Source: Aquipluma nitroreducens
Lineage (GTDB): Bacteria > Bacteroidota > Bacteroidia > Bacteroidales > Prolixibacteraceae
Assembly (NCBI RefSeq): GCF_009689585.1
Contig: NZ_AP018694.1
Coordinates: forward strand, 1,364,001 to 1,428,000
DNA length: 64,000 bases
Reading direction: 5' to 3'
Both the position numbers and the translations under genes were made by a program. Shown here piece after piece: positions 1 through 64,000 of the stretch. How positions within the stretch are numbered: the first letter of the stretch is position 1; the number at the start of each line of letters is the position of its first letter. The notes beneath the pieces are model-generated. The model saw nothing but the letters and a program-made list of their open reading frames with translations. It was not told the DNA's origin and did not search any database.

Positions 1-294
1 GCAGAAACAGAATGAATACGAATCGGGTTGTCTTCATGGGTTATCTGATTATTTATTCAGGTTCGGGGGATACACAAATTGTACCATCTTTTATAATGAC
101 AAAGATTACGATAAAAAGTTGCTTCGGTAAAATTAAGTATTCCTATTTTCACTTTTCAGAATCTTCCTCTCTATTCATAAATAAAAACTCTTTTATCGAA
201 GGAATTAGTATCTGATAGGATGAAATTTAATGGCTAATGTTTTTCTAATTAAAACTCAGCTATATTTAGCAACCCAAAATACAAAAAACAAAAC
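1..294. other. Leading stretch with no supported gene
   Basis: AT-rich DNA at the window edge. The only plus-strand reading frame (12-215, 67 codons) lacks a recognisable domain, signal peptide or convincing start context, so I do not call it. The last 50 bases form the leader of the gene at 295. TATATTTA near 260-267 resembles the Bacteroidota -7 box TAnnTTTG but has no clear -33 partner. Confidence 0.4.
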
Positions 295-792
295 ATGAAA
301 AAATCAACATTCTTATTTACTATTCTGTTAATAGCATCTCTATCATCATTCGGTCTAACAAAAAATAATTCTACAAACTCTTTTTTCGTAAAATCGTCTG
401 ATTTACATCCTAACTTAGACATTACCGCTGGATATGTGCCAAAATCAACATATGATGCAATTAAGGTTAACTTTTCGGCCAATAATATAATACTTAAGCG
501 ATTGGGGCTTTACACCTCTCTGGAAAAAGGACTTAATTCTGAATATTTGGCCAATACTTTTGGTATCAATGTATCTGTTCACCAATATGCTTATTTGTGG
601 ACTGGATTTGGCCTGTTAGCAGATAATGGAATATTAAATACCACTGTTTTTACTAAATTCAGAAAAGAATTTGGCATTGGTATTATGCCTTATAAACTAA
701 CATTACTCAGGATAGGCTGGTCAGTAGAAGTTGGCCCAACCATTACAGCAGGCATAAAAATACCTCTGACTAAACACCAAAATAAAAATTAG
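295..792 (+). CDS. Small exported protein of unknown function
   Basis: A 165-residue protein that I do not recognise. It opens with a typical signal peptide: two lysines after Met, then a hydrophobic stretch (about residues 5-22) ending in SSFGLT. The mature part alternates polar and aromatic residues with many Gly, Tyr and Phe (for example YAYLWTGFGLLADNG and LRIGWSVEVGPTITAGIKI), a pattern that fits a small beta-barrel or other envelope beta-protein. It ends in a basic tail. It is followed after 57 bases by ftsE on the same strand, but nothing links them functionally. Location in the envelope is an inference from the signal peptide and strand-like pattern. Confidence 0.6.
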   Translation: MKKSTFLFTILLIASLSSFGLTKNNSTNSFFVKSSDLHPNLDITAGYVPKSTYDAIKVNFSANNIILKRLGLYTSLEKGLNSEYLANTFGINVSVHQYAYLWTGFGLLADNGILNTTVFTKFRKEFGIGIMPYKLTLLRIGWSVEVGPTITAGIKIPLTKHQNKN

Positions 793-849
793 TGCTCGGC
801 ATTAACAGATAAAAAATTAGTTTTGCATACATACCAATTTGAATTTCCA

Positions 850-1548
850 ATGTCAGAAGAAAACATCATTGAGCTCATTAACGCCGACATTATTCAGCGT
901 GATCATGTGGTACTTACAGATATTAATCTGGAAATTAAAACAGGCGAATTTGTTTACCTCATTGGGAAAGTAGGAACCGGAAAATCGAGCCTGATTAAAA
1001 CTTTGAATGCAGAATTACCCCTCGAAAAAGGTGAAGGTAAAGTAGCTGGGTTCAATTTAGCGGAAATTAAAACCCGCGATATCCCTTTTTTGCGGCGCAA
1101 ATTAGGTGTCGTATTTCAGGATTTCCGATTGCTTACCGATCGCAATGTTTACGATAACCTGACCTTTGTACTGAAAGCAACCGATTGGAAAAACGAATGG
1201 GAAATAGCCGAACGTGTAAACGAAGTTCTCTCGATGGTGGGTATGACGCAAAAATTAAAATCGATGCCGCACCAACTTTCAGGCGGAGAGCAACAACGCG
1301 TGACCATTGCGAGAGCGATCCTGAATAATCCTGAAATTATTTTGGCTGACGAGCCTACCGGAAATCTCGACCCACATACATCAATTGAGTTAATGCAAAT
1401 CTTTAAAGACCTGAACGATCAAGGCAAAACTGTTGTAATTGCCACGCACGACTACCCGCTAATCCGGAAATTTCCGGCTCGGATCATCACTGTCGACGAC
1501 CATAAAATATATGAAACGGTACTTACCCGCAAAGAAAATCAAGGGTGA
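850..1548 (+). CDS. ftsE: Cell-division ABC ATPase FtsE
   Basis: ATPase subunit of the FtsEX complex, which in studied bacteria couples cytoplasmic ATP hydrolysis to control of periplasmic peptidoglycan hydrolases at the division septum. The 232-residue protein has all ABC landmarks: Walker [10 protein letters not shown] (about 39-47), signature LSGGEQQR (about 143-150), Walker [10 protein letters not shown] (about 162-170) and the H-loop in IATHDYP. Length and composition fit FtsE better than a substrate importer ATPase. The frame is open from a TTG at 823, but the ATG at 850 gives the usual FtsE N-terminus (MSEENIIEL), so I start there. No ftsX is adjacent, so the membrane partner must be elsewhere in the genome. 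Confidence 0.88.
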
Positions 1549-1592
1549 AAAGTGCCTAAAGTGAGCTAGAGTTTAGAGTGCCTAAAGTTTAG
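1549..1592 (+). repeat. Short word-repeat between convergent genes
   Basis: The 44 bases between ftsE and the glycosyltransferase stop contain the word GTGCCTAAAGT twice and variants of TAGAGTTTAGAG twice. The same words appear in the intergenic block at 23256-23420 (reverse orientation GTGCCTAGAGT and GTTTAGAGTT), so this looks like a fragment of a dispersed modular repeat, not random spacer. Confidence 0.5.
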
Positions 1593-2692
1593 AGAAAACG
1601 TTCGTAAACACTTTTCAAAATTTTCTCTTCATTTTCCCAGCACAGCTCCTTTGCGGCTTTCTGAAGGTTTTGTTTCCAAACCAGGCGTTTCTCCTCATCA
1701 AAAAGCGCATCCCTCATCAATTCGGCTAACACCTTTCGCTGGTGAGTTTCAGCAATGATGCCAATCCGATAATGTTCTACAATTTGCATCATTTCCGGAA
1801 GATTCGAAACCAATACCGGCACTCCTGCCTGAATGTAATCGAACAATTTATTGGGTAAAGCAAAGCGGTAATTCAAACCCAAATCTTCTTCCAACGAAAT
1901 TCCCAAATCAGCCTGAAGGGTCACTTCTCGCAACTTATGAAGCGGCAAACGCCCCAGAAATTTCACTTTCGATTCCAGTTTCATTTCAATAACCAATTGT
2001 TTTAATTCGCTGGTTTGGTCGCCATCGCCTACCAACCAAAGTTCGACGCCATCCAGATAGGGAATAGAGCGGATCGCCGCCCCAACGCCACGCCCCAAAT
2101 TTAGCGCTCCCTGATAAAGAATTATTTTCGGCTGATCAGGCGCTTTTTCTTGATGTTTTGGTTCTTCAAACATGGAACAAACCGGAAGATTGCGAACTAC
2201 CTTAAAATCGACTTTATACAAATCACGATAAACCTCAGCAATCGAATCGCAAACGGTGTAAGCAGCATCAACTTTCGGAACCAGAAGTTTTTCGAGCCTC
2301 AACCAAATCGCTTTTACAACCGGCCTTCCAATCAATTCAGGAACTTCAGTAAAATACTCGTGGCTGTCGTAAATCAGCGGCTTGTGCTTTATTCGTGAGG
2401 CCAAATAATTCGCCGGAAGTGTATCCAGATCATTCGCCACAAAAACATCAATTTCAGATTTCAGGAGATATAAAAATAAGCGAATATTGTATTCGAGGTA
2501 AAACATTGCACTTTTCCGAAACAAGAGTTTCATCCTGTGAGTCTGATAATCGCGCTCCACAGGATGACTTTCGGGTAATAAACGACCAATCAGAACAGGC
2601 TCAAAACCCATTTTTTTCAGACTGACGGCTACTTTGTGAACGCGGTTATCGGTAACCAAATCGTTGATTACACTGAGTGAAATTTTCTTCAA
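1589..2692 (-). CDS. Family-4-type glycosyltransferase
   Basis: A 367-residue GT-B-fold retaining glycosyltransferase that probably transfers a sugar from a nucleotide donor to a cell-surface polysaccharide or lipid acceptor in the cytoplasm. The N-terminal half has the acceptor-domain pattern (VFVANDLDTLPANYLA, IYDSHEYFTEVPEL). The C-terminal half has the donor-binding Rossmann domain: YQGALNLGRGVG, LWLVGDGD, VKFLGRLP and the family-4 motif region SLEEDLGLNYRFALPNKLFDYIQAGVPVL, in which the Glu and the following PNK line up with the nucleotide-sugar-binding site. There is no signal peptide. It is transcribed divergently from murB, with which it shares an 81-base promoter region. Sugar and acceptor cannot be told from sequence. 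Confidence 0.8.
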   Translation of the reverse strand: MKKISLSVINDLVTDNRVHKVAVSLKKMGFEPVLIGRLLPESHPVERDYQTHRMKLLFRKSAMFYLEYNIRLFLYLLKSEIDVFVANDLDTLPANYLASRIKHKPLIYDSHEYFTEVPELIGRPVVKAIWLRLEKLLVPKVDAAYTVCDSIAEVYRDLYKVDFKVVRNLPVCSMFEEPKHQEKAPDQPKIILYQGALNLGRGVGAAIRSIPYLDGVELWLVGDGDQTSELKQLVIEMKLESKVKFLGRLPLHKLREVTLQADLGISLEEDLGLNYRFALPNKLFDYIQAGVPVLVSNLPEMMQIVEHYRIGIIAETHQRKVLAELMRDALFDEEKRLVWKQNLQKAAKELCWENEEKILKSVYERFL

Positions 2693-2773
2693 AGCGAATT
2701 TCTATTGGTTCGTATCGCCAAGGTAAACGAAAAAGGGCGATCTTCTGTTATATTTGCGAAAAAAATAATTCCA

Positions 2774-3793
2774 ATGATTCGCTCCTACTCCGATTACCAG
2801 CTCCAAAAGCATCATACATTCGGCACCAAAGCTATAGCCAATTACTATTTCGAATTTACCGAAACCGAAGACCTGGAGGCCTTTTTAGCTACCACAACCC
2901 ATTGGCAAAATCTCCCGATCCTTATTTTGGGCGAAGGAAGTAACCTGCTTTTCGTGAATGATTTTCAGGGGCTGATTATCAACCCAAACATTCCCGGGAT
3001 AAAGATTGCCCATGAAGACCGAAACAACATTTGGCTTGAAGTGGGCGCTGGTGTTGTTTGGGACGATCTGGTTGAATATGCCGTTTTTAATTGGTGGGGA
3101 GGTATCGAAAATTTATCGCTCATTCCCGGTAAGGTTGGCGCTGCTGCAGTACAAAACATTGGCGCTTATGGCATGGAAATTCAGAACCGCATCGAATCGG
3201 TTACAGGGTTCGATCTGGAATCGCAAACCGAATACACGTTAGATATAGCCGATTGTCAATACGCATACCGCGACAGCATCTTCAAAAACCAGTTGAAAGA
3301 TCGTTTCATCATTACCAGCGTTAGTATTAAACTCGATAAATTTCCGGAGTTTATCCTGAATTACGGCGACCTGAAAACGGAAGCTGAAAAACTTGGAGCT
3401 ATCAATCTAAGAACCATCCGCAAAGCAGTAATCGGCATTCGCGAATCGAAATTACCCGATCCTAAAATACATGGGAATGCTGGCAGTTTCTTTAAAAATC
3501 CAATTGTCGAAACCTCGATGGCCGAGCAACTGTTAACGACTCACCCGAATATGCCCCACTACCCTGCTCCTGACAGTCAAACTAAGCTGGCTGCTGGTTG
3601 GCTCATCGAACAATGTGGATGGAAAGGTTTCCGACGCGGCGATGCCGGAGTGCACGAAAAACAGGCTTTGGTGCTGGTAAACTACGGAAACGCCACCGGA
3701 AAAGAAATCTATGACCTTTCAGAAGAAATTAAACAATCGGTTCAGGAAAAATTTGGGGTTGATTTGGAACGGGAAGTAAATGTAATCGGGTAG
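2774..3793 (+). CDS. murB: UDP-N-acetylenolpyruvoylglucosamine reductase MurB
   Basis: Cytoplasmic flavoenzyme of peptidoglycan precursor synthesis: it reduces UDP-GlcNAc-enolpyruvate to UDP-MurNAc with NADPH. The 339-residue product matches the long type I MurB seen in E. coli. Visible landmarks are the FAD-binding segment ILGEGSNLLF, the loop GKVGAAAVQNIGAYG, the catalytic-Ser region HGNAGSFFKNP, and a C-terminal Glu in the last turn (LEREV), where the second catalytic residue lies in this family. The frame continues upstream to 2705, but the first 23 codons have no family counterpart and run through the promoter region shared with the glycosyltransferase. The ATG at 2774 (MIRSYSDYQL) gives the normal start. 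It appears monocistronic. Confidence 0.92.
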   Translation: MIRSYSDYQLQKHHTFGTKAIANYYFEFTETEDLEAFLATTTHWQNLPILILGEGSNLLFVNDFQGLIINPNIPGIKIAHEDRNNIWLEVGAGVVWDDLVEYAVFNWWGGIENLSLIPGKVGAAAVQNIGAYGMEIQNRIESVTGFDLESQTEYTLDIADCQYAYRDSIFKNQLKDRFIITSVSIKLDKFPEFILNYGDLKTEAEKLGAINLRTIRKAVIGIRESKLPDPKIHGNAGSFFKNPIVETSMAEQLLTTHPNMPHYPAPDSQTKLAAGWLIEQCGWKGFRRGDAGVHEKQALVLVNYGNATGKEIYDLSEEIKQSVQEKFGVDLEREVNVIG

Positions 3794-3830
3794 AAAGTGG
3801 TCATTAGCAGTCTCTGTTGTCAGAGATATC

Positions 3831-3861
3831 CTCATCTGATGACTTTGAGTCACCTGATGAG
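3831..3861. terminator. Hairpin between convergent genes
   Basis: An imperfect palindrome, CTCATCTGATGA ... TCACCTGATGAG, sits between the murB stop and the stop of the minus-strand methyltransferase. It could end transcription from both sides, but neither strand shows a clean T-run after the stem (the plus strand has TAAAAAA), so it may instead be a dispersed repeat. I rate termination as only plausible. Confidence 0.4.
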
Positions 3862-3872
3862 TAAAAAACCAC

Positions 3873-4499
3873 TCAACTTTTCCGGCAAACCACCCGCCAA
3901 AATTTCATGGGTTCTTCATTAGGCATGTGTTTGACAGGCTCGTCAATTTCGCAGTATTCAAGCAAGCCATAAGTCGAAAATTCTTTTTCAATGGTCGCTG
4001 AGTCATAAAAGAAAACAGTCAAACCTTTATCGATCAGGAAACGGTCGATGCTAACGGGTCGTCCATTTCCATAGAGTTTATTTTCCTTCGAAGCCACAAT
4101 AAAAACCATCATTCCGCCCGGCTGGAGCTGATCGAAACATTTTTTCAGGAATTGGCGGCGATCGTTTTGATTGAGTAGATGCAAGAGTGCGTAACAGAAA
4201 ATTCCATCGTAAAGTGATTTTCCGTAAGGCATTCGCTTAACCGGACCATGATAAATCCGAAAATCCAAACCATTATCACGGGCAAGCCTGATGGCCGTTT
4301 CGGAAATTTCAATTCCGGTCACTTCAAACCCATTGTCAATAAAAGTTTTTGCATTCCGTCCGTATCCGACTCCAGGAATCAGGATGCTTTTAAATCCTTT
4401 TTCAACAAAAAGATCACGGGCAAAAATAGCTGAATCGGCTGGCTCGAACGACCAGAGTAACCCAATTTTCTGAAACTTATCTTCCCAAAAATCGCTCAT
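3873..4499 (-). CDS. SAM-dependent methyltransferase (TPMT/TehB-like)
   Basis: A 208-residue class I methyltransferase. The SAM-binding glycine loop is ILIPGVGYGRNA (about 37-48), followed by the acidic ribose contact VTGIEIS and the segment YDGIFCYALLHLL typical of motif IV. The N-terminal MSDFWEDKFQ and the compact size resemble the thiopurine/tellurite methyltransferase group, which methylates small soft nucleophiles (S, Se, Te), but the substrate is not provable. It is the last gene of a minus-strand run and overlaps the upstream methyltransferase by 4 bases (ATGA-type overlap), so the two are translationally coupled. Two different SAM methyltransferases in tandem suggest a shared small-molecule substrate or a simple duplication of role. 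Confidence 0.72.
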   Translation of the reverse strand: MSDFWEDKFQKIGLLWSFEPADSAIFARDLFVEKGFKSILIPGVGYGRNAKTFIDNGFEVTGIEISETAIRLARDNGLDFRIYHGPVKRMPYGKSLYDGIFCYALLHLLNQNDRRQFLKKCFDQLQPGGMMVFIVASKENKLYGNGRPVSIDRFLIDKGLTVFFYDSATIEKEFSTYGLLEYCEIDEPVKHMPNEEPMKFWRVVCRKS

Positions 4500-5134
4500 C
4501 GTTTTACCGCTATAAATATCATATCCGTGGTTATAGAACCATCTAGTTCATTATAATCCTGAAGCCTGAGTTGCCTGATTTCGAATCCACTATGCTCAAA
4601 TGCCTCTTCCAAATCTGTTTGCAGATGGTAATTGAAATAAACCTCGGCATCACCCGAAAAACTGGTTGCTTCGTATCCGGCACGATCCTCGTTTCCTTCC
4701 ATGGTACTAACGTACAAAACGCCTCCAGAAACCAAACATTCGGCGCAATCGGCAATCAGTTTAGCCGAATCCATTTTCGATAAAAAAGGCAGGCAAAACG
4801 AACACATCACCGCATCAAATCGATCTGGAATCGTGGAAATATCGCGCACATCCATCACCATGAAATCAACTTCAGGAAGTAAATTCTTCGCTATTTCAAT
4901 CATTTTAGGAGCAAGATCAACAGCCAAGATTTGACTTTCAGGAAAGTGATTTTTGAGGAAGCTAGTTACATTTCCGGGTCCACAGGCCAGCTCCAGGATG
5001 TGAGGATTATCCGATTTCACCAAACTACAAAAATGCACAAGCGGTTCAAGATAACCGCTTACATTGTCAAACCGGCTGGCATATTCTTCAGCAAATTCAT
5101 TGAAACGTTGAACCGAGAGTTCGAAATTCTCCAT
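4496..5134 (-). CDS. Class I SAM-dependent methyltransferase
   Basis: A 212-residue class I methyltransferase. Motif I is HILELACGPGNVT (about 45-57), motif II is ILAVDLAPKMIEIAKN, motif III is VDFMVMDVRDI, and the post-IV segment FDAVMCSFCLPFL is present, with ECLVSGGVLYVSTME after it. The domain is complete and the family's usual length. It sits one base downstream of a DUF2007 gene and overlaps the next methyltransferase by 4 bases, which points to one transcript. I cannot assign a substrate; the family includes small-molecule, quinone and lipid methyltransferases. Confidence 0.72.
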   Translation of the reverse strand: MENFELSVQRFNEFAEEYASRFDNVSGYLEPLVHFCSLVKSDNPHILELACGPGNVTSFLKNHFPESQILAVDLAPKMIEIAKNLLPEVDFMVMDVRDISTIPDRFDAVMCSFCLPFLSKMDSAKLIADCAECLVSGGVLYVSTMEGNEDRAGYEATSFSGDAEVYFNYHLQTDLEEAFEHSGFEIRQLRLQDYNELDGSITTDMIFIAVKR

Positions 5135-5135
5135 C

Positions 5136-5396
5136 TTATTCTTTTAGTCCTTCTGCTTTTTCGTACTGCTCAATTACCTCTTTGGCCTTTTCCAGATCGA
5201 CATTCGAGACAAATATTTTTACTGAACCGGCGCCTCCGCCAGCCACATTCCATGGCGCTAAAACACCCATTTTTTCATCTTTCACAAAGGCTTCAATTTC
5301 GGCATTATCCAAAAGGCTTTTTACCATCGAAGCATCCCAATCGTTGCCATCAAAAACTTCAACCGGATAAATTTCTTGATCTGAATTCATAATCAA
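5136..5396 (-). CDS. DUF2007-family small protein
   Basis: An 86-residue acidic protein matching the DUF2007 (putative signal-transducing) fold: the N-terminal strand IYPVEVFDGNDWDASMVKSLL, the turn IEAFVKDE, the glycine-rich loop NVAGGGAGSVKIFVS, and the helix VDLEKAKEVIEQYEK. Members are stand-alone small cytosolic proteins or domains fused to membrane proteins. Their function is not known. It lies 25 bases downstream of the epimerase gene and one base upstream of a methyltransferase, so it is probably part of the same transcript. Confidence 0.7.
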   Translation of the reverse strand: MIMNSDQEIYPVEVFDGNDWDASMVKSLLDNAEIEAFVKDEKMGVLAPWNVAGGGAGSVKIFVSNVDLEKAKEVIEQYEKAEGLKE

Positions 5397-5421
5397 CAGT
5401 TTAAGTTGTTATTAATTGAAT

Positions 5422-6528
5422 TTATCTAACCGTAAAACTTGTTAATCCTTTCAAATAACATGCATCGATACTTGCTCCCAACCCTGGTGTTTCAGGAACC
5501 GTAACCAAACCATTCAAACCATATTGAATTCCTCCTGAAACCGGATCTTCGCAGAACATCATTGGCGTATCGAAATCGCAAAACCGAACATTATCGCTCG
5601 TTAAAGCCAAATGAGCCGATGCGGTAAACCCAATCCGTGATTCGAGAAACCCACCGATTTGTAACTGCAAGTTAGCCTTTTCAGCCAAATTTATAATCTT
5701 CTGCGCCTTGAATATTCCGGATGATTTCCCAAGTTTGATGTTAAATGACGGAGCGGCATCCAAATCAATCAGCCGCTGGGCATCATGATGATCGCAACAC
5801 GATTCATCGGCCATTACCATCACCGGGCTTGCTTTGCTGATTCGAGGTAATTCCATATAGTTCCAACGCGGAATTGGTTCCTCGCAAAACTGGATATTGT
5901 AACCGGCCAATTCGGTCAAAACACGAATTGCAGAATCGACGTTCCACCCTTGATTGGCATCAAGTCTCAATGGAATGTCGCTTCCTATTTGTTCCCGAAT
6001 AGCCTGAATTCGTTGAATATCTTTGCCCGGATCGTCACCCAGTTTGACTTTAATAACCTGAAAACCTCGTTCTTTAATTTCCAGTGCATCAGCCACCATT
6101 TGAGCCGGATCATTCAGGCTCACGGTATAATCAGTCTTCAGGATTTTATTGTTCTTGCCACCCAGAAAAGCATACAAAGGCAACCCGACCTGCTGCGCGG
6201 CAATATCGTATAGTGCAATATCGAAAGCGCTTTTAATGCTCGAATTACCAAAAATAGTTCGATCCATCAGCTCAGAACATGCTTCGATGTTACGCGGATC
6301 TTTATTAATCAACGATTTGGCCAGGTAATTGGCAACGACATAGCAGGTTTCCATGCTTTCGCCGTTGATGGGCATAAACGGGCTACATTCACCAAAACCA
6401 CTTAATCCTTCATCTGTTCGTATAACAACTACCACATTCTCGGCATATTCAAACGATCCTAACGAAATAACAAAAGGCTTTTTTAGCTTGACCGGAAATT
6501 GATAAACTTCGATTTGAGTAATCAGCAT
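5422..6528 (-). CDS. Enolase-superfamily dipeptide epimerase / cycloisomerase
   Basis: A 368-residue member of the muconate-lactonising subgroup of the enolase superfamily, most like L-Ala-D/L-Glu (dipeptide) epimerases that recycle murein peptides. The N-terminal capping domain carries GEGSPF-type residues (GFGECSPFMP). The barrel has the paired catalytic lysines in VIKVKLG (near 158-164), the metal-ligand Asp in RLDANQGW, Glu in CEEPIP, Asp in MADESC, and the opposite-face Lys in IKLGKSSGI. The set is complete, so an active enzyme is expected. Dipeptide specificity is an inference, since N-acyl amino-acid racemases and o-succinylbenzoate synthases share these motifs. It heads a probable minus-strand operon with DUF2007 and two methyltransferases. 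Confidence 0.8.
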   Translation of the reverse strand: MLITQIEVYQFPVKLKKPFVISLGSFEYAENVVVVIRTDEGLSGFGECSPFMPINGESMETCYVVANYLAKSLINKDPRNIEACSELMDRTIFGNSSIKSAFDIALYDIAAQQVGLPLYAFLGGKNNKILKTDYTVSLNDPAQMVADALEIKERGFQVIKVKLGDDPGKDIQRIQAIREQIGSDIPLRLDANQGWNVDSAIRVLTELAGYNIQFCEEPIPRWNYMELPRISKASPVMVMADESCCDHHDAQRLIDLDAAPSFNIKLGKSSGIFKAQKIINLAEKANLQLQIGGFLESRIGFTASAHLALTSDNVRFCDFDTPMMFCEDPVSGGIQYGLNGLVTVPETPGLGASIDACYLKGLTSFTVR

Positions 6529-6610
6529 TAGACTATTTTTAATAAAAATTGGTAATACAAGTGACCGGTAAATTTAAATTTAATTTCATTATTGATGTTA
6601 AATATAGAAA

Positions 6611-6654
6611 TTAAAATTCCGGCCTCATTTCCTTTATAATGAAATGAAGTCCGG
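6611..6654 (-). terminator. Rho-independent terminator after creD
   Basis: On the minus strand the stem CCGGACTTCATTTC pairs with GAAATGAGGCCGG around an 8-9 base loop and is followed by AATTTTAATTT. It lies just beyond the creD stop and before the epimerase gene, where a terminator would be expected. Confidence 0.65.
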
Positions 6655-6686
6655 GATCTGAGTTTTTTACATAGATAATCAAAACC

Positions 6687-7994
6687 TTATCCTTCCGAAT
6701 ACCATTTAATCTGCTGCGATGCACGCATAATAATTGCCAGGATAACAAACAGACCAATACTTCCGGCCAACAGCGCATAATCCTGAAGCTGCAAAATGGT
6801 AAACAGAAAAATATACAGGCCTGTTTGCAATAAAGTTATCCAAACTACCGAACGCCTATCCTTCAGAATTGTATAGGAATACCACGAAATCAGGGAAGTA
6901 ACAGCTACAGCCGAGATCAGATAAGCTAAATTAAATCCGGCTTGTTCGCTGATTGAAGTCAGCAATGCATAAAAAATGAGCAGCGCAAATGCCACCAATG
7001 AATATTGGAAGGGATGAATCCTGTTCTTGCTTTTCATCTCGATGAAAATAAAAATGATAAAATTGAGGGCTATGAACAGTATTGCATATTTCACCGAGCG
7101 CATAGCTTTCTGATAATGGTCAATAGGAATCAGCAATTCAACACCTAACAGGGCTTCGTGAGTATTAAATTTTTTGTCGACCCATTGCTGTGGAAAATTG
7201 CGATTTAAATGAGTTACCATCCAGTTCGCAGTAAAGCCATTTGATGTAATATTTCGATCAGAAGGAAGAAAAACTCCGGTAAAACTTGGCTGCGCCCAGT
7301 CCGATTTCATTGAAACTTCCGAGGTTTTCCCTAAAGCTTCAACTGACAGATCTTCTGACCCATTTAAAACCAAATTGATTTCAAAATTTAACGGCTGTTT
7401 CAAATCAATCGAATTGGCTTTAATCGTAATTCCAGATTGGAAGATGTCGGTATCGGCAACTCCGGGATCAACCTTGTATTTCTGACCATTGACAACCAAT
7501 TCCGGCAAATTTTTGATCCCCCGCATATCCGAAATTCCCAGAGTAAAGTAAGCCGCATCCCAATTGAATTGTGCATTCGGAATATCCAGTTGTGATACGT
7601 CGGGCTGAAGAAATAAGCCTTTAAGCTTGATACTTCCTTCATAAACCACCACCTCGTAAATACCACGTTTGCGTTTTTCAGGAGCCAGCGAACCATCGGT
7701 TTTGAGTGTTTCAGGCAAAAAATGAGCAATGCCTTTTCGCTCAGTCATTCCCTGATTAACTTCGGTTTTTTCCTGAATTGTAAACGGCACATTCAGCACC
7801 GGACCGGCTACCACCTGTTTCCCACCCCATTGGGCATACAATTCGTTTTTCACCTTTTCGCTCAGGGCAATTCGTTGGCGAATTACATCCTGAATTAGGA
7901 AGGACGGGATAAGCAGCAGAATTGCCAGTCCCGAAACGATAATCATCTTAACACTGTAACTGTTCATGAATTGTTGAATACCTTTTGTTTCCAT
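6687..7994 (-). CDS. creD: Inner membrane protein CreD
   Basis: A 435-residue CreD-family inner membrane protein. CreD in enterobacteria and Aeromonas belongs to the CreBC regulon and affects envelope integrity and beta-lactam response; its biochemical role is unknown. Visible are one N-terminal membrane helix (about 17-36), the conserved periplasmic start IRQRIALSEKVKNELYAQWGG (residues about 39-59), a long periplasmic domain, and about six closely spaced helices from about 300 to 430. No creBC genes are next to it. Instead a small winged-helix regulator lies 52 bases upstream, and a palindrome (8015-8031) sits between them, so regulation by that repressor is likely. Confidence 0.85.
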   Translation of the reverse strand: METKGIQQFMNSYSVKMIIVSGLAILLLIPSFLIQDVIRQRIALSEKVKNELYAQWGGKQVVAGPVLNVPFTIQEKTEVNQGMTERKGIAHFLPETLKTDGSLAPEKRKRGIYEVVVYEGSIKLKGLFLQPDVSQLDIPNAQFNWDAAYFTLGISDMRGIKNLPELVVNGQKYKVDPGVADTDIFQSGITIKANSIDLKQPLNFEINLVLNGSEDLSVEALGKTSEVSMKSDWAQPSFTGVFLPSDRNITSNGFTANWMVTHLNRNFPQQWVDKKFNTHEALLGVELLIPIDHYQKAMRSVKYAILFIALNFIIFIFIEMKSKNRIHPFQYSLVAFALLIFYALLTSISEQAGFNLAYLISAVAVTSLISWYSYTILKDRRSVVWITLLQTGLYIFLFTILQLQDYALLAGSIGLFVILAIIMRASQQIKWYSEG

Positions 7995-8014
7995 AGTTTT
8001 GAATATTTAAAAGT

Positions 8015-8031
8015 ACTTTGCATTTCAAAGT
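8015..8031. promoter_or_regulatory. Palindromic operator upstream of creD
   Basis: ACTTTG-CATTT-CAAAGT, a perfect 6+6 palindrome with a 5-base centre, lies 20 bases before the creD start. An identical palindrome with a different centre lies before the membrane-protein gene at 9162. The two share AGT before and T after the arms. The adjacent winged-helix gene is the natural candidate for the binding protein. Confidence 0.6.
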
Positions 8032-8046
8032 TTACGAATAAAAAAA

Positions 8047-8343
8047 TTATTGATTGCCTATTAGTTCTTCCAGCGCCGCCAAATGCTGACGAAACAAATC
8101 CTTCCCCTGCGCGGTTGCCGTGTAGGTTGTACTGGGTTTTCGGCCAACAAACTGCTTCGAAACCACGATAATTTCCTGCTGTTCCAATGCTTTTAGGTGA
8201 CTGGCCAGGTTTCCGTCGGTTAGTTCGAGCAGTTCCTTCAGCGCATTGAAATCCAGCATGTCGTTCACCATCAGTGCCGACATGATTCCAAGCCTGATGC
8301 GGCTTTCGAACACTTTCTGAAGATTTGCAATCGGATTTTTCAC
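8047..8343 (-). CDS. Winged-helix transcriptional regulator
   Basis: A 98-residue DNA-binding protein of the short winged-helix type (PF13601-like, MarR/ArsR fold). The segment RLGIMSALMVNDMLDFNALKELLELTDGNLASHLKALEQQEII is the helix-turn-helix with the recognition helix around GNLASHLKALE, and KQFVGRKPSTTYTATAQG forms the wing. There is no ligand domain. Homologues occur next to CreD-like and multi-helix membrane proteins. Here it lies between creD and a membrane-protein gene, both preceded by the palindrome ACTTTG-N5-CAAAGT, so it probably represses or tunes both. No copy of the palindrome is visible directly before its own start. Confidence 0.8.
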   Translation of the reverse strand: MKNPIANLQKVFESRIRLGIMSALMVNDMLDFNALKELLELTDGNLASHLKALEQQEIIVVSKQFVGRKPSTTYTATAQGKDLFRQHLAALEELIGNQ

Positions 8344-8523
8344 CAGAGTTTATTATTTACGATTTGACTATTCACGATTTACCATTTATTGTTGCGGGTT
8401 GCGAGATGCGGAATGCGGGTTTGTTTTCATGCAACTCGCAACATGCAACTCGCAACTCTTTATTGCCAACCGTGACTGAACACTGCGACTTTTTCCTCCA
8501 TGCTCCTCGCTCCTTGCTCCATG
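8344..8523. repeat. Composite intergenic word-repeat block
   Basis: 180 bases inside the regulator operon, with no gene. In order on the plus strand it has TTTACGATTTGACTATT-type words, inverted GTTGCGAG ... CTCGCAAC words repeated with CATGCAACTCGCAAC, the phrase ACTGAACACTGCGACT, and CTCCATGCTCCTCGCTCC words. The block at 23256-23420 has the same phrase (ACTGAACACTGTGACT) and the same TTTACTATTTGATTATT words in the same order when read on its minus strand. This is a family of modular repeats. Confidence 0.6.
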
Positions 8524-9162
8524 CTACCTTTCATACCTCATCCACATCACCACGCCATAAACCAGGTGCAGCAAGCCAAAACCCAGCACCCAGAACACGA
8601 GTCCGTAAGGTGCAAAGATTCCAGCCAGAAGCCCGACAGCGATTTCAGCCATTCCCAGGTAATGAATCTCGCCCGAAGTGAATTTGCCTGCATTCACCAA
8701 ACCTAATCCGTAGAAAACGAGCATGGCCGAAGCGACCAAATCAATTTGGTTACGCGAAACCAAAATCAATACAAATATTCCACCCGAAACGATGGGGATC
8801 AGCAAATGCGCCAGCACCCGTTTGGTGGAGCTTGTCCAGAATTTTTGCCCAGCCTTTTGCGCTTTCCCGTACGAAAACCAGATAGCAGCCAGCCCGGCAA
8901 GCAGCAAAACCACCAAAGCAATAGCACCCAAGCCAGTGGTCACACTGTTGATTGGTGAGCCACCCACGCTGCACAAAAACTCGTCGTAATAAAGTGCTCC
9001 CGCATCCAGAACGCCAAACCAAGCCACAGCGACACCAATCAGCGCGCAGGTTCCGGCGAAAAAGCCCGCCCAACTATCGAGCAACATGAACTTCGACGAC
9101 CGCTCCATAATTTCGCGAATCGCCTGAATATCTTCCTTCGGATTAACTGAATTTGTTTTCAT
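8524..9162 (-). CDS. Multi-pass membrane protein of unknown function
   Basis: A 212-residue integral membrane protein with about six hydrophobic helices (about 31-50, 74-96, 116-135, 140-155, 169-185, 190-206). The soluble N-terminus (IQAIREIMERSSKF) is conserved-looking and precedes SWAGFFAGTCALIG, a pattern seen in Bacteroidota membrane proteins encoded with short winged-helix regulators. No transport or enzymatic motif is visible. An operator palindrome overlaps its promoter (9172-9188), and the regulator gene follows downstream after the repeat block, so the three genes 9162-6687 behave as one regulatory unit. Confidence 0.65.
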   Translation of the reverse strand: MKTNSVNPKEDIQAIREIMERSSKFMLLDSWAGFFAGTCALIGVAVAWFGVLDAGALYYDEFLCSVGGSPINSVTTGLGAIALVVLLLAGLAAIWFSYGKAQKAGQKFWTSSTKRVLAHLLIPIVSGGIFVLILVSRNQIDLVASAMLVFYGLGLVNAGKFTSGEIHYLGMAEIAVGLLAGIFAPYGLVFWVLGFGLLHLVYGVVMWMRYER

Positions 9163-9171
9163 GTAAAAAGT

Positions 9172-9188
9172 ACTTTGAAATACAAAGT
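9172..9188 (-). promoter_or_regulatory. Operator overlapping a -7 box
   Basis: ACTTTG-AAATA-CAAAGT, 9 bases before the membrane-protein start. Read on the minus strand the left arm is part of TAACTTTG, an exact match to the Bacteroidota -7 element TAnnTTTG. A protein bound here would cover the promoter, which suits repression. Confidence 0.6.
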
Positions 9189-9267
9189 TAATTTATAAAA
9201 CTGGATGTGCAAGAGGGTGAAGAAAAATCTGAATGAAATTAATCTGTTTTTGGTGAAATTCTTGCTG

Positions 9268-10477
9268 CTATACTGCGCGTTGAGCCTTCGCGCTTTTTTT
9301 GCTTCGCTCTTTGGCTTGTAGTTCAAGTGATTTGATAATTTCAACGTCAGACTCAAAACCAAATAGTCTACTGGTAACAGATTCTTTAGTCTGAATTACT
9401 ATTTTGTAGTCATATCCTTTCCCAAATGATGCTTTTTCAAGTTTTTCAATGGCATCTTCAAGTGTTTCATAATCTCCCTGAATTTTAACTGGAACAGGTC
9501 CACCATTAATTTGTTCTTTTAGAAATCCGTCAATACCAGAATTTCTTTGAACTGGAGTGGCATTAATATTTTGAAGAATGGCAAGCTGCTTTTCTGTTTT
9601 TTCAAGATAACTTTCAGTCCCTTTATTTAATAACTCTGATTCTGTAATTACCATTTCATCAAGTCTCGATTCTGCTAAATCTACAGCATCCTTTGACTTG
9701 TCGATGCCAATATAATTTCTTTTTAAATGCTTTGCAGAAACACAAGTTGTACCGCTACCACAAAATGGATCTATGACAATATCTCCTTCATCGGTCACAA
9801 TACGAATAATCTGGTTAAGCAGCAGCACAGGTTTTTGAGTAGGATATCCTGTTCTTTCTTTCGCTTTAGGATTAAGATATGGTATATCCCAAACATCTGA
9901 TAAAGGAACACCTTTCTTTTCTTTACCAATTACAACATTCCCATCTTCATCCTTTTTATATACAGACTTCCCATTTTCATCTCGTTCTCGCTCTTGTAAA
10001 ATCCGGTCAATATTTGTTGTTGCTGAGTAGTCGGTATATATCGTATTGAATTTAAAATCCCTTGTCTTAGAGTAAAAGAATATTATTTGGTGTGCATTTA
10101 ATAACCCTTTTTTTGAATTTGACCAACGTTTATATGACCAAACAATCTCGCTCTGAAAATTATCACGACCAAAAACCTTGTCAAGAATAATTCGAATGTT
10201 GTGCGAAGCTGTTTTATCGCAATGAAGAAAAACACTACCGGTATCTTTCAAAACTCGTTTGCTTTGGATTAATACATTTTCAATGAGCTCCAAATATTCA
10301 TTCAAAGAATTGTATTTATCTTCAAACTCGTAAGTTTTTGTATTATCCCTGGTTTTAAGAGAATGTGTTTTTTGAGTAAAGAAAGGTGGGTCGAAATAAA
10401 CTAAGTCAATACATTCAATTTCTTAGTTCCTTTAACTTATCCTGACAATCACCATGTATTATTTTATTGGTTTCCAT
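9268..10477 (-). pseudogene. Type II DNA methyltransferase (N6-A/N4-C, beta class), frameshifted
   Basis: A beta-class amino-methyltransferase expected to protect sites cut by the adjacent endonuclease. A start at 10477 gives METNKIIHGDCQDKLKELRN and then TGA (10417-10415). One base later, in the +1 frame, the protein resumes with ECIDLVYFDPPFF (catalytic DPPF motif), the target region with WSYKRWSNSKKG, the TGYPTQKPVLLL segment and the SAM motif VIDPFCGSGTTCVSAK, and runs to 9268. Removing one T from AATTGA restores a continuous gene. The frameshift removes the normal start from the catalytic domain, whose frame has no upstream ATG before the DPPF motif. The 3' end carries an extra roughly 150-residue tail. 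It overlaps the endonuclease stop by 14 bases. A true frameshift, a sequence error or recoding are all possible. Confidence 0.82.
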
Positions 10478-11102
10478 CTTCAGGTGTCCTTTCATTAGCA
10501 ATTTCTGTTAAAATAGCCTTTAAGTCAACTCCACTATAAGCTTTTAAAAAGTTCCAAGCTTCATCACCTCCATAATATTCTCCTTCAACACCAGCATATA
10601 AAGTTTTCAATGTCTCTTGTATTCTAATTGCTTGGGCTCTCTGAGGGTAATAAAACATCACTCGAATAGGCTTGTAACCGTGTCCCTTTATAACTTTAAC
10701 TCTAGTGTGCTCCTTGGTAATATGATCTCCATCTGTAGTTGCATCTCGCCATTTAACTTCAATAGCATCACTCCCATTCAGAAAATCTATCTCGAATGTA
10801 TTAGGTCTTTGTCCTAATGTATTTTCCACTTTGGTTTTAATCCCATCTTGGAACTTGTAATTTAGACACAGAGTAGCGGCTTCTTCCAAAAACGAACCAG
10901 CATATTTGTACAGAAATCGCCCAGTGTTTTGATAAATATAGATTAGCTCTCCTTCTTCTGTTGTAATTCCTAAAACTCTATAGATTAGATAATGAGAATT
11001 ATCATCAGATTTCATTGCCTCTTTTCGCTCTTCAATTCTTTCTTTGAGATTAGAAGCGTAAATCCCCGCTAATTCTTTTATTTTATTCTTTAGATCTTCC
11101 AT
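10464..11102 (-). CDS. ApaLI-like type II restriction endonuclease
   Basis: A 212-residue protein that I recognise as resembling the ApaLI family (prototype recognises GTGCAC). The PD-(D/E)xK core is visible as FEIDF then IEVKWRD, with the Asp, Glu and Lys in the expected order (about residues 124-140), inside the conserved-looking stretch NTLGQRPNTFEIDF and DGDHITKEHTRVKVI. The gene has no frameshift, so an active nuclease is possible. It is the first gene of an R-M pair and overlaps the methyltransferase start by 14 bases, an order in which the methyltransferase depends on translation through the nuclease gene. The specificity is a family inference and not shown by the sequence. Confidence 0.68.
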   Translation of the reverse strand: MEDLKNKIKELAGIYASNLKERIEERKEAMKSDDNSHYLIYRVLGITTEEGELIYIYQNTGRFLYKYAGSFLEEAATLCLNYKFQDGIKTKVENTLGQRPNTFEIDFLNGSDAIEVKWRDATTDGDHITKEHTRVKVIKGHGYKPIRVMFYYPQRAQAIRIQETLKTLYAGVEGEYYGGDEAWNFLKAYSGVDLKAILTEIANERTPEDGNQ

Positions 11103-11106
11103 TGTA

Positions 11107-11114
11107 CAAAGTTA
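11107..11114 (-). promoter_or_regulatory. -7 box directly before the endonuclease start
   Basis: On the minus strand TAACTTTG matches TAnnTTTG exactly and ends only four bases before the ATG at 11102. Transcription would begin at about the start codon, giving a leaderless or near-leaderless mRNA. No convincing -33 element sits at the right distance. Confidence 0.4.
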
Positions 11115-11331
11115 TAATTTTCCTAGAATTGTTTTTTTTACAATGTCCTTCCCGCTCTGACGCATCATATCAGAATTCCAGCTATTGATATGATTTTCTT
11201 ATCTGCCATCTATTTTTGAGGAAACCCGCCAATTTATTTCAGAATAAATTCTCTCAAATCTACGCCGCCCGATCTACAAATCCAATATATTCAGTTATTA
11301 TTTTTTAAAAAATCAGGGCATTTGGCTTCAG

Positions 11332-11385
11332 ATCGCTAAAATAAACAACCCCTGACCCGAAAAGCAGCTTTCGAATCAGGGGTTG
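11332..11385 (-). terminator. Terminator after the thioredoxin-reductase fusion gene
   Basis: A perfect 10-base stem, CAACCCCTGA / TCAGGGGTTG (11346-11355 and 11376-11385), with further partial pairing inside (CGAAA ... TTTCG). On the minus strand it is followed by TTTATTTTAG. It ends the minus-strand cassette 15.7-11.4 kb. The rest of the 320-base gap (11103-11345) is AT-rich with no gene. Confidence 0.75.
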
Positions 11386-11422
11386 CAGTAGTATCGAAAT
11401 AGATTCTTGCGAATCTTGCCAA

Positions 11423-12691
11423 TTATCCTATTTCCCGAGTAATCGCAATCGCGGCAATGGTTCCGTCGGCGATAGCAGTAGTAATCTGGCGGTATTTTTT
11501 GCTGGTTACATCGCCCACGGCAAACACGCCGTCGATGTTGGTGCGCTTATCCTCATCGGTTTTGATGTAGCCCCACTGGTCGAGTTCCAACTGGTTGCCA
11601 AACATTTCGAGGTTCGGTTTCTGGCCAATAAACACGAAAATTCCGTCCGATGTCAGGGTCTTCTTTTCCTTGGTTTTCAGGTCTTCCACCTCCACTTCCA
11701 TTTTGTCGCCAGCTTTGCGGAATGCGCGTGGTTCGTGCGAAAGCAGGAATGAAATCTTCGGGTTGGCAAATGCTTTTTCCTGCGCTGTTTTGTTGGCCTG
11801 CAACTGGTCGAACTGGTGAACGATGGTAATTTTCGACGCGAACTTCGAGATAAAATCGGCTTCCTCGATGGCTGAGTTTCCACCGCCAATCACCACCACT
11901 TCCCGATCCACAAAATACTTGGCGTCGCAGGTGGCGCAATACGAAATGCCCTGTCCTTTGTACTCCAGTTCGCCGGGAATGCCAATACGGTTGGGCGAAG
12001 TTCCGGTGGCAATGATGATTCGTTTGGCGCGAATGGTTTCCTGCCCGTCTATCATGATTTCCTTTTTCTGCAAATCGACGTGCGTCACGTCAACCGCCAC
12101 CTTATAAGTCGTTCCGCAGCGTTTGGTTTGCTCCGACATGTTGTGCGAAAGCATGTATCCGGGCTGCGGATCAATAAATCCGGGGTAATTCGACACCACG
12201 TGGGTGGTCGAAACATTTCCGCCGGGCAACGCGATGTCAACCAAAACGGTGTTGATTTTGGCCTGGCAAAGGTATAAACCGGCTGTCAGTCCACCCGGAC
12301 CAGCACCCAGAATGGCCACATCCACCTCGGTTACAATCGGTTTCTGCTTGGCGATAATCTCATTCACCTTTTCTTTGCCGATCACACTTTTCAGGTTGCG
12401 AACAATCTCCGACCGTTTAATTCCTCCTGAAAGGCGGCTGGTCACTTCTTCTCCATCCTGATAAAAAAGCAACGTTGGCGACGATTTTACGCCAAGTTGA
12501 TCGGCCAGTTCGCGGTTTCCCTGCCGGAAGATTTTGATGAATTTGACTTCACCCTTAAACAGCGGATCCAACGATTCGAGTTTGGGAAAAAGCGCTTCGC
12601 AAGGCGGACATTCAGTACTGTAAAAATCGAGCACCACATTGCCCCCTTTTACTACTTCGCTTTCAAATTCCGATGCATTTATCTCTTTCAT
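11423..12691 (-). CDS. Thioredoxin-thioredoxin reductase fusion
   Basis: A 422-residue flavoprotein joining thioredoxin (residues 1-105) to an NADPH-thioredoxin reductase (about 120-422). The thioredoxin half has the active site ECPPC (Cys28, Cys31) and the cis-Pro in SSPTLLF (Pro72). The reductase half has the FAD motif ILGAGPGGLTAG (about 127-138), the redox pair CATC (about 250), the NADPH motif VVIGGGNSAIEEA, and the closing FAD motif VFAVGDVTSKKYRQ. Known fusions often place thioredoxin at the C-terminus; here it is N-terminal. It likely self-delivers electrons from NADPH to protein or small-molecule disulfides. It is the last gene of the ArsM-like/radical SAM cassette, where a thiol reductant would serve both the methyltransferase and a Cys peptide. 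Confidence 0.88.
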   Translation of the reverse strand: MKEINASEFESEVVKGGNVVLDFYSTECPPCEALFPKLESLDPLFKGEVKFIKIFRQGNRELADQLGVKSSPTLLFYQDGEEVTSRLSGGIKRSEIVRNLKSVIGKEKVNEIIAKQKPIVTEVDVAILGAGPGGLTAGLYLCQAKINTVLVDIALPGGNVSTTHVVSNYPGFIDPQPGYMLSHNMSEQTKRCGTTYKVAVDVTHVDLQKKEIMIDGQETIRAKRIIIATGTSPNRIGIPGELEYKGQGISYCATCDAKYFVDREVVVIGGGNSAIEEADFISKFASKITIVHQFDQLQANKTAQEKAFANPKISFLLSHEPRAFRKAGDKMEVEVEDLKTKEKKTLTSDGIFVFIGQKPNLEMFGNQLELDQWGYIKTDEDKRTNIDGVFAVGDVTSKKYRQITTAIADGTIAAIAITREIG

Positions 12692-12745
12692 GGTTATTGA
12701 TATTTTGGTTTTTTACTCAGTCTTTTATGAAGCGCTATCATTAAA

Positions 12746-12806
12746 ACCCCTAAATCCCCTGAAGGGGACTTCAAAGCCTCACCTTATAGGGGAGGTTTGG
12801 AGGGGT
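12746..12806. repeat. GC-rich palindromic element, copy 1
   Basis: About 61 bases with imperfect inverted ends: ACCCCTAAATCCCCTGAAGG on the left, and AGGGGAGGTTTGGAGGGGT on the right. It lies between the DUF1847 and thioredoxin-reductase genes. Related elements are at 14681-14820 and 34453-34536. Confidence 0.65.
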
Positions 12807-12821
12807 AAAACCACACATTGG

Positions 12822-13370
12822 TTATAATTCCAATGCCTTCAACGGCGCGTGGTTGTGAACCCGATCTTTCACCACCAGGGTTGTGCAGTCGGCCTTCACT
12901 TCGCGCTGAAACAAAATGTCGTGCCCCAAACAAAGCCCCACCATCAGCACCAAATCCACCTTTTCGCTGTTCATCTGCATCGCCTGCCCAATGGGATTGC
13001 ACGAAACGGTGCAAAACGAACTTTCCGGATTCACTTCATTTTGCGGAATTCCACCAACCGTACAAGAAACCGACCTGACATTCAATCCATTACTACGAAT
13101 AATCCCGGCAATTTGTTGGACTTGTTTTTCCATCCCGTAGCAATAGGCCAAACCAATGCGGCGGTAGTTCATTTTCTTCGAGAACTCCACAATCTCCTGA
13201 AGCCGCGACAAGGTTCCGGCGCGTCCAAAATCAACCAGTTCGGCCGCCGCCTGCACAATTTCGGGTTCAGCGGCATACTTTCTGATGGCCTCTTCCGGTT
13301 CGAAAGAAGTTGCTTTGCAGGTTTCCGTTTTCCGGCAAATTTTATCGTAGGTGCAATTGGTGCAATCCAT
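12822..13370 (-). CDS. DUF1847-family Cys-rich protein
   Basis: A 182-residue protein of the DUF1847 family, whose function is unknown. The N-terminus has four closely spaced cysteines (Cys3, Cys6, Cys12, Cys18) in the pattern CxxC-x5-C-x5-C that suggests a metal or Fe-S site. More cysteines follow in AYCYGM, VSCTVGG, FCTVSCNPIG, VGLCLGHD and ADCTT. A Rossmann-like pattern (YRRIGLAYCYGMEKQ) precedes them. It starts one base after the radical SAM stop, so the two are coupled. It could load, sense or traffic a metal or metalloid, or act as a redox partner of the radical SAM enzyme; both are inference. Confidence 0.75.
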   Translation of the reverse strand: MDCTNCTYDKICRKTETCKATSFEPEEAIRKYAAEPEIVQAAAELVDFGRAGTLSRLQEIVEFSKKMNYRRIGLAYCYGMEKQVQQIAGIIRSNGLNVRSVSCTVGGIPQNEVNPESSFCTVSCNPIGQAMQMNSEKVDLVLMVGLCLGHDILFQREVKADCTTLVVKDRVHNHAPLKALEL

Positions 13371-13371
13371 C

Positions 13372-14673
13372 TTATTCGTTGAAATAGTGCGCGATACCCA
13401 ATTCCAGTAGCTCGGTAACCGGACGGCAATCGTGACTGTGCAGCGAGCCGTTGTAGTTTTTGGCCATCGAAGCGCAGCCTCCGCCGCAAATCAGGCTCAA
13501 ATTGCAGTCGCGACACTTCGGAATCGACAAAATATCGCGCTCCTGCCATTCCTCAACCGCTTCGGTGTATTTCTTCACTTCCGGATAAAACGTGCCCAGA
13601 CTTTCGCCGTGCTTGCCCACCGTGGCGGTGCAGGCATACACATTTCCGGTGAAATCGAATGCCCACTCGGTTTTGGTTCCGGTGCAGGCATCGAACAATG
13701 GCTCAGGCATCTCGCCCTGTTCGAACAAAAACTTTGAGACTGAAAAGGCAGGCTTGTGAAACTCGGCGATGTGCGGATGTGTCTTCAGCAGCGCATACAA
13801 ATCTTCGTACAAATTGAGCCGCGAATACAGCTTTTGCTGATTGGCCTGGCATTCGTGTAACTCGTAATTCCGACCTAATTGGGTTTTAAACAGTGGGGAT
13901 GCAGTCCAACCTTTATTGATGGCAAACTGTGCCAAATCGGGTAGATTATTAATATTTTGTTTATCAACCACCATACGGAGATTAACCGGAATATTGTTTT
14001 CAATTAACAAATCAACTCCACGAACAATGCGATCGAAAGTTGGATCTCCGCCTTTCAGATAGCGCCGTTGGTTATGTATTTCACTGGTCCCATCGAGTGT
14101 TACCTGAATTTCGCGGATAATTCCCTTTTTGAGAATTGGAATGTATTCTTCCAGATGATAACCGTTAGTCACAGCCGCAATTTCGAGTTTATGTTCTGCG
14201 GCTTTTTGAATAATATATTCGATATTTTCCTTGTGGCGTGGAGCATTCATGAAAGGTTCGCCACCAAAAATGGTAATGTATTTTCTCCTTCCTGAAAATT
14301 CTTTCAGAATATAATCAAAAAACGAATCAGTAACTTCTTTCGACAGAGCAACGGGTAAAGCTTCGTAGCCAGCCTGATAACAATAGGAACAATCGAAGTT
14401 GCACGAGTAGTTGGTCACAAAAAAAATCTGAACTTCGTCCTTTTCGCGATCATCCAAAAATTTCAGGTATTTCTCACGAAACAATCGTTTCTCCTGAACC
14501 AGATCAACAATGTAGCCATTTTCAATCAGTTCCTGATTATCTACCGAAATGTCCTTAAGTTGATTGTAGGCTGTCTGATCGAGTATATCTGCCTGCCCTG
14601 ATAATGCATTTATGACAAACCAATCGTCAGAATCCTTAATTTTTGAGGTGATGTTATATTTGGAAAGTTGCAT
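13372..14673 (-). CDS. Radical SAM/SPASM peptide-maturase-like protein
   Basis: A 433-residue radical SAM enzyme. The cluster-binding motif CxxxCxxC is Cys91-Cys95-Cys98 in SCNFDCSYCYQ, followed by the SAM-binding segments TIFGGEPFMN and VTNGYHLEE. The C-terminal third is a full seven-Cys SPASM domain: C-x12-G-x4-C, then CRDC-x5-C-x3-C and a final Cys in SHDC, binding two auxiliary Fe-S clusters. SPASM enzymes typically modify ribosomal peptides (thioether or C-C bonds) or act as anaerobic sulfatase maturases. A 31-codon Cys peptide gene lies immediately upstream. An in-frame ATG at 14727 is inside a repeat element, so I use the ATG at 14673 (MQLSKYNI). DUF1847 follows one base after the stop. 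Confidence 0.85.
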   Translation of the reverse strand: MQLSKYNITSKIKDSDDWFVINALSGQADILDQTAYNQLKDISVDNQELIENGYIVDLVQEKRLFREKYLKFLDDREKDEVQIFFVTNYSCNFDCSYCYQAGYEALPVALSKEVTDSFFDYILKEFSGRRKYITIFGGEPFMNAPRHKENIEYIIQKAAEHKLEIAAVTNGYHLEEYIPILKKGIIREIQVTLDGTSEIHNQRRYLKGGDPTFDRIVRGVDLLIENNIPVNLRMVVDKQNINNLPDLAQFAINKGWTASPLFKTQLGRNYELHECQANQQKLYSRLNLYEDLYALLKTHPHIAEFHKPAFSVSKFLFEQGEMPEPLFDACTGTKTEWAFDFTGNVYACTATVGKHGESLGTFYPEVKKYTEAVEEWQERDILSIPKCRDCNLSLICGGGCASMAKNYNGSLHSHDCRPVTELLELGIAHYFNE

Positions 14674-14680
14674 GGCAAAC

Positions 14681-14820
14681 GGAAGCCCCCTTCCCGTTCC
14701 CCCAAAGGGGGAAAGCTTTGGAGCCATTGATTAAAAATTTATACTTGGTTTAACTGTGTCTTTCGATGAAAAATGAGCCTCCCCCTCTCCCCTCCTTTGA
14801 AGGGGTCGGGGGAGGCTTCC
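14681..14820. repeat. GC-rich palindromic element, copy 2
   Basis: 140 bases with terminal inverted repeats GGAAGCCCCC / GGAGGCTTCC and internal CCCCAAAGGGGG and CCTTTGAAGGGG palindromes. It fills the gap between the peptide gene and the radical SAM gene, and creates the spurious upstream start of the latter. Size, inverted ends and intergenic placement are like a miniature inverted-repeat element. Confidence 0.65.
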
Positions 14821-14825
14821 GGCGC

Positions 14826-14921
14826 TTAATCGTGGCATCCGGCAATAATCTGAGATTGTTTAGCACAACATTGTGCCTGTTTAATCTGACCTTTTTTTAC
14901 TTTTTTTACTAAACTCTTCAT
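14826..14921 (-). CDS. 31-residue Cys peptide, candidate RiPP precursor
   Basis: A gene too short for routine callers: ATG at 14921, TAA at 14828-14826, 31 residues. The first half is strongly basic and lysine-rich (Lys at 2, 6, 7, 9, 10, 14), like a leader. The second half has a vicinal pair Cys18-Cys19 and a third Cys29 in the ending AGCHD. It lies between an ArsM-like methyltransferase and a radical SAM/SPASM gene, all on the same strand. Short Cys-bearing peptides beside SPASM enzymes are the classic layout of ranthipeptide/sactipeptide-type precursors. Three thiols could equally form a trithiolate metalloid site. I recognise no named family. That it is translated and modified is inference. 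Confidence 0.6.
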   Translation of the reverse strand: MKSLVKKVKKGQIKQAQCCAKQSQIIAGCHD

Positions 14922-15054
14922 AAAACTGATTTTGGTGTTGATTAAACTATTAGGAATAAAGGTATTCAAAACGAACGAAACTTCATCAATTAAACTTCAA
15001 CATTAATGACTACCTTCAAACTTTCATTGAAAAAATTGCGCTCCGGACGACTCC

Positions 15055-15074
15055 AGACGCAAGATCGTGCGTCT
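15055..15074. repeat. Short palindrome AGACGCA-N6-TGCGTCT
   Basis: A perfect 7+7 inverted repeat just after the ArsM-like stop, on the peptide-gene side. The phrase AGACGCAAGATCGTGCGTCT resembles dispersed intergenic palindromes found in many bacterial genomes. It could act as a weak transcription attenuator between methyltransferase and peptide, but no T-run follows on the minus strand. Confidence 0.5.
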
Positions 15075-15081
15075 CTACCAG

Positions 15082-15726
15082 TTACCCGCAACAACTAAAC
15101 TCATCTTTTTCGGCGGTAATGGTAAAACTGGATACGTGAATTTTTCCTTTTGGGTAAGGCTGACTTTCTTCCAATACTTTTACGTAACGAAATCCGGCAC
15201 CTTTAATAATATTCAGGTATTCTGAACGGGTAACAGATCCAGCCCAACATTCGGCAACAGCCTCAGGGTCGTTGGCATATTCTTCAGGTACCGGTTCGCT
15301 TGAATAGATATCGCTGATGACAAAGCGTCCGCCATTTTTCAGGATACGGAAAATCTCGCCCCAAACCTTGCGCTTGTTGGTTACATGGTTCAGCGTGCAA
15401 TTCGAGACAATCAGGTTGGCAGTTTCGTCGGGCAACGGAATTTCTTCCAGATCAGCCTGAATGAATTTCACATTTTCGACACCCATTTTGGCGGCTGTCG
15501 AAGTCGCTTTTCGAATCATCTCCTCGGTGACATCAATTCCGTACACAAATCCGCCCTCACCAACTTCTTCGGCCAGACGTAAAACATCAGTTCCGCGGCC
15601 ACTTCCCAAATCGATGCAAACCTCGTTCAATTTTGCATCACTTTTATCGACTGCTCCTCCACACGAAAGACAACAGGTATCATTTGCAAGTGAAGAATAT
15701 CTTCCAGCTATTTCAATTGTGTTCAT
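15082..15726 (-). CDS. ArsM-like (arsenite) SAM methyltransferase
   Basis: A 214-residue class I methyltransferase. SAM motif I is CIDLGSGRGTD (37-47), then YGIDVTEEMI, and IQADLEEIPLPD. Two cysteines in ArsM signature positions are present: Cys110 in SNCTLN and Cys160 in AECWAGS. Their spacing of 50 equals that of the arsenic-binding Cys174/Cys224 of the algal enzyme CmArsM (family knowledge). Extra cysteines lie at the N-terminus (18, 19, 22) and the extreme C-terminus (SCCG). It probably methylates As(III) or another thiophilic element. The frame is open from a TTG at 15735; I use the ATG at 15726, 13 bases after the predicted transcription start. It heads the cassette ending with a thioredoxin-reductase fusion, a known reductant type for ArsM. 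Confidence 0.75.
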   Translation of the reverse strand: MNTIEIAGRYSSLANDTCCLSCGGAVDKSDAKLNEVCIDLGSGRGTDVLRLAEEVGEGGFVYGIDVTEEMIRKATSTAAKMGVENVKFIQADLEEIPLPDETANLIVSNCTLNHVTNKRKVWGEIFRILKNGGRFVISDIYSSEPVPEEYANDPEAVAECWAGSVTRSEYLNIIKGAGFRYVKVLEESQPYPKGKIHVSSFTITAEKDEFSCCG

Positions 15727-15745
15727 TGTACTCAAATTTAAAGTG

Positions 15746-15776
15746 CAAAATTATAACAATAATTAAAACAAAACAA
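15746..15776 (-). promoter_or_regulatory. Promoter of the ArsM-like/peptide cassette
   Basis: On the minus strand TTG (15776-15774), 20 bases, then TAATTTTG (15753-15746), matching the Bacteroidota consensus with an exact -7 box TAnnTTTG. The start would fall near 15739. Confidence 0.55.
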
Positions 15777-16154
15777 CATATATAGATTATTTGATATGTT
15801 TCCAAATAACAAACTTCAATTGATAATTTATGGGTCTAATTGGCTTCTTAATATACACAAAACTTTTTTAAAAACCAATACAAAATAATTCAAATTAGGG
15901 GGTAACCATCGCATCAATTTAGGGATTTATTTACTGAAAGCTAGCACTTTACAAGCACAACCTACTAACAATGTTGCTTAAATTGTTGAAATAGAAGAGC
16001 TTAATATCTTTTATTTTATTTGTTAATGATCTTCCTAAACACAGTTTCTACGGTACCCAAAACCGCAAACCGTGCAAGACGCTCTCTAAAAAACCAAAAT
16101 TCAGGTAAAGATTTGTTGAACGATTTCACCAAAACGTAACAGACAATTATTACC
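15777..16154. other. Divergent intergenic region upstream of the eCIS operon
   Basis: About 380 AT-rich bases with no gene. It must hold the promoter of the plus-strand injection-system operon, but I find no exact TAnnTTTG. The nearest candidate is TATCTTTT (16005-16012) with TTG at 15986-15988. A small inverted repeat ACGGT ... ACCGT lies at about 16049-16072. The lack of a standard housekeeping -7 box may mean control by an alternative sigma factor or activator. Confidence 0.35.
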
Positions 16155-16751
16155 ATGATTTACGAAGCGTTACAGATTTTAAGCGAACAACTGGACAAAC
16201 ACCTGTCTGATTCCGGATTAAAAAATCTGGTTATACTTGAAAACATTGCCCTTCTTGAAACGGCAGATGAAAATGCGGATAATCTTAAAGGCAAAGTGGT
16301 TCTCACTTTGATCAATCTTCAGGAGGAATCTGCTCTGCGAAATATTCCAAATTATAAAATTAAAGATGGCAAGACTGAATACCGAAATCCACCGGTTCAT
16401 TTGAATTTTTACCTTCTGATAAGCGCCAATTGTGATACTTACGACAAATCGCTGCGAAGCTTGTCGAAAACCATTCAGTTTTTTCAAGGAAAGAAGGTAT
16501 TTACATCGACCAATACGGTTTACAATCGAAACAATGTGGCTTTTGATGTAATCGACTATTTCCGGTTCAATCTGGAATTATATACCCTGAGCCTCGAAGA
16601 ATTGAATCACGTTTGGGGAACCCTGGGTGGCCGTCAGCTTCCTTCAGTGGTTTACAAAGTACAACTGCTGGAAATCGAGCAAGACATCAAACTTGCAACA
16701 TCAGGAGTAATTACACACATCGGCGGAGACTTAAACGACATCAACCAATGA
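16155..16751 (+). CDS. eCIS DUF4255 protein (Pvc16/Afp16-like terminator)
   Basis: A 198-residue protein with the DUF4255 (Pvc16 N-terminal) pattern: MIYEALQILSEQLDKHL, LENIALLETAD, VVLTLINLQEESALRN and the proline-containing segment PPVHLNFYLLISAN. Afp16/Pvc16 caps the tube and sheath at the tail end and fixes particle length. It opens the eCIS operon, where homologues commonly sit. It ends in ATGA with the next gene (4-base overlap). Confidence 0.85.
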   Translation: MIYEALQILSEQLDKHLSDSGLKNLVILENIALLETADENADNLKGKVVLTLINLQEESALRNIPNYKIKDGKTEYRNPPVHLNFYLLISANCDTYDKSLRSLSKTIQFFQGKKVFTSTNTVYNRNNVAFDVIDYFRFNLELYTLSLEELNHVWGTLGGRQLPSVVYKVQLLEIEQDIKLATSGVITHIGGDLNDINQ

Positions 16752-17623
16752 GCTTTTCCATTCAATATAAACCACTTTTTAAGGTTGACCTGCTTCACCT
16801 TTATTTCCTGAACAACGGGCTGAAAACGTTTTTCACGATGAATGTCACTGAAGCTGCCAAGCAAATGGACGGCTATGCACTGAATTCATTTCTAAGCATC
16901 GCTCCCACCCTCGAAACTCAGCAAAAACTAAATGGATATAGCCTGGTTTACAGAAATTTAAATTCCGGATTTACAATCTGGACAAAAGTCAGCAATACGG
17001 ATAATGCGATACCATTTATTCCTCTTCCTGATGATTTGAGCCTGACTTTCCTGGTAAAAATTAACGATCCGGCATTTTATAATTACACCAATCTTAAGCT
17101 CGACAACCAGGGCAAAATCAATTATTTTTCGAACCGGCGGCTGGCGACCGAAGTTCCTGCATTTCCGCTGATCAACAAGTCGGGCGATCATTTCAATATC
17201 AATGAAACTTTTGCACTCACTCCGGAAAGCGCAGCATCTGAATTGACAAACCTTTCTACGGTTGAAAAGACTAATCTTTTGGGCCTGATCAGGTTGCACA
17301 TGAAAGCTGATGTTCCTGCTCTTAATATCATCGATTCAAACGGAAAAATTTCGAATCCACCGAAGAATTTCGAACTGGTTTTTGCCAACCGGAAAACACT
17401 TTGGCGGTACATTTTCAGGAAAGACCCCAAAGTAAAAAACAACGACGATGTTAAAATGGAAGGCGCAGACCCCAATGTTTTGATCTCCAAATCGGAACAG
17501 CCACTCACTCAAAAGGGATTTATTTCAGTTGAACTTGGAGGAAAAGATTTGCCCAATCCTGACTCAAAGCTGATAAAACCTGATTCGCTCAATTCAAAAT
17601 ACTATTCTGAAATATACATGTAA
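16748..17623 (+). CDS. eCIS-associated protein of unknown function
   Basis: A 291-residue protein between the DUF4255 gene and the sheath gene; I do not recognise a named domain. It starts at the ATG overlapping the previous stop (16748); an upstream frame extension to 16613 is a shadow of the previous gene. No signal peptide or membrane helix is present. It looks soluble and beta-rich (for example LVYRNLNSGFTIWTKVSN, LSLTFLVKINDPAFYNYTNL) with an aromatic-rich middle and VSVELGG-like strand near the end. A gene of similar size commonly occupies this slot in Bacteroidota eCIS loci. Likely a structural or assembly component at the cap end of the particle, by position only. Confidence 0.6.
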   Translation: MSFSIQYKPLFKVDLLHLYFLNNGLKTFFTMNVTEAAKQMDGYALNSFLSIAPTLETQQKLNGYSLVYRNLNSGFTIWTKVSNTDNAIPFIPLPDDLSLTFLVKINDPAFYNYTNLKLDNQGKINYFSNRRLATEVPAFPLINKSGDHFNINETFALTPESAASELTNLSTVEKTNLLGLIRLHMKADVPALNIIDSNGKISNPPKNFELVFANRKTLWRYIFRKDPKVKNNDDVKMEGADPNVLISKSEQPLTQKGFISVELGGKDLPNPDSKLIKPDSLNSKYYSEIYM

Positions 17624-17641
17624 AACTAAAAACACAAGATT

Positions 17642-19732
17642 ATGGCAACAGCTTACAAAACACCAGGTGTTTACGTCGAGGAAATTGCAAAATTCCCGCC
17701 TTCGGTAGCACAAGTTGAAACGGCTATACCTGCTTTTATTGGCTATACCGAAAAGGCAACCAATAAAATCAAGGGAGACTTAAAAGGAGTTCCGACCCGG
17801 CTCACCTCTTTACTTGAATATGAAACCTGGTTTGGGTTTGCCAAGCCCGAAAAAACCATCAGCGTCACCATTAACGATACGCTGGTAAACGGCACCACCA
17901 GCCGCGCCATAGTGGTCGATCAGCCATCGGCACGCGAGCCTTTCCTGATGTATTATTCCATGCAAATGTATTTTGCCAACGGTGGCGGACCATGTTACGT
18001 TGTTTCAGTTGGCCGCTACGGTTCCGACCTCGATGCCGCTGACACACAGGTTACTTCAATCAATAACTTCGATGATTTAAAAAAAGGACTTGGCGCCGTT
18101 GAAAAAGTGGACGAAGTGACCTTGATTGTTTTTCCGGATGCCACAGCTTTGTCAACCGCTTCGGAGTTTTACGGGCTGTACAACGATGCCCTGACCCAAT
18201 GCAACAAATTGCAGGATCGCTTTACCATTATCGATACACTGAGTTACGATTCCACCAGTCCGACCGATTCGAATATTGATGATCTGAGAAACTTCATTCT
18301 TTCCGACAAAGACATTATTAAATATGGTGCGGCTTATTACCCATTCCTGAAAACCATTCTCGATTACCAATATAATCCGAAAGACATCACTATTGCGCAT
18401 TATTCCTACAGTGCTGAGGCATACGAAACCATCAAGAAAAACCTGGAAGCCATCGAAAACCTGGCAACCGGAATGCCTGCCACAGTTAAAAAGCTGGTGG
18501 ACCTGACAACCACCCCTGGAAATATTGCCGGTGACGTGAGTAATGTGCTGTTCAAAATGTATGACAGCGTTGCCGGATTTGACCTTGGAGGTGTTTTTGC
18601 AACCAACGACACCAAGAAAACAGATTTTCTCGCTTTGGTCGAAACATTGTTGGCCTCGCTTGATAAACTGGCTGACTTTAAAGCCAAACTGAATGCTGAA
18701 GCAACTGCGGCAGCAACAACCATTCAGGACGAAAATCCGGTCATTGCAACCAGTATCAATGCCGCACTGGCCGCATTCAATGCCGATTTTGTGGGCGCCG
18801 GAAAAATTGACGAAGTAACTGCCAACCTGCACGATTTATACTCGAAAATGCAGGCAGCCAATACCGATGTCAAGGTTAAAAATATCCTGAATGTGAATGC
18901 GGTTAATTTCGATGCCGAACTGAAGAAACTTGAAAGCTACACACCGCTAAACACTCAGGCCGGAATCGTTTCAACCGTTGACGCCTTCGCCAACGTTGGA
19001 GCCAATTTAACGGCTGTTGGCACTGAAATTAAAAAAGTTGAAGGCAAAGACAAAAACAATGGCGCCCTGAACGGACGGAAATTAAGCGATGTTGCAGCTG
19101 TTGACAATTCAACCTACAACAAAATATTAACTGCAATCGGAAATCTTCCGCTTGAGTTACCACCTAGTTCGGCAATTGCCGGAGTTTATGCGAGGGTCGA
19201 TAAAGACAGAGGTGTGTGGAAAGCTCCGGCAAATGTCGGACTGAACTATGTGACCAACCTTTCGGTGAAAATCACCAACGAAAGCCAGGAAAGCCTGAAT
19301 GTGGATACAACCGCCGGAAAGTCAATTAATGCCATCCGCGCATTTACCGGCAAGGGAATTCTGGTTTGGGGAGCGCGTACACTCGCCGGAAACGACAATG
19401 AATGGCGCTATGTTCCAGTCCGCCGCTTCTTTAACATGGTTGAAGAATCGGTTAAAAAAGCGACTTCGCAATTTGTTTTCGAGCCCAACGATGCCAACAC
19501 CTGGGTGAAAGTCCGGGCCATGATCGAAAACTTCCTGATTCTTCAATGGAGAGCCGGAGCTTTGGCTGGGGCAAAACCTGAACAAGCATTTTATGTACGG
19601 GTTGGACTGGGTCAAACCATGACAGCCGAAGACATCCTGAACGGATACATGCACATCGAAATCGGCATGGCAGTGGTTCGTCCGGCTGAATTCATCGTGC
19701 TGAAATTCTCACATAAATTACAGGAAGCTTAA
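17642..19732 (+). CDS. eCIS contractile sheath protein with large insertion
   Basis: A 696-residue sheath subunit that forms the contractile outer cylinder. The N-terminus has the sheath hallmark YKTPGVYVEEIAKFPPSVA and IPAFIGYTEKA. The C-terminal domain is complete: GVWKAPANVGL, SINAIRAFTGKGILVWGART, WRYVPVRRFFNMVEESVKKA, FEPND and VRVGLGQTMT then MAVVRPAEFIVLKFSH. Known Afp/PVC sheaths are about 350-480 residues. The extra length comes from an Ala/Lys/Asp-rich, helix-forming insertion at about residues 245-490 between the two conserved halves, likely displayed on the outer surface. Only one sheath gene is present, whereas Afp has three. Confidence 0.92.
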   Translation: MATAYKTPGVYVEEIAKFPPSVAQVETAIPAFIGYTEKATNKIKGDLKGVPTRLTSLLEYETWFGFAKPEKTISVTINDTLVNGTTSRAIVVDQPSAREPFLMYYSMQMYFANGGGPCYVVSVGRYGSDLDAADTQVTSINNFDDLKKGLGAVEKVDEVTLIVFPDATALSTASEFYGLYNDALTQCNKLQDRFTIIDTLSYDSTSPTDSNIDDLRNFILSDKDIIKYGAAYYPFLKTILDYQYNPKDITIAHYSYSAEAYETIKKNLEAIENLATGMPATVKKLVDLTTTPGNIAGDVSNVLFKMYDSVAGFDLGGVFATNDTKKTDFLALVETLLASLDKLADFKAKLNAEATAAATTIQDENPVIATSINAALAAFNADFVGAGKIDEVTANLHDLYSKMQAANTDVKVKNILNVNAVNFDAELKKLESYTPLNTQAGIVSTVDAFANVGANLTAVGTEIKKVEGKDKNNGALNGRKLSDVAAVDNSTYNKILTAIGNLPLELPPSSAIAGVYARVDKDRGVWKAPANVGLNYVTNLSVKITNESQESLNVDTTAGKSINAIRAFTGKGILVWGARTLAGNDNEWRYVPVRRFFNMVEESVKKATSQFVFEPNDANTWVKVRAMIENFLILQWRAGALAGAKPEQAFYVRVGLGQTMTAEDILNGYMHIEIGMAVVRPAEFIVLKFSHKLQEA

Positions 19733-19759
19733 CAAGTATAAATCTTAAAAAATATAATC

Positions 19760-20194
19760 ATGGCAGCAAATTACCCATTGGTCAAGTTCCATTTTCAGGT
19801 TGAATGGGGTGGAACAAAAATAGGATTTACCGAGGTTTCCGGTTTGGACGTGGAAACTGAAGTGGTTGAATACCGCGATGGTGCAAGTCCGGAGTATTCA
19901 AAAATAAAAATGCCGGGCATGCAGAAATTCAGCAACATTACACTGAAACGCGGCACATTCAAGAGCGATAATGAATACTTCAAATGGTGGAATACTGTAA
20001 AGCTCAACACGATTGAGCGCCGCGACATCACCATCAGCCTGCTTAATGAAGAACACGCGCCGGTGATTACCTGGAAGGTTAAAAATGCCTGGCCCAGCAA
20101 AGTCCAGTCAACCGACCTGAAAGCCGAAGGCAACGAGGTGGCCATCGAGTCGATGGAAATTGTGCACGAAGGATTAAGCATTCAAAACGAATAA
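19760..20194 (+). CDS. eCIS inner tube protein 1 (gp19/Hcp fold)
   Basis: A 144-residue tube protein of the phage T4 gp19-like family (Afp1/Pvc1 type). Typical residues are FHFQVEWGG, FTEVSGLDVETEVVEYRDG, the loop KIKMPGMQKFSNITLKRG, and the ending AWPSKVQSTDLKAEGNEVAI then ESMEIVHEGL. It polymerises into the rigid inner tube inside the sheath. It lies 27 bases after the sheath gene and two bases before a second tube gene. Confidence 0.9.
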   Translation: MAANYPLVKFHFQVEWGGTKIGFTEVSGLDVETEVVEYRDGASPEYSKIKMPGMQKFSNITLKRGTFKSDNEYFKWWNTVKLNTIERRDITISLLNEEHAPVITWKVKNAWPSKVQSTDLKAEGNEVAIESMEIVHEGLSIQNE

Positions 20195-20196
20195 CA

Positions 20197-20628
20197 ATGA
20201 GCAATTACTATCCTCCTTTGGGATTTCACTTTAAAGTTGAATTTGCCAATCTGAGTGGCGAATATCAGTTTCAATCGGTCTCGGGCTTAAACGTTGAGCT
20301 CGAAACAGAACAGATTGCCGAAGGGGGAGAAAATCGGTTCAAGCACAAATTGCCTGTTTCAACGCGCTATCCAAACCTGGTTTTAAAGCGCGGGATCAAG
20401 GTCGATTCGGCGCTGACCAAATGGTGCAGGGATGCGTTGGAAAACTTCGACATCAAGCCGACCAACATCACCATCAGTTTGCTGAACGAAAACCACGAAC
20501 CGCTGATGACCTGGAATGTGGTGCATGCTTACCCGCTGAAATGGTCGGTTTCAGAGTTTAATGCCGAGAAAAGTCAACTGGCCATTGAATCGATTGAACT
20601 GGCTTACAACTACTTTAATATTCAGTAA
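20197..20628 (+). CDS. eCIS inner tube protein 2 (Afp5/Pvc5-like)
   Basis: A 143-residue paralogue of the preceding tube protein with the same fold marks: FHFKVEFANLSG, FQSVSGLNVELETEQIAEGG, KLPVSTRYPNLVLKRG, TISLLNENHEPLMTW and SQLAIESIELAYN. In Afp and PVC a divergent tube paralogue forms the ring joining tube to spike. Its position just before DUF5908 and LysM genes fits that tube-initiator role. It is followed after one base by the DUF5908 gene. Confidence 0.88.
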   Translation: MSNYYPPLGFHFKVEFANLSGEYQFQSVSGLNVELETEQIAEGGENRFKHKLPVSTRYPNLVLKRGIKVDSALTKWCRDALENFDIKPTNITISLLNENHEPLMTWNVVHAYPLKWSVSEFNAEKSQLAIESIELAYNYFNIQ

Positions 20629-20629
20629 T

Positions 20630-20791
20630 ATGCCTGTCGAAATCAGAGAATTGACGATCAAAATCACGGTAGCCGACCAACCGGCACAATCTCCAAGTCC
20701 TGAAGCAAATAGTCAGGAGAGTAAAGATGTGATTATAGCGACTTGCGTTGAACAGGTTTTGGAAATTTTATCGAAAAAACAAGAACGATAA
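20630..20791 (+). CDS. eCIS DUF5908 small protein
   Basis: A 53-residue protein starting MPVEIRELTIKITV, the signature start of DUF5908 proteins found between tube and LysM genes in eCIS loci (the slot of Pvc6/Afp6). A short acidic, Ser/Pro-rich linker leads to a C-terminal helix (DVIIATCVEQVLEILSKK). The start at 20630 follows the previous stop by one base; the longer frame from 20561 is a shadow. Its role is unknown; by position it may help baseplate-tube assembly. Confidence 0.82.
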   Translation: MPVEIRELTIKITVADQPAQSPSPEANSQESKDVIIATCVEQVLEILSKKQER

Positions 20792-20793
20792 TT

Positions 20794-21510
20794 ATGAGCG
20801 GCGAACTGATTAAACTACGGATAAAAGCCTACAAGGACGCGAAATTTTCGGACGAAGTTGCCGACGGTGAATTCAAATCGCTCTTGAATCCTGATAAGTA
20901 TGCATTCAAATACAAGATTGAATCAAACCACGACCAGGCTTCAGGAACAAGCAAATCGTCGCCGAAATTCAATAAAATTTTGCCTGAAGATTTAAGCCTT
21001 GAATTTGTTTTCGACCGCACGGGAGTGATTACCGATTATGGCTCTCCCGGAGCTGCTGACGACCAAACGTTCAAAGATGAAGGTGGTGGCATTATCGACG
21101 ACATCGAAAAGTTTAAGAAAGTAGTTTTCGATTATAATGGCGACGAACACAAGCCCAATTACCTGATCATTTCGTGGGGAACGCTCCTTTTTAAGGGAAC
21201 GCTCACCGAAATGGATATCACGTACAAGCTGTTCAAGTCCGACGGGACTCCGCTCCGCGCGACGGCAAGCGCCAAATTCAAGGGGTTTGTTGAAGACAAC
21301 CTGCGGGTTGCCATGGAAAATAACAGTTCCCCGGATTTAACACACATCCGCACAGTAAAAGAAGGCGACAAGCTGCCTTTGATGGCGTTCCGGATTTACG
21401 GCGATTCCAAATATTACCTTGAAGTCGCGAAAGCCAACAACATCACCAACTTCAGAAAACTGACCGTGGGAAGCAAAATTTTCTTTCCACCCATTCAAAA
21501 AACATCGTAA
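20794..21510 (+). CDS. eCIS LysM-domain baseplate/tube protein (Afp7/Pvc7-like)
   Basis: A 238-residue protein of the CIS tube-protein family with a C-terminal LysM. The N-terminal domain (to about 175) has FKSLLNPDKYAFKYKIESN, KILPEDLSLEFVFDRTG and LIISWGTLLFKGTLTEMDITY, and the LysM lies at about 185-235 (RTVKEGDKLPLMAFRIYGDS ... VGSKIFFPP). In PVC, Pvc7 links the tube to the VgrG-like spike hub. It sits two bases before the spike gene. LysM here is a structural joint and need not bind peptidoglycan. Confidence 0.9.
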   Translation: MSGELIKLRIKAYKDAKFSDEVADGEFKSLLNPDKYAFKYKIESNHDQASGTSKSSPKFNKILPEDLSLEFVFDRTGVITDYGSPGAADDQTFKDEGGGIIDDIEKFKKVVFDYNGDEHKPNYLIISWGTLLFKGTLTEMDITYKLFKSDGTPLRATASAKFKGFVEDNLRVAMENNSSPDLTHIRTVKEGDKLPLMAFRIYGDSKYYLEVAKANNITNFRKLTVGSKIFFPPIQKTS

Positions 21511-21512
21511 AC

Positions 21513-23255
21513 ATGCCTCAACGAGTCATACAAACTTCGCAGCCGTCCGATTTGGTTACCCCGAAAATTTTGATTGAAGGGTCCGAACTTTCCCATGCCT
21601 ATTCGGTCATGAATATTGTGGTGGAAAAGGAGATCAACCGCATTCCGACTGCGCGGATCATAGTACTCGATGGCAACCCTTCAGGGCAGGATTGGGAACT
21701 GAGCAACAAGGATTTGTTTTTACCCGGAAAGGAAATCGAAATTAAAGCCGGTTATCATTCCGACGAGGAAACGATTTTCAAAGGCATCGTGATCAAGCAC
21801 AGCCTGAAAATCAGGACCAGTCAGTCGTTCCTGATTGTGGAATGCAAGGACAAGGCAGTGAAAATGACCATTGGCCGCAAAAGCAAATATTTCTACGAAA
21901 GCAAAGACAGCGATATCCTGGGTGAAATCATCGGAACGTATGGTTTGGAAAATGATGTTGAAGCAACCAGCGTTCAGCACAAAGAACTGGTTCAATACAA
22001 TGTTTCCGACTGGGATTTTTGCGTGGTCCGCGCTCAGGCCAACGGAAAAGTACTGGTTGTTGACGACGGGAAAATCTCGGTAAAGAAACCCGATGCCGGT
22101 CAGTCCGAAGTCGAAACTGTTTCATACGGCGCCACCATGCTCGATTTTGATGCCGAAATGGATGCCCGCAACCAGTTTCAAAAAGTGACTTCGTATGGCT
22201 GGAATGCCGCCGATCAGACCATTCAGGAAATGGAAGCCAGCAACCCGGCGGTGAGTTCAAACGGAAATGTTTCGTACGATGATCTGGCCGCTGTGATTGG
22301 CCTTTCAAACCTGGAACTGAAAAATGGCGCTGCTGCCCCCGACGTTGCTTTGCAGGCCTGGGCCGATGCCAAAACGCTGTTCAACCAATTTTCGAAAATC
22401 CGCGGAAGGGTGAAATTTCAGGGAATTCCGGCAGTAAAACCCAATACCACGCTGAAACTCGAAGGGGTTGGAAACCGATTCAACGGCAAAGTTTACGTTT
22501 CAGCCATTCGCCACCAGATCGCCGAAGGCAACTGGACGGTGGATGCCCAGTTCGGAATCGACCCCAACTGGTTTTCCGAAACCGTTGAAATCAACGATCA
22601 GCCCGCGGCGGGGTTACTGGCAGCTGTGCAAGGTTTGCAAATCGGAATTGTGACCCAGCTCGAAAACGATCCGGATGGCGAAAACCGAATCCTGGTTCGA
22701 ATGCCCATCATTTCGGGCAGCGAGCAGGGAATCTGGGCCCGGGTATCCACACTCGATGCCGGTAGCGACCGCGGTTCGTTTTTTCTTCCTGAAATCGGTG
22801 ACGAGGTGATTGTCGGCTTTATCAACGGCGACCCCGATCATCCGGTGGTTTTGGGAATGATGAACAGCAGCGCGAAAGCCGCACCGCTCACCGCAAGCGA
22901 CGACAACCACGAAAAGGGTTTTACCACACGCAGCAAAATGAAATTCATTTTCAACGACGATAAAAAGTCGGTGGTGCTGGAAACTCCCAAAGGCAAAAAA
23001 ATTACAGTCGACGAAGATGCCGGAATCATCCAAATTGAAGACGATTTCTCGAATAAAATCACGATGGATTCCGCCGGAATTGCACTTGAAAGTCCGAAGG
23101 ATATCACTATCAAAGCCACCGGCGATGTAAAAATTGACGGGATGAATGTTACGATAACTGCCAACGCGCAATTTAAAGCCAGCGGAAATGCAGGCGCCGA
23201 ATTATCAACCGGAGCTATAGCCAAAATACAGGGTTCAATGGTGCAGATTAATTAA
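21513..23255 (+). CDS. eCIS VgrG-like spike (Afp8/Pvc8)
   Basis: A 580-residue hub/spike protein. Residues 1-370 form the gp27-like hub (ILIEGSELSHAYSVMNIVVE, FKGIVIKHSLKIR). Residues about 375-455 form the gp5-type OB fold (GIVTQLENDPDGENRILVRM, GSFFLPEIGDEVIVGFINGD, HPVVLGMM). The last 100 residues form the trimeric beta-helix needle, with short alternating repeats such as KKITVDEDAGIIQIED and ITIKATGDVKIDGMNVTITA. It is full length. It caps the inner tube and carries the PAAR tip encoded next. Confidence 0.93.
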   Translation: MPQRVIQTSQPSDLVTPKILIEGSELSHAYSVMNIVVEKEINRIPTARIIVLDGNPSGQDWELSNKDLFLPGKEIEIKAGYHSDEETIFKGIVIKHSLKIRTSQSFLIVECKDKAVKMTIGRKSKYFYESKDSDILGEIIGTYGLENDVEATSVQHKELVQYNVSDWDFCVVRAQANGKVLVVDDGKISVKKPDAGQSEVETVSYGATMLDFDAEMDARNQFQKVTSYGWNAADQTIQEMEASNPAVSSNGNVSYDDLAAVIGLSNLELKNGAAAPDVALQAWADAKTLFNQFSKIRGRVKFQGIPAVKPNTTLKLEGVGNRFNGKVYVSAIRHQIAEGNWTVDAQFGIDPNWFSETVEINDQPAAGLLAAVQGLQIGIVTQLENDPDGENRILVRMPIISGSEQGIWARVSTLDAGSDRGSFFLPEIGDEVIVGFINGDPDHPVVLGMMNSSAKAAPLTASDDNHEKGFTTRSKMKFIFNDDKKSVVLETPKGKKITVDEDAGIIQIEDDFSNKITMDSAGIALESPKDITIKATGDVKIDGMNVTITANAQFKASGNAGAELSTGAIAKIQGSMVQIN

Positions 23256-23420
23256 AAGGAGACAGAAGTCCGGAGACAGAAGACGGAAGAAAAATAGTCA
23301 CAGTGTTCAGTAGCAGTTGACAGGAAAAGCCGGAAGTCCGAAGGAACTCTAAACTCCGAACTCTAGGCACTTCGAACTTATAAATTGTAAATAGTAAATA
23401 ATCAAATAGTAAATCAAACC
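23256..23420. repeat. Composite word-repeat block inside the eCIS operon
   Basis: 165 bases between spike and PAAR genes, the largest gap in the first half of the operon. In order on the plus strand: GGAGACAGAAG/CCGGAG words, AGTCACAGTGTTCAGT, GAAGTCCGAAGG and CTCTAAACTCCGAACTC words, then TAAATAGTAAATAATC words. The order and words match the block at 8344-8523 when both are read along the coding strand of their operon. Confidence 0.65.
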
Positions 23421-23714
23421 ATGCCACCAGCTGCACGAATAACCGATTTTCATACTTGCCCGATGGTCAATCCCGGGCCGGTTCCACATGTTGGGGGGCC
23501 GATTTTACCGCCCGGCGCGCCCACTGTTTTAATTGGCGGAATGCCCGCTGCCCGGGTTGGCGACATGGCTGTTTGCGTTGGGCCGCCCGACACCATCGCG
23601 ATGGGTTCGACAACCGTCCTGATTGGCGGAATGCCTGCTGCCCGGATGGGCGATTCAACGGCACATGGAGGAGTAATCGTGGTGGGATGCCCCACAGTAA
23701 TGATTGGAGGTTAA
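23421..23714 (+). CDS. eCIS PAAR-repeat spike tip
   Basis: A 97-residue PAAR protein that sharpens the spike. It contains the PAAR-type repeats TVLIGGMPAARVGDMAVC and TVLIGGMPAARMGDSTAHGG, plus the start MPPAARITDFHTCP, with His and Cys residues (His11, Cys13, Cys52 and His near 81) suited to hold the tip metal ion. It has no C-terminal toxin extension. It ends in GGAGG-TTAA, which also forms a strong ribosome-binding site for the next gene. Confidence 0.93.
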   Translation: MPPAARITDFHTCPMVNPGPVPHVGGPILPPGAPTVLIGGMPAARVGDMAVCVGPPDTIAMGSTTVLIGGMPAARMGDSTAHGGVIVVGCPTVMIGG

Positions 23715-23718
23715 AACT

Positions 23719-24129
23719 ATGGATACAAGCAAATCATTTTTAGGCCGTGGCTGGGGATTTCCCCCGGAGTTTAACCGGGCAACCAAAGCGGTAAACATGC
23801 TGGAAGACGAGGCCGACATCAAAAGCAGTCTCGAAATTCTGCTGTCAACGCGGCTTGGCGAACGGGTGATGGTTCCGGATTACGGCTGCAACCTCGACGA
23901 ACTGCTTTTTAAGCCACTCACCTTAACCCTGAAAACTTATGTGATCGACCTGATTAAAACGGCCATTCTTTATTACGAGCCGCGGATCGATCTCAACAAA
24001 ATAGCCATCGACCCGACTGACGAACTGGAAGGTGTTTTGCTGATCAACCTCGATTACACCGTTCGTGCAACCAATTCGAGAAAAAACATGGTTTACCCGT
24101 TTTATAAAGCAGAAGGAAACGAATTGTAA
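23719..24129 (+). CDS. eCIS gp25-like baseplate protein (Afp9/Pvc9)
   Basis: A 136-residue baseplate wedge protein of the gp25/GPW family: FLGRGWGFPPEF, the core DIKSSLEILLSTRLGERVMV, then PDYGCNLDELLF, and ILYYEPRIDLNKIAI. gp25 proteins nucleate sheath assembly on the baseplate. I start at the ATG at 23719 with GGAGG eight bases upstream (23706-23710), an unusually clear Shine-Dalgarno site for this genome. The in-frame extension to 23704 overlaps the PAAR gene. Confidence 0.92.
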   Translation: MDTSKSFLGRGWGFPPEFNRATKAVNMLEDEADIKSSLEILLSTRLGERVMVPDYGCNLDELLFKPLTLTLKTYVIDLIKTAILYYEPRIDLNKIAIDPTDELEGVLLINLDYTVRATNSRKNMVYPFYKAEGNEL

Positions 24130-24141
24130 CCTACAAAAACT

Positions 24142-27100
24142 ATGGCTAACTGTGGCAAAGACATATTAATTGCAAGAGAAGGAACCGAACAGCAGCAACG
24201 GCTGATCGATGCGCTGAGTCCTGAATATTTTAAACTGAACGAATTCAGCTTAAACGACTGGATGCAGTTTGCATACCGTTTTGCGGAGCATGTCAATTAT
24301 TTCGACACTGACGATTTTCAGAACCGATCCGGAAACTGGCAGGATTTTTTTACGCCGGAAAAAGGACTGGAAGATTTTCTGAAAGCTTTCAATCTGGACG
24401 AAAATACAAATTCTCCGGAAAGTCAGAACATCACCCCGCATCTGGCGCTGTTCATCAGTTTCATCAAGCTACTGGAAACAAGCCAAAAGCGGTTTAACCA
24501 TCTGACCAAAAAGCACCTCGATTTTTATTACAGCCAGATTCTCGACATCCAGAAATTACCGGCAACTCCGGATCAGGTTCACCTCATTTTCGAGCTGGCG
24601 AAGAACGTGCTGGACGCCAAAATTGCTGAAAACACAGAACTCGACGGCGGAAAAGATGCGATTGGCAAAAAGCTGATTTACCAGACTTCGGAAGAACTGA
24701 TTGCCAACCATATAAAAGTCAGTCAGCTTAAAAGCGTTTACAACGACCACGAGCACGAGAAAATAAAAGCCGCCAATGCGACCAATTCGTACGATGGCTC
24801 CGGAACGCCATTCCCCGACGGAGAAGTAAAATGGTGGCCTTTTGGATATTACCAGGATAAAGCTGAGTTGAAAGCTTCTGGGAAGGAACCGATTTATCCT
24901 GAATTAGCTGATGCCAGGCTTGGATTTGCCATTTCCGGAGAGATTCTGGAACTTCAGGAAGGCGAGCGCAACATTCAGTTGACTGTCGAATTTTCGTCGG
25001 CACTGAATGCAATAGCGTTCAATCAGCTTCGCGACAACATCGAAATATCGTGCAGCGGCGAAAAGAAGTGGCTGGGTCCATTCCAGCTGCAGCAACAGAT
25101 CAGCGATCCCGACGGAAAGACCATTTTCACGACCGGACTCGACTCAACCAATAAAATACTGAAACTGGCTTTTCAGGTGCCGAAAGACGAAAAGGCGGTT
25201 GTTGGGTACAATGCCGCTGTTTTGGGCGAACATTTTTCAACCGCATTGCCGGTTTGCCGGATGCTGATCAAAACCGGGAACATCGACGGCCACGCGCTTT
25301 ACCGCACGCTTGTTGAGAAGCCGGTGAAAAACATCACGGTAAATATCGATGTGAGGGGCGTTAAAAGCCTGTTGCTCGAAAGCGATATTGGCACTTTGAA
25401 TGCAGCCAAGCCATTTTACCCGTTCGGAACGCAACCGGTTAATAAATCAAATTTCTACATCAATTATCCGGAACTTTTCAAAAAAGACTGGAAAAATCTG
25501 GCTGTTTCCATTGATTGGAAAAACACGCCCGACAGTTTTAAAGAATTGTACTATGCTTACCGCAAAGACTATCGGTACAATGTAACCCCAACAGTATTCC
25601 TAGAAAAAATGGGCGATTTTTCAGCACTGGAGGCAGAGGTTCCACCAATCAAAGTCGCCAGCCTGATGCAGGAAAAAGTGGCAGCGACCGATTTGATTTC
25701 TGAAGCGGTATCAAAAATTTACAAAGTCAATGAATTGGGACTGATTGTGCCGAACGACTCCTATTTCACCGCCGATGTGGAAGTCCTGAACAAGGAAGAA
25801 TGGGAACTGGCCATCAATAACCTGACTTTGTTTACCAAAGACGGCGATGCGTACCAGACCAATTTTTCGGTAACCAATTCGGGTTACGAGGCCGACAAAA
25901 ATGGGCCGGTCCGCTTGTCGTTGAGCCAGTCGTTTTTGCACGAACTTTTCCCACGGATTTACGCGCTGGCCTTCAGCAGTCAGGAAAAAGGCGCGCTGAT
26001 TCCAAACGAGCCGTACACGCCCATGGCTGAAAACGTCAGTCTGGATTATACTGCGCAAACCAGCGCCATCATTGGAAATACCACTCAAAATTACAGCGAC
26101 AACCCGATCCGTTTTTTCCACGAACACCCGTTTGGCCAGTCGGAAGAGCATCCGTATTTAAAGGCTAGCGTTGGGTTTTTAGCTACTGAAAATCAGAACC
26201 TGAACCTGGTCCCAACCTACTGCAAAGGCGGGGAATTTTATATCGGGCTCGAAAATGCCCGGAATTTGCAACAGGTTTCGATGCTGGTTCAGGTTCTGGA
26301 AGGAAGTGAAAACCCGTTGGCCGATTCGTTTACCGGAAAGCAGAAAGTGGAATGGTCTGTTTTGTGCCAAAACGAATGGAAAAGCCTCGATTCGAATGAC
26401 ATGATTTCGAACGAAACCGACAATTTCCTGAAATCGGGGATCGTAAAATTTTCGGTACCGAAAGAAGCCACAACCAACAACACCAGGCTGCCCGAAAATT
26501 TGGTCTGGGTGAAAGCCAAAATCCATAAAACATACGACGCCGTTTGCAAAACCATCGACATTCTGGCACAGGCCGTTCAGGCTGAATTTACGAACAACGG
26601 CAACGACCTGTCGCACCTCGAAAAAGGGCTTCAGGCCAAAACCATTTCGAAAATGATCGAGCGGCTGTCGACGGTCAAAAGCGTTTCGCAGCCCTTCAAC
26701 TCGTTTGGCGGCCAGCCCGTTGAGTCGGACGAAGCCTATTACCGGAGGGTGAGCGAGCGGTTGCGTCATAAAAACCGCGCCATCGCGCTGTGGGATTACG
26801 AGCACATCATTCTTCAGGAATTTCCGGCCATTCACAAAGTAAAATGCCTGAACCACTGTTCCGAAACTTCGTTTCTGGCGCCCGGCAATGTGCTGATTGT
26901 AGTCATTCCCGATATCGTCAACAAAAATGTTTTCGACATTTATCAGCCACGGGTGAGTAAAGCCACTCTGAACGCCGTTCAGAATCACATCAGCAAGCTG
27001 AATTCGCTGCACGTCAAGGCCAAAGTGATTAATCCGGATTACGAGGAAGTGACCGTAAGCCTGAAGGTGAAGTTTTACCAGGGGTTCGACGAGAATTTTT

Positions 27101-27402
27101 ACCTGCGGGTTTTGAATGAAGACATCACGCGGTTCCTTTCGCCATGGGCTTTTGAAAATACAGCCGACATTCAGTTTGGCGTCACTTTGCAACGAAGTTT
27201 ACTCATCAAATCCATCGAAAAACTGAACTATGTCGATTATGTGGAAGATGTGAAACTCATCAAAGACGGCGAAATCAGTTTAACCAGTGTCACGCCATCG
27301 AGCCCCAAAGCCATTTTGGTTTCGGCCAAGCAGCACCAGTTGGGCACGGCCACAAAAAGTTGTAAAGTCATCACTGAAACAGTAGAAAAATGTCAGACTT
27401 AG
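24142..27402 (+). CDS. eCIS baseplate J-like protein (Afp11/Pvc11)
   Basis: A 1086-residue baseplate wedge component. The N-terminus (DALSPEYFKLNEFSLNDWMQ) and C-terminal third are typical; the latter has the gpJ pattern LSTVKSVSQPFNSFGGQPVE, SDEAYYRRVSERLRHKNRAI, LWDYEHIILQEFPAIHKVKC, and VLIVVIPD then RFLSPWAFENTADIQFG. It is longer than phage gpJ but in the Afp11/Pvc11 range. It overlaps the next gene by 13 bases. Structural partner of gp25 and the Afp12-like protein in the baseplate ring. Confidence 0.88.
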   Translation: MANCGKDILIAREGTEQQQRLIDALSPEYFKLNEFSLNDWMQFAYRFAEHVNYFDTDDFQNRSGNWQDFFTPEKGLEDFLKAFNLDENTNSPESQNITPHLALFISFIKLLETSQKRFNHLTKKHLDFYYSQILDIQKLPATPDQVHLIFELAKNVLDAKIAENTELDGGKDAIGKKLIYQTSEELIANHIKVSQLKSVYNDHEHEKIKAANATNSYDGSGTPFPDGEVKWWPFGYYQDKAELKASGKEPIYPELADARLGFAISGEILELQEGERNIQLTVEFSSALNAIAFNQLRDNIEISCSGEKKWLGPFQLQQQISDPDGKTIFTTGLDSTNKILKLAFQVPKDEKAVVGYNAAVLGEHFSTALPVCRMLIKTGNIDGHALYRTLVEKPVKNITVNIDVRGVKSLLLESDIGTLNAAKPFYPFGTQPVNKSNFYINYPELFKKDWKNLAVSIDWKNTPDSFKELYYAYRKDYRYNVTPTVFLEKMGDFSALEAEVPPIKVASLMQEKVAATDLISEAVSKIYKVNELGLIVPNDSYFTADVEVLNKEEWELAINNLTLFTKDGDAYQTNFSVTNSGYEADKNGPVRLSLSQSFLHELFPRIYALAFSSQEKGALIPNEPYTPMAENVSLDYTAQTSAIIGNTTQNYSDNPIRFFHEHPFGQSEEHPYLKASVGFLATENQNLNLVPTYCKGGEFYIGLENARNLQQVSMLVQVLEGSENPLADSFTGKQKVEWSVLCQNEWKSLDSNDMISNETDNFLKSGIVKFSVPKEATTNNTRLPENLVWVKAKIHKTYDAVCKTIDILAQAVQAEFTNNGNDLSHLEKGLQAKTISKMIERLSTVKSVSQPFNSFGGQPVESDEAYYRRVSERLRHKNRAIALWDYEHIILQEFPAIHKVKCLNHCSETSFLAPGNVLIVVIPDIVNKNVFDIYQPRVSKATLNAVQNHISKLNSLHVKAKVINPDYEEVTVSLKVKFYQGFDENFYLRVLNEDITRFLSPWAFENTADIQFGVTLQRSLLIKSIEKLNYVDYVEDVKLIKDGEISLTSVTPSSPKAILVSAKQHQLGTATKSCKVITETVEKCQT

Positions 27403-30104
27403 GCACAAATACTAGCATTCCAAAGAATGTAGAAACGAAAGACGATCTCGATTATTCGTTCCTGCGCGGGAAAGGTCTGGAATACATCGAAAAGCTTTCG
27501 AGCAATCTATGGACCGATTACAATACGCACGACCCGGGTGTGACCATGCTCGAGGTGCTGTGTTACGCCATCACCGACCTGGGCATGCGCATGGAAATGC
27601 CGATTGAGAATATACTGGCTCCGGAAGATAAAACCGCGCAGAAAATTTCTGATCAGTTTTTCAGAGCAACACAGATTTTGCCTTCAAAACCGGTGAATGA
27701 AAACGATTACCGGAAGCTCTTTATCGATATTGAAGGAGTGAAAAACTGCTGGTTGAAACCGTTCGAAAAAACCGTTTATCTGGACTGCAAAAACGACAAA
27801 CTGGCATACAATCCGAAGTTACTGGCCAAACTTACCGGCGATTTTAATCTTCACGGTTTGTATTCCATCACAGTTGATTTTGATGAACTGGATGAAGATC
27901 TCTTCCCGACTGACGAGTTGAAAGCAAAAGAATACGACCGGATAAAAGCGCTCATTACCAAACGTTTCCATGCCAACCGCAACCTGTGCGAAGATTTGGC
28001 TGAAATTACCAAGGTTGAAGTGCATCCGATTTCGGTTTGCGCCAGTATCGATGTACTTCCCGAAGCTGATGAAGAACTGGTGCACGCCAAAGTGCTGCGC
28101 GCCATCGACGAATATTTTTCGCCATCGCTCCGGTTTTATTCCCTGAAACAAATGTTCGACAAAGGGTATCCTTCAGACCAGATTTTTGAAGGGCCGCTGC
28201 TGACCAATGGCTTCATCGACCCGAAAGAACTGGAAGCTGCAGGTTTGCGCACCGAAGTCCGCCTTTCCGATATCATGCAACTGATTATGAACGTCGAAGG
28301 CGTCAACTTCATCAAAGATATTTCAATTAACAATTGTAAAAATCCAACCGACGAGACCGATAGCTGGCTGATTTGCGTTGAACCGGGCAAAAAACCGGTT
28401 CGATGCACAGACAGCGCATACAGCTATTACAAGGGAGTTTTGCCGGTAAATGTGAATCCAAAGAAAGTCGAAAAATACCTCGACGATCTGGAACAGGCCG
28501 AAAAAGCGGAGCAGGCTTCGGTGAGCCTCGACATGGAAATTGCCATTCCGACCGGAACGTATTTCAATACCCGTGAGACCACCACCATCCAGAACGATTT
28601 TCCGGACACTTACGGAATTGGCCTGAATGGACTGCCATCGCAGGTTGGAACCATTCGCAAATCGCAGGCACGGCAGTTGAAAGGCTATTTGTTGTTCTTC
28701 GACCAGATTCTGGCCAGCTATTTTGCGCACCTCGAAAAAGTGAAAGATTTGCTGTCGGTCGATAATCGCCTGAAGAAAACCTATTTCACGCAGGCCGTCA
28801 GCGACCTGACCGATTTCAGCGAGCTGGTTTCGGATTATCCGACCGACCAGCCGGGCGATTTGAGCGACTTGCTTTTTGCTGAACTCGATCGCAACATCGA
28901 ACGTAAAAACCGGCTGCTCGACCACCTCATTGCCCGTTTTGCCGAAAAATTCAGCGATTACACGTTCCTGATGAAGCAGCTTTACGGCGATTATGCCAGC
29001 GAAGCCATTTTGCATTCGAAGGAAAATTTCCTGAAAGATTACGACATCACCAGCCGCCAGCGCGGAAGTGCGTTTAATTATTACCGGCAACCGGCGAGCG
29101 AAATCTGGGATACCGGAAACGTGGCCGGAGTCGAAAAACGGATTGCACGGCTTTCAGGAATGAAGAACTTTTTCCGCCGGAATTTATCCGCTTCGTTCGT
29201 CGAAATTTACGACCTGATTGATTCGGACGGCAACAAGGTTTACCGCTGGCGAATCCGGAACGAAGCCAATGAAATCATTTTGTCGGCTACCGAAAATTAT
29301 GCCCATCCGTCGCTGGCCGAAGACGAAATGTATTTGGCAGTAGTCAAAATCATTGAGACGTCTCCGGAAACAATTAAAAAGGCGTTCAAAAAGTTCATTC
29401 CTGATGAATCAGAAACCGGAAATTTCGAAATTCAACTGGCCGATTCGGGAAAATATTCGTTCGACATCATCAATCTGGAAGCCTCGGCCAACAGCACAAA
29501 ACGAATCATCGCCCGACAGTTTAGCTATTACGACACGCAGGACGAACTGAAAAAGGCCATTCTGGAAATCATCGAATTTATGACCATGTTGTTCTCGGAA
29601 GAAGGCATGTTTCTGGTCGAACACATTTTGCTGCGGCCTGACAGTTCAGAAACCGACACCCCGCTGGATGAGTTTATGCCGATATGCACCGACAACTGCA
29701 CCAGTTGCCAGCCGGTTGACCCGTATTCGTATCGCATTTCGGTAGTACTTCCGGGCTGGACGTACCGGTTTGCCAATCCCGATTTCAGGAATTTCATGGA
29801 AGAATTGATCCGGAAAGAAATTCCGGCGCATATTCTGGCACGCATCTGTTGGGTAGGCTATCGCAAAAACGACGTTCCCGATCCCGAAAACGAAATGCTT
29901 CAGTTTGAAAAGGCGTGGAAGGAATTTTTGCTGGCCAAAACCAGTTCCGCTCCGGATTTAAACATGAAGCTCAAAACCCTGAACCTTATTTTAAGTGAAT
30001 TAAATTCAATATATCCGACCGGCAGATTAATCGATTGCGACGATGAAACCGATTCGTTGAAAGGCAGAATCATTCTTGGCAGAACCTTTATTGGAAACCT
30101 TTAA
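27390..30104 (+). CDS. eCIS baseplate protein (Afp12/Pvc12-like)
   Basis: A 904-residue protein with the Afp12-type start DYSFLRGKGLEYIEKLSSNL, WTDYNTHDPGVTMLEVLCYA and ITDLGMRM, where the THDPGxTxLE motif is shared with gpJ-like baseplate proteins. It has a long helical middle with LKGYLLFFDQILASYFAHLE then KVKDLLSVD, and a C-terminal Cys cluster CTDNCTSCQ. It encodes a second large wedge protein. Translation is coupled to the gpJ gene by a 13-base overlap. Confidence 0.85.
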   Translation: MSDLGTNTSIPKNVETKDDLDYSFLRGKGLEYIEKLSSNLWTDYNTHDPGVTMLEVLCYAITDLGMRMEMPIENILAPEDKTAQKISDQFFRATQILPSKPVNENDYRKLFIDIEGVKNCWLKPFEKTVYLDCKNDKLAYNPKLLAKLTGDFNLHGLYSITVDFDELDEDLFPTDELKAKEYDRIKALITKRFHANRNLCEDLAEITKVEVHPISVCASIDVLPEADEELVHAKVLRAIDEYFSPSLRFYSLKQMFDKGYPSDQIFEGPLLTNGFIDPKELEAAGLRTEVRLSDIMQLIMNVEGVNFIKDISINNCKNPTDETDSWLICVEPGKKPVRCTDSAYSYYKGVLPVNVNPKKVEKYLDDLEQAEKAEQASVSLDMEIAIPTGTYFNTRETTTIQNDFPDTYGIGLNGLPSQVGTIRKSQARQLKGYLLFFDQILASYFAHLEKVKDLLSVDNRLKKTYFTQAVSDLTDFSELVSDYPTDQPGDLSDLLFAELDRNIERKNRLLDHLIARFAEKFSDYTFLMKQLYGDYASEAILHSKENFLKDYDITSRQRGSAFNYYRQPASEIWDTGNVAGVEKRIARLSGMKNFFRRNLSASFVEIYDLIDSDGNKVYRWRIRNEANEIILSATENYAHPSLAEDEMYLAVVKIIETSPETIKKAFKKFIPDESETGNFEIQLADSGKYSFDIINLEASANSTKRIIARQFSYYDTQDELKKAILEIIEFMTMLFSEEGMFLVEHILLRPDSSETDTPLDEFMPICTDNCTSCQPVDPYSYRISVVLPGWTYRFANPDFRNFMEELIRKEIPAHILARICWVGYRKNDVPDPENEMLQFEKAWKEFLLAKTSSAPDLNMKLKTLNLILSELNSIYPTGRLIDCDDETDSLKGRIILGRTFIGNL

Positions 30105-30115
30105 TTGACAACGTT

Positions 30116-33100
30116 ATGGCAACAAAATTATCAGAGATTACGACCCAATATCATACTTTTGAGGACAACCAGGTTTTAACCAAAGACCAGCTCAACGAAT
30201 TCATCGATTATTTCGAAGATCAGGACCGCATGTCGCGCATTTTCCTGAGCGGAGTGGGCATTGTCTGCGGTTTCGAACTGAGTCTCGATGCGGGAAAACC
30301 TTCGGTTACGATCAGTCAGGGTGCGGGCGTAACCACCGACGGCGACCTAATCAAACTCCGGAAAAACATTGCCGGTTCGGGCCTGAAATCCATTGATCTT
30401 TCGTCGGTCGAATACACGCATTACAAAGCGTTCGAAGACAGTTTTGCCAATTACAAATTCTTCAAAAAGCTGGTTAATGTCGATGGAAAAATCAAGGAGA
30501 TGCCCATCGAAATGCTGGAACTTCTGACGGCCGACGCCGAGGGAGCGATTCCGCTGGCTTCACTTTCAGGATTGAACATCGGCGCGGTTTCGAAATTTAG
30601 AAATACAGCGCTTTCGGATTTAAAAGACGTATCGCTTTCAGAATTTAAAGACCCGACGTTCTCCCGATTTACGGATCGTCTACTTTCAGGATTGACCGAT
30701 AAAGTGGTTTTGCTTTACCTCGAAGCCTACGAAAAAAAGGCCGATTTATGTACCTCGATTGATTGCGACAACCAGGGCGTCGAGCAGGTTGCCCGGCTCC
30801 GGGTTTTGCTGGTTTCGAAAGTTGATGCCGATTACATCGCCAGTCTCGATTCCATTTACTCGAAACACAACGTGGTTCAGTCGTTATTCGATTTGCCTGA
30901 AGTGGCCGTTCGACGCGTGGTTCTGAACAAAAGCAATACAGCCAATTACAACGAATTGAAACGCGCCTATTTCACCGCTTTAACCACCGACCCGCTGGTA
31001 GCCGATCTGTCGAACGGTATTTCGCAGATTGCCGGGAATTTCAATTCGCTTCTGAAACTGGATACCACTGACGAAGACCTGAAAACTGCCCTAACCAAGC
31101 TCAAGAGTCTGGTTGGGTTCAGCGCCTACAACATTCCGTTTAATGTGCAATACCGCTACGACTGTGTGAAAGATATTGTGGATACCTACAACGAACTGAA
31201 ATGCCATTTAACCGAATTGAAGGAAGAATGCTGCCCGGATATCAATGCTTTCCCAAAACATTTAATGCTGGGCGATCTGAACGAAATCGGGAACGCGGTA
31301 AAACACCACCGGCACCGTTTTTACAAATCGCCAATCCTGAATGGCGGCACCAGCAAAATCCAGCAATGCCGAAACCTTTTCCTCCGGATTTTGGAACTGA
31401 TCAATCGGTTCCAGACCTCGGTTGGCGACATCAAAATCACCCCTTCCAATAAACTGCCCGAACTGAGTTTCCGAAGCATTCCGTTTTATTATACGGTCAA
31501 CGACGCCTTGCTTTCGTCTTGGAATTTTTTCAAGACCGAAAAGAACCGACAGAATACCAATCTGAGTTACCATACCGAAAATTTATCGCCGGCGCTACAC
31601 ATTCAGAATCCGCTGGTTTACAACACCGACCGATTCGATTTTTACCGGATTGAAGGTCATCAGGGAAAAGTTTATCAGGATGTGCTCGAAGAAATTGATG
31701 CGTTGAAAACCCAAAACGGACTGGCTTTCGATGTCAAGGCGCTGTCGGTCAATATCAATACCGAAAACCTGAACATCGATGATTACCAATGCGAATTCGA
31801 AGACCTGAATGTGCTGCTTCGCGCCTGGACCGCCGAACAGGATTGTGTTCTGGGCGAAGTCTCCAGTTTCTTCTCCGGGTTCAGTACCAGAGTTCCCGGT
31901 GCAAATGTCAAGGACATTGGTCTCAGCCGGGCTGTCCTCACCAATCTTGATGTGGCTACCAATCTGAACAGATTTTCAATAAATACCAACTTAGATGTCA
32001 AAGCTGCTGAAATAAATCCGATCGCTTCGGATGCAAAAATTTCACAGGCGACAACCTTTACCAAAAGCAATGTGATTGCCGACAACCTGACCATTCAGCC
32101 CGATGCTCTTGGTAATGTGATGAAAGTAGCGCTTGACCAAACGATAGGTGGTTCGGTAAACGACATTATCGCCAAAGCCAATTTTCTGGTTGCTGACATG
32201 GTGAATACCGATGCATGGAAAGCCGAACCTGAAATAAAAGCGTATGTCATCGACCAGTCGATTGAACTGATGGCCTATACCCAAATCCTTTCACAAAGAA
32301 TGCCGTTTACTTTGGTTGATGTAAATTCCATCCGTATTTCGGCCTACAAACTGACGATGGATGACTTGTGCGCACGGGTAAAACGAATGAAAGCCAGCTA
32401 CCAGACTACTAAACTTTCAACCGAACTGAAATCGTTTATGGGATTGCTGATTAACCAGCTTTCGAATGTTTGCTGTTCAGGAAAAAAACTACAGATTTTA
32501 CTGGAAGAAATAGAAAAACGCAAAAAAGATATTCTAGTCAGGCTGCAACTTTCGAGTTTTATCGAAAAAAATCCCGGATTGGAACATTTGGCAGGCGTTC
32601 AGCCGGGCGGAACCTTTGTTTTGGTTTACCTGAACAAAGTGGTAACAACTGTTCCTCCGGTAATTGGGATTCGGGATGTTGCCGCTGCAAAAGATGTATT
32701 GACAGCCTCGACGGCAATCAACCGCGACGTGGCAGTAAATAATCTTTCAGTAGCAGACCGGACGATTAATCTTCTGGATATTAATACCAACCTGAGCAAT
32801 TTAAACCTGTCAGACTTTATCCGCAGACAGCCTGAATTGCCCAACTACACTGTGGTGGCCGATTTCTCGCTGCCCTACATGTGCTGTTCCGACTGTTCGC
32901 CAGTTAATTTTATCGTGCAGAAACCGCCGGTTTCACTGCGGCTCGAAAAAGATGAATTCTGCCTGGGTAACGACTCCAGTCCGCTCCTGTTTGAAGTTTC
33001 GCCGGCCGATGGAGTAATCAAAGCTAATCCGGTTGTTGCCGGGGTGACCATCGACGGAGTCAAACTATCCATCGATCCGGAATTGTTCCCGAACGACATG

Positions 33101-34447
33101 ATTGGCAAACCGATCCACTTTACGGTAAACGAGCAAATTACACTGACACAACTGACCGTTTACCGCGGGGTTCAGTTCGATTTTGCTGTGCCTGAATCGC
33201 CAACTGCCGAAACTAAAATCACGTTTATCCCGAGCGGAAACCTGGATGGATGCACTTTCCTGTGGAGTTTTGGAGACGACAGTTTGTCAACCGAACGCAA
33301 CCCGACACACGTTTACAAATTACCGGTCAACAAAGAAAATAAAGTAACCGTTTCGCTCACCGTTACGGCCTCGAACGGAATTTGCCACATCACGGTGGAA
33401 CATGATATCGCATTTAAAATTGAAGACACCAAAATCAATCTCGATAAGTTGACATACTGCTCCAACGACCGGAACAGTTATCCGTTTATCATCACGCCTT
33501 CCGGAATTACAGCAAAAATCGAAGGTCCGGGTGTTGAACAAGATGCCTCCGGTGCATTTGTATTTATACCAGCAAAGGCACAGGTCGGTGAAATTACTTT
33601 CAACCTGAACGGCGCTTCTTCTGGCCTGAAAGTCACTGTCAATCCGGCGCCGGTAGCCAGTTTCGAACCCAAACAAGTGGGCAACCAACTCATTCTGACC
33701 AATACTTCGACCAACGCGGTTTCCTATATCTGGTCGGTGAACGGTGCAAAATTCGAATCTGCCGACAATTCGCCACTGGTTATCGACCTGACACCAAACA
33801 GTCCGACCATCTGGGTATTATCGCTTCAGGCAAACAGTGAAACTTGCGGGATCAATGTTTCGAAAACCATCGAATTCCCAACCAAAGTGGAAGCTCCGGT
33901 AAATACCTGCACCGACGATGCCAAAGCGCAAATGATTCAGGATCGGAATCTGCTGGTAAAACTTCAGATGCCAAATTCAGACATCGTGAACCGAATCTGG
34001 CTTCAAACCAGTGCATTGTATGGCGGAACCACTGAATTTACCAAAGGCGTGCTGAATGATGTGGACAATTACCTGAGCGGGAAAAACAACGGAAATCTGG
34101 AATCACTTTTCGTCAACCTGCTCAAGACAACCGCCAAACTCATTACAGGAACCGACCGGGTTAAATTACCAACCGAATTCAATACGCTGGTTCAGCTGTT
34201 TGCCTTGCAATTGCGGCTGTTCTACAATATTCTGGGTTGCCAGGATCTAAAGATGATTGAAGAATTTAACAGCATCATCCAGGCCATTCTGAATTTAATT
34301 CTGGAACTGTTGCAGATGCTAAAGCAAATTGATGTGACAATGCCCGATTCACTGAAAGCATTCATGAAAGCCTACGCCGTGCGCGTTGAGAAGATCGCAT
34401 TGCTGATAGAGCATCTCGCTAAAATAAAAGATGGAAACCTGATATAG
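30116..34447 (+). CDS. Giant eCIS protein with PKD domains
   Basis: A 1443-residue protein, the largest of the locus. The N-terminal 150 residues (DNQVLTKDQLNEFIDYFEDQ, SRIFLSGVGIVCGFELSL, TISQGAGVTTDGDLIKL) look like a baseplate or fibre-attachment module found in Bacteroidota eCIS. The middle is helical. Two Ig-like PKD repeats follow at about residues 1020-1100 (LWSFGDDSLSTERNPTHVY) and about 1177-1255 (SYIWSVNGAKFES). The C-terminal 180 residues are helical. PKD domains serve protein or sugar contacts on the outside of cells or particles, so a peripheral or target-binding structure is likely; it occupies the slot of Afp13-type fibres but lacks trimeric fibre repeats. Function is inferred. 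Confidence 0.72.
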   Translation: MATKLSEITTQYHTFEDNQVLTKDQLNEFIDYFEDQDRMSRIFLSGVGIVCGFELSLDAGKPSVTISQGAGVTTDGDLIKLRKNIAGSGLKSIDLSSVEYTHYKAFEDSFANYKFFKKLVNVDGKIKEMPIEMLELLTADAEGAIPLASLSGLNIGAVSKFRNTALSDLKDVSLSEFKDPTFSRFTDRLLSGLTDKVVLLYLEAYEKKADLCTSIDCDNQGVEQVARLRVLLVSKVDADYIASLDSIYSKHNVVQSLFDLPEVAVRRVVLNKSNTANYNELKRAYFTALTTDPLVADLSNGISQIAGNFNSLLKLDTTDEDLKTALTKLKSLVGFSAYNIPFNVQYRYDCVKDIVDTYNELKCHLTELKEECCPDINAFPKHLMLGDLNEIGNAVKHHRHRFYKSPILNGGTSKIQQCRNLFLRILELINRFQTSVGDIKITPSNKLPELSFRSIPFYYTVNDALLSSWNFFKTEKNRQNTNLSYHTENLSPALHIQNPLVYNTDRFDFYRIEGHQGKVYQDVLEEIDALKTQNGLAFDVKALSVNINTENLNIDDYQCEFEDLNVLLRAWTAEQDCVLGEVSSFFSGFSTRVPGANVKDIGLSRAVLTNLDVATNLNRFSINTNLDVKAAEINPIASDAKISQATTFTKSNVIADNLTIQPDALGNVMKVALDQTIGGSVNDIIAKANFLVADMVNTDAWKAEPEIKAYVIDQSIELMAYTQILSQRMPFTLVDVNSIRISAYKLTMDDLCARVKRMKASYQTTKLSTELKSFMGLLINQLSNVCCSGKKLQILLEEIEKRKKDILVRLQLSSFIEKNPGLEHLAGVQPGGTFVLVYLNKVVTTVPPVIGIRDVAAAKDVLTASTAINRDVAVNNLSVADRTINLLDINTNLSNLNLSDFIRRQPELPNYTVVADFSLPYMCCSDCSPVNFIVQKPPVSLRLEKDEFCLGNDSSPLLFEVSPADGVIKANPVVAGVTIDGVKLSIDPELFPNDMIGKPIHFTVNEQITLTQLTVYRGVQFDFAVPESPTAETKITFIPSGNLDGCTFLWSFGDDSLSTERNPTHVYKLPVNKENKVTVSLTVTASNGICHITVEHDIAFKIEDTKINLDKLTYCSNDRNSYPFIITPSGITAKIEGPGVEQDASGAFVFIPAKAQVGEITFNLNGASSGLKVTVNPAPVASFEPKQVGNQLILTNTSTNAVSYIWSVNGAKFESADNSPLVIDLTPNSPTIWVLSLQANSETCGINVSKTIEFPTKVEAPVNTCTDDAKAQMIQDRNLLVKLQMPNSDIVNRIWLQTSALYGGTTEFTKGVLNDVDNYLSGKNNGNLESLFVNLLKTTAKLITGTDRVKLPTEFNTLVQLFALQLRLFYNILGCQDLKMIEEFNSIIQAILNLILELLQMLKQIDVTMPDSLKAFMKAYAVRVEKIALLIEHLAKIKDGNLI

Positions 34448-34452
34448 AAGCC

Positions 34453-34536
34453 ACCCCTAAATCCCCTAAAGGGGACTTAGATCTTGGCAAATCGGTTGGG
34501 TTATTCGCAGCTAAAGCCCCTTCAGGGGTTTGGGGT
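34453..34536. repeat. GC-rich palindromic element, copy 3
   Basis: 84 bases with inverted ends ACCCCTAAATCCCCTAAAGG and CCCCTTCAGGGGTTTGGGGT. It is inserted between the PKD-protein gene and the tape-measure gene. The left end differs from copy 1 (12746) at only one base in its first 20. Confidence 0.7.
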
Positions 34537-34582
34537 AAATAATTCAACATTAGATGGCAGTACATATCTGAAATTTTAAAAC

Positions 34583-35995
34583 TTGAAAAACTCAAACCAT
34601 ATCATCGAAAAAGTCCTTTTGGAGGTGAATACTTCCAGGCTTGAAACGGCTCATATGGTGCGAAACAACATTGATGTTTTGCTGAAGAATGAGCTGCTTC
34701 CCAGGCTTGAAACGCTTTTCGATGAGTATGAATTTCAGGACGAAATAATCCGTTTTGATGAACTGACAGTAGATTTTTCAGTTGGGCAGAACCATGATTT
34801 CAGCCATCTTCCATCTGAAATTTACAGGCAGTTAAAAGCAAAGTTCGACACAAGAAATGAACATAACATGGCTTTTTCTGAAGACGCCCTGTCAGTAGAA
34901 CAAAATGCCGGTCGCATTTCGGCCACACAAAATTCAGGAAATGTTTTTCTCTTTTTTCTGAAAAACGGCTATTTGCCCTGGTACGGAAAAGAAGAGCAGA
35001 TCCGCAATTTTACCCGGAGTGAAATTTGGGAGACCAATCTGGATGATCGGTCTTTTTTCAGGGCGCTTGACCAAATCTTGGGAAGCAGCGAAACGGCTGC
35101 CAATCGTTTCATTCTTCAATTTCCGGACGAAATGATAACCGCCTACCTGCGTCGGAAAAATCTACAGATTCACGCCGAAACTTCCTCTATTCTGAAGATT
35201 AGTCAGAATCTGGACAAGGAAGGCAGGCGTATTTTTCTGAAACTGCTCATCAGATTGGCGCACGACGACTTTCCGGGAGTTTCAAAAAAACTTGACCGGC
35301 TGATTTTTGGCGTTTATAAAGCCGACAATCCGGTTACTGAACGATTAGAAATAGAGCAATTAAAAAAACTTTTACAGCGTATCATACCGGAAAATGCACT
35401 TCAGGATTCAGTTCTTGAAAAAATTGACTGGCTGATTGAAGGCAAACCCCTCGTCCCGAACGAAATCCATCGGCTTCCGGAGACAAAAGCAGAATCGTTT
35501 CTTGAAAAAGAGAACGACCAGATAGGAGTTCAAAATGCAGGATTAATTCTGCTGCACCCCTTCCTGAAACAGTTTTTTGCAACAACCGGAATCCAGCCGT
35601 CTGAAGACCCTGATCTGGCGATTCAGTCGCTGCATTTTTTGGCTACCGGAAATGAAGATGTATTTGAAGGGAACCTGATCATGGAAAAGTTTCTGTGCGG
35701 AGTACCCCTGAAAATGCCCGTTCAGAGATTGAGCCTTCTAACGGAAGCAGTCAAAATTGAAGCAACCGAATTACTGAGTGAAGTGGTCAGACACTGGCCT
35801 GCCCTGAAAAATACATCTGCCGATGGATTGCGGCAGTTATTTATTCAGCGCGACGGAAAACTATTTCAGGATGATGCAAAATACAAACTAATTGTGGAAC
35901 GCAAAGCGCAGGATGTTCTTTTGGAAAGCGTATCGTGGAATATCGCTGTGATTAAGTTGCCGTGGATTTCGAAAATTTTATTCACTGAATGGTAA
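34583..35995 (+). CDS. eCIS tape-measure-family protein (Afp14/Pvc14-like)
   Basis: A 470-residue protein with the CIS tape-measure family (CIS_TMP) features: N-terminal HIIEKVLLEVNTSRLETAHM and RLETLFDEY, C-terminal VQNAGLILLHPFLKQFF, and the ending LKNTSADGLRQLF then WNIAVIKLPWISKILFTEW. It sets or chaperones particle length. The start is TTG at 34583: an in-frame TAA lies at 34577-34579, two codons upstream, and the next Met is residue 25, which would cut conserved sequence. A repeat element ends 46 bases upstream. At 470 residues it is short for this family, which suggests a short particle if length scales with it. Confidence 0.85.
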   Translation: MKNSNHIIEKVLLEVNTSRLETAHMVRNNIDVLLKNELLPRLETLFDEYEFQDEIIRFDELTVDFSVGQNHDFSHLPSEIYRQLKAKFDTRNEHNMAFSEDALSVEQNAGRISATQNSGNVFLFFLKNGYLPWYGKEEQIRNFTRSEIWETNLDDRSFFRALDQILGSSETAANRFILQFPDEMITAYLRRKNLQIHAETSSILKISQNLDKEGRRIFLKLLIRLAHDDFPGVSKKLDRLIFGVYKADNPVTERLEIEQLKKLLQRIIPENALQDSVLEKIDWLIEGKPLVPNEIHRLPETKAESFLEKENDQIGVQNAGLILLHPFLKQFFATTGIQPSEDPDLAIQSLHFLATGNEDVFEGNLIMEKFLCGVPLKMPVQRLSLLTEAVKIEATELLSEVVRHWPALKNTSADGLRQLFIQRDGKLFQDDAKYKLIVERKAQDVLLESVSWNIAVIKLPWISKILFTEW

Positions 35996-35999
35996 AGCT

Positions 36000-37994
36000 A
36001 TGAAGACGAAAATAAATAAACCGGAAGCAAAAAATCAAAGCGCCACTCCCTTTTTTGCGGCAAAAAACAGCGGAGGATTTATACCTGTTCAGGCGAAATT
36101 AATGGTCAATGAACCAGGCGATGCATTCGAAACAGAGGCTGACCGGGTTGCCGATGCGGTTGTTCAACCAGCTTCCGGCGAAAGTCAGGCTTTCTTTCAT
36201 CCTGCAAGTGCCCCGATTGTTCAACGCCGGGCTGAAGAACCTGTTCAGGATATTGAATCGGGTTCATTTTCACCAATTGCCGAGACAGAAGATCTGATCG
36301 CAAGCGTTTCAGGAAGCGGAGTACAGCTTGATCCTGACACCAGATTGGGAATGGAACAACGATTTGGCGCCGATTTTAGTGGCGTTAAAATACATTCCGA
36401 CAGTTCTTCCGCTGCGCTGAGCAACCGACTGGGCGCGCATGCCTTCACCACCGGAAACGATATTTTCTTCAACTCCGGAAAATACAGTCCGGAAACCTTA
36501 TCGGGCAAACATTTGCTGGCTCACGAATTAACACACACCATCCAGCATGGAGGAAATTCAAAGCTTCAGAATAAATCTGCCATTCAGCGCTGGCCATGGG
36601 ACACATTAAGTCCGGAAGAAACCCTGGCCAATGACAAACGGGAGTTCCGGAGCCGGAACTATGGCCCGATAACCTACACCCAGGCTGCAGTTTCGGGTTC
36701 AGGTTTTGACGCCAGTTATTCACCAGCGACGAGCATTCTCAACATTACTGTCCGTGGAAAAATTCGTTTTGCCGACACCCTGAGCGGTGGTGCAGGAGGA
36801 TATTCCTCATCGAACAGTTTTATGAACAGCGCTGGATTTATACCAATTATGAATGCTTTGCCTCCTGAAGTTCAGGCACGCATCCTACCCTATTTTCAGT
36901 GGACAGAGGATCAGAAACAAATTCATCTGATCCGCTTCAGGCAAAATCTGGAAGCAGCAACGGCACTTTGGCAAAATACCGGAATGTCGCTCCAGGTATC
37001 GGAAACCGGATGGGAAGATGTAACGGCAACGCCTTCGATTCATCTGGATATTACCGAAGGAAATGCTGTTCAGGGAACCAATGCCTCAGGTGGAACGGAT
37101 GTTGCGTCGAGCGACCACCTTCAGGTAGAAATCGTAAAACAGCCAACAGCCGACGATGTGGCTAATATCCAGCGGATTATTACCGAATACAATGCCACAA
37201 CAGGAGCTTCGGTTACCAATGGTATGCTGCGCGGAGTTCGCTCCTATCTGGGCAACGACCCAGGAAGCCGCGGTTCTGCACCACAGGGTGTCAACAATTT
37301 TATGTCGCTCGAAAGTGACCGGAGCGATGATCCGGCAAACAAATATTATTTCCAAAGTGTCTATTTTGCCAACAACGAAAGCCAGCTGTCGGAAGAAGCC
37401 AGGGCTGGTTTGGATGCATTTTTCAGCGATCCGATGATTCTGCTGGACAATGCCGACCGTGCTGTTGACATTGATTTGCACGGATATGCTTCAGCACCGG
37501 GATCAACAGCCTATAACAGTACTTTGGTCGAGGCCCGTATGAACTCGGTTCAGAATTACATCGACGAGCGTGTTGACAATTCAAACATCAGCATGAATTA
37601 TTATACCACGAACCGGAACAATGATTCGGATGCCAGTGCAGAAGCCGATTTGGCCGCTTTCCCTGACCGGCATGATCCGGCCGATTTCCGTAGGGTTGAC
37701 ATTATGGTGACCCGTCAGGGACGCGGCGGACAAAATGTATTTGCACACGAATTAGGCCATGTGTTCGGACTGGGTGATGAATATGTGGAAACCGCAAACG
37801 GATACAACCGACCAGCTGGGGCATTGGCTTCGCACGACCAGCTGGCCAAAAACGCCGGAGTTACAGGTGGCGCAGTGGTTGGTAACGATAACCGGATCAT
37901 GTCGACTGGGAATGTGGTTGGCGCCGAACATTATTCAACTTTTGCTGATGCCCTGAACCGATTGACATCGAAAACGTGGAGAGTCAATAATTAG
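36000..37994 (+). CDS. DUF4157 / OmpA-like / metalloprotease candidate eCIS cargo
   Basis: A 664-residue protein with three parts. Residues about 110-185 form the eCIS-core DUF4157 domain (MEQRFGADFSGVKIHSDSSS, FTTGNDIFFNSGKYSPETL) with zinc motif HELTH (175-179). Residues about 450-565 resemble an OmpA-type peptidoglycan-binding domain (VYFANNESQLSEEARAGLDA, GYASAPGSTAYNSTLVEARM). Residues 583-595 carry a second zinc motif HELGHVFGLGDEY, i.e. HExxHxxGxxD (His583, Glu584, His587, Gly590, Asp593), as in metzincin-type proteases. There is no signal peptide. DUF4157 proteins are the most common eCIS cargo-linked proteins. It sits between tape measure and ATPase. A loaded toxin or cell-wall-directed protease is likely but unproven. 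Confidence 0.82.
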   Translation: MKTKINKPEAKNQSATPFFAAKNSGGFIPVQAKLMVNEPGDAFETEADRVADAVVQPASGESQAFFHPASAPIVQRRAEEPVQDIESGSFSPIAETEDLIASVSGSGVQLDPDTRLGMEQRFGADFSGVKIHSDSSSAALSNRLGAHAFTTGNDIFFNSGKYSPETLSGKHLLAHELTHTIQHGGNSKLQNKSAIQRWPWDTLSPEETLANDKREFRSRNYGPITYTQAAVSGSGFDASYSPATSILNITVRGKIRFADTLSGGAGGYSSSNSFMNSAGFIPIMNALPPEVQARILPYFQWTEDQKQIHLIRFRQNLEAATALWQNTGMSLQVSETGWEDVTATPSIHLDITEGNAVQGTNASGGTDVASSDHLQVEIVKQPTADDVANIQRIITEYNATTGASVTNGMLRGVRSYLGNDPGSRGSAPQGVNNFMSLESDRSDDPANKYYFQSVYFANNESQLSEEARAGLDAFFSDPMILLDNADRAVDIDLHGYASAPGSTAYNSTLVEARMNSVQNYIDERVDNSNISMNYYTTNRNNDSDASAEADLAAFPDRHDPADFRRVDIMVTRQGRGGQNVFAHELGHVFGLGDEYVETANGYNRPAGALASHDQLAKNAGVTGGAVVGNDNRIMSTGNVVGAEHYSTFADALNRLTSKTWRVNN

Positions 37995-38026
37995 TCGTAA
38001 TTTTAGTACTTTACAACGTATACATT

Positions 38027-38464
38027 ATGCCATTACTCGTTAAAAATACCAAGGGGTTAAAACCTCAGCATCAGGCAGAAGCTCCGCTTTTTGAAAAGAC
38101 ATACGTACCTCCAAGCTTTGGCAATCATTTAGTTTCGAGAGTATATGCCGATGGAAGTTTGTACTATTTATCTCATTCCGGAGAGAGTAGCTGTTTGAAT
38201 GATGCTGATGAAAAATGGAATTACATTTCATCGGTTTCAGAAAAGGGAGTTCTTGGAATCCGAGTTATTCTTGAAAAGTGCCGCAACCTACCAATTGCTG
38301 CATCAACGTCGGCAAATGCTTCAGGCGCTGTCATCTGGAAAATCCCACTTGAAGGCCGCATTCAAAAAATTGAGGTATTTGGTGTTCCTGAAGGGGACTT
38401 GAAAATCTTCAATGAAATTGATTTGCTTGTTAATACGAATATTCAAACCATCCCTCGCGGATAA
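38027..38464 (+). CDS. Small eCIS-locus protein of unknown function
   Basis: A 145-residue soluble protein without recognised domain, between the DUF4157 protein and the AAA+ ATPase. It has no signal peptide. The first 45 residues are polar and Pro/Lys-rich (VKNTKGLKPQHQAEAPLFEK), followed by a beta-rich region with aromatic clusters (YADGSLYYLSHSGESSCL) and a C-terminal strand-rich segment (AVIWKIPLEGRIQKIEVFGV). Position beside the cargo candidate makes an adaptor, an immunity protein or a second small cargo equally plausible. I cannot choose. Confidence 0.55.
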   Translation: MPLLVKNTKGLKPQHQAEAPLFEKTYVPPSFGNHLVSRVYADGSLYYLSHSGESSCLNDADEKWNYISSVSEKGVLGIRVILEKCRNLPIAASTSANASGAVIWKIPLEGRIQKIEVFGVPEGDLKIFNEIDLLVNTNIQTIPRG

Positions 38465-38507
38465 TCCTTTCGGAAAAAGAAAAGAGCAAACAGAAACAAG
38501 GAAAGCC

Positions 38508-39827
38508 ATGATCAAGCAACGGGAATTTGAATTTCTGAAAAACGTATTGAAGTCGCGCCTCGAAATTGAGCTGAAAGGTTCGGCAACCGAAATCCCCATA
38601 TATCAATCCGAGGAAACCAATTTGTCAGAACTTGCTGGTTTTATCCGGGAAAATAAACTTTCAAATCCGGAAGTCATTACCTTGCTTTTGGCTTTGGCAC
38701 CGCACATTTCTCCCGAATTTTACAATTCTATCATCTTCAGTTTTTTGCCCAATGGCGGCGACTTTCCTGAATTTGGAGGTGCAAAAGGAAAGAATCATCG
38801 GGGCATTCTGCCCACCGGCGAAACGGTTCTGTTTGTATTGGCCGGAAGCGATATTGAAAAGCGATCAACTTTTTTAGAACTATTTTCTGAAGACCACCTT
38901 TTCGCCCGAAAGGGGGTTTTGTACCTCGAAGATGTGCCGGTTGGTGAACCAAAATTGAGTGGTCGACTGATTATGGAACATGAATTTGTCGATTTACTGA
39001 CTACCGGATCGATTTCTAAACCGAAGTTGAGCAGCGATTTTCCAGCGCAATTGATTGAAACCGATCTGAAATGGGACGACCTGATCCTGAATGAAAAAAC
39101 CACTGCGCAGATTGCCGAAATTGAAATCTGGCTGAAGCACAACGAGGTTCTGATGAACAAATGGGGCATGAAAAGCCGCATCAAGCCAGGATTCCGCATT
39201 CTCTTTGCAGGATCTCCCGGAACAGGAAAAACCCTCACCGCAAGCCTTCTGGGGAAATACACCAACCGCGATGTTTACCGGATAGACCTTTCGCTTGTGA
39301 TTTCGAAATACATTGGCGAAACCGAAAAAAACCTTTCCAAGTTATTCGACAGGGCTGAAAATAAAGACTGGATTTTGTTCTTCGATGAAGCCGACGCCCT
39401 GTTTGGAAAACGAACCGGAGTACGCGATGCCCACGACAAATATGCCAACCAGGAAGTTTCGTATCTGCTTCAGCGCATCGAAGCCCATGCCGGACTGGTG
39501 ATTCTGGCTTCGAACATGAAAAGCAATATCGATGCAGCATTCACTCGGCGCTTCAATGCCATTATCGAATTCGAAATTCCATCGACGCAAGAACGGCTAA
39601 TTCTTTGGAAAAAGAATATTCCAGAGAATGTGAAACTCGACGGCCAGATAAATCTGGAAGAAATCGCCCGCAAATACGAAATCAACGGCGCCAACATTGT
39701 TAACATTATTCATTACGCCTGCCTGAAAACCCTTGAGCGAAAATCAAACACCATCCTGTATTCCGACCTGTTGAAAGGCATTCAGAAAGAGTATTTGAAG
39801 GAAGGCAAGATGATTAATCTGAATTAG
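38508..39827 (+). CDS. eCIS AAA+ ATPase (Afp15/Pvc15-like)
   Basis: A 439-residue protein with one AAA+ module: Walker A GSPGTGKT (about 234-241), Walker B WILFFDEADALFGKR (about 288-302), sensor 1 in LVILASNMKSNID, arginine finger region AFTRRFNAIIEFEIP, and a lid helix in YEINGANIVNIIHYAC. Every eCIS locus has such an ATPase; Pvc15 has been linked to cargo loading and particle assembly. The long frame starts at 38412 inside the preceding gene; the ATG at 38508 (MIKQREFEFLKN), preceded by AAGGAAAG, is the sensible start. It ends the plus-strand eCIS operon. Confidence 0.9.
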   Translation: MIKQREFEFLKNVLKSRLEIELKGSATEIPIYQSEETNLSELAGFIRENKLSNPEVITLLLALAPHISPEFYNSIIFSFLPNGGDFPEFGGAKGKNHRGILPTGETVLFVLAGSDIEKRSTFLELFSEDHLFARKGVLYLEDVPVGEPKLSGRLIMEHEFVDLLTTGSISKPKLSSDFPAQLIETDLKWDDLILNEKTTAQIAEIEIWLKHNEVLMNKWGMKSRIKPGFRILFAGSPGTGKTLTASLLGKYTNRDVYRIDLSLVISKYIGETEKNLSKLFDRAENKDWILFFDEADALFGKRTGVRDAHDKYANQEVSYLLQRIEAHAGLVILASNMKSNIDAAFTRRFNAIIEFEIPSTQERLILWKKNIPENVKLDGQINLEEIARKYEINGANIVNIIHYACLKTLERKSNTILYSDLLKGIQKEYLKEGKMINLN

Positions 39828-39879
39828 CCTTAAAATTAAAAAGCAACTTAAATGTAAAATAGACACTTTCGGATGAGGC

Positions 39880-39906
39880 TTGATATTTTCAAATCGGTTA
39901 TATTTG
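39880..39906 (+). promoter_or_regulatory. Promoter of the acyltransferase gene
   Basis: TATATTTG (39899-39906) matches TAnnTTTG exactly, with TTG (39880-39882) 16 bases upstream, a slightly short spacer. It lies 31 bases before the acyltransferase ATG and after the eCIS ATPase. Confidence 0.45.
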
Positions 39907-39937
39907 ATCCACTAACTAACGAATTAAACTATAACCT

Positions 39938-41023
39938 ATGGAAACTATACTCCCAAAGTCCTCGGTACGAAATGCCGGCCTTGACATCTTGCGCGTTCTG
40001 GCGTGTTATATGGTTGTTCAGATTCATACTGGCGAGTTCTTTTACATTTCTCCTGAAGGCGGAGTTCTCAATGGCCCGGGAGCCTTCTGGGTTGCGATTT
40101 TCAATTCACTATTCAGGTGCGCCGTACTCTTGTTTGTCATGATTTCAGGCTACTTTTTGTTTCCGGTAAAAGACGAATTGCCAACATTTTTTCGCAAAAA
40201 ATTTACGCGGGTACTGTTCCCATTTTTGATTTGGTGCGTCATTTATGCCATTTACCAGTTTATGAGGGGTAATGCCGATTTATCAGCCACTCTAATCAAT
40301 ATTCTACATATTCCGGTAAATTACGGAACTCAGGTTGGTCATTTGTGGTATGTGTACATGCTTCTGGGAATATATTTGTTTGCCCCGGTTATTTCTCCGT
40401 GGCTTCAAACTGCTCCAAAACAACAAATTCGATTTTACCTGATCGTTTGGGCGATCACAATGACCATTCCATACATTCACCTGGTATTTCCTGAAATTTG
40501 GGGCGAATGTTTCTGGAATAAAACCCCAATGCTTTATTATTTCTCCGGATTCCTTGGATTTGCCGTCCTCGGTTTTTACATCAAACGTTTTCATGCTCAA
40601 AAAAGCAAAGGCGATTACTTGCTTGGATTTATCCTGTTGCTGTTGGGCTATGCCATTACTGCCTACATTTTTGCATCGCGATTAAACACGGCAAAATCGA
40701 TTCCGGAATTGGAACTCTCTTGGGGCTACGACACCATCAATGTTGCCATGCTGGCACTTGGTTTTTTCATGCTGATCAAAAACCTTACTTTCCGAAATCC
40801 AAACTCATGGTTTGCCAGACTTATTGAGGACATTTCGCTAAAAAGTTATGGAATTTACTTACTTCACATTATTGTCCTGAATACGACTTACAGTCTGATG
40901 ATCTCGTGGATTAACGGTCAGGAATATTTATTCCCGCTGATCAGTTTGGTCACATTTGTCAGTTCCTATCTGGTCATTAAATTAATCTCTTATTTGCCTG
41001 GGAGTAAATACATTACAAGATAA
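39938..41023 (+). CDS. Acyltransferase family 3 membrane protein
   Basis: A 361-residue integral membrane acyltransferase (OafA/WecH type) with about ten hydrophobic helices. The start GLDILRVLACYMVVQIHTGE carries the conserved His of the family, and FVMISGYFLF plus HLWYVYMLLGIYLFAPVI are typical. Such enzymes move acetyl or other acyl groups from the cytoplasm onto sugars of surface polysaccharides. There is no SGNH domain. It stands alone after the eCIS locus; the substrate is unknown. Confidence 0.82.
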   Translation: METILPKSSVRNAGLDILRVLACYMVVQIHTGEFFYISPEGGVLNGPGAFWVAIFNSLFRCAVLLFVMISGYFLFPVKDELPTFFRKKFTRVLFPFLIWCVIYAIYQFMRGNADLSATLINILHIPVNYGTQVGHLWYVYMLLGIYLFAPVISPWLQTAPKQQIRFYLIVWAITMTIPYIHLVFPEIWGECFWNKTPMLYYFSGFLGFAVLGFYIKRFHAQKSKGDYLLGFILLLLGYAITAYIFASRLNTAKSIPELELSWGYDTINVAMLALGFFMLIKNLTFRNPNSWFARLIEDISLKSYGIYLLHIIVLNTTYSLMISWINGQEYLFPLISLVTFVSSYLVIKLISYLPGSKYITR

Positions 41024-41094
41024 AATGATTTTTTAGGAATCGCAATCAAGTTTTAATAACGAACAAAAGCTGAACTATTAAAAAAATCCAACTT

Positions 41095-41499
41095 ATGAAT
41101 CTATCTAATCTCATTTCAAGCATCCACTGGATCCCGGTCGTAATAATGACAATCGTTTCGTTTGCTTTGGGAGCAGTGTGGCATCAAAAATTTTTGTTTG
41201 GTAAAACCTGGGCAACAGAAAATAAACCAAACCTGGATCGGAAGATGAATATTCCGCTCATCTTTGGAGGAACTGCGGTTATGCACTCACTGGCTCTTGC
41301 CGGATTGAGCGCTTTGGTTTCAGGACATGGGTGGCACGACGGGGTTCATGCCGGAGCACTGGTCTGGTTTGTTTTTGTGCTTCCGCCAATGACTGCAACC
41401 TACCTTTTTGCCAATCGGTCGATGAAACTTCTTGCCATCGATGCAGGAATGTATATTATTCTATTCTCGCTGGCAGGAGGGATTATGGGAATCTGGTAA
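41095..41499 (+). CDS. DUF1761-family membrane protein
   Basis: A 134-residue protein with four hydrophobic helices (about 10-28, 55-75, 83-103, 112-133) and the DUF1761 pattern IPVVIMTIVSFALGAVWH, KFLFGKTWATEN and the Gly-rich turn. Its function is unknown. It is 71 bases downstream of the acyltransferase on the same strand and could share its transcript. Confidence 0.72.
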   Translation: MNLSNLISSIHWIPVVIMTIVSFALGAVWHQKFLFGKTWATENKPNLDRKMNIPLIFGGTAVMHSLALAGLSALVSGHGWHDGVHAGALVWFVFVLPPMTATYLFANRSMKLLAIDAGMYIILFSLAGGIMGIW

Positions 41500-41660
41500 A
41501 TGAACTACCTTGGAATAAGTTCGCGATGTATCAAAAAAGCTAATGCACATTTCAAATACTCAACCGACCTCAAGGTCTTGGTATAACCCAAAAGAGAATA
41601 AAAATTGTTTGAATTAATTCCTATCAGATACAAAAAGTATTTTATATTTAATAATGGGCA

Positions 41661-41691
41661 TTGACTTTATGATTATTTTCAGATAACTTTG
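41661..41691 (+). promoter_or_regulatory. Promoter of the DUF3857 gene pair
   Basis: TTG (41661-41663), 20 bases, TAACTTTG (41684-41691): an exact -7 box with standard spacing. The leader to the ATG at 41795 is about 97 bases. The rest of this 295-base gap (41500-41794) shows nothing else. Confidence 0.65.
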
Positions 41692-41794
41692 TTGAACAGT
41701 GCAAAATATATAACCAATAAAGATTCGTTTATTGCGTTGTAAAAATATTAAGCTGCATCTAATTCATTTTCTTTTTGTCTGTTTATAAAAGCTT

Positions 41795-43648
41795 ATGATT
41801 CTCAAACCTCTCCTTTTCTGCTTGATTCTCCTCATAACATTTAGTATAAAATTGGCATCACAGTCACTTGATGCTGAGATATTAAGATACACAACATTAT
41901 GCGATGTTGATAAAGAAAAACTTACTATAACAGATTCGATAACCATACAAATAAACAACCGGGCAGGTGACAAATATACCAATATAAGTATACCCTATTC
42001 AAAATTGGAAAAGGTCTCAGCTATTGAAGCCTGGATTGAGGAATCGAATGGCAACGTGGTCAGAAATTTAAAAAAGAGCGATATTTCTGACAGAAGTGCC
42101 GTTTCTGAGAATTCCTTGTATGAAGATGACTTTATCAAATGCTTTCAACTTAAGCACAACATTTATCCCTACAAAGTCACTTATACATACCAAACTATAT
42201 GCAAAAATTATATCATTATAAGTTCATGGACACCTGTCATTTACGATAAAATACCCACAAGGAATGCGAGACTCAAAATTCAATTTCCAAAAGGGTTTGA
42301 ATACTCTAAATATTCAACTAACACTTCTGACTTCAGGAAAGATTCAACAGAAGCTAACATTATACTCGAATGGGCGGCTTCTTATCCGAACCCTATTGAG
42401 CCTGAAATATTCTCGCAACCTAATGATTTTAAACCATCTGTATTAGTCACACCTGTATATTTTAAATATGGAGTAGAAGGTTCGTCTAAAGATTGGATAT
42501 CATACGGAAACTGGCAATATAAACTCTTGCAAAACCTGGATGTTTTGCCGGAAGAAGAAAAAAAAACGATTTCTGAACTTGTGAAGGGAATCACCGATAA
42601 AAGAGAGATAATCAAAACGTTATACCATTATCTGCAAGATAATACCCGGTATATTAACATTTCGATCGGAATTGGCGGACTAAAGCCATATCCTGCATCT
42701 TATGTTGCACTTAATAAATATGGCGATTGCAAAGCATTAACAAACTATATGAAAGCCATATTAAACTACGTCGGAATTGAATCATTCTATACCAAAGTAA
42801 AAGCCTCAGAACAACCTCAGAATATACTGAAATCAATCGCAGGACCACAATTTAACCATGTTGTGCTTGCAATTCCATTAATGAATGATACCATTTGGCT
42901 AGAAAACACTGATAATGCAAACCCTTTTGACTATATGGGTTCATTTACCCAAAACCGAGATGCATTTTTGGTATCAAAAGATAAAAGCAAATTTGTAAGG
43001 ATCCCAGCATTAAAGTCAAAAGACAACCAGTCTTCATTTAAACTTGATTTTGACTTGAGCACTACGGAAAGTTCAAATGTGACAATTCATTCGACCTTCA
43101 GAGGTTCAGGATTTGAGGTTTTTAATCAACTTCACAATGAGTATAATGATGACGAAAAAGACAAGATATTCAGAAGTTATTTACCATTTGATAATTATGA
43201 AGTTATTAAATGGGAATTAGTTCGTGAAAACAGAGACACTGCAAAAATTGGATTAAACGTAAACCTTAATTTGAGCAAGTTTCTTAAACCATTGGGAAGT
43301 GATTACTATTTAACCCTGTTCCCATGTAGAATACCACTTTTTACCGTTCCTTCGAACAGAAAACTTCCAGTTATATTGCCATTTCCAATTTGTAACTCGG
43401 ACACCTTAATGTATAACATCCCGGTTGATTATGAATTGAAAAATAAACCGGATACCTTCTCTTTAAAAACAAAGTATGGCAATTATGAGCTGCAATTGAA
43501 TATTATAAATGGTAAAATTTATGCAATTAAACATTTTGAACTTTACTCAGCTTCCTATTCAATTGCAGAGTATCCTGATTTCTATTCCTTTATCAAATCG
43601 GTAAATGAAATCGACAGAATGAATTTGGTTCTAAAACGACAACTATAA
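41795..43648 (+). CDS. DUF3857/transglutaminase-like exported protein 1
   Basis: A 617-residue exported protein: signal peptide (residues 1-22, LLFCLILLITFSIKLASQS), an N-terminal DUF3857 domain (about 50-220, YTNISIPYSKLEKVSAIEAW, YKVTYTYQTICKNY) and a transglutaminase-like domain (about 265-370) with the catalytic Cys in YGDCKALTNYMKA and a His in FNHVVLAIP. The C-terminal DUF3858-like beta domain follows. Such proteins are common in Bacteroidota; their substrate is unknown. It is followed 18 bases later by a paralogue, so the pair probably acts together in the envelope. Confidence 0.85.
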   Translation: MILKPLLFCLILLITFSIKLASQSLDAEILRYTTLCDVDKEKLTITDSITIQINNRAGDKYTNISIPYSKLEKVSAIEAWIEESNGNVVRNLKKSDISDRSAVSENSLYEDDFIKCFQLKHNIYPYKVTYTYQTICKNYIIISSWTPVIYDKIPTRNARLKIQFPKGFEYSKYSTNTSDFRKDSTEANIILEWAASYPNPIEPEIFSQPNDFKPSVLVTPVYFKYGVEGSSKDWISYGNWQYKLLQNLDVLPEEEKKTISELVKGITDKREIIKTLYHYLQDNTRYINISIGIGGLKPYPASYVALNKYGDCKALTNYMKAILNYVGIESFYTKVKASEQPQNILKSIAGPQFNHVVLAIPLMNDTIWLENTDNANPFDYMGSFTQNRDAFLVSKDKSKFVRIPALKSKDNQSSFKLDFDLSTTESSNVTIHSTFRGSGFEVFNQLHNEYNDDEKDKIFRSYLPFDNYEVIKWELVRENRDTAKIGLNVNLNLSKFLKPLGSDYYLTLFPCRIPLFTVPSNRKLPVILPFPICNSDTLMYNIPVDYELKNKPDTFSLKTKYGNYELQLNIINGKIYAIKHFELYSASYSIAEYPDFYSFIKSVNEIDRMNLVLKRQL

Positions 43649-43666
43649 AAACCAACATGCACCAAA

Positions 43667-45631
43667 ATGAAAAAAATCGTAATCCTGATTCTATGCTTTA
43701 CAAGTGCTATTTTGACAATTAACGCCCAAAATTATACTCATGAGTTTGGGAAGTTCAGCTCTGAAGAGTTCCAAATGAAAAAGTATGACAAAGATCCGTC
43801 AGCTGAAGCCGTTGTAATCTATGATATTGGCACATCATTCTTTACACGAGACGATGATGGTTTTAAGTTAATCTTTGAACGTAAAATGAAGATTAAAATA
43901 TTCAATAAAGCAGGACTGAAATGGGCACAGCAATCCATCCCTTATTATGAAGAAAATAATCGGGCAGAAATAATTGTTGAGCTCAAAGGGAATACCTATA
44001 ATTATGAAAATGGTCAGGTGAAAATATCAGCTCTAGATCCTAAAAATTCTTACAATGAGAAATACAACGAACATTGGTTTGATAAAAAATTTGCCATGCC
44101 CGATGTTAAAGAAGGATCAGTTATTGAGATTTATTACAGAGTGGTAAGTCCTTACCTTTTTAATCTTCGCAGTTGGGAGTTTCAGTGCGGAATACCTACG
44201 ATTTACAGCGAATATACCACAAAGATGATCCCATTTTATGAGTATGTTTATATCATTCAGGGAACCAACAAATTTGACACGTTTAAAACTTACACAGTAT
44301 CTAGTTCAACCAGTCCTTTTGGACTTATTACGTACGATGACGTTGTTTATTTCTTTTCGATGAAAGATGTCCCTGCATTTAAAGACGAATCATTCATTAC
44401 TACTTCTGAAGATTACATTATTAAACTCGATTTTCAATTAGCTACAATCCATCATCCGGGAGGAGCCAATGAACTTATTATGTCTACATGGCCAAAACTT
44501 TCCGAAGAAATGATCGACCATGCTTCTTTTGGCAAATACATTAACAATTGCAAGAAGAAAGGTAAAGAGATAACTGACACTATGAAAATTGCATCAAAAT
44601 CGCAAACGGATAAAGCAAAATATATTGAACATTTTGTAAAATCAAATTTTAACTGGAATGGTAAGAGCAATAAATTTGCTACAAAAAATGTAAAAGACAT
44701 TTTATCAAGCAAAACGGGTAACTGTGCCGATTTAAATCTCCTCTTGGCCGGTTTATTAAATTCTGCAGGCATTGAAGCATATCCAGTATTAATAAGTACT
44801 CGCGATCATGGGAAAATAAAGCTCGATTATCCATTTCAGCACTTTTTTAACTATGTGCTTGTCTATGCTAAAACTGATAGTTCAACAGTAATGCTTGATG
44901 CAACTGATCCGTTTAGTAATTTTGGAGAAATTCCTTCCAGATGTATCAATGAAAAAGGGCTTGTGATTCAAAAGGGCAAAGCCGAATGGTTGAACCTTAA
45001 AAGCAATTCCACTTCAACTCGAACCTTTCATATTGACTTGAAATTAACTCAGGGGAAAGACAGTATCAAACAAAACTGTAGATTAGTCACTACCGGATTT
45101 GAAGCAATCGACTATAGGGAAAGATTTACTTCATCGTACAAAGATTTAAAGAGTGAATTATTTGGACTTAATGCTAACCCAAACGATACTCTTTCTCCTT
45201 TAAATTTAAAACAGATTGAAAAGCCATTTGAAATTGCTTTCGATCAACAGAACCTTGCGGAAACAATAGAAGGCAAAATAATTATTTCGCCTTTCTGCGG
45301 TCTTGCCATATCAAAAAATCCATTGACTCAGCCGACCAGAAATTATCCCGTAGATATTACATATAAAAAATCAACCAGATTTCAGACTTCGATAGCAATT
45401 CCAAATGGGTATAAACTTCTTTCGCAACCGTTAGATATGAATGTCAGTAATAATTTAGTTAAAATCACATTTACAACAGAGATTCAATCAGATGGACACA
45501 TAAACGTTACTGGAAATTATGAATTCAAGAAGGATGTATATGATACATCTGATTATATTGAATTGAAAAAATATTTCAAAATGATCGTCGATAAATTCAA
45601 TGAAAAAATTGTCCTGAGCAAAGAAGTCTAG
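43667..45631 (+). CDS. DUF3857/transglutaminase-like exported protein 2
   Basis: A 654-residue paralogue of the preceding gene: signal peptide (IVILILCFTSAILTINAQN), DUF3857 (about 60-240) and transglutaminase-like core with the Cys in KTGNCADLNLLLAGLLNSAG and an Asp in VMLDATDP. Where the first protein has FNHVVLA, this one has FNYVLVYA, so the usual catalytic His is Tyr. Either a neighbouring His (in PFQHFFNYV) takes over, or this copy is non-catalytic. A 57-base hairpin follows its stop. Confidence 0.82.
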   Translation: MKKIVILILCFTSAILTINAQNYTHEFGKFSSEEFQMKKYDKDPSAEAVVIYDIGTSFFTRDDDGFKLIFERKMKIKIFNKAGLKWAQQSIPYYEENNRAEIIVELKGNTYNYENGQVKISALDPKNSYNEKYNEHWFDKKFAMPDVKEGSVIEIYYRVVSPYLFNLRSWEFQCGIPTIYSEYTTKMIPFYEYVYIIQGTNKFDTFKTYTVSSSTSPFGLITYDDVVYFFSMKDVPAFKDESFITTSEDYIIKLDFQLATIHHPGGANELIMSTWPKLSEEMIDHASFGKYINNCKKKGKEITDTMKIASKSQTDKAKYIEHFVKSNFNWNGKSNKFATKNVKDILSSKTGNCADLNLLLAGLLNSAGIEAYPVLISTRDHGKIKLDYPFQHFFNYVLVYAKTDSSTVMLDATDPFSNFGEIPSRCINEKGLVIQKGKAEWLNLKSNSTSTRTFHIDLKLTQGKDSIKQNCRLVTTGFEAIDYRERFTSSYKDLKSELFGLNANPNDTLSPLNLKQIEKPFEIAFDQQNLAETIEGKIIISPFCGLAISKNPLTQPTRNYPVDITYKKSTRFQTSIAIPNGYKLLSQPLDMNVSNNLVKITFTTEIQSDGHINVTGNYEFKKDVYDTSDYIELKKYFKMIVDKFNEKIVLSKEV

Positions 45632-45659
45632 TACATCAGAAATAGAAACAACTTTTATT

Positions 45660-45716
45660 CCACTATCCTAAATCGAAAAGGTCTTATACTTCATCCTATT
45701 CGGTTTCGGATAGTGG
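45660..45716. terminator. Long hairpin after the DUF3857 pair
   Basis: CCACTATCC pairs with GGATAGTGG, and the stem continues with AAATCGAAAAGG / CCTATTCGGTTT (two mismatches), about 21 base pairs around a 14-base loop. Only a short T-stretch follows, so this may be a terminator or a dispersed palindrome. Confidence 0.5.
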
Positions 45717-45789
45717 TTTGATATCTATTTCTGTTAGAAAACCATTACAATTATTTTTTTCAGGTTTAGCTTCCCCATTATCTTTTTAA

Positions 45790-45820
45790 TTTGTCTTTTC
45801 CACTGAAGCTTTTAACTTTA
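45790..45820 (+). promoter_or_regulatory. Promoter of the glycoside-hydrolase operon
   Basis: TTTG (45790-45793), exactly 19 bases, TAACTTTA (45813-45820; one mismatch to TAnnTTTG). The predicted start near 45827 leaves a leader of about 26 bases before the GH43 ATG. Confidence 0.65.
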
Positions 45821-45852
45821 CGTTTCAATTTGAACCCCTGAACCAAACCCAA

Positions 45853-47007
45853 ATGATCATCAAATTCCAACTCTTCTTACTTCCCTTTTTCTGTGTCCTT
45901 TTTCTGAAAGCACAACCAAACAAACAATTCACACCCGGCGAAATCTGGAACGACAACAACGGTAAACACATCAACGCCCACGGTGGTGGAATTCTCTACT
46001 ATAACGGAACCTATTACTGGTATGGTGAGCATAAAATAGCCGGTAAAATCGGGAACTCAGCTCAGGTTGGCGTTAGCTGTTATTCGTCGAAAGATTTATA
46101 CTATTGGAAAGACGAAAGCATTGCCCTGAAAGTAGACGAAGATCCAGCCAGCGACATTACCAAAGGCTGTACCCTCGAACGCCCCAAAGTAATTTACAAC
46201 GCCAAAACCAAGAAGTTCGTGATGTGGTTTCACCTCGAACTTAAAGGCAAAGGTTACTACGCAGCCCGAAGCGGAGTTGCTGTGAGCGATAAACCGGAAG
46301 GACCGTTTACGTTCCAGAAAAGTTTCCGCCCGAATGCCGGATATTGGCCTGTTAATGTTCAACCTTGCCACAAAAAAACCGTTTCTCCCGACGTGAAAGA
46401 TTCGTATTGCGGAGGAAAAGGCTGCCTTCCTGCTCCGGTTGATTCGGTGAATCTGGTGGGTCGCGATTTCAAAGGTGGACAAATGGCCCGCGACATGAAC
46501 CTGTTTGTTGACGATGACGGAACTGCCTACCACATTTATTCTTCCGAAGAAAACAGCACCCTGCATATTTCGAAATTGACCGACGATTACCTCTCCTATT
46601 CCGGACAATATTTTCGCGCATTTGTTGGCCGTTACATGGAAGGTGCAACCCTATTTAAACGTAATGGCAAATATTATATCATTGCATCCGACTGCACGGG
46701 TTGGGCTCCCAATGCAGCCCGATCAGCCGTTGCCGACCAAATTTTTGGAAACTGGACAGAACTCGGGAATCCGGCAATTGGAACAGATTCGGAAACTACT
46801 TTTCGCTCGCAAAGCACCTACGTTTTGCAGGTTCAGGGTAAAAAAGACAGCTACATCTTTATGGGCGACCGCTGGACTCCGGATAACCCAATTGATGGAC
46901 GGTACATCTGGCTGCCAATTACCTTCGAAAACGATGCCCCTAAGTTGTACTGGAAAGATGCATGGAGCTTAAAAAGCGATGAACGAAAGAGGGAGCGCGA
47001 AGAATAA
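45853..47007 (+). CDS. Family 43-type glycoside hydrolase, exported
   Basis: A 384-residue five-bladed beta-propeller enzyme with an N-terminal signal peptide (FQLFLLPFFCVLFLKAQ). Family-43 landmarks are the first blade INAHGGGILYYNGTYYWYGE, TLERPKVIYNAKTKKFVMWF, the arm LFVDDDGTAYHIYSS and the acid-base region RYMEGATLFKRNGKYYII. Members cleave arabinose, xylose or galactose side chains of plant polysaccharides; this subgroup often acts on galactose or arabinose linkages. It opens a five-gene plus-strand operon of carbohydrate-active enzymes that has its own promoter. Confidence 0.85.
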   Translation: MIIKFQLFLLPFFCVLFLKAQPNKQFTPGEIWNDNNGKHINAHGGGILYYNGTYYWYGEHKIAGKIGNSAQVGVSCYSSKDLYYWKDESIALKVDEDPASDITKGCTLERPKVIYNAKTKKFVMWFHLELKGKGYYAARSGVAVSDKPEGPFTFQKSFRPNAGYWPVNVQPCHKKTVSPDVKDSYCGGKGCLPAPVDSVNLVGRDFKGGQMARDMNLFVDDDGTAYHIYSSEENSTLHISKLTDDYLSYSGQYFRAFVGRYMEGATLFKRNGKYYIIASDCTGWAPNAARSAVADQIFGNWTELGNPAIGTDSETTFRSQSTYVLQVQGKKDSYIFMGDRWTPDNPIDGRYIWLPITFENDAPKLYWKDAWSLKSDERKREREE

Positions 47008-47055
47008 TAGTAAACTCAAATTCTTGAATAAATTAAATCAAATAACTGAAATGCA

Positions 47056-48444
47056 ATGAAAAAAATCTTTCTGGCGCTGACAATCATGTTCATTTTCAGC
47101 ACAAACATGTTCGCAAAAATCATTCTTCCATCGGTATTTGCCGACAACATGGTACTGCAACAAAACTCCGACGTGGCCATTTGGGGCTGGTCCGATCCGG
47201 GAGAAACCGTTAAAATTGTGACCAGTTGGAACAGCAAAGATACCGTAAAAGTGAAAGCTGATAATGCAGCAGCATGGAAGACAACAATTCGTACCATCGG
47301 AGCCGGTGGCCCCCACTCCATCCAAATCATAGGAAATAATGGAGTAACCTTAAACAATGTGATGCTTGGCGAAGTGTGGGTTTGCAGCGGACAGTCGAAC
47401 ATGGAAATGAGTGTCAACTGGAAACTGATCAACGGCGAGGAAGAAGCAGCCAAGGCGAATAACCCCAATATCCGGATTTTTCATGTTCAGAAGATCGGAG
47501 CCGACTATCCACAACAAACCTGCAATGCCACCTGGACATTATGTACGCCTGAAACCATGCGCGCAACAAGCGCCGCAGGTTACTTTTTTGCCCGTGAATT
47601 GCAGCAAAAGCTGAATGTTCCGGTCGGGATTATTGTTTCAGCCTGGGGTGGGACTCCTGCTGAAGTCTGGATCGAGAAAAGCCGCATCGAAAACAATCCG
47701 GAGTTGTATAAGAACAAACACACTGATGATTCACAATGGTGGCCGGGCAGCCCTGGAAAGTTATACAATTCGATGATCGCACCGTTTGTTCCTTACGGAA
47801 TTGCAGGGGCTATCTGGTACCAGGGCGAATCGAACTGCGAAAACTACCCGGTTTATTCGCAGCTGATGAAAACGCTGATCGAAAACTGGCGTGCTGATTT
47901 CAAAAAAGATTTTCCGTTCTATCTTGTGCAAATTGCGCCTTTTGATTACGGCGAAAAAGGTACCTCTCAATACATTCGCGAACAGGAAGAAATTGTGGCT
48001 AAAGCAGTTCCTAATACTGGAATGGTTGTCATTACCGATTTGGTCGACAACATCAAGGACATCCACCCAAAAGATAAACTGAATGTGGGCAAACGCCTGG
48101 CTAATTACGCTTTGACTGAAACCTACAAACAAAATGTGGGCGCATACAAATCACCATCTTACCAATCCATGCAAGTCGAAAAAGGCAAAGTCCGCCTGAC
48201 ATTCAGCGATGTTTTAACCGGTTTAAAATGTACTGCCAAAACTCCCGAACGCTTTCTGATTGCTGGCGACGATCAAAAATTTGTTCCCGCTACGGCTAAA
48301 ATGGATGGAAATACAATTGTTCTTTCCTCGAAACTAGTAAAAGTTCCGTTTGCCGTTCGTTTCTGTTTCGACAACACCACCATGCCCGATGTGTTTAGCA
48401 CAGAAGGGTTGCCACTGGCGCCTTTCCGAACTGATGAATGGTAA
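47056..48444 (+). CDS. Sialate O-acetylesterase-family esterase
   Basis: A 462-residue exported SGNH/SASA esterase. Signal peptide LALTIMFIFSTNMFAK, then an N-terminal beta domain (residues 25-95) and the catalytic domain with the Ser block GEVWVCSGQSNMEMSV, GAIWYQGESN (block III), and the C-terminal Asp-His pair near DLVDNIKDIHPKDK. In Bacteroidota these enzymes remove acetyl groups from xylan, pectin or sialic acid, and gene context suggests a plant-type glycan here. It lies 48 bases after GH43 in the same operon. Confidence 0.86.
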   Translation: MKKIFLALTIMFIFSTNMFAKIILPSVFADNMVLQQNSDVAIWGWSDPGETVKIVTSWNSKDTVKVKADNAAAWKTTIRTIGAGGPHSIQIIGNNGVTLNNVMLGEVWVCSGQSNMEMSVNWKLINGEEEAAKANNPNIRIFHVQKIGADYPQQTCNATWTLCTPETMRATSAAGYFFARELQQKLNVPVGIIVSAWGGTPAEVWIEKSRIENNPELYKNKHTDDSQWWPGSPGKLYNSMIAPFVPYGIAGAIWYQGESNCENYPVYSQLMKTLIENWRADFKKDFPFYLVQIAPFDYGEKGTSQYIREQEEIVAKAVPNTGMVVITDLVDNIKDIHPKDKLNVGKRLANYALTETYKQNVGAYKSPSYQSMQVEKGKVRLTFSDVLTGLKCTAKTPERFLIAGDDQKFVPATAKMDGNTIVLSSKLVKVPFAVRFCFDNTTMPDVFSTEGLPLAPFRTDEW

Positions 48445-48463
48445 TTTCACCTTATAAAGAAAA

Positions 48464-48512
48464 CCACATAGAGCACAATAGAAAATTTAAAAAAGCTATG
48501 TGCCCTATGTGG
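48464..48512. repeat. Palindrome between operon genes
   Basis: CCACATAGAGCACA (48464-48477) pairs with TGTGCCCTATGTGG (48499-48512), 14 bases with one mismatch. It resembles an intergenic palindrome seen in many Bacteroidota. It may fold in the mRNA and tune expression of the downstream half of the operon. Confidence 0.55.
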
Positions 48513-48542
48513 TTCAGTTAACTTTTTTACCTGAATGAAAAG

Positions 48543-49430
48543 ATGAAAAACTTTTTCGTCATTATTCTGATTTTGATCTCCGGGGCTCTCTCTGCCGTAG
48601 CACCTTTTTCTCCTGAAAAACCCGATTCGGCAACTTCACTATCCGCCGTGAAGGAAAGCTACAAACTCTCCGGGCACCACCTGGCGGCTTTGGCTGAAAA
48701 AGTGCTGTACAAAAAAACACCGCAGGAAGATATGTACCTGTACATTTTACGTCCTCAGGCAAAATCAGAAAAGCCCTTGCCTGCAATTGTTTATTTCACC
48801 GGCGGCGGTTGGGTTGCAGGCGATGTTTATGGGCAAATACCAAATCCGGCCTGGTTTCGCGACCACGGAATTATTGGTATTGAAGCCGATTACCGGGTCA
48901 AATCGCGCCACGGAACTACACCCATCGAATGTATTCAGGATGCCAAATCGGCCATCCGATTTGTAAGAGCCCATGCCAAAGATCTGGGAATTGACCCAAA
49001 CAAAATCATTGCTGCAGGTGGTTCTGCCGGTGGACATCTGGCAGCCTGTACTTTTCTGGATGGTGGCGATACTCCAGGCGAAAATATGAAAATCAGCTCG
49101 AAACCCAATGCAATGGTACTTCACAATCCGGTGCTTGGCGAAGGTTTCGGGAAAGAATTTTTCTATGCTCATCCTGAATTTTCACCTATTCTGCATATCA
49201 AAAAAGGCTGGCCACCAACCATTTTATCAAACGGAACCAAGGACAATACGACGCCATTTCAGTACGCTGAGAAATTTACCCGTTTAATGAAAGAAGCCGG
49301 GAATGTATGCGAACTGATACCGGTTAAAGATGCTGATCACTCCTGCGACTGGCCGGTCGGTAATCCCAACTTTTTGCCTACCTTGCAGCGAATGACCGAT
49401 TTTCTGAAAGAACAGAAGTTGATGAACTAA
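48543..49430 (+). CDS. Alpha/beta-hydrolase esterase, exported
   Basis: A 295-residue hydrolase of the carboxylesterase/acetyl-xylan-esterase-like type with a signal peptide (VIILILISGALSAVA). The oxyanion segment is YFTGGGWVAGD, the nucleophile elbow is AAGGSAGGHLAA (GxSxG), the acid Asp lies in SNGTKDNTTP, and the His in KDADHSCDWP. All triad residues are present. It likely removes ester groups from the glycan attacked by the neighbouring glycosidases. Confidence 0.83.
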   Translation: MKNFFVIILILISGALSAVAPFSPEKPDSATSLSAVKESYKLSGHHLAALAEKVLYKKTPQEDMYLYILRPQAKSEKPLPAIVYFTGGGWVAGDVYGQIPNPAWFRDHGIIGIEADYRVKSRHGTTPIECIQDAKSAIRFVRAHAKDLGIDPNKIIAAGGSAGGHLAACTFLDGGDTPGENMKISSKPNAMVLHNPVLGEGFGKEFFYAHPEFSPILHIKKGWPPTILSNGTKDNTTPFQYAEKFTRLMKEAGNVCELIPVKDADHSCDWPVGNPNFLPTLQRMTDFLKEQKLMN

Positions 49431-49446
49431 TTTAAACAGCTGTACC

Positions 49447-50850
49447 ATGAAACGAATTCACTTCTTAGCTGGTATCCTTTTGCTCCTAATTGGCTGTTCT
49501 GCACCAACCTCAACTTATTACGTTGACGGGCAATTGGGCAACGACACGAATCCGGGGACGCTGGGAAAACCATTTAAAACCATAAAATGGATCAATTCGG
49601 TTCAACTTCATGCAGGGAATTCAGTATTTTTTGCCGGCGGGCAAACTTTCGCCGGAACGCTTCAATTGAAAGGGCTTAAAGGGACAAAAGAACAACCCAT
49701 CACAATCGGATCTTACGGAAACGGTCGCGCCATTATCAATGGTGAAAATGAAAGTTCGATTCAAGCCTCAGATTGTTCATGGCTTCAGGTAAAGAATCTG
49801 ATCCTCACCGGGAATGGCCGTCAAAAAGGAAACACTGGTAGCGGTGTTGAATTTCGTAGAACACTTAATTGCTCAATCGATAGTGTTGAAGCCAGTGGAT
49901 TCCTTTGGTCAGGAGTAAAAGCAGTTGGTGGAAAGGACTTGAGAATTACCAATGTTTATGCACACGACAACGGGTTTTCGGGTATCAACGTTGAATCGGA
50001 CGGGCAGAATGCAGGTGGTTTGGAAGGTTCGGGGGCGAAATCGTTCAGAAATTTATACATTGCCAATTGCATAGCCGATAACAATCCGGGCTGTCCTGAA
50101 GTTAAAAATAACCATTCCGGAAATGGCATCCTGATTGGCGGCGTTACCAATGGAACGATAGAATATTGCGAGGCCATGAACAACGGCTGGGACATGCCCC
50201 GCGAAGGAAACGGGCCGGTTGGAATTTGGGCTTACCAAAGCGACAGCATCACCATTCAATATTGCTACGCACACGACAACAAAACATCTGAAAAAGGCAA
50301 AGATGGCGGAGGGTTCGACTTCGATGGAGGAATGACCAACTCGGTGATGCAATATAACTTTTCGGCCAATAACGAAGGCGCCGGATATGGTTTGTTCCAA
50401 TATTATGGTGCGTCAGTCTGGAAAAACAACATCGTTAGGAACAACATCAGTTACAACGATGGGCGCAAAAACGGACAAGCTGGTATCCTGATGTGGATTG
50501 CAAAAGATTCTCCTGAATCCATTTCAAGCTGTCAGATTTACGGGAACAAGGTGGTAAATTGTTATGGCCACGCCGTAAGCTTCGAGGCTGGCGCTTATCC
50601 TGAATTTAACTTTCGGAACAACATTTTTGTAATCACGGGGCATTCCGTTTCATTTGTTAACGGAAACTATTCAGGAGCAACTTTTGCCAATAACCAGGCC
50701 TGGTCAACCGACCGAAAAGTACCGCTTGCTTTTCCTGAAGACAAACAAGCCAGTCTGACCGATCCGAAAATCAAACTTCCGGTTAACGAAACTGAATTAC
50801 CAAAGAATGTTGCAGAAATGAAAGAAACAAAACTCTTTAAAACGGAATAA
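49447..50850 (+). CDS. Right-handed parallel beta-helix lipoprotein
   Basis: A 467-residue lipoprotein (lipobox LLIGCS, Cys at about residue 18) made of parallel beta-helix coils rich in N-G-N-D patterns (VKNLILTGNGRQKGNT, VYAHDNGFSGINVES, NYFSAN-like turns). The start YYVDGQLGNDTNPGTLGKPF is the common opening of Bacteroidota polysaccharide-lyase-like or glycosidase-like beta-helix proteins. The fold suggests a polysaccharide lyase or a carbohydrate-binding surface protein; catalytic residues cannot be assigned from sequence. It lies 17 bases after the esterase gene. Confidence 0.78.
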   Translation: MKRIHFLAGILLLLIGCSAPTSTYYVDGQLGNDTNPGTLGKPFKTIKWINSVQLHAGNSVFFAGGQTFAGTLQLKGLKGTKEQPITIGSYGNGRAIINGENESSIQASDCSWLQVKNLILTGNGRQKGNTGSGVEFRRTLNCSIDSVEASGFLWSGVKAVGGKDLRITNVYAHDNGFSGINVESDGQNAGGLEGSGAKSFRNLYIANCIADNNPGCPEVKNNHSGNGILIGGVTNGTIEYCEAMNNGWDMPREGNGPVGIWAYQSDSITIQYCYAHDNKTSEKGKDGGGFDFDGGMTNSVMQYNFSANNEGAGYGLFQYYGASVWKNNIVRNNISYNDGRKNGQAGILMWIAKDSPESISSCQIYGNKVVNCYGHAVSFEAGAYPEFNFRNNIFVITGHSVSFVNGNYSGATFANNQAWSTDRKVPLAFPEDKQASLTDPKIKLPVNETELPKNVAEMKETKLFKTE

Positions 50851-50879
50851 AAATACCATAACCCAAACTAACCTAACCA

Positions 50880-53342
50880 ATGAATACCAAACAACTTACC
50901 AAAAAACTTAAACGACTTTTAATGTTGTTTGCAGCAATACTAATTGCTTCTTGCAACACGCAAAAACCCGATTTCAGCAACCGCGATCAGGATTTTGACT
51001 CCGGATGGAAATTCAACCGGGGCGATGTTCCCGAAGCAGAAATGGCATCGTTCAACGACTCAAAATGGAGATCGATCGATCTTCCGCACGACTGGAGCAT
51101 CGAAGATTTACCCGTGGTTGCAGGTAAAAAACAGATAGGTCCATTTTCGGAAGACAGCCCGGGCAAAGGTGCAACAGCCCATGTTCTGGGAGGAATAGGC
51201 TGGTACCGAAAAACATTCACCCTCGACAAATCGGCCGAAGGTAAAAAAGTACAAATCCTGTTCGACGGTGTTTACATGAACTCTGAAGTCTGGATCAACG
51301 GTCAGTCGCTGGGCATCCACCCATACGGATACACTCCTTTCTATTACGATCTCACTCCTTATTTAAACCCATCAGGCGAAAAAAACACGTTGGCTGTTAA
51401 GGTAAAAAACACCGGTAAAAACAGCCGCTGGTACAGTGGATCGGGTATTTACCGCCATGTGGTTTTACAGGTTACTGACAAAGTTCACATCCCAATATGG
51501 GGAATTTCGGTAACTACTCCTGAAGTAAATAAAGAGAAAGCAACTGTTAAGCTCAACATTAAAATTGCCAACGGAGAAAATAAATCAGGAAAACTCCAGA
51601 TTACTACCCGACTTGTTTCGCCAATAAATCAGGAAAATATTGAAGCAAAAACCACGATAGATCAATTTTCTGGTGAAGTGGCTGATGCTGAACAAATTTT
51701 CGAACTAAAAGATCCAGCACTTTGGTCAATCGACACACCTCTATTGTATCAGGCCATTACCGAAGTAAGTTTCGACGGTAAAATTGTCGATCAGCAAACT
51801 ACCACTTTCGGAGTCCGGTCCATTGAATTCAGCGCCGAAAAAGGCTTTCTTCTGAATGGCGAAAACGTTCTGCTGAAAGGCGGTTGTATGCACCACGACA
51901 ATGGCCCGCTGGGATCGGCAACCATCGATCGCGCCGAAGAACGCCGTGTTGAATTGATGAAGAAATTTGGATTCAACGCCATACGCACCAGCCACAACCC
52001 TCCTTCGCGCCAGTTCCTTGATGCATGCGACCGACTGGGCGTTTTGGTTATCGACGAAGCATTCGACCAATGGCAGCGCCCCAAAAATCCGGAAGATTAC
52101 AACCTGTATTTCGACAACTGGCATCAACAAGATATGGAATCGATGGTGCTTCGCGACCGCAACCATCCGTCGGTTATTTTCTGGAGCATCGGCAACGAAA
52201 TCAACGAACGGGTCGATCCTTCGGGCCTCGAAATCATGAAAAACCTAATAGCTATCGTTAAAAATATTGATACAACCCGCCCAATAACCGAAGCCATTTG
52301 CTTTTTCTGGGATCATCCGGGCTACAAATGGGAATCGACTATTCCGGCTTTTGCGCTGCTTGAAGTGGGCGGCTACAATTATAAACTGGATGAATATGAA
52401 AACGACCACAAAATTGCCCCTGAACGTTTGATGATGGGCACAGAATCGTTCCCACTTCAGGCATTTGAAAACTGGCAAATGGTTGAAAAGCATCCTTATG
52501 TATTGGGCGATTTCGTTTGGACTGCGATGGATTATTTGGGAGAATCGGGAATCGGGCATTCATCTGTAAAAAGTGATAGCAAAGATACGTTCTCAATGGA
52601 TTGGCCCTGGTACAATGCCTATTGCGGCGACATCGACATCTGTGGGTTCAAAAAACCGCAATCGTATTACCGCGATGTAGTGTGGAAAGTGAGCAATTTG
52701 GAAATGGCTGTACATTCGCCTATCCCTTCAGGAATGAAAGAACTTGTAAGTATGTGGGGCTGGCCCGACGAACAACAAAGCTGGAACTGGCAAGGCAGCG
52801 AAAGCCAAAAACTTCGGGTAAATGTTTATTCAAATTATCCTGAAGTGCGGTTGGAACTCAACGGGAAAGTGATTGGTACTAAACCAGTTTCTGCTGAGAC
52901 CAAGCTGACAGCAGCATTTGAAGTACCATACGAAGCCGGCGAATTGAAAGTCGTTGCGCTGAAAGATGGTAAAGACGTTGAAACTAAAAGCCTGAGAACA
53001 ACTGGAAAACCTGCAAAAATTAAATTAACGGCTGACCGATCTGAACTGAAAGCCAGTCGCAACGATCTTTCGTACGTGACCGTTGAAGTGGTGGATGAAA
53101 ACGGTGCATTGATTCCAAATGCTAATTTGCCAATCCAGTTTAAAATTGAAGGCGCCGGAGAACTTGCCGCTGTCGAAAACGGAAATCCATCGGATATGAA
53201 AAGCTTCCACGTGCCTGAAGTAAGCAGTTTCAATGGCCGTTGCCTGGTGATTTTAAGGCCAACCGGAACTTCTGGAGAAATTAAACTGAAAGCCGAATCG
53301 GCCGGGTTGGAGGGAAGTGAAATAGTTGTGAACACAAAATAA
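50880..53342 (+). CDS. Glycoside hydrolase family 2 lipoprotein (beta-galactosidase-like)
   Basis: An 820-residue GH2 enzyme with a lipobox (AILIASCNTQ, about residue 24). Domains: sugar-binding jelly roll (50-210, including GIGWYRKTFTLDK, YSGSGIYRHVVLQ), Ig-like (215-315), TIM barrel (316-600) and C-terminal Ig domains. Barrel motifs are FNAIRTSHNPPSRQFLDACD, VIFWSIGNEINE (acid-base Glu at about 440) and MMGTESFP (nucleophile Glu at about 520), so it is probably active. Galactosidase is a family-based guess; glucuronidase and mannosidase also occur. It ends the operon and is followed by a strong terminator. Confidence 0.87.
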   Translation: MNTKQLTKKLKRLLMLFAAILIASCNTQKPDFSNRDQDFDSGWKFNRGDVPEAEMASFNDSKWRSIDLPHDWSIEDLPVVAGKKQIGPFSEDSPGKGATAHVLGGIGWYRKTFTLDKSAEGKKVQILFDGVYMNSEVWINGQSLGIHPYGYTPFYYDLTPYLNPSGEKNTLAVKVKNTGKNSRWYSGSGIYRHVVLQVTDKVHIPIWGISVTTPEVNKEKATVKLNIKIANGENKSGKLQITTRLVSPINQENIEAKTTIDQFSGEVADAEQIFELKDPALWSIDTPLLYQAITEVSFDGKIVDQQTTTFGVRSIEFSAEKGFLLNGENVLLKGGCMHHDNGPLGSATIDRAEERRVELMKKFGFNAIRTSHNPPSRQFLDACDRLGVLVIDEAFDQWQRPKNPEDYNLYFDNWHQQDMESMVLRDRNHPSVIFWSIGNEINERVDPSGLEIMKNLIAIVKNIDTTRPITEAICFFWDHPGYKWESTIPAFALLEVGGYNYKLDEYENDHKIAPERLMMGTESFPLQAFENWQMVEKHPYVLGDFVWTAMDYLGESGIGHSSVKSDSKDTFSMDWPWYNAYCGDIDICGFKKPQSYYRDVVWKVSNLEMAVHSPIPSGMKELVSMWGWPDEQQSWNWQGSESQKLRVNVYSNYPEVRLELNGKVIGTKPVSAETKLTAAFEVPYEAGELKVVALKDGKDVETKSLRTTGKPAKIKLTADRSELKASRNDLSYVTVEVVDENGALIPNANLPIQFKIEGAGELAAVENGNPSDMKSFHVPEVSSFNGRCLVILRPTGTSGEIKLKAESAGLEGSEIVVNTK

Positions 53343-53357
53343 AAAAGAGTACAAATT

Positions 53358-53396
53358 AAAGCGGATATTCTGAATTGTCAGAGTACCCGCTTTTTT
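53358..53396 (+). terminator. Terminator of the glycoside-hydrolase operon
   Basis: AAAGCGG ... CCGCTTT with an inner TTCTGA/TCAGAG stem and six T after it, 16 bases beyond the GH2 stop. Confidence 0.85.
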
Positions 53397-53410
53397 ATAG
53401 TATAACGGCA

Positions 53411-53439
53411 AAAAAAAGCCCCGAATTTCTCCGAGGCTT
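53411..53439 (-). terminator. Terminator of the rubrerythrin gene
   Basis: On the minus strand AAGCCTCGGA / TTCGGGGCTT followed by seven T, 27 bases beyond the rubrerythrin stop. With the plus-strand terminator it insulates the two convergent genes. Confidence 0.8.
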
Positions 53440-53465
53440 CCTACTTAAACACTTAACATACTCAA

Positions 53466-54158
53466 CTAACTATTTAGCTTATCAACCTTAACAAATTTTT
53501 CGGATCCAGTCATTGAAATTCCGCAACGGCTAGGTGGAGTTGTATCGTATGTGTTTCCACAAGTTGGGCATACGTAATATACAGTTGGTAGCGACTTCAC
53601 GGTTTTGCCTTCCAATGCGGCTAAGGCTTTTTCGTAAAATACTTTATGCTTTTGCTCTGTCTTATAGGCATAATTTAAACTTACCAATGCAAGCTGATTT
53701 TTGGCAGTATTGGCATTGGTCATAAATTCAGGATACATGGTTTTAACCTCGTAACCTTCGCCGGCAATGGCATCCTGCAGGTTTTCTTTGGTGGATTTTA
53801 CAGTAAATTCAGGTTTAATTTCCGGAACTTTTTGACCCGATTCGCCTAACACAGCTTTGTGATTGGTTGCATGAATTTTTTCGGATTTCGATGCTGCCAT
53901 AAACAACATAGCTATTTCGTGGTAGCCTTCCTCCTCGGCTTTTTTGCTGTAGGCAGCATATTTGGCACTGGCAGTAGTTTCGCCTTTAAAGGCATCCTGC
54001 ATGTTCTGAAAGTTAACCGTTTGAGCATCGCCAACTACGGATTGTGACAATAAATTTTTCTGCGTTTCACCTTTTGAATTTGAATTGCTGGTGAACGACT
54101 GGAATACAACAACTGATGCAGCTGCTAAGAAAACCATTACGATTGATGACTTTTTCAT
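53466..54158 (-). CDS. Exported rubrerythrin-like protein
   Basis: A 230-residue rubrerythrin with a signal peptide (IVMVFLAAASVVVFQSFTS), unusual since rubrerythrins are normally cytosolic peroxide or oxygen reductases. The four-helix di-iron domain (about 48-185) has its ligands: GETTAS, EKIHATNHK (ExxH), a Glu in the third helix (DAIAGEGYEV), and EQKHKVF (ExxH). The C-terminal rubredoxin-like domain is VCPTCGNT ... SRCGISM: the first CxxC is intact but the second has only one Cys, with Ser where the fourth iron ligand should be. I start at the ATG at 54158; the frame from 54200 adds 14 residues with no family counterpart. It lies downstream of a two-component system. Confidence 0.83.
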   Translation of the reverse strand: MKKSSIVMVFLAAASVVVFQSFTSNSNSKGETQKNLLSQSVVGDAQTVNFQNMQDAFKGETTASAKYAAYSKKAEEEGYHEIAMLFMAASKSEKIHATNHKAVLGESGQKVPEIKPEFTVKSTKENLQDAIAGEGYEVKTMYPEFMTNANTAKNQLALVSLNYAYKTEQKHKVFYEKALAALEGKTVKSLPTVYYVCPTCGNTYDTTPPSRCGISMTGSEKFVKVDKLNS

Positions 54159-54251
54159 TTTCTGTTTTTTTTGAAGTTTTTTAATGCTACAAATATGCAC
54201 CCTTGCACATTTAAACTTCCTTCAGCCATTCTTAAAATCAGCTTAATAAAT

Positions 54252-55625
54252 TCAGGATGGAAATTGCAGTATAAAAGTGCTGCCTTTGCCGGGTTGGCTT
54301 TCTGCTCGCAGGTTGATGTGCTGCAAATCTGTCAACTTTTTAACGATGGACAGTCCTAGTCCGTTTCCTTTCACAGCAGAACTTCTCGATTCGTCGGCAC
54401 GATAAAAACGGTTAAAAATATTGGGGAGATCTTTCGCGGATATTCCAATGCCATCGTCATTAACTGAAAGTGTTTTCGTAGCCTCATTCCAGTTTGCAAT
54501 AACATTCCCATTTACTTTACCATACTTAATGGCATTGCTTAATAAATTGTCGATTATCAATTCCAGATAAAGCTGATCACCCATCACGGTAACATCTTCA
54601 GGAATATTAAGCTGCAGATTAATGTGCTTTTCGGCAGCCTGTTTTTTCCATTTTTCTCCGGAAAGCGTAATAAGCTCAGCCAGACTGATTGTTTCAGCAC
54701 GGGCAGCCTTACTGGAATCGAGCCGTGCCAATTGAAGCAATTGTTCGAGCAGCGAATCGAGCCGGTCGACTTCTTTGATTGTTGCTGCAATTTTTTCTTC
54801 GTAAACCTGCGGATCACGCTGTTTGCGAATCAAAACCTCCAATGTTCCCCTGATTCCGGAAAGAGGTGTGCGAATTTCATGCGAGGCGTCGCTGGTGAAT
54901 TGTTTTTGTTGCAGCATACTGGTTTCTATTCGCGCAAGCAATTCGTTAATGGTCAGGGTTAACTGGTACAATTCATCCTGATGATCAGGCAAAACCAGGC
55001 GGGTACTGATGTTTGAATCGCTAATTTTAGATGCTGAAGCGATGAGCTGATTAACCGGCGCAATGGCTTTTGAAGCTGCCAGCGAAGAAACTATAAACTG
55101 AACGATCAATACAAGCGGAAATGTGATCAGCAAAACCCAGATCAGATTATTAAGAATGGTGTACGATTCCTGCTGCGAAACAGCAATGGTAAGTTGCCCA
55201 ATGTTTACGCCCGCTTCATTCGTAATCGGGAAATGTCCAAGCCTTACCCGTTGATTATTGATTTCACCGTTGTAAAAAGGTCCCTGATTTTTACCCGGAT
55301 TGCTAAGAGCCTGGTTTTCGAGCAAATTTGTCGAGCGAAAAATAACTTTATCTTTTAAATCTGCAATCTGGAGGAAAGTTGGGTTTACCTCAACCTGATT
55401 GTGTTCGGCTTCATCCCATTCGGGCATTTTGTTAATGATAATCGAATCACGGTGCCAGTCAAGATTACTAAACACCTCTTCTTTTTCGAGTAAAATATCG
55501 TCGTCTAAATGACCATAGGCTGTTTTGTACACCACTAAATAAATGGCACAAAAAACCAAGGCAGTTGTAAAAGCAACTGCAAGTGTATTGAAAAGTGCAA
55601 TCCGGTTTTTGAATTTTAAAGTCAT
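54252..55625 (-). CDS. Sensor histidine kinase
   Basis: A 457-residue membrane kinase: two membrane helices (about 10-32 and about 160-182) around a periplasmic sensor domain, HAMP (about 185-240), HisKA with SDASHEIRTPLSGI (phospho-His at about 248) and HATPase with NAIKYG, VNDDGIGI and GNGLGLSIVKKL. It overlaps the response-regulator gene by 4 bases (ATGA). The stimulus is unknown; its neighbour is an exported rubrerythrin, so oxidative or redox stress in the envelope is a guess. Confidence 0.9.
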   Translation of the reverse strand: MTLKFKNRIALFNTLAVAFTTALVFCAIYLVVYKTAYGHLDDDILLEKEEVFSNLDWHRDSIIINKMPEWDEAEHNQVEVNPTFLQIADLKDKVIFRSTNLLENQALSNPGKNQGPFYNGEINNQRVRLGHFPITNEAGVNIGQLTIAVSQQESYTILNNLIWVLLITFPLVLIVQFIVSSLAASKAIAPVNQLIASASKISDSNISTRLVLPDHQDELYQLTLTINELLARIETSMLQQKQFTSDASHEIRTPLSGIRGTLEVLIRKQRDPQVYEEKIAATIKEVDRLDSLLEQLLQLARLDSSKAARAETISLAELITLSGEKWKKQAAEKHINLQLNIPEDVTVMGDQLYLELIIDNLLSNAIKYGKVNGNVIANWNEATKTLSVNDDGIGISAKDLPNIFNRFYRADESRSSAVKGNGLGLSIVKKLTDLQHINLRAESQPGKGSTFILQFPS

Positions 55626-56299
55626 TCGTCGGTATCAATTTTATAACCCACACCCCGTACAGTGGTGATGAGCGATGGTTTTCCGACCTCATCCAGCTTC
55701 TTTCGTAATGAGTTGATGTACACATCAATCACCGAATTGTCGTAGTCGAAATGAATATCCCACACCTCTTCGATGATGCGCGTCCGTCGGCAAACCTTTC
55801 CTTTATTCCGGAGAAAATATTCGAGCAACGAAAATTCCTTTTGGGTAAGTTCAATCTGATTCTCTTTCTTGGTCACGGTATGTTTTTCAATGTTCAACAC
55901 AATGTCTCCGGCTGAAAAAATAGTCGACTGAGTTTCATTTTTGCGCATCAAAACGCGGATGCGGGCAAGCAATTCTTCAAACGAAAAAGGTTTGCGGATG
56001 TAATCGTTGGCACCGGATTCCAGTCCGAAAACAACATCATCGACAGTATCCTTTGCCGTAAGAAAAATAATGGGAACAACTTTGTTTTCGAGCCGGATAT
56101 TGCGGCAGATTTCAATTCCACTCATTCCGGGTAACATCCAGTCGAGCAGAATAACATCATACTCTTCCAGATTATCCAGGGCGAGTTGCAAACCTTTTTT
56201 ACCGTTGTCGGCCACATCAACGGCAAAGCCTTCTTCTTCCAGTCCATCCCTGATGAAGTTGGAAATAGAAGGCTCGTCCTCTACTGTTAAAATTCGCAT
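55622..56299 (-). CDS. OmpR-family response regulator
   Basis: A 225-residue regulator: receiver domain with acidic pocket VEDEPS, phospho-acceptor Asp in ILLDWMLPG and the Lys in IRKPFSFEEL, followed by an OmpR/PhoB winged-helix domain (LTQKEFSLLEYFLRNKGKVC, VIDVYINSLRKKLDE, VRGVGYKI). I start at the ATG at 56299 (MRILTVEDE), the usual start, and not at 56329. It forms an operon with the kinase that follows it. Confidence 0.9.
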   Translation of the reverse strand: MRILTVEDEPSISNFIRDGLEEEGFAVDVADNGKKGLQLALDNLEEYDVILLDWMLPGMSGIEICRNIRLENKVVPIIFLTAKDTVDDVVFGLESGANDYIRKPFSFEELLARIRVLMRKNETQSTIFSAGDIVLNIEKHTVTKKENQIELTQKEFSLLEYFLRNKGKVCRRTRIIEEVWDIHFDYDNSVIDVYINSLRKKLDEVGKPSLITTVRGVGYKIDTDE

Positions 56300-56344
56300 C
56301 GTTGAAATTACTTTATGATATTGACTCAAAGATACAGAAAGCTT

Positions 56345-56815
56345 TTAATCCTCGTTACCCGTATTGCCAAAATCGGGAAGTGCCAATTGAACCCCGGCTC
56401 CATGGCTATAAACCAATTGACCACCGAGATATCCTGTTCTAGCAACTGACCCAACCAAAGCGGTAAATAAAATGATGCCCAACCATTTTACCCAGAACCG
56501 GTTATATTTAAAGTAGAAAATAACAGCTCTGAATAATGCAGTTATAATGGCCAGCCAAAGCGTAATTGCTGCAGCTTCTTCGTGCAGCTCCATCGGATTT
56601 TTAAGAGGGCCTTCTTCAATCCCTTCTCCGGCATAGCCACCAGTAAGATAAGCTGCCGTAGCACCCAAGGCTCCAAGTATCAAGAGGTAAAAGGCTGCCT
56701 GACTGAAGAATTCCTTTTTAATAAAAAGTGCGATTACTTCCGAAAGAAACCCTGCCATCAGAAGGGCAATCGGGAAATGAATAATCATTGCGTGAAGGTG
56801 TGTTGCTGAAATCAT
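56345..56815 (-). CDS. DUF2231-family membrane protein
   Basis: A 156-residue protein with four membrane helices and the DUF2231 landmarks: the start LHAMIIHFPIALLMAGFLSE and MELHEEAAAITLWLA, each placing a His at the membrane surface (the HxxxxHFP motif). DUF2231 members resemble redox or cytochrome-like membrane proteins, but the function is not known. It lies 45 bases upstream of the response regulator on the same strand. Confidence 0.75.
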   Translation of the reverse strand: MISATHLHAMIIHFPIALLMAGFLSEVIALFIKKEFFSQAAFYLLILGALGATAAYLTGGYAGEGIEEGPLKNPMELHEEAAAITLWLAIITALFRAVIFYFKYNRFWVKWLGIILFTALVGSVARTGYLGGQLVYSHGAGVQLALPDFGNTGNED

Positions 56816-57007
56816 AGTCTTTGTTTTTTTATTTACAAAGATTACACAACCCTGATTCAGGAATGATTAGGCCATTCTTAAGATTGGCTTAAATTGTGAT
56901 TTTCAAGATTCGCAATTGACTACTCGTTCTCTGCCTCGTCTCATAGAACTCAACCAAATTCCAAAATTTTGTTAATTGTGTGAATTAAATAAAAAATTCA
57001 TTTTCCT

Positions 57008-57610
57008 TTGTATTCCGTGGAAAACATCCAGTTAAATATCAGGTTAAAAGAAGGCAATCCCTCAGCTTTCGAAGAACTGTTTAAAAAAACATTTCCACGA
57101 ATGCTCGGCTATTGTAAGCTTTTTATTCATGATCAGGCTCAGGCAAACGATTTAGTACAGGAGTGCTTTGTGAAACTATGGGAAAAACGAAACACCATCA
57201 AATCCACACAATCCATTGAAAGTTTGCTGTTTGTAATGCTCCGGAATAAATGCCTGAATTTTTTGCGCGATCAAAAGTTGCGCGACTTCGAAAAAAATAT
57301 TGAATTGCTAAAGGAAAATGAACTTCAGCACCTTTACCAGTTGGATTTTATCGGCAAAGAAGAAAAAACGCTAGAGGAAAGCCTGATTGAAGCCATTCGC
57401 GAATCAGTTGAAAAACTTCCGGAGAAACGAAAACTGGTTTTTATAAAGGCTAAAATCGAAGGCAAAAAGAATAAAGATGTAGCCGATGAATTAGGCATCT
57501 CGTTAAAAGCTGTTGAAAAACACCTCCACCAGGCCAAAGAACAAATCAGAACTGAAGTGTTGGAGAAATTCCCTTTACTATCAATACTGATTGCATTTAT
57601 CCTTAGATAG
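57008..57610 (+). CDS. ECF RNA polymerase sigma factor
   Basis: A 200-residue extracytoplasmic-function sigma factor of the FecI/SusD-linked group. Region 2 is NPSAFEELFKKTFPRMLGYC then QAQANDLVQECFVKLWEKR, region 4 is LVFIKAKIEGKKNKDVADEL, with GISLKAVEKHLHQAKEQI as the helix-turn-helix. No ATG is available: TTG at 57008 or GTG at 57017 is the start. It is followed by a terminator and a fecR gene. It probably directs transcription of the susCD genes when FecR senses ligand uptake through the receptor. Confidence 0.9.
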   Translation: MYSVENIQLNIRLKEGNPSAFEELFKKTFPRMLGYCKLFIHDQAQANDLVQECFVKLWEKRNTIKSTQSIESLLFVMLRNKCLNFLRDQKLRDFEKNIELLKENELQHLYQLDFIGKEEKTLEESLIEAIRESVEKLPEKRKLVFIKAKIEGKKNKDVADELGISLKAVEKHLHQAKEQIRTEVLEKFPLLSILIAFILR

Positions 57611-57651
57611 CTGTCTGATCTCGCCTCCACTTGAAACGAATGACGTTTCGG

Positions 57652-57695
57652 GTTTCGAGTTACAAAACCTGTAACATGTAACTTGAAACTTTTTT
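57652..57695 (+). terminator. Terminator between the sigma factor and fecR
   Basis: GTTTCGAGTTAC (57652-57663) pairs with GTAACTTGAAAC (57678-57689) with one mismatch, followed by six T. It would stop transcripts of the sigma gene before fecR. The surrounding words (GAAACGAATGACGTTTCGGG) look like the dispersed word-repeats elsewhere. Confidence 0.7.
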
Positions 57696-57752
57696 CTTAC
57701 CTGAGGTAGGGTTTCTGAATTTTTAGTGTACTCATCCTGAAACATACAAAGA

Positions 57753-58757
57753 ATGAAATTAATTATCACCAAATATTTACGAGGAAAGAGCTCTACCGAA
57801 GAGCAAAACGAATTGCTTCACTGGATCAGAAAAGAAGAACATCTGTGCGAATTTCAGCAAATAAAAGAAGACTGGAACGATGAAGTTATGAAAGAATCTG
57901 TTCCCGCCGAATTTGTCAACGACTGGGCTTCCATCCAAAACCGGATGATGGAAGAATTGCAAGAGTCTGTTCAACGTAAACAGCGCGCGCTAAACTTCTT
58001 CAGGTATGCTGCAATTTTACTGGTCATAATAGCTGTTCCTGCATTCCTTTATTTTCAGTCATTTAACCAACAAACCAATCCGCTTGCATACACCACCGTG
58101 GCTGCTGATTATGGACAAATTTCAAAAGTTGTACTACCCGATAGCACAGTTATCTGGGTCAATTCCGGATCAACGATCAAATACAACAATGAATTTTCGG
58201 CTAAGAACCGAGACATTGAGTTGATTGGTGAGGCCTATTTCAAAGTTCATAAGAATAAAGATTTGCCTTTGGTGGTAGCAAGCGATGATTTGCGAGTCAA
58301 GGTTCTGGGAACCGAATTTAGTGTATCAGCTTATCCTGAAGAAAAAAACATTCAGGTAGTTCTGGAAAAAGGAAAAATCGAACTTGCGTCAGTTTCAATG
58401 GCTAACCTCAAACAAGAGATGAAACCAGGCGAATTGGTAGATTATACCAAAACGAATAAAAAAATGATCCTTTCAACAGTTAATACTGAATTATTCACAT
58501 CATGGAAAGATGGAATAATCAACATTTATAATCTTCCGCTCAGCGATTTGGTTATCAAACTCGAAAAAAGATACAACCAGAAGTTTGAGGTTGACGATGA
58601 GATAAAAGATCTGCCCTACACATTCACAATCAAAAACGAAAAATTGAGCAATATCTTAAGTCTGATGGAAAAAATCACTCCGGTTGATGTTGTTCAAAGT
58701 GGAAATATAATGAAATTAAAGTCTAATCAACAGAAGAAACTAAATAAGGTAAATTAA
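57753..58757 (+). CDS. FecR-family anti-sigma factor
   Basis: A 334-residue membrane regulator: cytosolic N-terminus (1-85), one membrane helix (about 89-106, YAAILLVIIAVPAFLYF), FecR periplasmic domain (about 118-220, ISKVVLPDSTVIWVNSGSTI, IELIGEAYFKVHKNKDLP) and C-terminal domain (about 250-320, PLSDLVIKLEKRYNQKFEVD). It holds the ECF sigma factor until the TonB receptor with an STN domain (next gene) signals. It is downstream of the sigma gene but separated from it by a terminator. Confidence 0.9.
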   Translation: MKLIITKYLRGKSSTEEQNELLHWIRKEEHLCEFQQIKEDWNDEVMKESVPAEFVNDWASIQNRMMEELQESVQRKQRALNFFRYAAILLVIIAVPAFLYFQSFNQQTNPLAYTTVAADYGQISKVVLPDSTVIWVNSGSTIKYNNEFSAKNRDIELIGEAYFKVHKNKDLPLVVASDDLRVKVLGTEFSVSAYPEEKNIQVVLEKGKIELASVSMANLKQEMKPGELVDYTKTNKKMILSTVNTELFTSWKDGIINIYNLPLSDLVIKLEKRYNQKFEVDDEIKDLPYTFTIKNEKLSNILSLMEKITPVDVVQSGNIMKLKSNQQKKLNKVN

Positions 58758-58773
58758 AGAGACTAAAAATAAA

Positions 58774-58803
58774 AATCGGAAAGCGCGGCAACGCTTCCCG
58801 ATT
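58774..58803 (+). terminator. Hairpin between fecR and susC
   Basis: AATCGGAAAGCG ... CGCTTCCCGATT forms a 12-base stem around a 6-base loop (CGGCAA), 17 bases after the fecR stop. No T-run follows, so attenuation or mRNA processing is likelier than full termination. Confidence 0.5.
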
Positions 58804-58857
58804 AGTTAACCCATCAAATAATGATGGAATTTATTAATAATAAAATCAGTTAAAACT

Positions 58858-61800
58858 ATGAAAAAAAAATCAAGAATCCGAGGTTTATTACCTCCGATCT
58901 GGAACAAAAAATGTTTTAGAATTATGCGACTAACATTATTATTTCTATTTGTAGGTTTGATGCAGGTTTCTGCCAGCCTCTACAGTCAAAACACTAAATT
59001 CAGTCTGGAATTCCGAAATGCACGTGTAGTTGACGTTCTGGAAGCTATTGAGAACCAAAGCGAATTTCGGTTTGCTTACAGTGCTGAGTACATTGATATG
59101 AACCGAAAAGTGAATGTCGATCTTAAAGGTAAAAGCATCGAACAAACTTTAGGTGTTCTTTTCGAAGGAACTGGCGTGACCTATTCTATAACCGACCGCC
59201 ACATTTTGCTGTTTCAGGCAGATCAAATGTCGAATGTTTCCACACAGCAAAAATCAGTATCAGGAACGGTAACAGACTCCTCTGGGGGGGACTTCCGGGA
59301 GTTTCAGTAGTTGTTAAAGGAACAACAACTGGTACTATTACTGATATGGATGGAAAATTTTCGCTTAACAAGGTCGAAAATGGTGCCACGCTGGAATTCA
59401 CTTTCATAGGTATGAAATCCCAGACCATACAGGTGGGCGGAAAAAGTACCATCAATATAATTATGGAAGAAGAAACCATTGGTATTGAAGAAGTTGTGGC
59501 CATTGGTTACGGTACAATGCGTAAACAGGATGTAACAGGATCAATTTCACAAGCTAAAGGATCTGAATTAGCTAAGAGCCAAAGCTTTAGTGCATTAGAT
59601 AATTTGAGAGGTAAAGTTTCGGGTGTAAGTATCTATTCAAATTCAGGACAGCCAGGAGCTTATCAAAGCCGTGTCGTTATCAGAGGTTTGTCCACTATTA
59701 ATTCCTCATCAAATCCGTTATATGTTGTTGATGGCGTGGTAATGGAGAATTTTGGACTGATGAATCCGAATGACATCGAAACTATTGAAGTGTTAAAAGA
59801 TGCTTCTTCTGCAGCTATTTATGGTGCACGTGGTGCTAACGGCGTTATTCTTGTCACTACAAAACATGGCAAAAAGGATGGCGAAGGAACTACAATAAGT
59901 TATCAGGGATCTGCGGGTGTTAGTACTGTAGCTCGTTATATGGATTTACTTAATTCGCAGGAATGGACCGATGCTTTTATGCAGGGACTTGCAAACGAAA
60001 ATAAGTACATGGATAAAACATGGTCGCTTGACAAGACTAAATGGTTTACTGATCGTAATTATTTCGATGCAGCAGGAAATCCGTTGTACGATACCGATTG
60101 GCAGAAAGAAGCAACCAGAACAGCTTTCTCTCAAAACCACCAATTGAACATTCAGCAGGCTGGAGCAACTTCTTCAACTGGTGCATTTATCAATTATACT
60201 GATCAGGAAGGGGTTGTTAATAATACTTACAGCAAACGCTTGAATGCTAAGATTTCTTTTGATGCCAAACCAACCAAATGGTTATCAACATCCATTAATT
60301 TAATGGCAAACCATTCATGGGGACGTTATACTCCGGAAACAGGTGGAGGACAGGATGCACGACGCACAATGATTGAAATGTTGCCATGGTTGCCAGTAAG
60401 AGATGCAAACGGCAAATACACAAATTCGGCAAGCTCATCAATGTCAGATACTTTTGGATTTGAAGGAATGTCGAATCCTGCTTCTATTCTGGAATTGCAG
60501 AAACGAATGAACTACAACACTCAGATATTTGGGAATGCAGCTTTAACGTTTCATTTGTTAGATGGACTTGACCTTAAAACTCAGCTAGGTGTTGATAATC
60601 ACAACATAACATACCGCGGTTATTCTTCTACTACCCTGAACAATATATCCATGCCGAACGGTTGGGCCGAAATAAATCACGCCAACACACTCTATTGGCA
60701 AGAAGAATCGTACCTGACCTATAATAAGGTGATTGGTATGCATCGTTTGAATACAATGGCTGGTCTTTCATGGCAAGAGCGTAATTATAACTATGATAGA
60801 TCCTACACCGAAGGATTTAGTGATGATTTCTTCGAATGGAACAATATGGGAGCAGGTACAACACCTTCAACGCCGGAATCTAACTTCAACAAGTGGTCGA
60901 TGAATTCTTATTTCCTTCGTTTTGGTTATACCTACAATGATAAATATTCTGCAACTGTGACTGGTCGTTATGATGGATCGTCAAAATTTGGAAAGAATAA
61001 TAAATATGCATTTTTCCCATCTGCAGGTTTAGCATGGAATGTATCTCAGGAAAACTTCTTGAAGAACAACGAAACAATCAGCAATTTAAAACTTCATACC
61101 AGTTATGGTTTAACCGGTAATTCCGAAATTGATCCATATCAATCATTAGCGTCTGTTGGATCAGGCACATTGCTTCTTGATGGTTCAAGATCTGCTTATT
61201 CATACATTAACTCAATCGCAAATCCTGATTTAAAATGGGAGAAAACAGCTCAATTTGATCTTGGATTCAACCTGGGTTTATGGAAAAACAGTTTAAACTT
61301 TGATGTTTCTTATTATCAAAAGAAAACAACAGATTTATTGCTCGACTGCCCACTTCCAACGTCTTCAGGCTATGGTTCAATTTTCAAAAATATTGGGTCA
61401 GTACAAAACCAAGGTTTTGATATTATGGTTGATGCTACTCCTGTTCGAGTTAAAGACTTTAAATGGAACACTACGTTGAACCTAAACTACAATAAAAACA
61501 AAATTCTTCATTTAGGCGAAAACGACGAAGACATTGAAATGAATGGCTGGGTTGGAGGTTCTGAAAGTATTTTACGTGTTGGCGAAAATTTAAGTAGTTT
61601 CTATGGCTACAGAAGATTAGGTGTCTATACCGACGAAGATTTTGCCGCAGGTACTTGTACAAAAAGCCAGGTAGGCCGTGCAAAACGTACTACAGAAAAA
61701 GAAATCATAGGTAAAGGTATGCCTGACTGGACTGGTAGTTTCATCAATAACTTAACTTACAAGAATTTTGATTTAACCATTGATATGCAGTTCGTATGGG

Positions 61801-62243
61801 GAGTAGAAACAATGCAACAATTCTACCATTCAACTTACGACCGTTTTGGTATTACAAATGGGTTGAGCAATATCTTATATGATGCATATAACGGAACCAA
61901 TCCAAATACAATGGAACAAGCCATCTATTTGAGTAACTCCGGACATGCAGGACAAAACACTACTGTTGATTCTGGCTGGATTGCCGATGGTTCTTATTTG
62001 AGAGCTAACCTTATTCAATTGGGGTATAACATTCCTAGTGTAAAATGCAAATCAATTGGCGTTGCAAACCTACGTTTATATGCTAATGTGAATAATGCAT
62101 TTATGATCTGTTCAAGTAAGTTCAACGGATACGATCCTGAATCAACATCTCAGGGAGACTCCAATAAATTTGGACAGAACATGACATTCTTCTCATACCC
62201 AAGAGCCAGAACTTGGACAATGGGAGTAAACGTAACATTTTAA
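58858..62243 (+). pseudogene. SusC-like TonB-dependent receptor, frameshifted at a G7 tract
   Basis: An outer-membrane glycan importer split in two frames. The 5' part (58858-59310) has a signal peptide region (LTLLFLFVGLMQVSASLYSQ), the STN domain that talks to FecR (residues 43-112) and the start of the carboxypeptidase-like domain (QKSVSGTVTDSSGG), then goes out of frame. The 3' part resumes after the G7 run (59284-59290) and contains LPGVSVVVKGTTTGTITD, the plug (VAIGYGTMRKQDVTGS, RIRGLSTIN-type VVIRGLSTIN, NPLYVVDGV, IYGARGANGVILVTTK) and the barrel. One extra G, or two fewer, restores an approximately 1128-residue protein. The rest is intact, so the break looks recent, phase-variable or a sequencing artefact. 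Confidence 0.88.
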
Positions 62244-62265
62244 CTAATTTAATACGAAAACTACC

Positions 62266-63831
62266 ATGAAAAAGATATTAATATGCTTATCAGTGGGCCT
62301 TCTTTGGTTGACCTCATGTAATGAGTTTCTGGATGAAAGTCCGAAATCATCTTTAACAGATGTCGATTATTACAAAACAGAAGCCCAGGCCAAAGCTAAT
62401 GTGAATTATTTATACCGTAATGGCGCACCAAGGCGTATTTCCCAAGCCTCTAGTGCCTACATCGGCCCAAAAGCCTCTATAACTGGTATGCTGACTGGCT
62501 ATTTCAGCAATAGCTACGAAGGACAGGAAGTTGTTTGCAAGTATTCCCGTATGCTGACTCGTCAGGATCACACCAATGAAATTTCGGATACTTCTGATGA
62601 TATCTGGGATAATTGTTACAGCGCGATTAACGTTGCCAACAATGCCATTGCCAGCATTCCAAAAATAAGTATGGAAACTGCCGTTGCCAATAGGCTGACT
62701 GCAGAAGCTAAGTTTTTCCGTGCATTCAACTATTTTTATTTGGTAAAAACATTTGGTGATGTGCCATTGCTGCTCGAACCTACAACATTAGATAATCTGT
62801 ACCCAGCGAGAGCGGCTGCAGCCAGTGTTTACGAACAAATTGAGTCTGATTTGAAAGAAGCAATTGCTGTTTTGCCGGCTGCAACATTTGCTGCCAATGG
62901 ACACCGGATTACCAAATACGTTGCTGCTATGGCTTTAGCCGATGTGTACTTCCATAAGGGAGACTACGCCAATGCAAAGACCTATGCTAAAATAGTAGTT
63001 GAATCACCGCATTCGTTGACTCCAAATAGCAATTTATCAGACAATAGTGCTTTCAATAAATTGCGCTCAACTGATGACTTGAATGAAGTTATCTATTGTC
63101 AGGAATATGATGCAAGTATCAGCAATGGCAGTTGGTGGCCAACCTATGCATTTTCATCGGCAGCAACAGGTGTTTTTGGCACATACTCGATTTTCGAAAG
63201 AGTATACGGTCCAATTGACCAATTCTTAAATGTTTATCCAAGTACTGATCTTCGTATTCAGCCTAAACAGTTTTTCCATTGGAATTACACAAATCCAAAT
63301 ACAGGCAAAACATGGACAGCCCCAGTTGGACAGGCAGGTTGTTGGTACTACTATGACGAAGATGCTTTGTTGACTACTGGTAAAGCAACTAAAGATTGGA
63401 ATTTCTATCGTTTGTCAGAAGCTTATCTGGATTATGCTGAAGCAATTGCTCAAACAGATGGAGTTACCGATGAAGCCGCTGGCTATTTGGCACAGGTTCA
63501 GTTCCGTGCCAACACCTTAGGTGAAACGGAAGCACAAATCAAGGCTAGTTTATTGTCTTTATCAAAACAGAGCTTTATAGAAGCTTGTTGGACCGAAAGA
63601 ATCCGTGAATTCCCGTTAGAATTCAAAATCTGGGATGATTGCGTACGTACAATGAAATTCCCGGTTATTTCAGCTACCGAAAAAGGCAAAGTTTCGTATG
63701 TTGATTTGATCGGAGCACAAAATGCAGCAGGCGCTACTTTTAAAGCAACTGATTTAGTATTCCCGATTTCATTAAGCGAATTACAACGCAATCCGAAATT
63801 GACACAGAATGCAGGATATGCAACTAAATAA
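62266..63831 (+). CDS. SusD/RagB-family surface lipoprotein
   Basis: A 521-residue outer-membrane lipoprotein (lipobox WLTSCNEF, Cys at about 18) with the SusD N-terminal TPR-like region (FLDESPKSSLTDVDYYKTEA, RAFNYFYLVKTFGDVPLL, ADVYFHKGDYANAK) and the C-terminal ending (RIREFPLEFKIWDDCVR, FPISLSELQRNPKLTQNAGY). It pairs with the preceding SusC to bind and import oligosaccharides. It starts 23 bases after the susC stop and ends with a strong terminator. Confidence 0.92.
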   Translation: MKKILICLSVGLLWLTSCNEFLDESPKSSLTDVDYYKTEAQAKANVNYLYRNGAPRRISQASSAYIGPKASITGMLTGYFSNSYEGQEVVCKYSRMLTRQDHTNEISDTSDDIWDNCYSAINVANNAIASIPKISMETAVANRLTAEAKFFRAFNYFYLVKTFGDVPLLLEPTTLDNLYPARAAAASVYEQIESDLKEAIAVLPAATFAANGHRITKYVAAMALADVYFHKGDYANAKTYAKIVVESPHSLTPNSNLSDNSAFNKLRSTDDLNEVIYCQEYDASISNGSWWPTYAFSSAATGVFGTYSIFERVYGPIDQFLNVYPSTDLRIQPKQFFHWNYTNPNTGKTWTAPVGQAGCWYYYDEDALLTTGKATKDWNFYRLSEAYLDYAEAIAQTDGVTDEAAGYLAQVQFRANTLGETEAQIKASLLSLSKQSFIEACWTERIREFPLEFKIWDDCVRTMKFPVISATEKGKVSYVDLIGAQNAAGATFKATDLVFPISLSELQRNPKLTQNAGYATK

Positions 63832-63843
63832 GAGGTAACTTAC

Positions 63844-63879
63844 AAAAAGGCTGTCCAAAATTAATGGGACAGCCTTTTT
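63844..63879 (+). terminator. Terminator of the susCD operon
   Basis: AAAAAGGCTGTCC ... GGGACAGCCTTTTT, a 12-13 base stem with a 9-base loop ending in five T, 13 bases after the SusD stop. Confidence 0.88.
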
Positions 63880-63955
63880 AATTTGTTGCAGAAAGTTTAG
63901 ACTTCGTTTGACTGTTTGGATATATTATCCCAGCCAGACAAAGAGTTTTCCAAGG

Positions 63956-63998
63956 GTACTCTTCAGATCGGGTCACCCGATTAGAAGAGTACTTTTTT
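63956..63998 (+). terminator. Second hairpin at the window end
   Basis: GTACTCTTC (63956-63964) pairs with GAAGAGTAC (63984-63992), with an inner CGGGT/ACCCG stem, followed by six T. It may be a backup terminator, or it may end a short transcript in the 160-base stretch after SusD, which otherwise shows no gene. Confidence 0.7.
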
Positions 63999-64000
63999 AT

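Follow-up and report, generated by a model that had tools for sequence, protein, structure and literature searches.

A three-cysteine peptide, a radical SAM/SPASM enzyme, an ArsM-like methyltransferase and a thioredoxin-thioredoxin reductase fusion point to an undescribed peptide-based system for sulfur-loving elements or thiols

Radical-SAM RiPPs known so far mostly serve as antibiotics, signals or cofactors, and PQQ and mycofactocin have their roles inside the cell. The SPASM motif is commonly worded as CxxxCxxC plus CX9-15GX4C-CX2CX5CX3C-C. CteB, the SCIFF maturase (PDB 5WGG, 5WHY), is a thioether-forming RRE-SPASM enzyme; the radical SAM enzyme studied here has a SPASM part and a predicted RRE-like start. 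CefB, the Cys-every-fifth maturase (NF038107), and TIGR04463 give this enzyme its best NCBIfam scores, over most of its length. PapB, a ranthipeptide maturase (NF047865), forms Cys-to-Asp/Glu thioethers, chemistry that would suit the invariant C-H-D end of the peptide described below. According to PMC9413430, PapB tolerates Cys and Asp spaced by zero to six residues.

On the methyltransferase side, the top structural relatives are CmArsM structures (PDB 4FR0 etc.), and all three As(III) cysteine ligands are common to CmArsM and the enzyme found here. Selenoprotein ArsM fusions (NF041536 with DUF2284, NF041537 with AhpD) join an ArsM-type domain to a putative metal-binding or redox domain; they contain selenocysteine (PMC13188914). 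Thioredoxin, thioredoxin reductase and NADPH are reported in PMC12608789 to stimulate AS3MT, an ArsM orthologue.

The locus lies in a stretch of 64,000 nucleotides, here called the window. An initial annotation of it described five genes at 11423..15776, and their order, shared minus strand and coordinates are correct: an ArsM-like methyltransferase, a short cysteine peptide, a radical SAM/SPASM enzyme (rSAM from here on), a DUF1847 protein and a thioredoxin-thioredoxin reductase (Trx-TrxR) fusion.

The precursor-like peptide (14826..14921, 31 codons, MKSLVKKVKKGQIKQAQCCAKQSQIIAGCHD) has Cys18, Cys19, Cys29 and the Lys-rich first half that had been claimed for it, and ends in the core AQCCAKxSx4GCHD. 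The window has 206 ORFs of 25-45 codons that begin with ATG, and this one alone carries the pattern CC...C-x-x-stop. A homologue sits upstream of rSAM in 75 of 80 related loci. Three of the other five are contigs that begin inside the rSAM gene, one has a 5'-broken rSAM, and one genuinely has no peptide. The three cysteines, whose invariance the initial annotation had made a check, are kept in all 70 distinct copies, as are nine residues in all (A, C, C, A, K, G, C, H, D). These copies were chosen by overall similarity, with no residue demanded; best scores were at least 59, and the next-best ORF reached at most 17. An earlier set (78 copies, 72 distinct, pN/pS 0.157) was picked by a pattern, and because that pattern already fixes eight of the nine residues, it was not used for invariance.

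Across the window peptide and 16 close relatives, codon positions 1, 2 and 3 have 5, 3 and 21 variable sites. Changes are thus concentrated at third positions, and the substitution pattern of non-coding DNA, named beforehand as a refuting outcome, is absent. The leader differs in length and sequence among copies while the core is conserved, as expected for a RiPP. The short encoded precursor is also tied to its putative modifying enzyme, not only by locus but by genome (47 of the 48 peptide genomes in the order). The 31-codon ORF is a conserved gene tied to the SPASM subfamily of the window rSAM. No precursor peptidase was recognised in the neighbourhood of the rSAM loci.

The locus has two notable hairpins, both on the minus strand. 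A terminator-like hairpin with a 19-pair stem and a T-rich tail is present 3' of the last gene (11345..11386), although terminator-like matches overall are no more numerous in the window than in shuffles (7 versus 6.4). A second strong hairpin, absent from the initial annotation, lies directly 3' of the peptide gene (14764..14825), is attenuator-like and is followed by UUUUU. It is inverted repeat I6 of the inverted-repeat listing and folds at -34.6 kcal/mol (z -3.17), with 1 of 200 shuffles equally good. This hairpin is not universal, because a fold of at most -12 kcal/mol within 60 nt past the peptide stop is present in only 31 of 75 loci, a count made without shuffle control. The "near-consensus promoter" is not supported: sigma-70-like matches number 7 in the window versus 8.8 expected from shuffles. 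The Bacteroidota promoter consensus is TTTG-N17-23-TAnnTTTG. No full match to it was found at the locus, where the partial TAnnTTTG occurs alone at 15753 and 15740.

The rSAM gene (13372..14673, 433 aa) most likely starts at 14673 (MQLSKYN), as its relatives do, rather than at 14727. Its protein fits the SPASM wording in full, and the reported cysteine motifs are intact: C91/C95/C98 and C330-x12-G343-x4-C348 ... C387xxC390x5C396x3C400 ... C416 are invariant in 23 of 23 aligned sequences. In the predicted structure, the N-terminus consists of three strands and three helices, and the alignment to CteB begins at residue 4. The predicted fold resembles CteB over its full length, RRE-like part included. 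CteB, a thioether synthase, is the closest solved relative both by sequence and by fold, and the closest fold relatives are enzymes acting on peptides or proteins. Searches at E <= 1e-30 returned no phage matches, and plasmid matches only at 27-28% identity, on two Rhodococcus plasmids. Distant rSAM matches in five genomes of the phylum (G443, G773, G553, G717, G739), at 29-31% identity, were not counted as this system; in the stretches read, no other core gene stands beside them at E <= 1e-5.

The methyltransferase gene (15082..15735) encodes a protein of about 214 aa, counted from its ATG at 15726, with cysteines at 18, 19, 22, 110 and 160. Cys110 and Cys160 align with Cys174 and Cys224 of CmArsM, as had been said, and Cys22 aligns with Cys72. 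All three of these As(III) positions are invariant in 31 of 31 sequences, and the best PDB relatives are arsenic methyltransferases. The score against PRK11873 is 185 bits, below the cut-off of 263. By its sequence, the protein is an ArsM subfamily member with intact putative arsenite-binding cysteines.

The Trx-TrxR gene (11423..12691) does encode a thioredoxin domain and a thioredoxin reductase domain within one protein (PF00085 + PF07992), with CPPC in the former and CATC in the latter. At 319 bits it stays below the 343-bit cut-off of TIGR01292, the thioredoxin-disulfide reductase family. The DUF1847 gene (12822..13370) keeps its family (PF08901, 127 bits versus a cut-off of 25) and its four N-terminal cysteines at 3, 6, 12 and 18, but not its place as an equal partner: it lies directly 3' of rSAM in just 18 of 71 loci. 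It is an optional accessory.

A survey of 393 genomes of the order found rSAM in 49. The ArsM subfamily (E <= 2.4e-57) occurs in 48 of them and nowhere else in the survey; it is set apart from the remaining listed matches, which lie at E >= 1.5e-43. The Trx-TrxR fusion (E <= 1e-100) is likewise in 48 of the 49, versus none of 40 sampled genomes without rSAM. The expectation that methyltransferase and Trx-TrxR accompany the peptide/SPASM pair is thus borne out by a near-exclusive co-distribution. Distances between rSAM and ArsM sequences correlate (r = 0.85, with 0 of 2000 permutations as high), to which shared ancestry contributes. From this co-distribution and the optional DUF1847, it follows that the core consists of four genes: peptide, rSAM, ArsM-like enzyme and Trx-TrxR. 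The peptide system recurs in two bacterial phyla.

The arrangement varies. In four genomes of one genus, only ArsM, peptide and rSAM stand together and the Trx-TrxR fusion is elsewhere in the genome. In three loci (L078, L083, L094) the methyltransferase lies further off, about 3 kb upstream, and a gene for a TonB-dependent receptor intervenes. A SPASM gene kept without methyltransferase and peptide was another refuting outcome, and it was not seen barring single exceptions. These exceptions to co-occurrence are G822, with rSAM but no ArsM subfamily, no Trx-TrxR and, within the surrounding 12.3 kb that were read, no peptide; G037, with a peptide but no rSAM of the window family at E <= 1e-40 and no Trx-TrxR fusion; and a second cluster in G331, where ArsM and Trx-TrxR occur while rSAM and peptide are both missing. 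In G891, where rSAM and peptide are both present, Trx-TrxR gave no match at E <= 1e-100 and the methyltransferase was matched only in part.

Neighbours of the rSAM loci include many sulfur and thiol genes, often extra thioredoxins. DUF302 (cluster 3) is found in 20 of 71 loci, DUF6132 (cluster 4) in 19 and OsmC (cluster 31) in 3, each cluster typed by Pfam from one member. An ArsR/SmtB-type regulator lies just upstream in L061, L073 and L099. Clusters in at least 3 loci were typed; the 18 further ones, with one member each scanned, include an ABC ATPase (3 loci) and three clusters of TonB-dependent receptors (3-4 loci each), and no peptidase. No exporter, peptidase or immunity gene was found in more than a few loci. 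Together with the nine unchanging core residues in two phyla, this argues for an intracellular role of the peptide, by analogy with the two cofactors named above.

The cargo was approached by co-occurrence, in 40 of the 49 rSAM genomes and 40 of 343 others. The nine dropped (G146, G169, G241, G243, G263, G369, G380, G384, G392) were of low completeness, had a split rSAM or were redundant within a genus; the comparison genomes are a random draw of 60 with every third left out. The co-occurrence with arsenic genes that had been proposed as a check appears for the arsenic-efflux gene Acr3 (34/40 vs 16/40, p 6e-5), but not among genomes of at least 3.3 Mb (29/34 vs 10/14, p 0.42). HdrA/Qmo-like genes give 31/40 vs 17/40 at E <= 1e-30 (p = 0.003; above 3.3 Mb 28/34 vs 8/14, p = 0.14), and 14/40 vs 7/40 at E <= 1e-80 (p = 0.13). 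In a logistic model with genome size, p is 0.022 for Acr3 and 0.77 for HdrA/Qmo. More than one ArsM-like match was found in 24/49 rSAM genomes, against any match in 83/344 others (p 5e-4, an upper bound, uncorrected for size). In G311, one interrupted gene may have given both matches. The arsenic-gene co-occurrence is largely a genome-size effect, and these counts favour neither arsenic nor sulfur as cargo decisively.

The best reading, offered tentatively and at somewhat less than an even chance, is that rSAM matures a cysteine RiPP, which a dedicated Trx-TrxR keeps reduced and which serves the ArsM-like enzyme. The leader, rich in Lys (MKSLxKK...), would be bound by the RRE-like domain; the SPASM enzyme would then form one or more cross-links in the fixed core. 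The likeliest of these is a thioether that involves one of the three cysteines, with Cys29 to His30/Asp31 as an option. The mature peptide would remain in the cell and use its remaining thiols to bind a soft electrophile, be it arsenite, another thiophilic element or, with lower probability, sulfane sulfur. Peptide and cargo would work alongside the methyltransferase with its cysteine triad, and the Trx-TrxR fusion would hand NADPH electrons to the peptide, the methyltransferase or both. The sequences themselves show the genes with their conservation, their near-exclusive co-distribution, intact motifs and a predicted CteB-like fold; we infer from them that a cross-link forms, what the cargo may be and that the peptide acts with the methyltransferase. 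A stricter form, in which arsenite or another soft element is bound by the cross-linked CC...C core, methylated in place by the ArsM-type enzyme and recycled by Trx-TrxR, is unlikely.

Less likely than the main reading is a sulfur or thiol module, in which the matured peptide would be a sulfane-sulfur carrier or redox cofactor and the ArsM-like enzyme would methylate a thiol, persulfide or selenol. Two peptide copies, L147 (in G037) and L148 (a second copy, in G311), adjoin TusA-like, HdrA-like, Crp/Fnr-like, Trx and TrxR genes; L147 has DsrE in addition, and L148 has OsmC. Such neighbours of the copy in G037, a genome with no window-family rSAM at E <= 1e-40, favour sulfur chemistry, and the extra thioredoxins, DUF302, DUF6132 and OsmC around rSAM fit too. 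The HdrA/Qmo-like genes, however, lack clear enrichment, and the conserved whole arsenite triad would go unexplained. The triad also weighs on the rather improbable idea that the methyltransferase tailors the peptide itself, at a Cys thiol, His or the C-terminal Asp, with Trx-TrxR merely maintaining reduction: such tailoring would need none of CmArsM's three ligands, yet all are invariant. In its favour, methyltransferase, peptide and rSAM occur in a ratio near 1:1, and one genus has only these three together at the locus; the second methyltransferase copy in G331, with no peptide or rSAM, speaks against it. As(III) can be bound by an unmodified pair of vicinal cysteines and one more, as in ArsD. 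An unmodified chaperone for a metal or metalloid, with rSAM acting on DUF1847, Trx-TrxR or a small molecule, would accord with this and with G037, but is very unlikely given an RRE-like start, fold relatives that act on peptides or proteins, and the 75 of 80 loci in which rSAM follows the peptide gene.

Returning to the rSAM-matured RiPP, an arsenite-site methyltransferase with a private thioredoxin system makes for a testable proposal: chemistry of arsenic, sulfur or some other thiophile with help from a peptide, which would extend the SPASM family to a new class of substrates. If the metalloid form were true, two phyla would possess a RiPP dedicated to organometalloid chemistry. Being compact, the gene set could be moved into E. 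coli.

Described maturases differ from the window rSAM. CteB has 19% identity to it and a different precursor, the SCIFF family scoring 99 bits versus a cut-off of 425; we know of no link of SCIFF loci to ArsM or Trx-TrxR. CefB scores 160 bits versus 600, and its every-fifth Cys pattern is missing from the window precursor; TIGR04463 scores 128 versus 525 and Clo7bot 113 versus 600. PapB scores 117 versus 340, and the window peptide has no Cys-X3-Asp repeats. In a term search of the main text of PMC10352776, on Bacteroidales RiPP mining, "arsen" and "thioredoxin" are missing. Among the matches listed from open-licence papers, no described system with this gene set was found. Unlike ArsM, the window methyltransferase is shorter and forms a separate subfamily, found among the 393 genomes only alongside window-family rSAM, and the NF041536 and NF041537 names come without the peptide/SPASM partner that is present here. 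The combination of peptide, rSAM, ArsM-like enzyme and Trx-TrxR points to a peptide-based system of its own, for sulfur-loving elements or thiols.

The five genes described in the initial annotation are all present on the minus strand of the window, at 15735-11423, and the window lies in a single 5.7 Mb contig. They follow each other as an ArsM-like methyltransferase, a 31-codon peptide, a radical SAM/SPASM enzyme (rSAM), a DUF1847 protein and a thioredoxin-thioredoxin reductase (Trx-TrxR) fusion, with a terminator-like hairpin at the end. In a tree of the rSAM, the rows nearest to the window enzyme are Prolixibacteraceae MAGs. The system is real and conserved; its parts are distributed together and keep their motifs. 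The best-supported reading is an intracellular cysteine RiPP, matured by radical SAM chemistry, with a methyltransferase carrying an arsenic site and a thioredoxin of its own.

The rSAM loci come from several searches. When genome contigs were scanned with the rSAM protein by a pattern-based method, 22 loci turned up, which may overlap with the 49 positives among 393 genomes of the order. The phylum was sampled with 395 genomes, and 11 matched: 6 of these belong to the 56-59% identity class or are the window itself, and 5 are distant enzymes at 29-31%. In the phylum of the Fibrobacteres locus, 5 of 150 genomes were positive. In all, 80 loci were read (22 + 49 + 9), with one genome (G384) giving two contigs.

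The 31-codon peptide is a genuine gene. Every open frame up to 2 kb upstream of the rSAM was scored on its last 16 residues by overall similarity to the window peptide, with no residue required. A peptide scoring at least 59 is found in 75 of the 80 loci, against 17 for the next-best frame anywhere, and its stop precedes the rSAM start by -1 to 1075 bases (median 81, above 400 in two loci). Where no peptide was called, the contig begins inside the rSAM gene (L025, L072, L074) or the rSAM is 5'-incomplete (L022); in the Fibrobacterota locus L136 there is none among the open frames 2 kb upstream. That genome, G822, has the rSAM alone, without the other core genes. The peptide of another, G170, is present on the locus, though a search at E <= 0.01 missed it.

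Across 70 distinct peptide DNA sequences A-C-C-A-K and G-C-H-D are unchanged, each invariant residue being written with two to four forms of its codon, while a Q and an S are each kept in 68 of 70. Over the full gene in the window and 16 close relatives, codon positions 1, 2 and 3 have 5, 3 and 21 variable sites. Of 206 ORFs of similar size in the window, no other has the peptide's pattern. Directly 3' of the peptide gene, the window has a strong hairpin followed by UUUUU (-34.6 kcal/mol, z -3.17). Such attenuators 3' of a precursor gene are a frequent feature of RiPP operons. At this position only 31 of 75 loci reach a folding energy of -12 kcal/mol or better, a figure without shuffle control. 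By eye, GC-rich repeat-like elements also sit in intergenic gaps of the window (12740-12800, 14680-14720, 14776-14817); similar ones lie 3' of the peptide gene in L008, L009, L016 and L020, and are absent in some relatives.

The methyltransferase travels with the rSAM. ArsM-like matches in the order fall into two classes, one of 48 genomes at E <= 2.4e-57, all 48 of which carry the rSAM, and the others among the matches listed at E >= 1.5e-43. The sole rSAM genome of the order without this subfamily, G263, has a contig starting inside the rSAM. At the locus itself the gene is found in 66 of 71 loci of one set and 8 of 9 of the other (partial in L135); in three of these (L078, L083 and L094) a TonB-dependent receptor gene intervenes and the methyltransferase gene stands about 3 kb upstream.

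The Trx-TrxR fusion (E <= 1e-100) occurs in 48 of the 49 rSAM genomes of the order, and the locus of the remaining one (G100) holds a shortened copy; in a random draw of 40 order genomes without rSAM, none has it. In four genomes of a single genus it is missing from the locus, and a copy lies elsewhere in the genome, at 60-61% identity. Because of this co-distribution, including these four, the fusion is part of the system and not a chance neighbour. Among the Fibrobacterota rSAM genomes 3 of 5 have it (not G891 and G822). DUF1847, originally counted in, drops out: it is directly downstream in just 18 of 71 loci. Distances of the rSAM correlate with those of ArsM (r = 0.85) and TrxR (0.80), with 0 of 2000 permutations as high for each, and vertical descent by itself would also produce this.

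Some genomes depart from the pattern. A second cluster in G331 (L132:196-5628) has ArsM, thioredoxins and Trx-TrxR, and by eye rhodanese-like, DUF302-like and DUF6132-like proteins; peptide and rSAM are both absent, as if lost or gained as one unit. In G037 the peptide is present (E 2e-5) and the rSAM (E <= 1e-40), the ArsM subfamily and the fusion are all missing; its neighbours are a class-I methyltransferase, a DsrE-like lipoprotein, HdrA-like proteins, TusA and a DsrE-family protein. G311 carries an additional peptide copy in comparable surroundings, with OsmC and a class-V aminotransferase; at that genome's rSAM locus the methyltransferase gene looks interrupted. These two copies, at L147:8001-8111 (minus strand, G037) and L148:6965-7087 (plus strand, G311), thus stand outside the rSAM system, both next to TusA-like and HdrA-like genes, the first also to DsrE and the second to OsmC.

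Typing one member of each recurrent cluster in the 71 loci gave DUF302 (20 loci), a DUF6132 membrane protein (19), Crp/Fnr-type cyclic-nucleotide-binding regulators (13) and OsmC (3), with no precursor peptidase recognised among them. Extra thioredoxins recur, and by eye some of them have a lipoprotein-like signal sequence. Two kinds of neighbour are clade-specific: an ABC ATPase (3 loci) and TonB-dependent receptors (clusters of 3 to 4 loci). In two clades (L078, L083, L094; L067, L068, L070, L071) the receptor genes lie within the cassette or follow it immediately, accompanied in the second clade by a DUF5074 protein; a clade-specific link to outer-membrane uptake is possible. L128 holds candidate precursors of another RiPP-like system: a tandem pair of 73-aa ORFs with ICECCID motifs (4482-4990, minus strand), located upstream of the gene for a distant SPASM enzyme.

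In the window, an ApaLI-like restriction endonuclease (PF09499) and a DNA methylase (PF01555) occupy 9268-11102 on the minus strand. This restriction-modification cassette was probably inserted there, since in close relatives (e.g. L006) an unassigned 212-aa protein directly follows Trx-TrxR, and in the window these genes intervene. Divergent from the five-gene cassette, 16155-23255 (plus strand) holds contractile-injection-system-like genes (Pvc16 N-terminal domain, tail sheath, baseplate OB protein), relatives of which (clusters 9, 11, 13, 14) adjoin it in several close relatives too.

The cargo could be arsenic or sulfur. When a 31-member methyltransferase profile is compared with solved structures, the top five matches are arsenic methyltransferases. 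Its C22, C110 and C160, invariant in 31 of 31 members, align with C72, C174 and C224 of CmArsM, the reported As(III) ligands (PMC12608789, PMC7248198). Just upstream of the methyltransferase in L061, L073 and L099 are ArsR/SmtB-type regulators with a Cys-rich C-terminal tail, possibly sensing the system's cargo; that of L061 matches metalloregulator NF033788 (70 bits against a cut-off of 55) and weakly BigR (40 against 155). This triad, these regulators and an Acr3 signal that is weak after genome size is taken into account (p 0.022) suggest arsenic, and the genes around the peptide copies that lack an rSAM suggest sulfur; co-occurrence tests do not decide between them. The radical SAM/SPASM enzyme would mature the cysteine peptide by a cross-link, and the product may then partner the methyltransferase inside the cell, served by the system's own thioredoxin, presumably driven by NADPH.

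Precursor, rSAM and ArsM subfamily all fall below the cut-off of every NCBIfam model shown, and the gene set is not described among the matches listed in the open-licence literature. The individual parts belong to known kinds, and for these reasons there is a real chance that their function together is new in kind.
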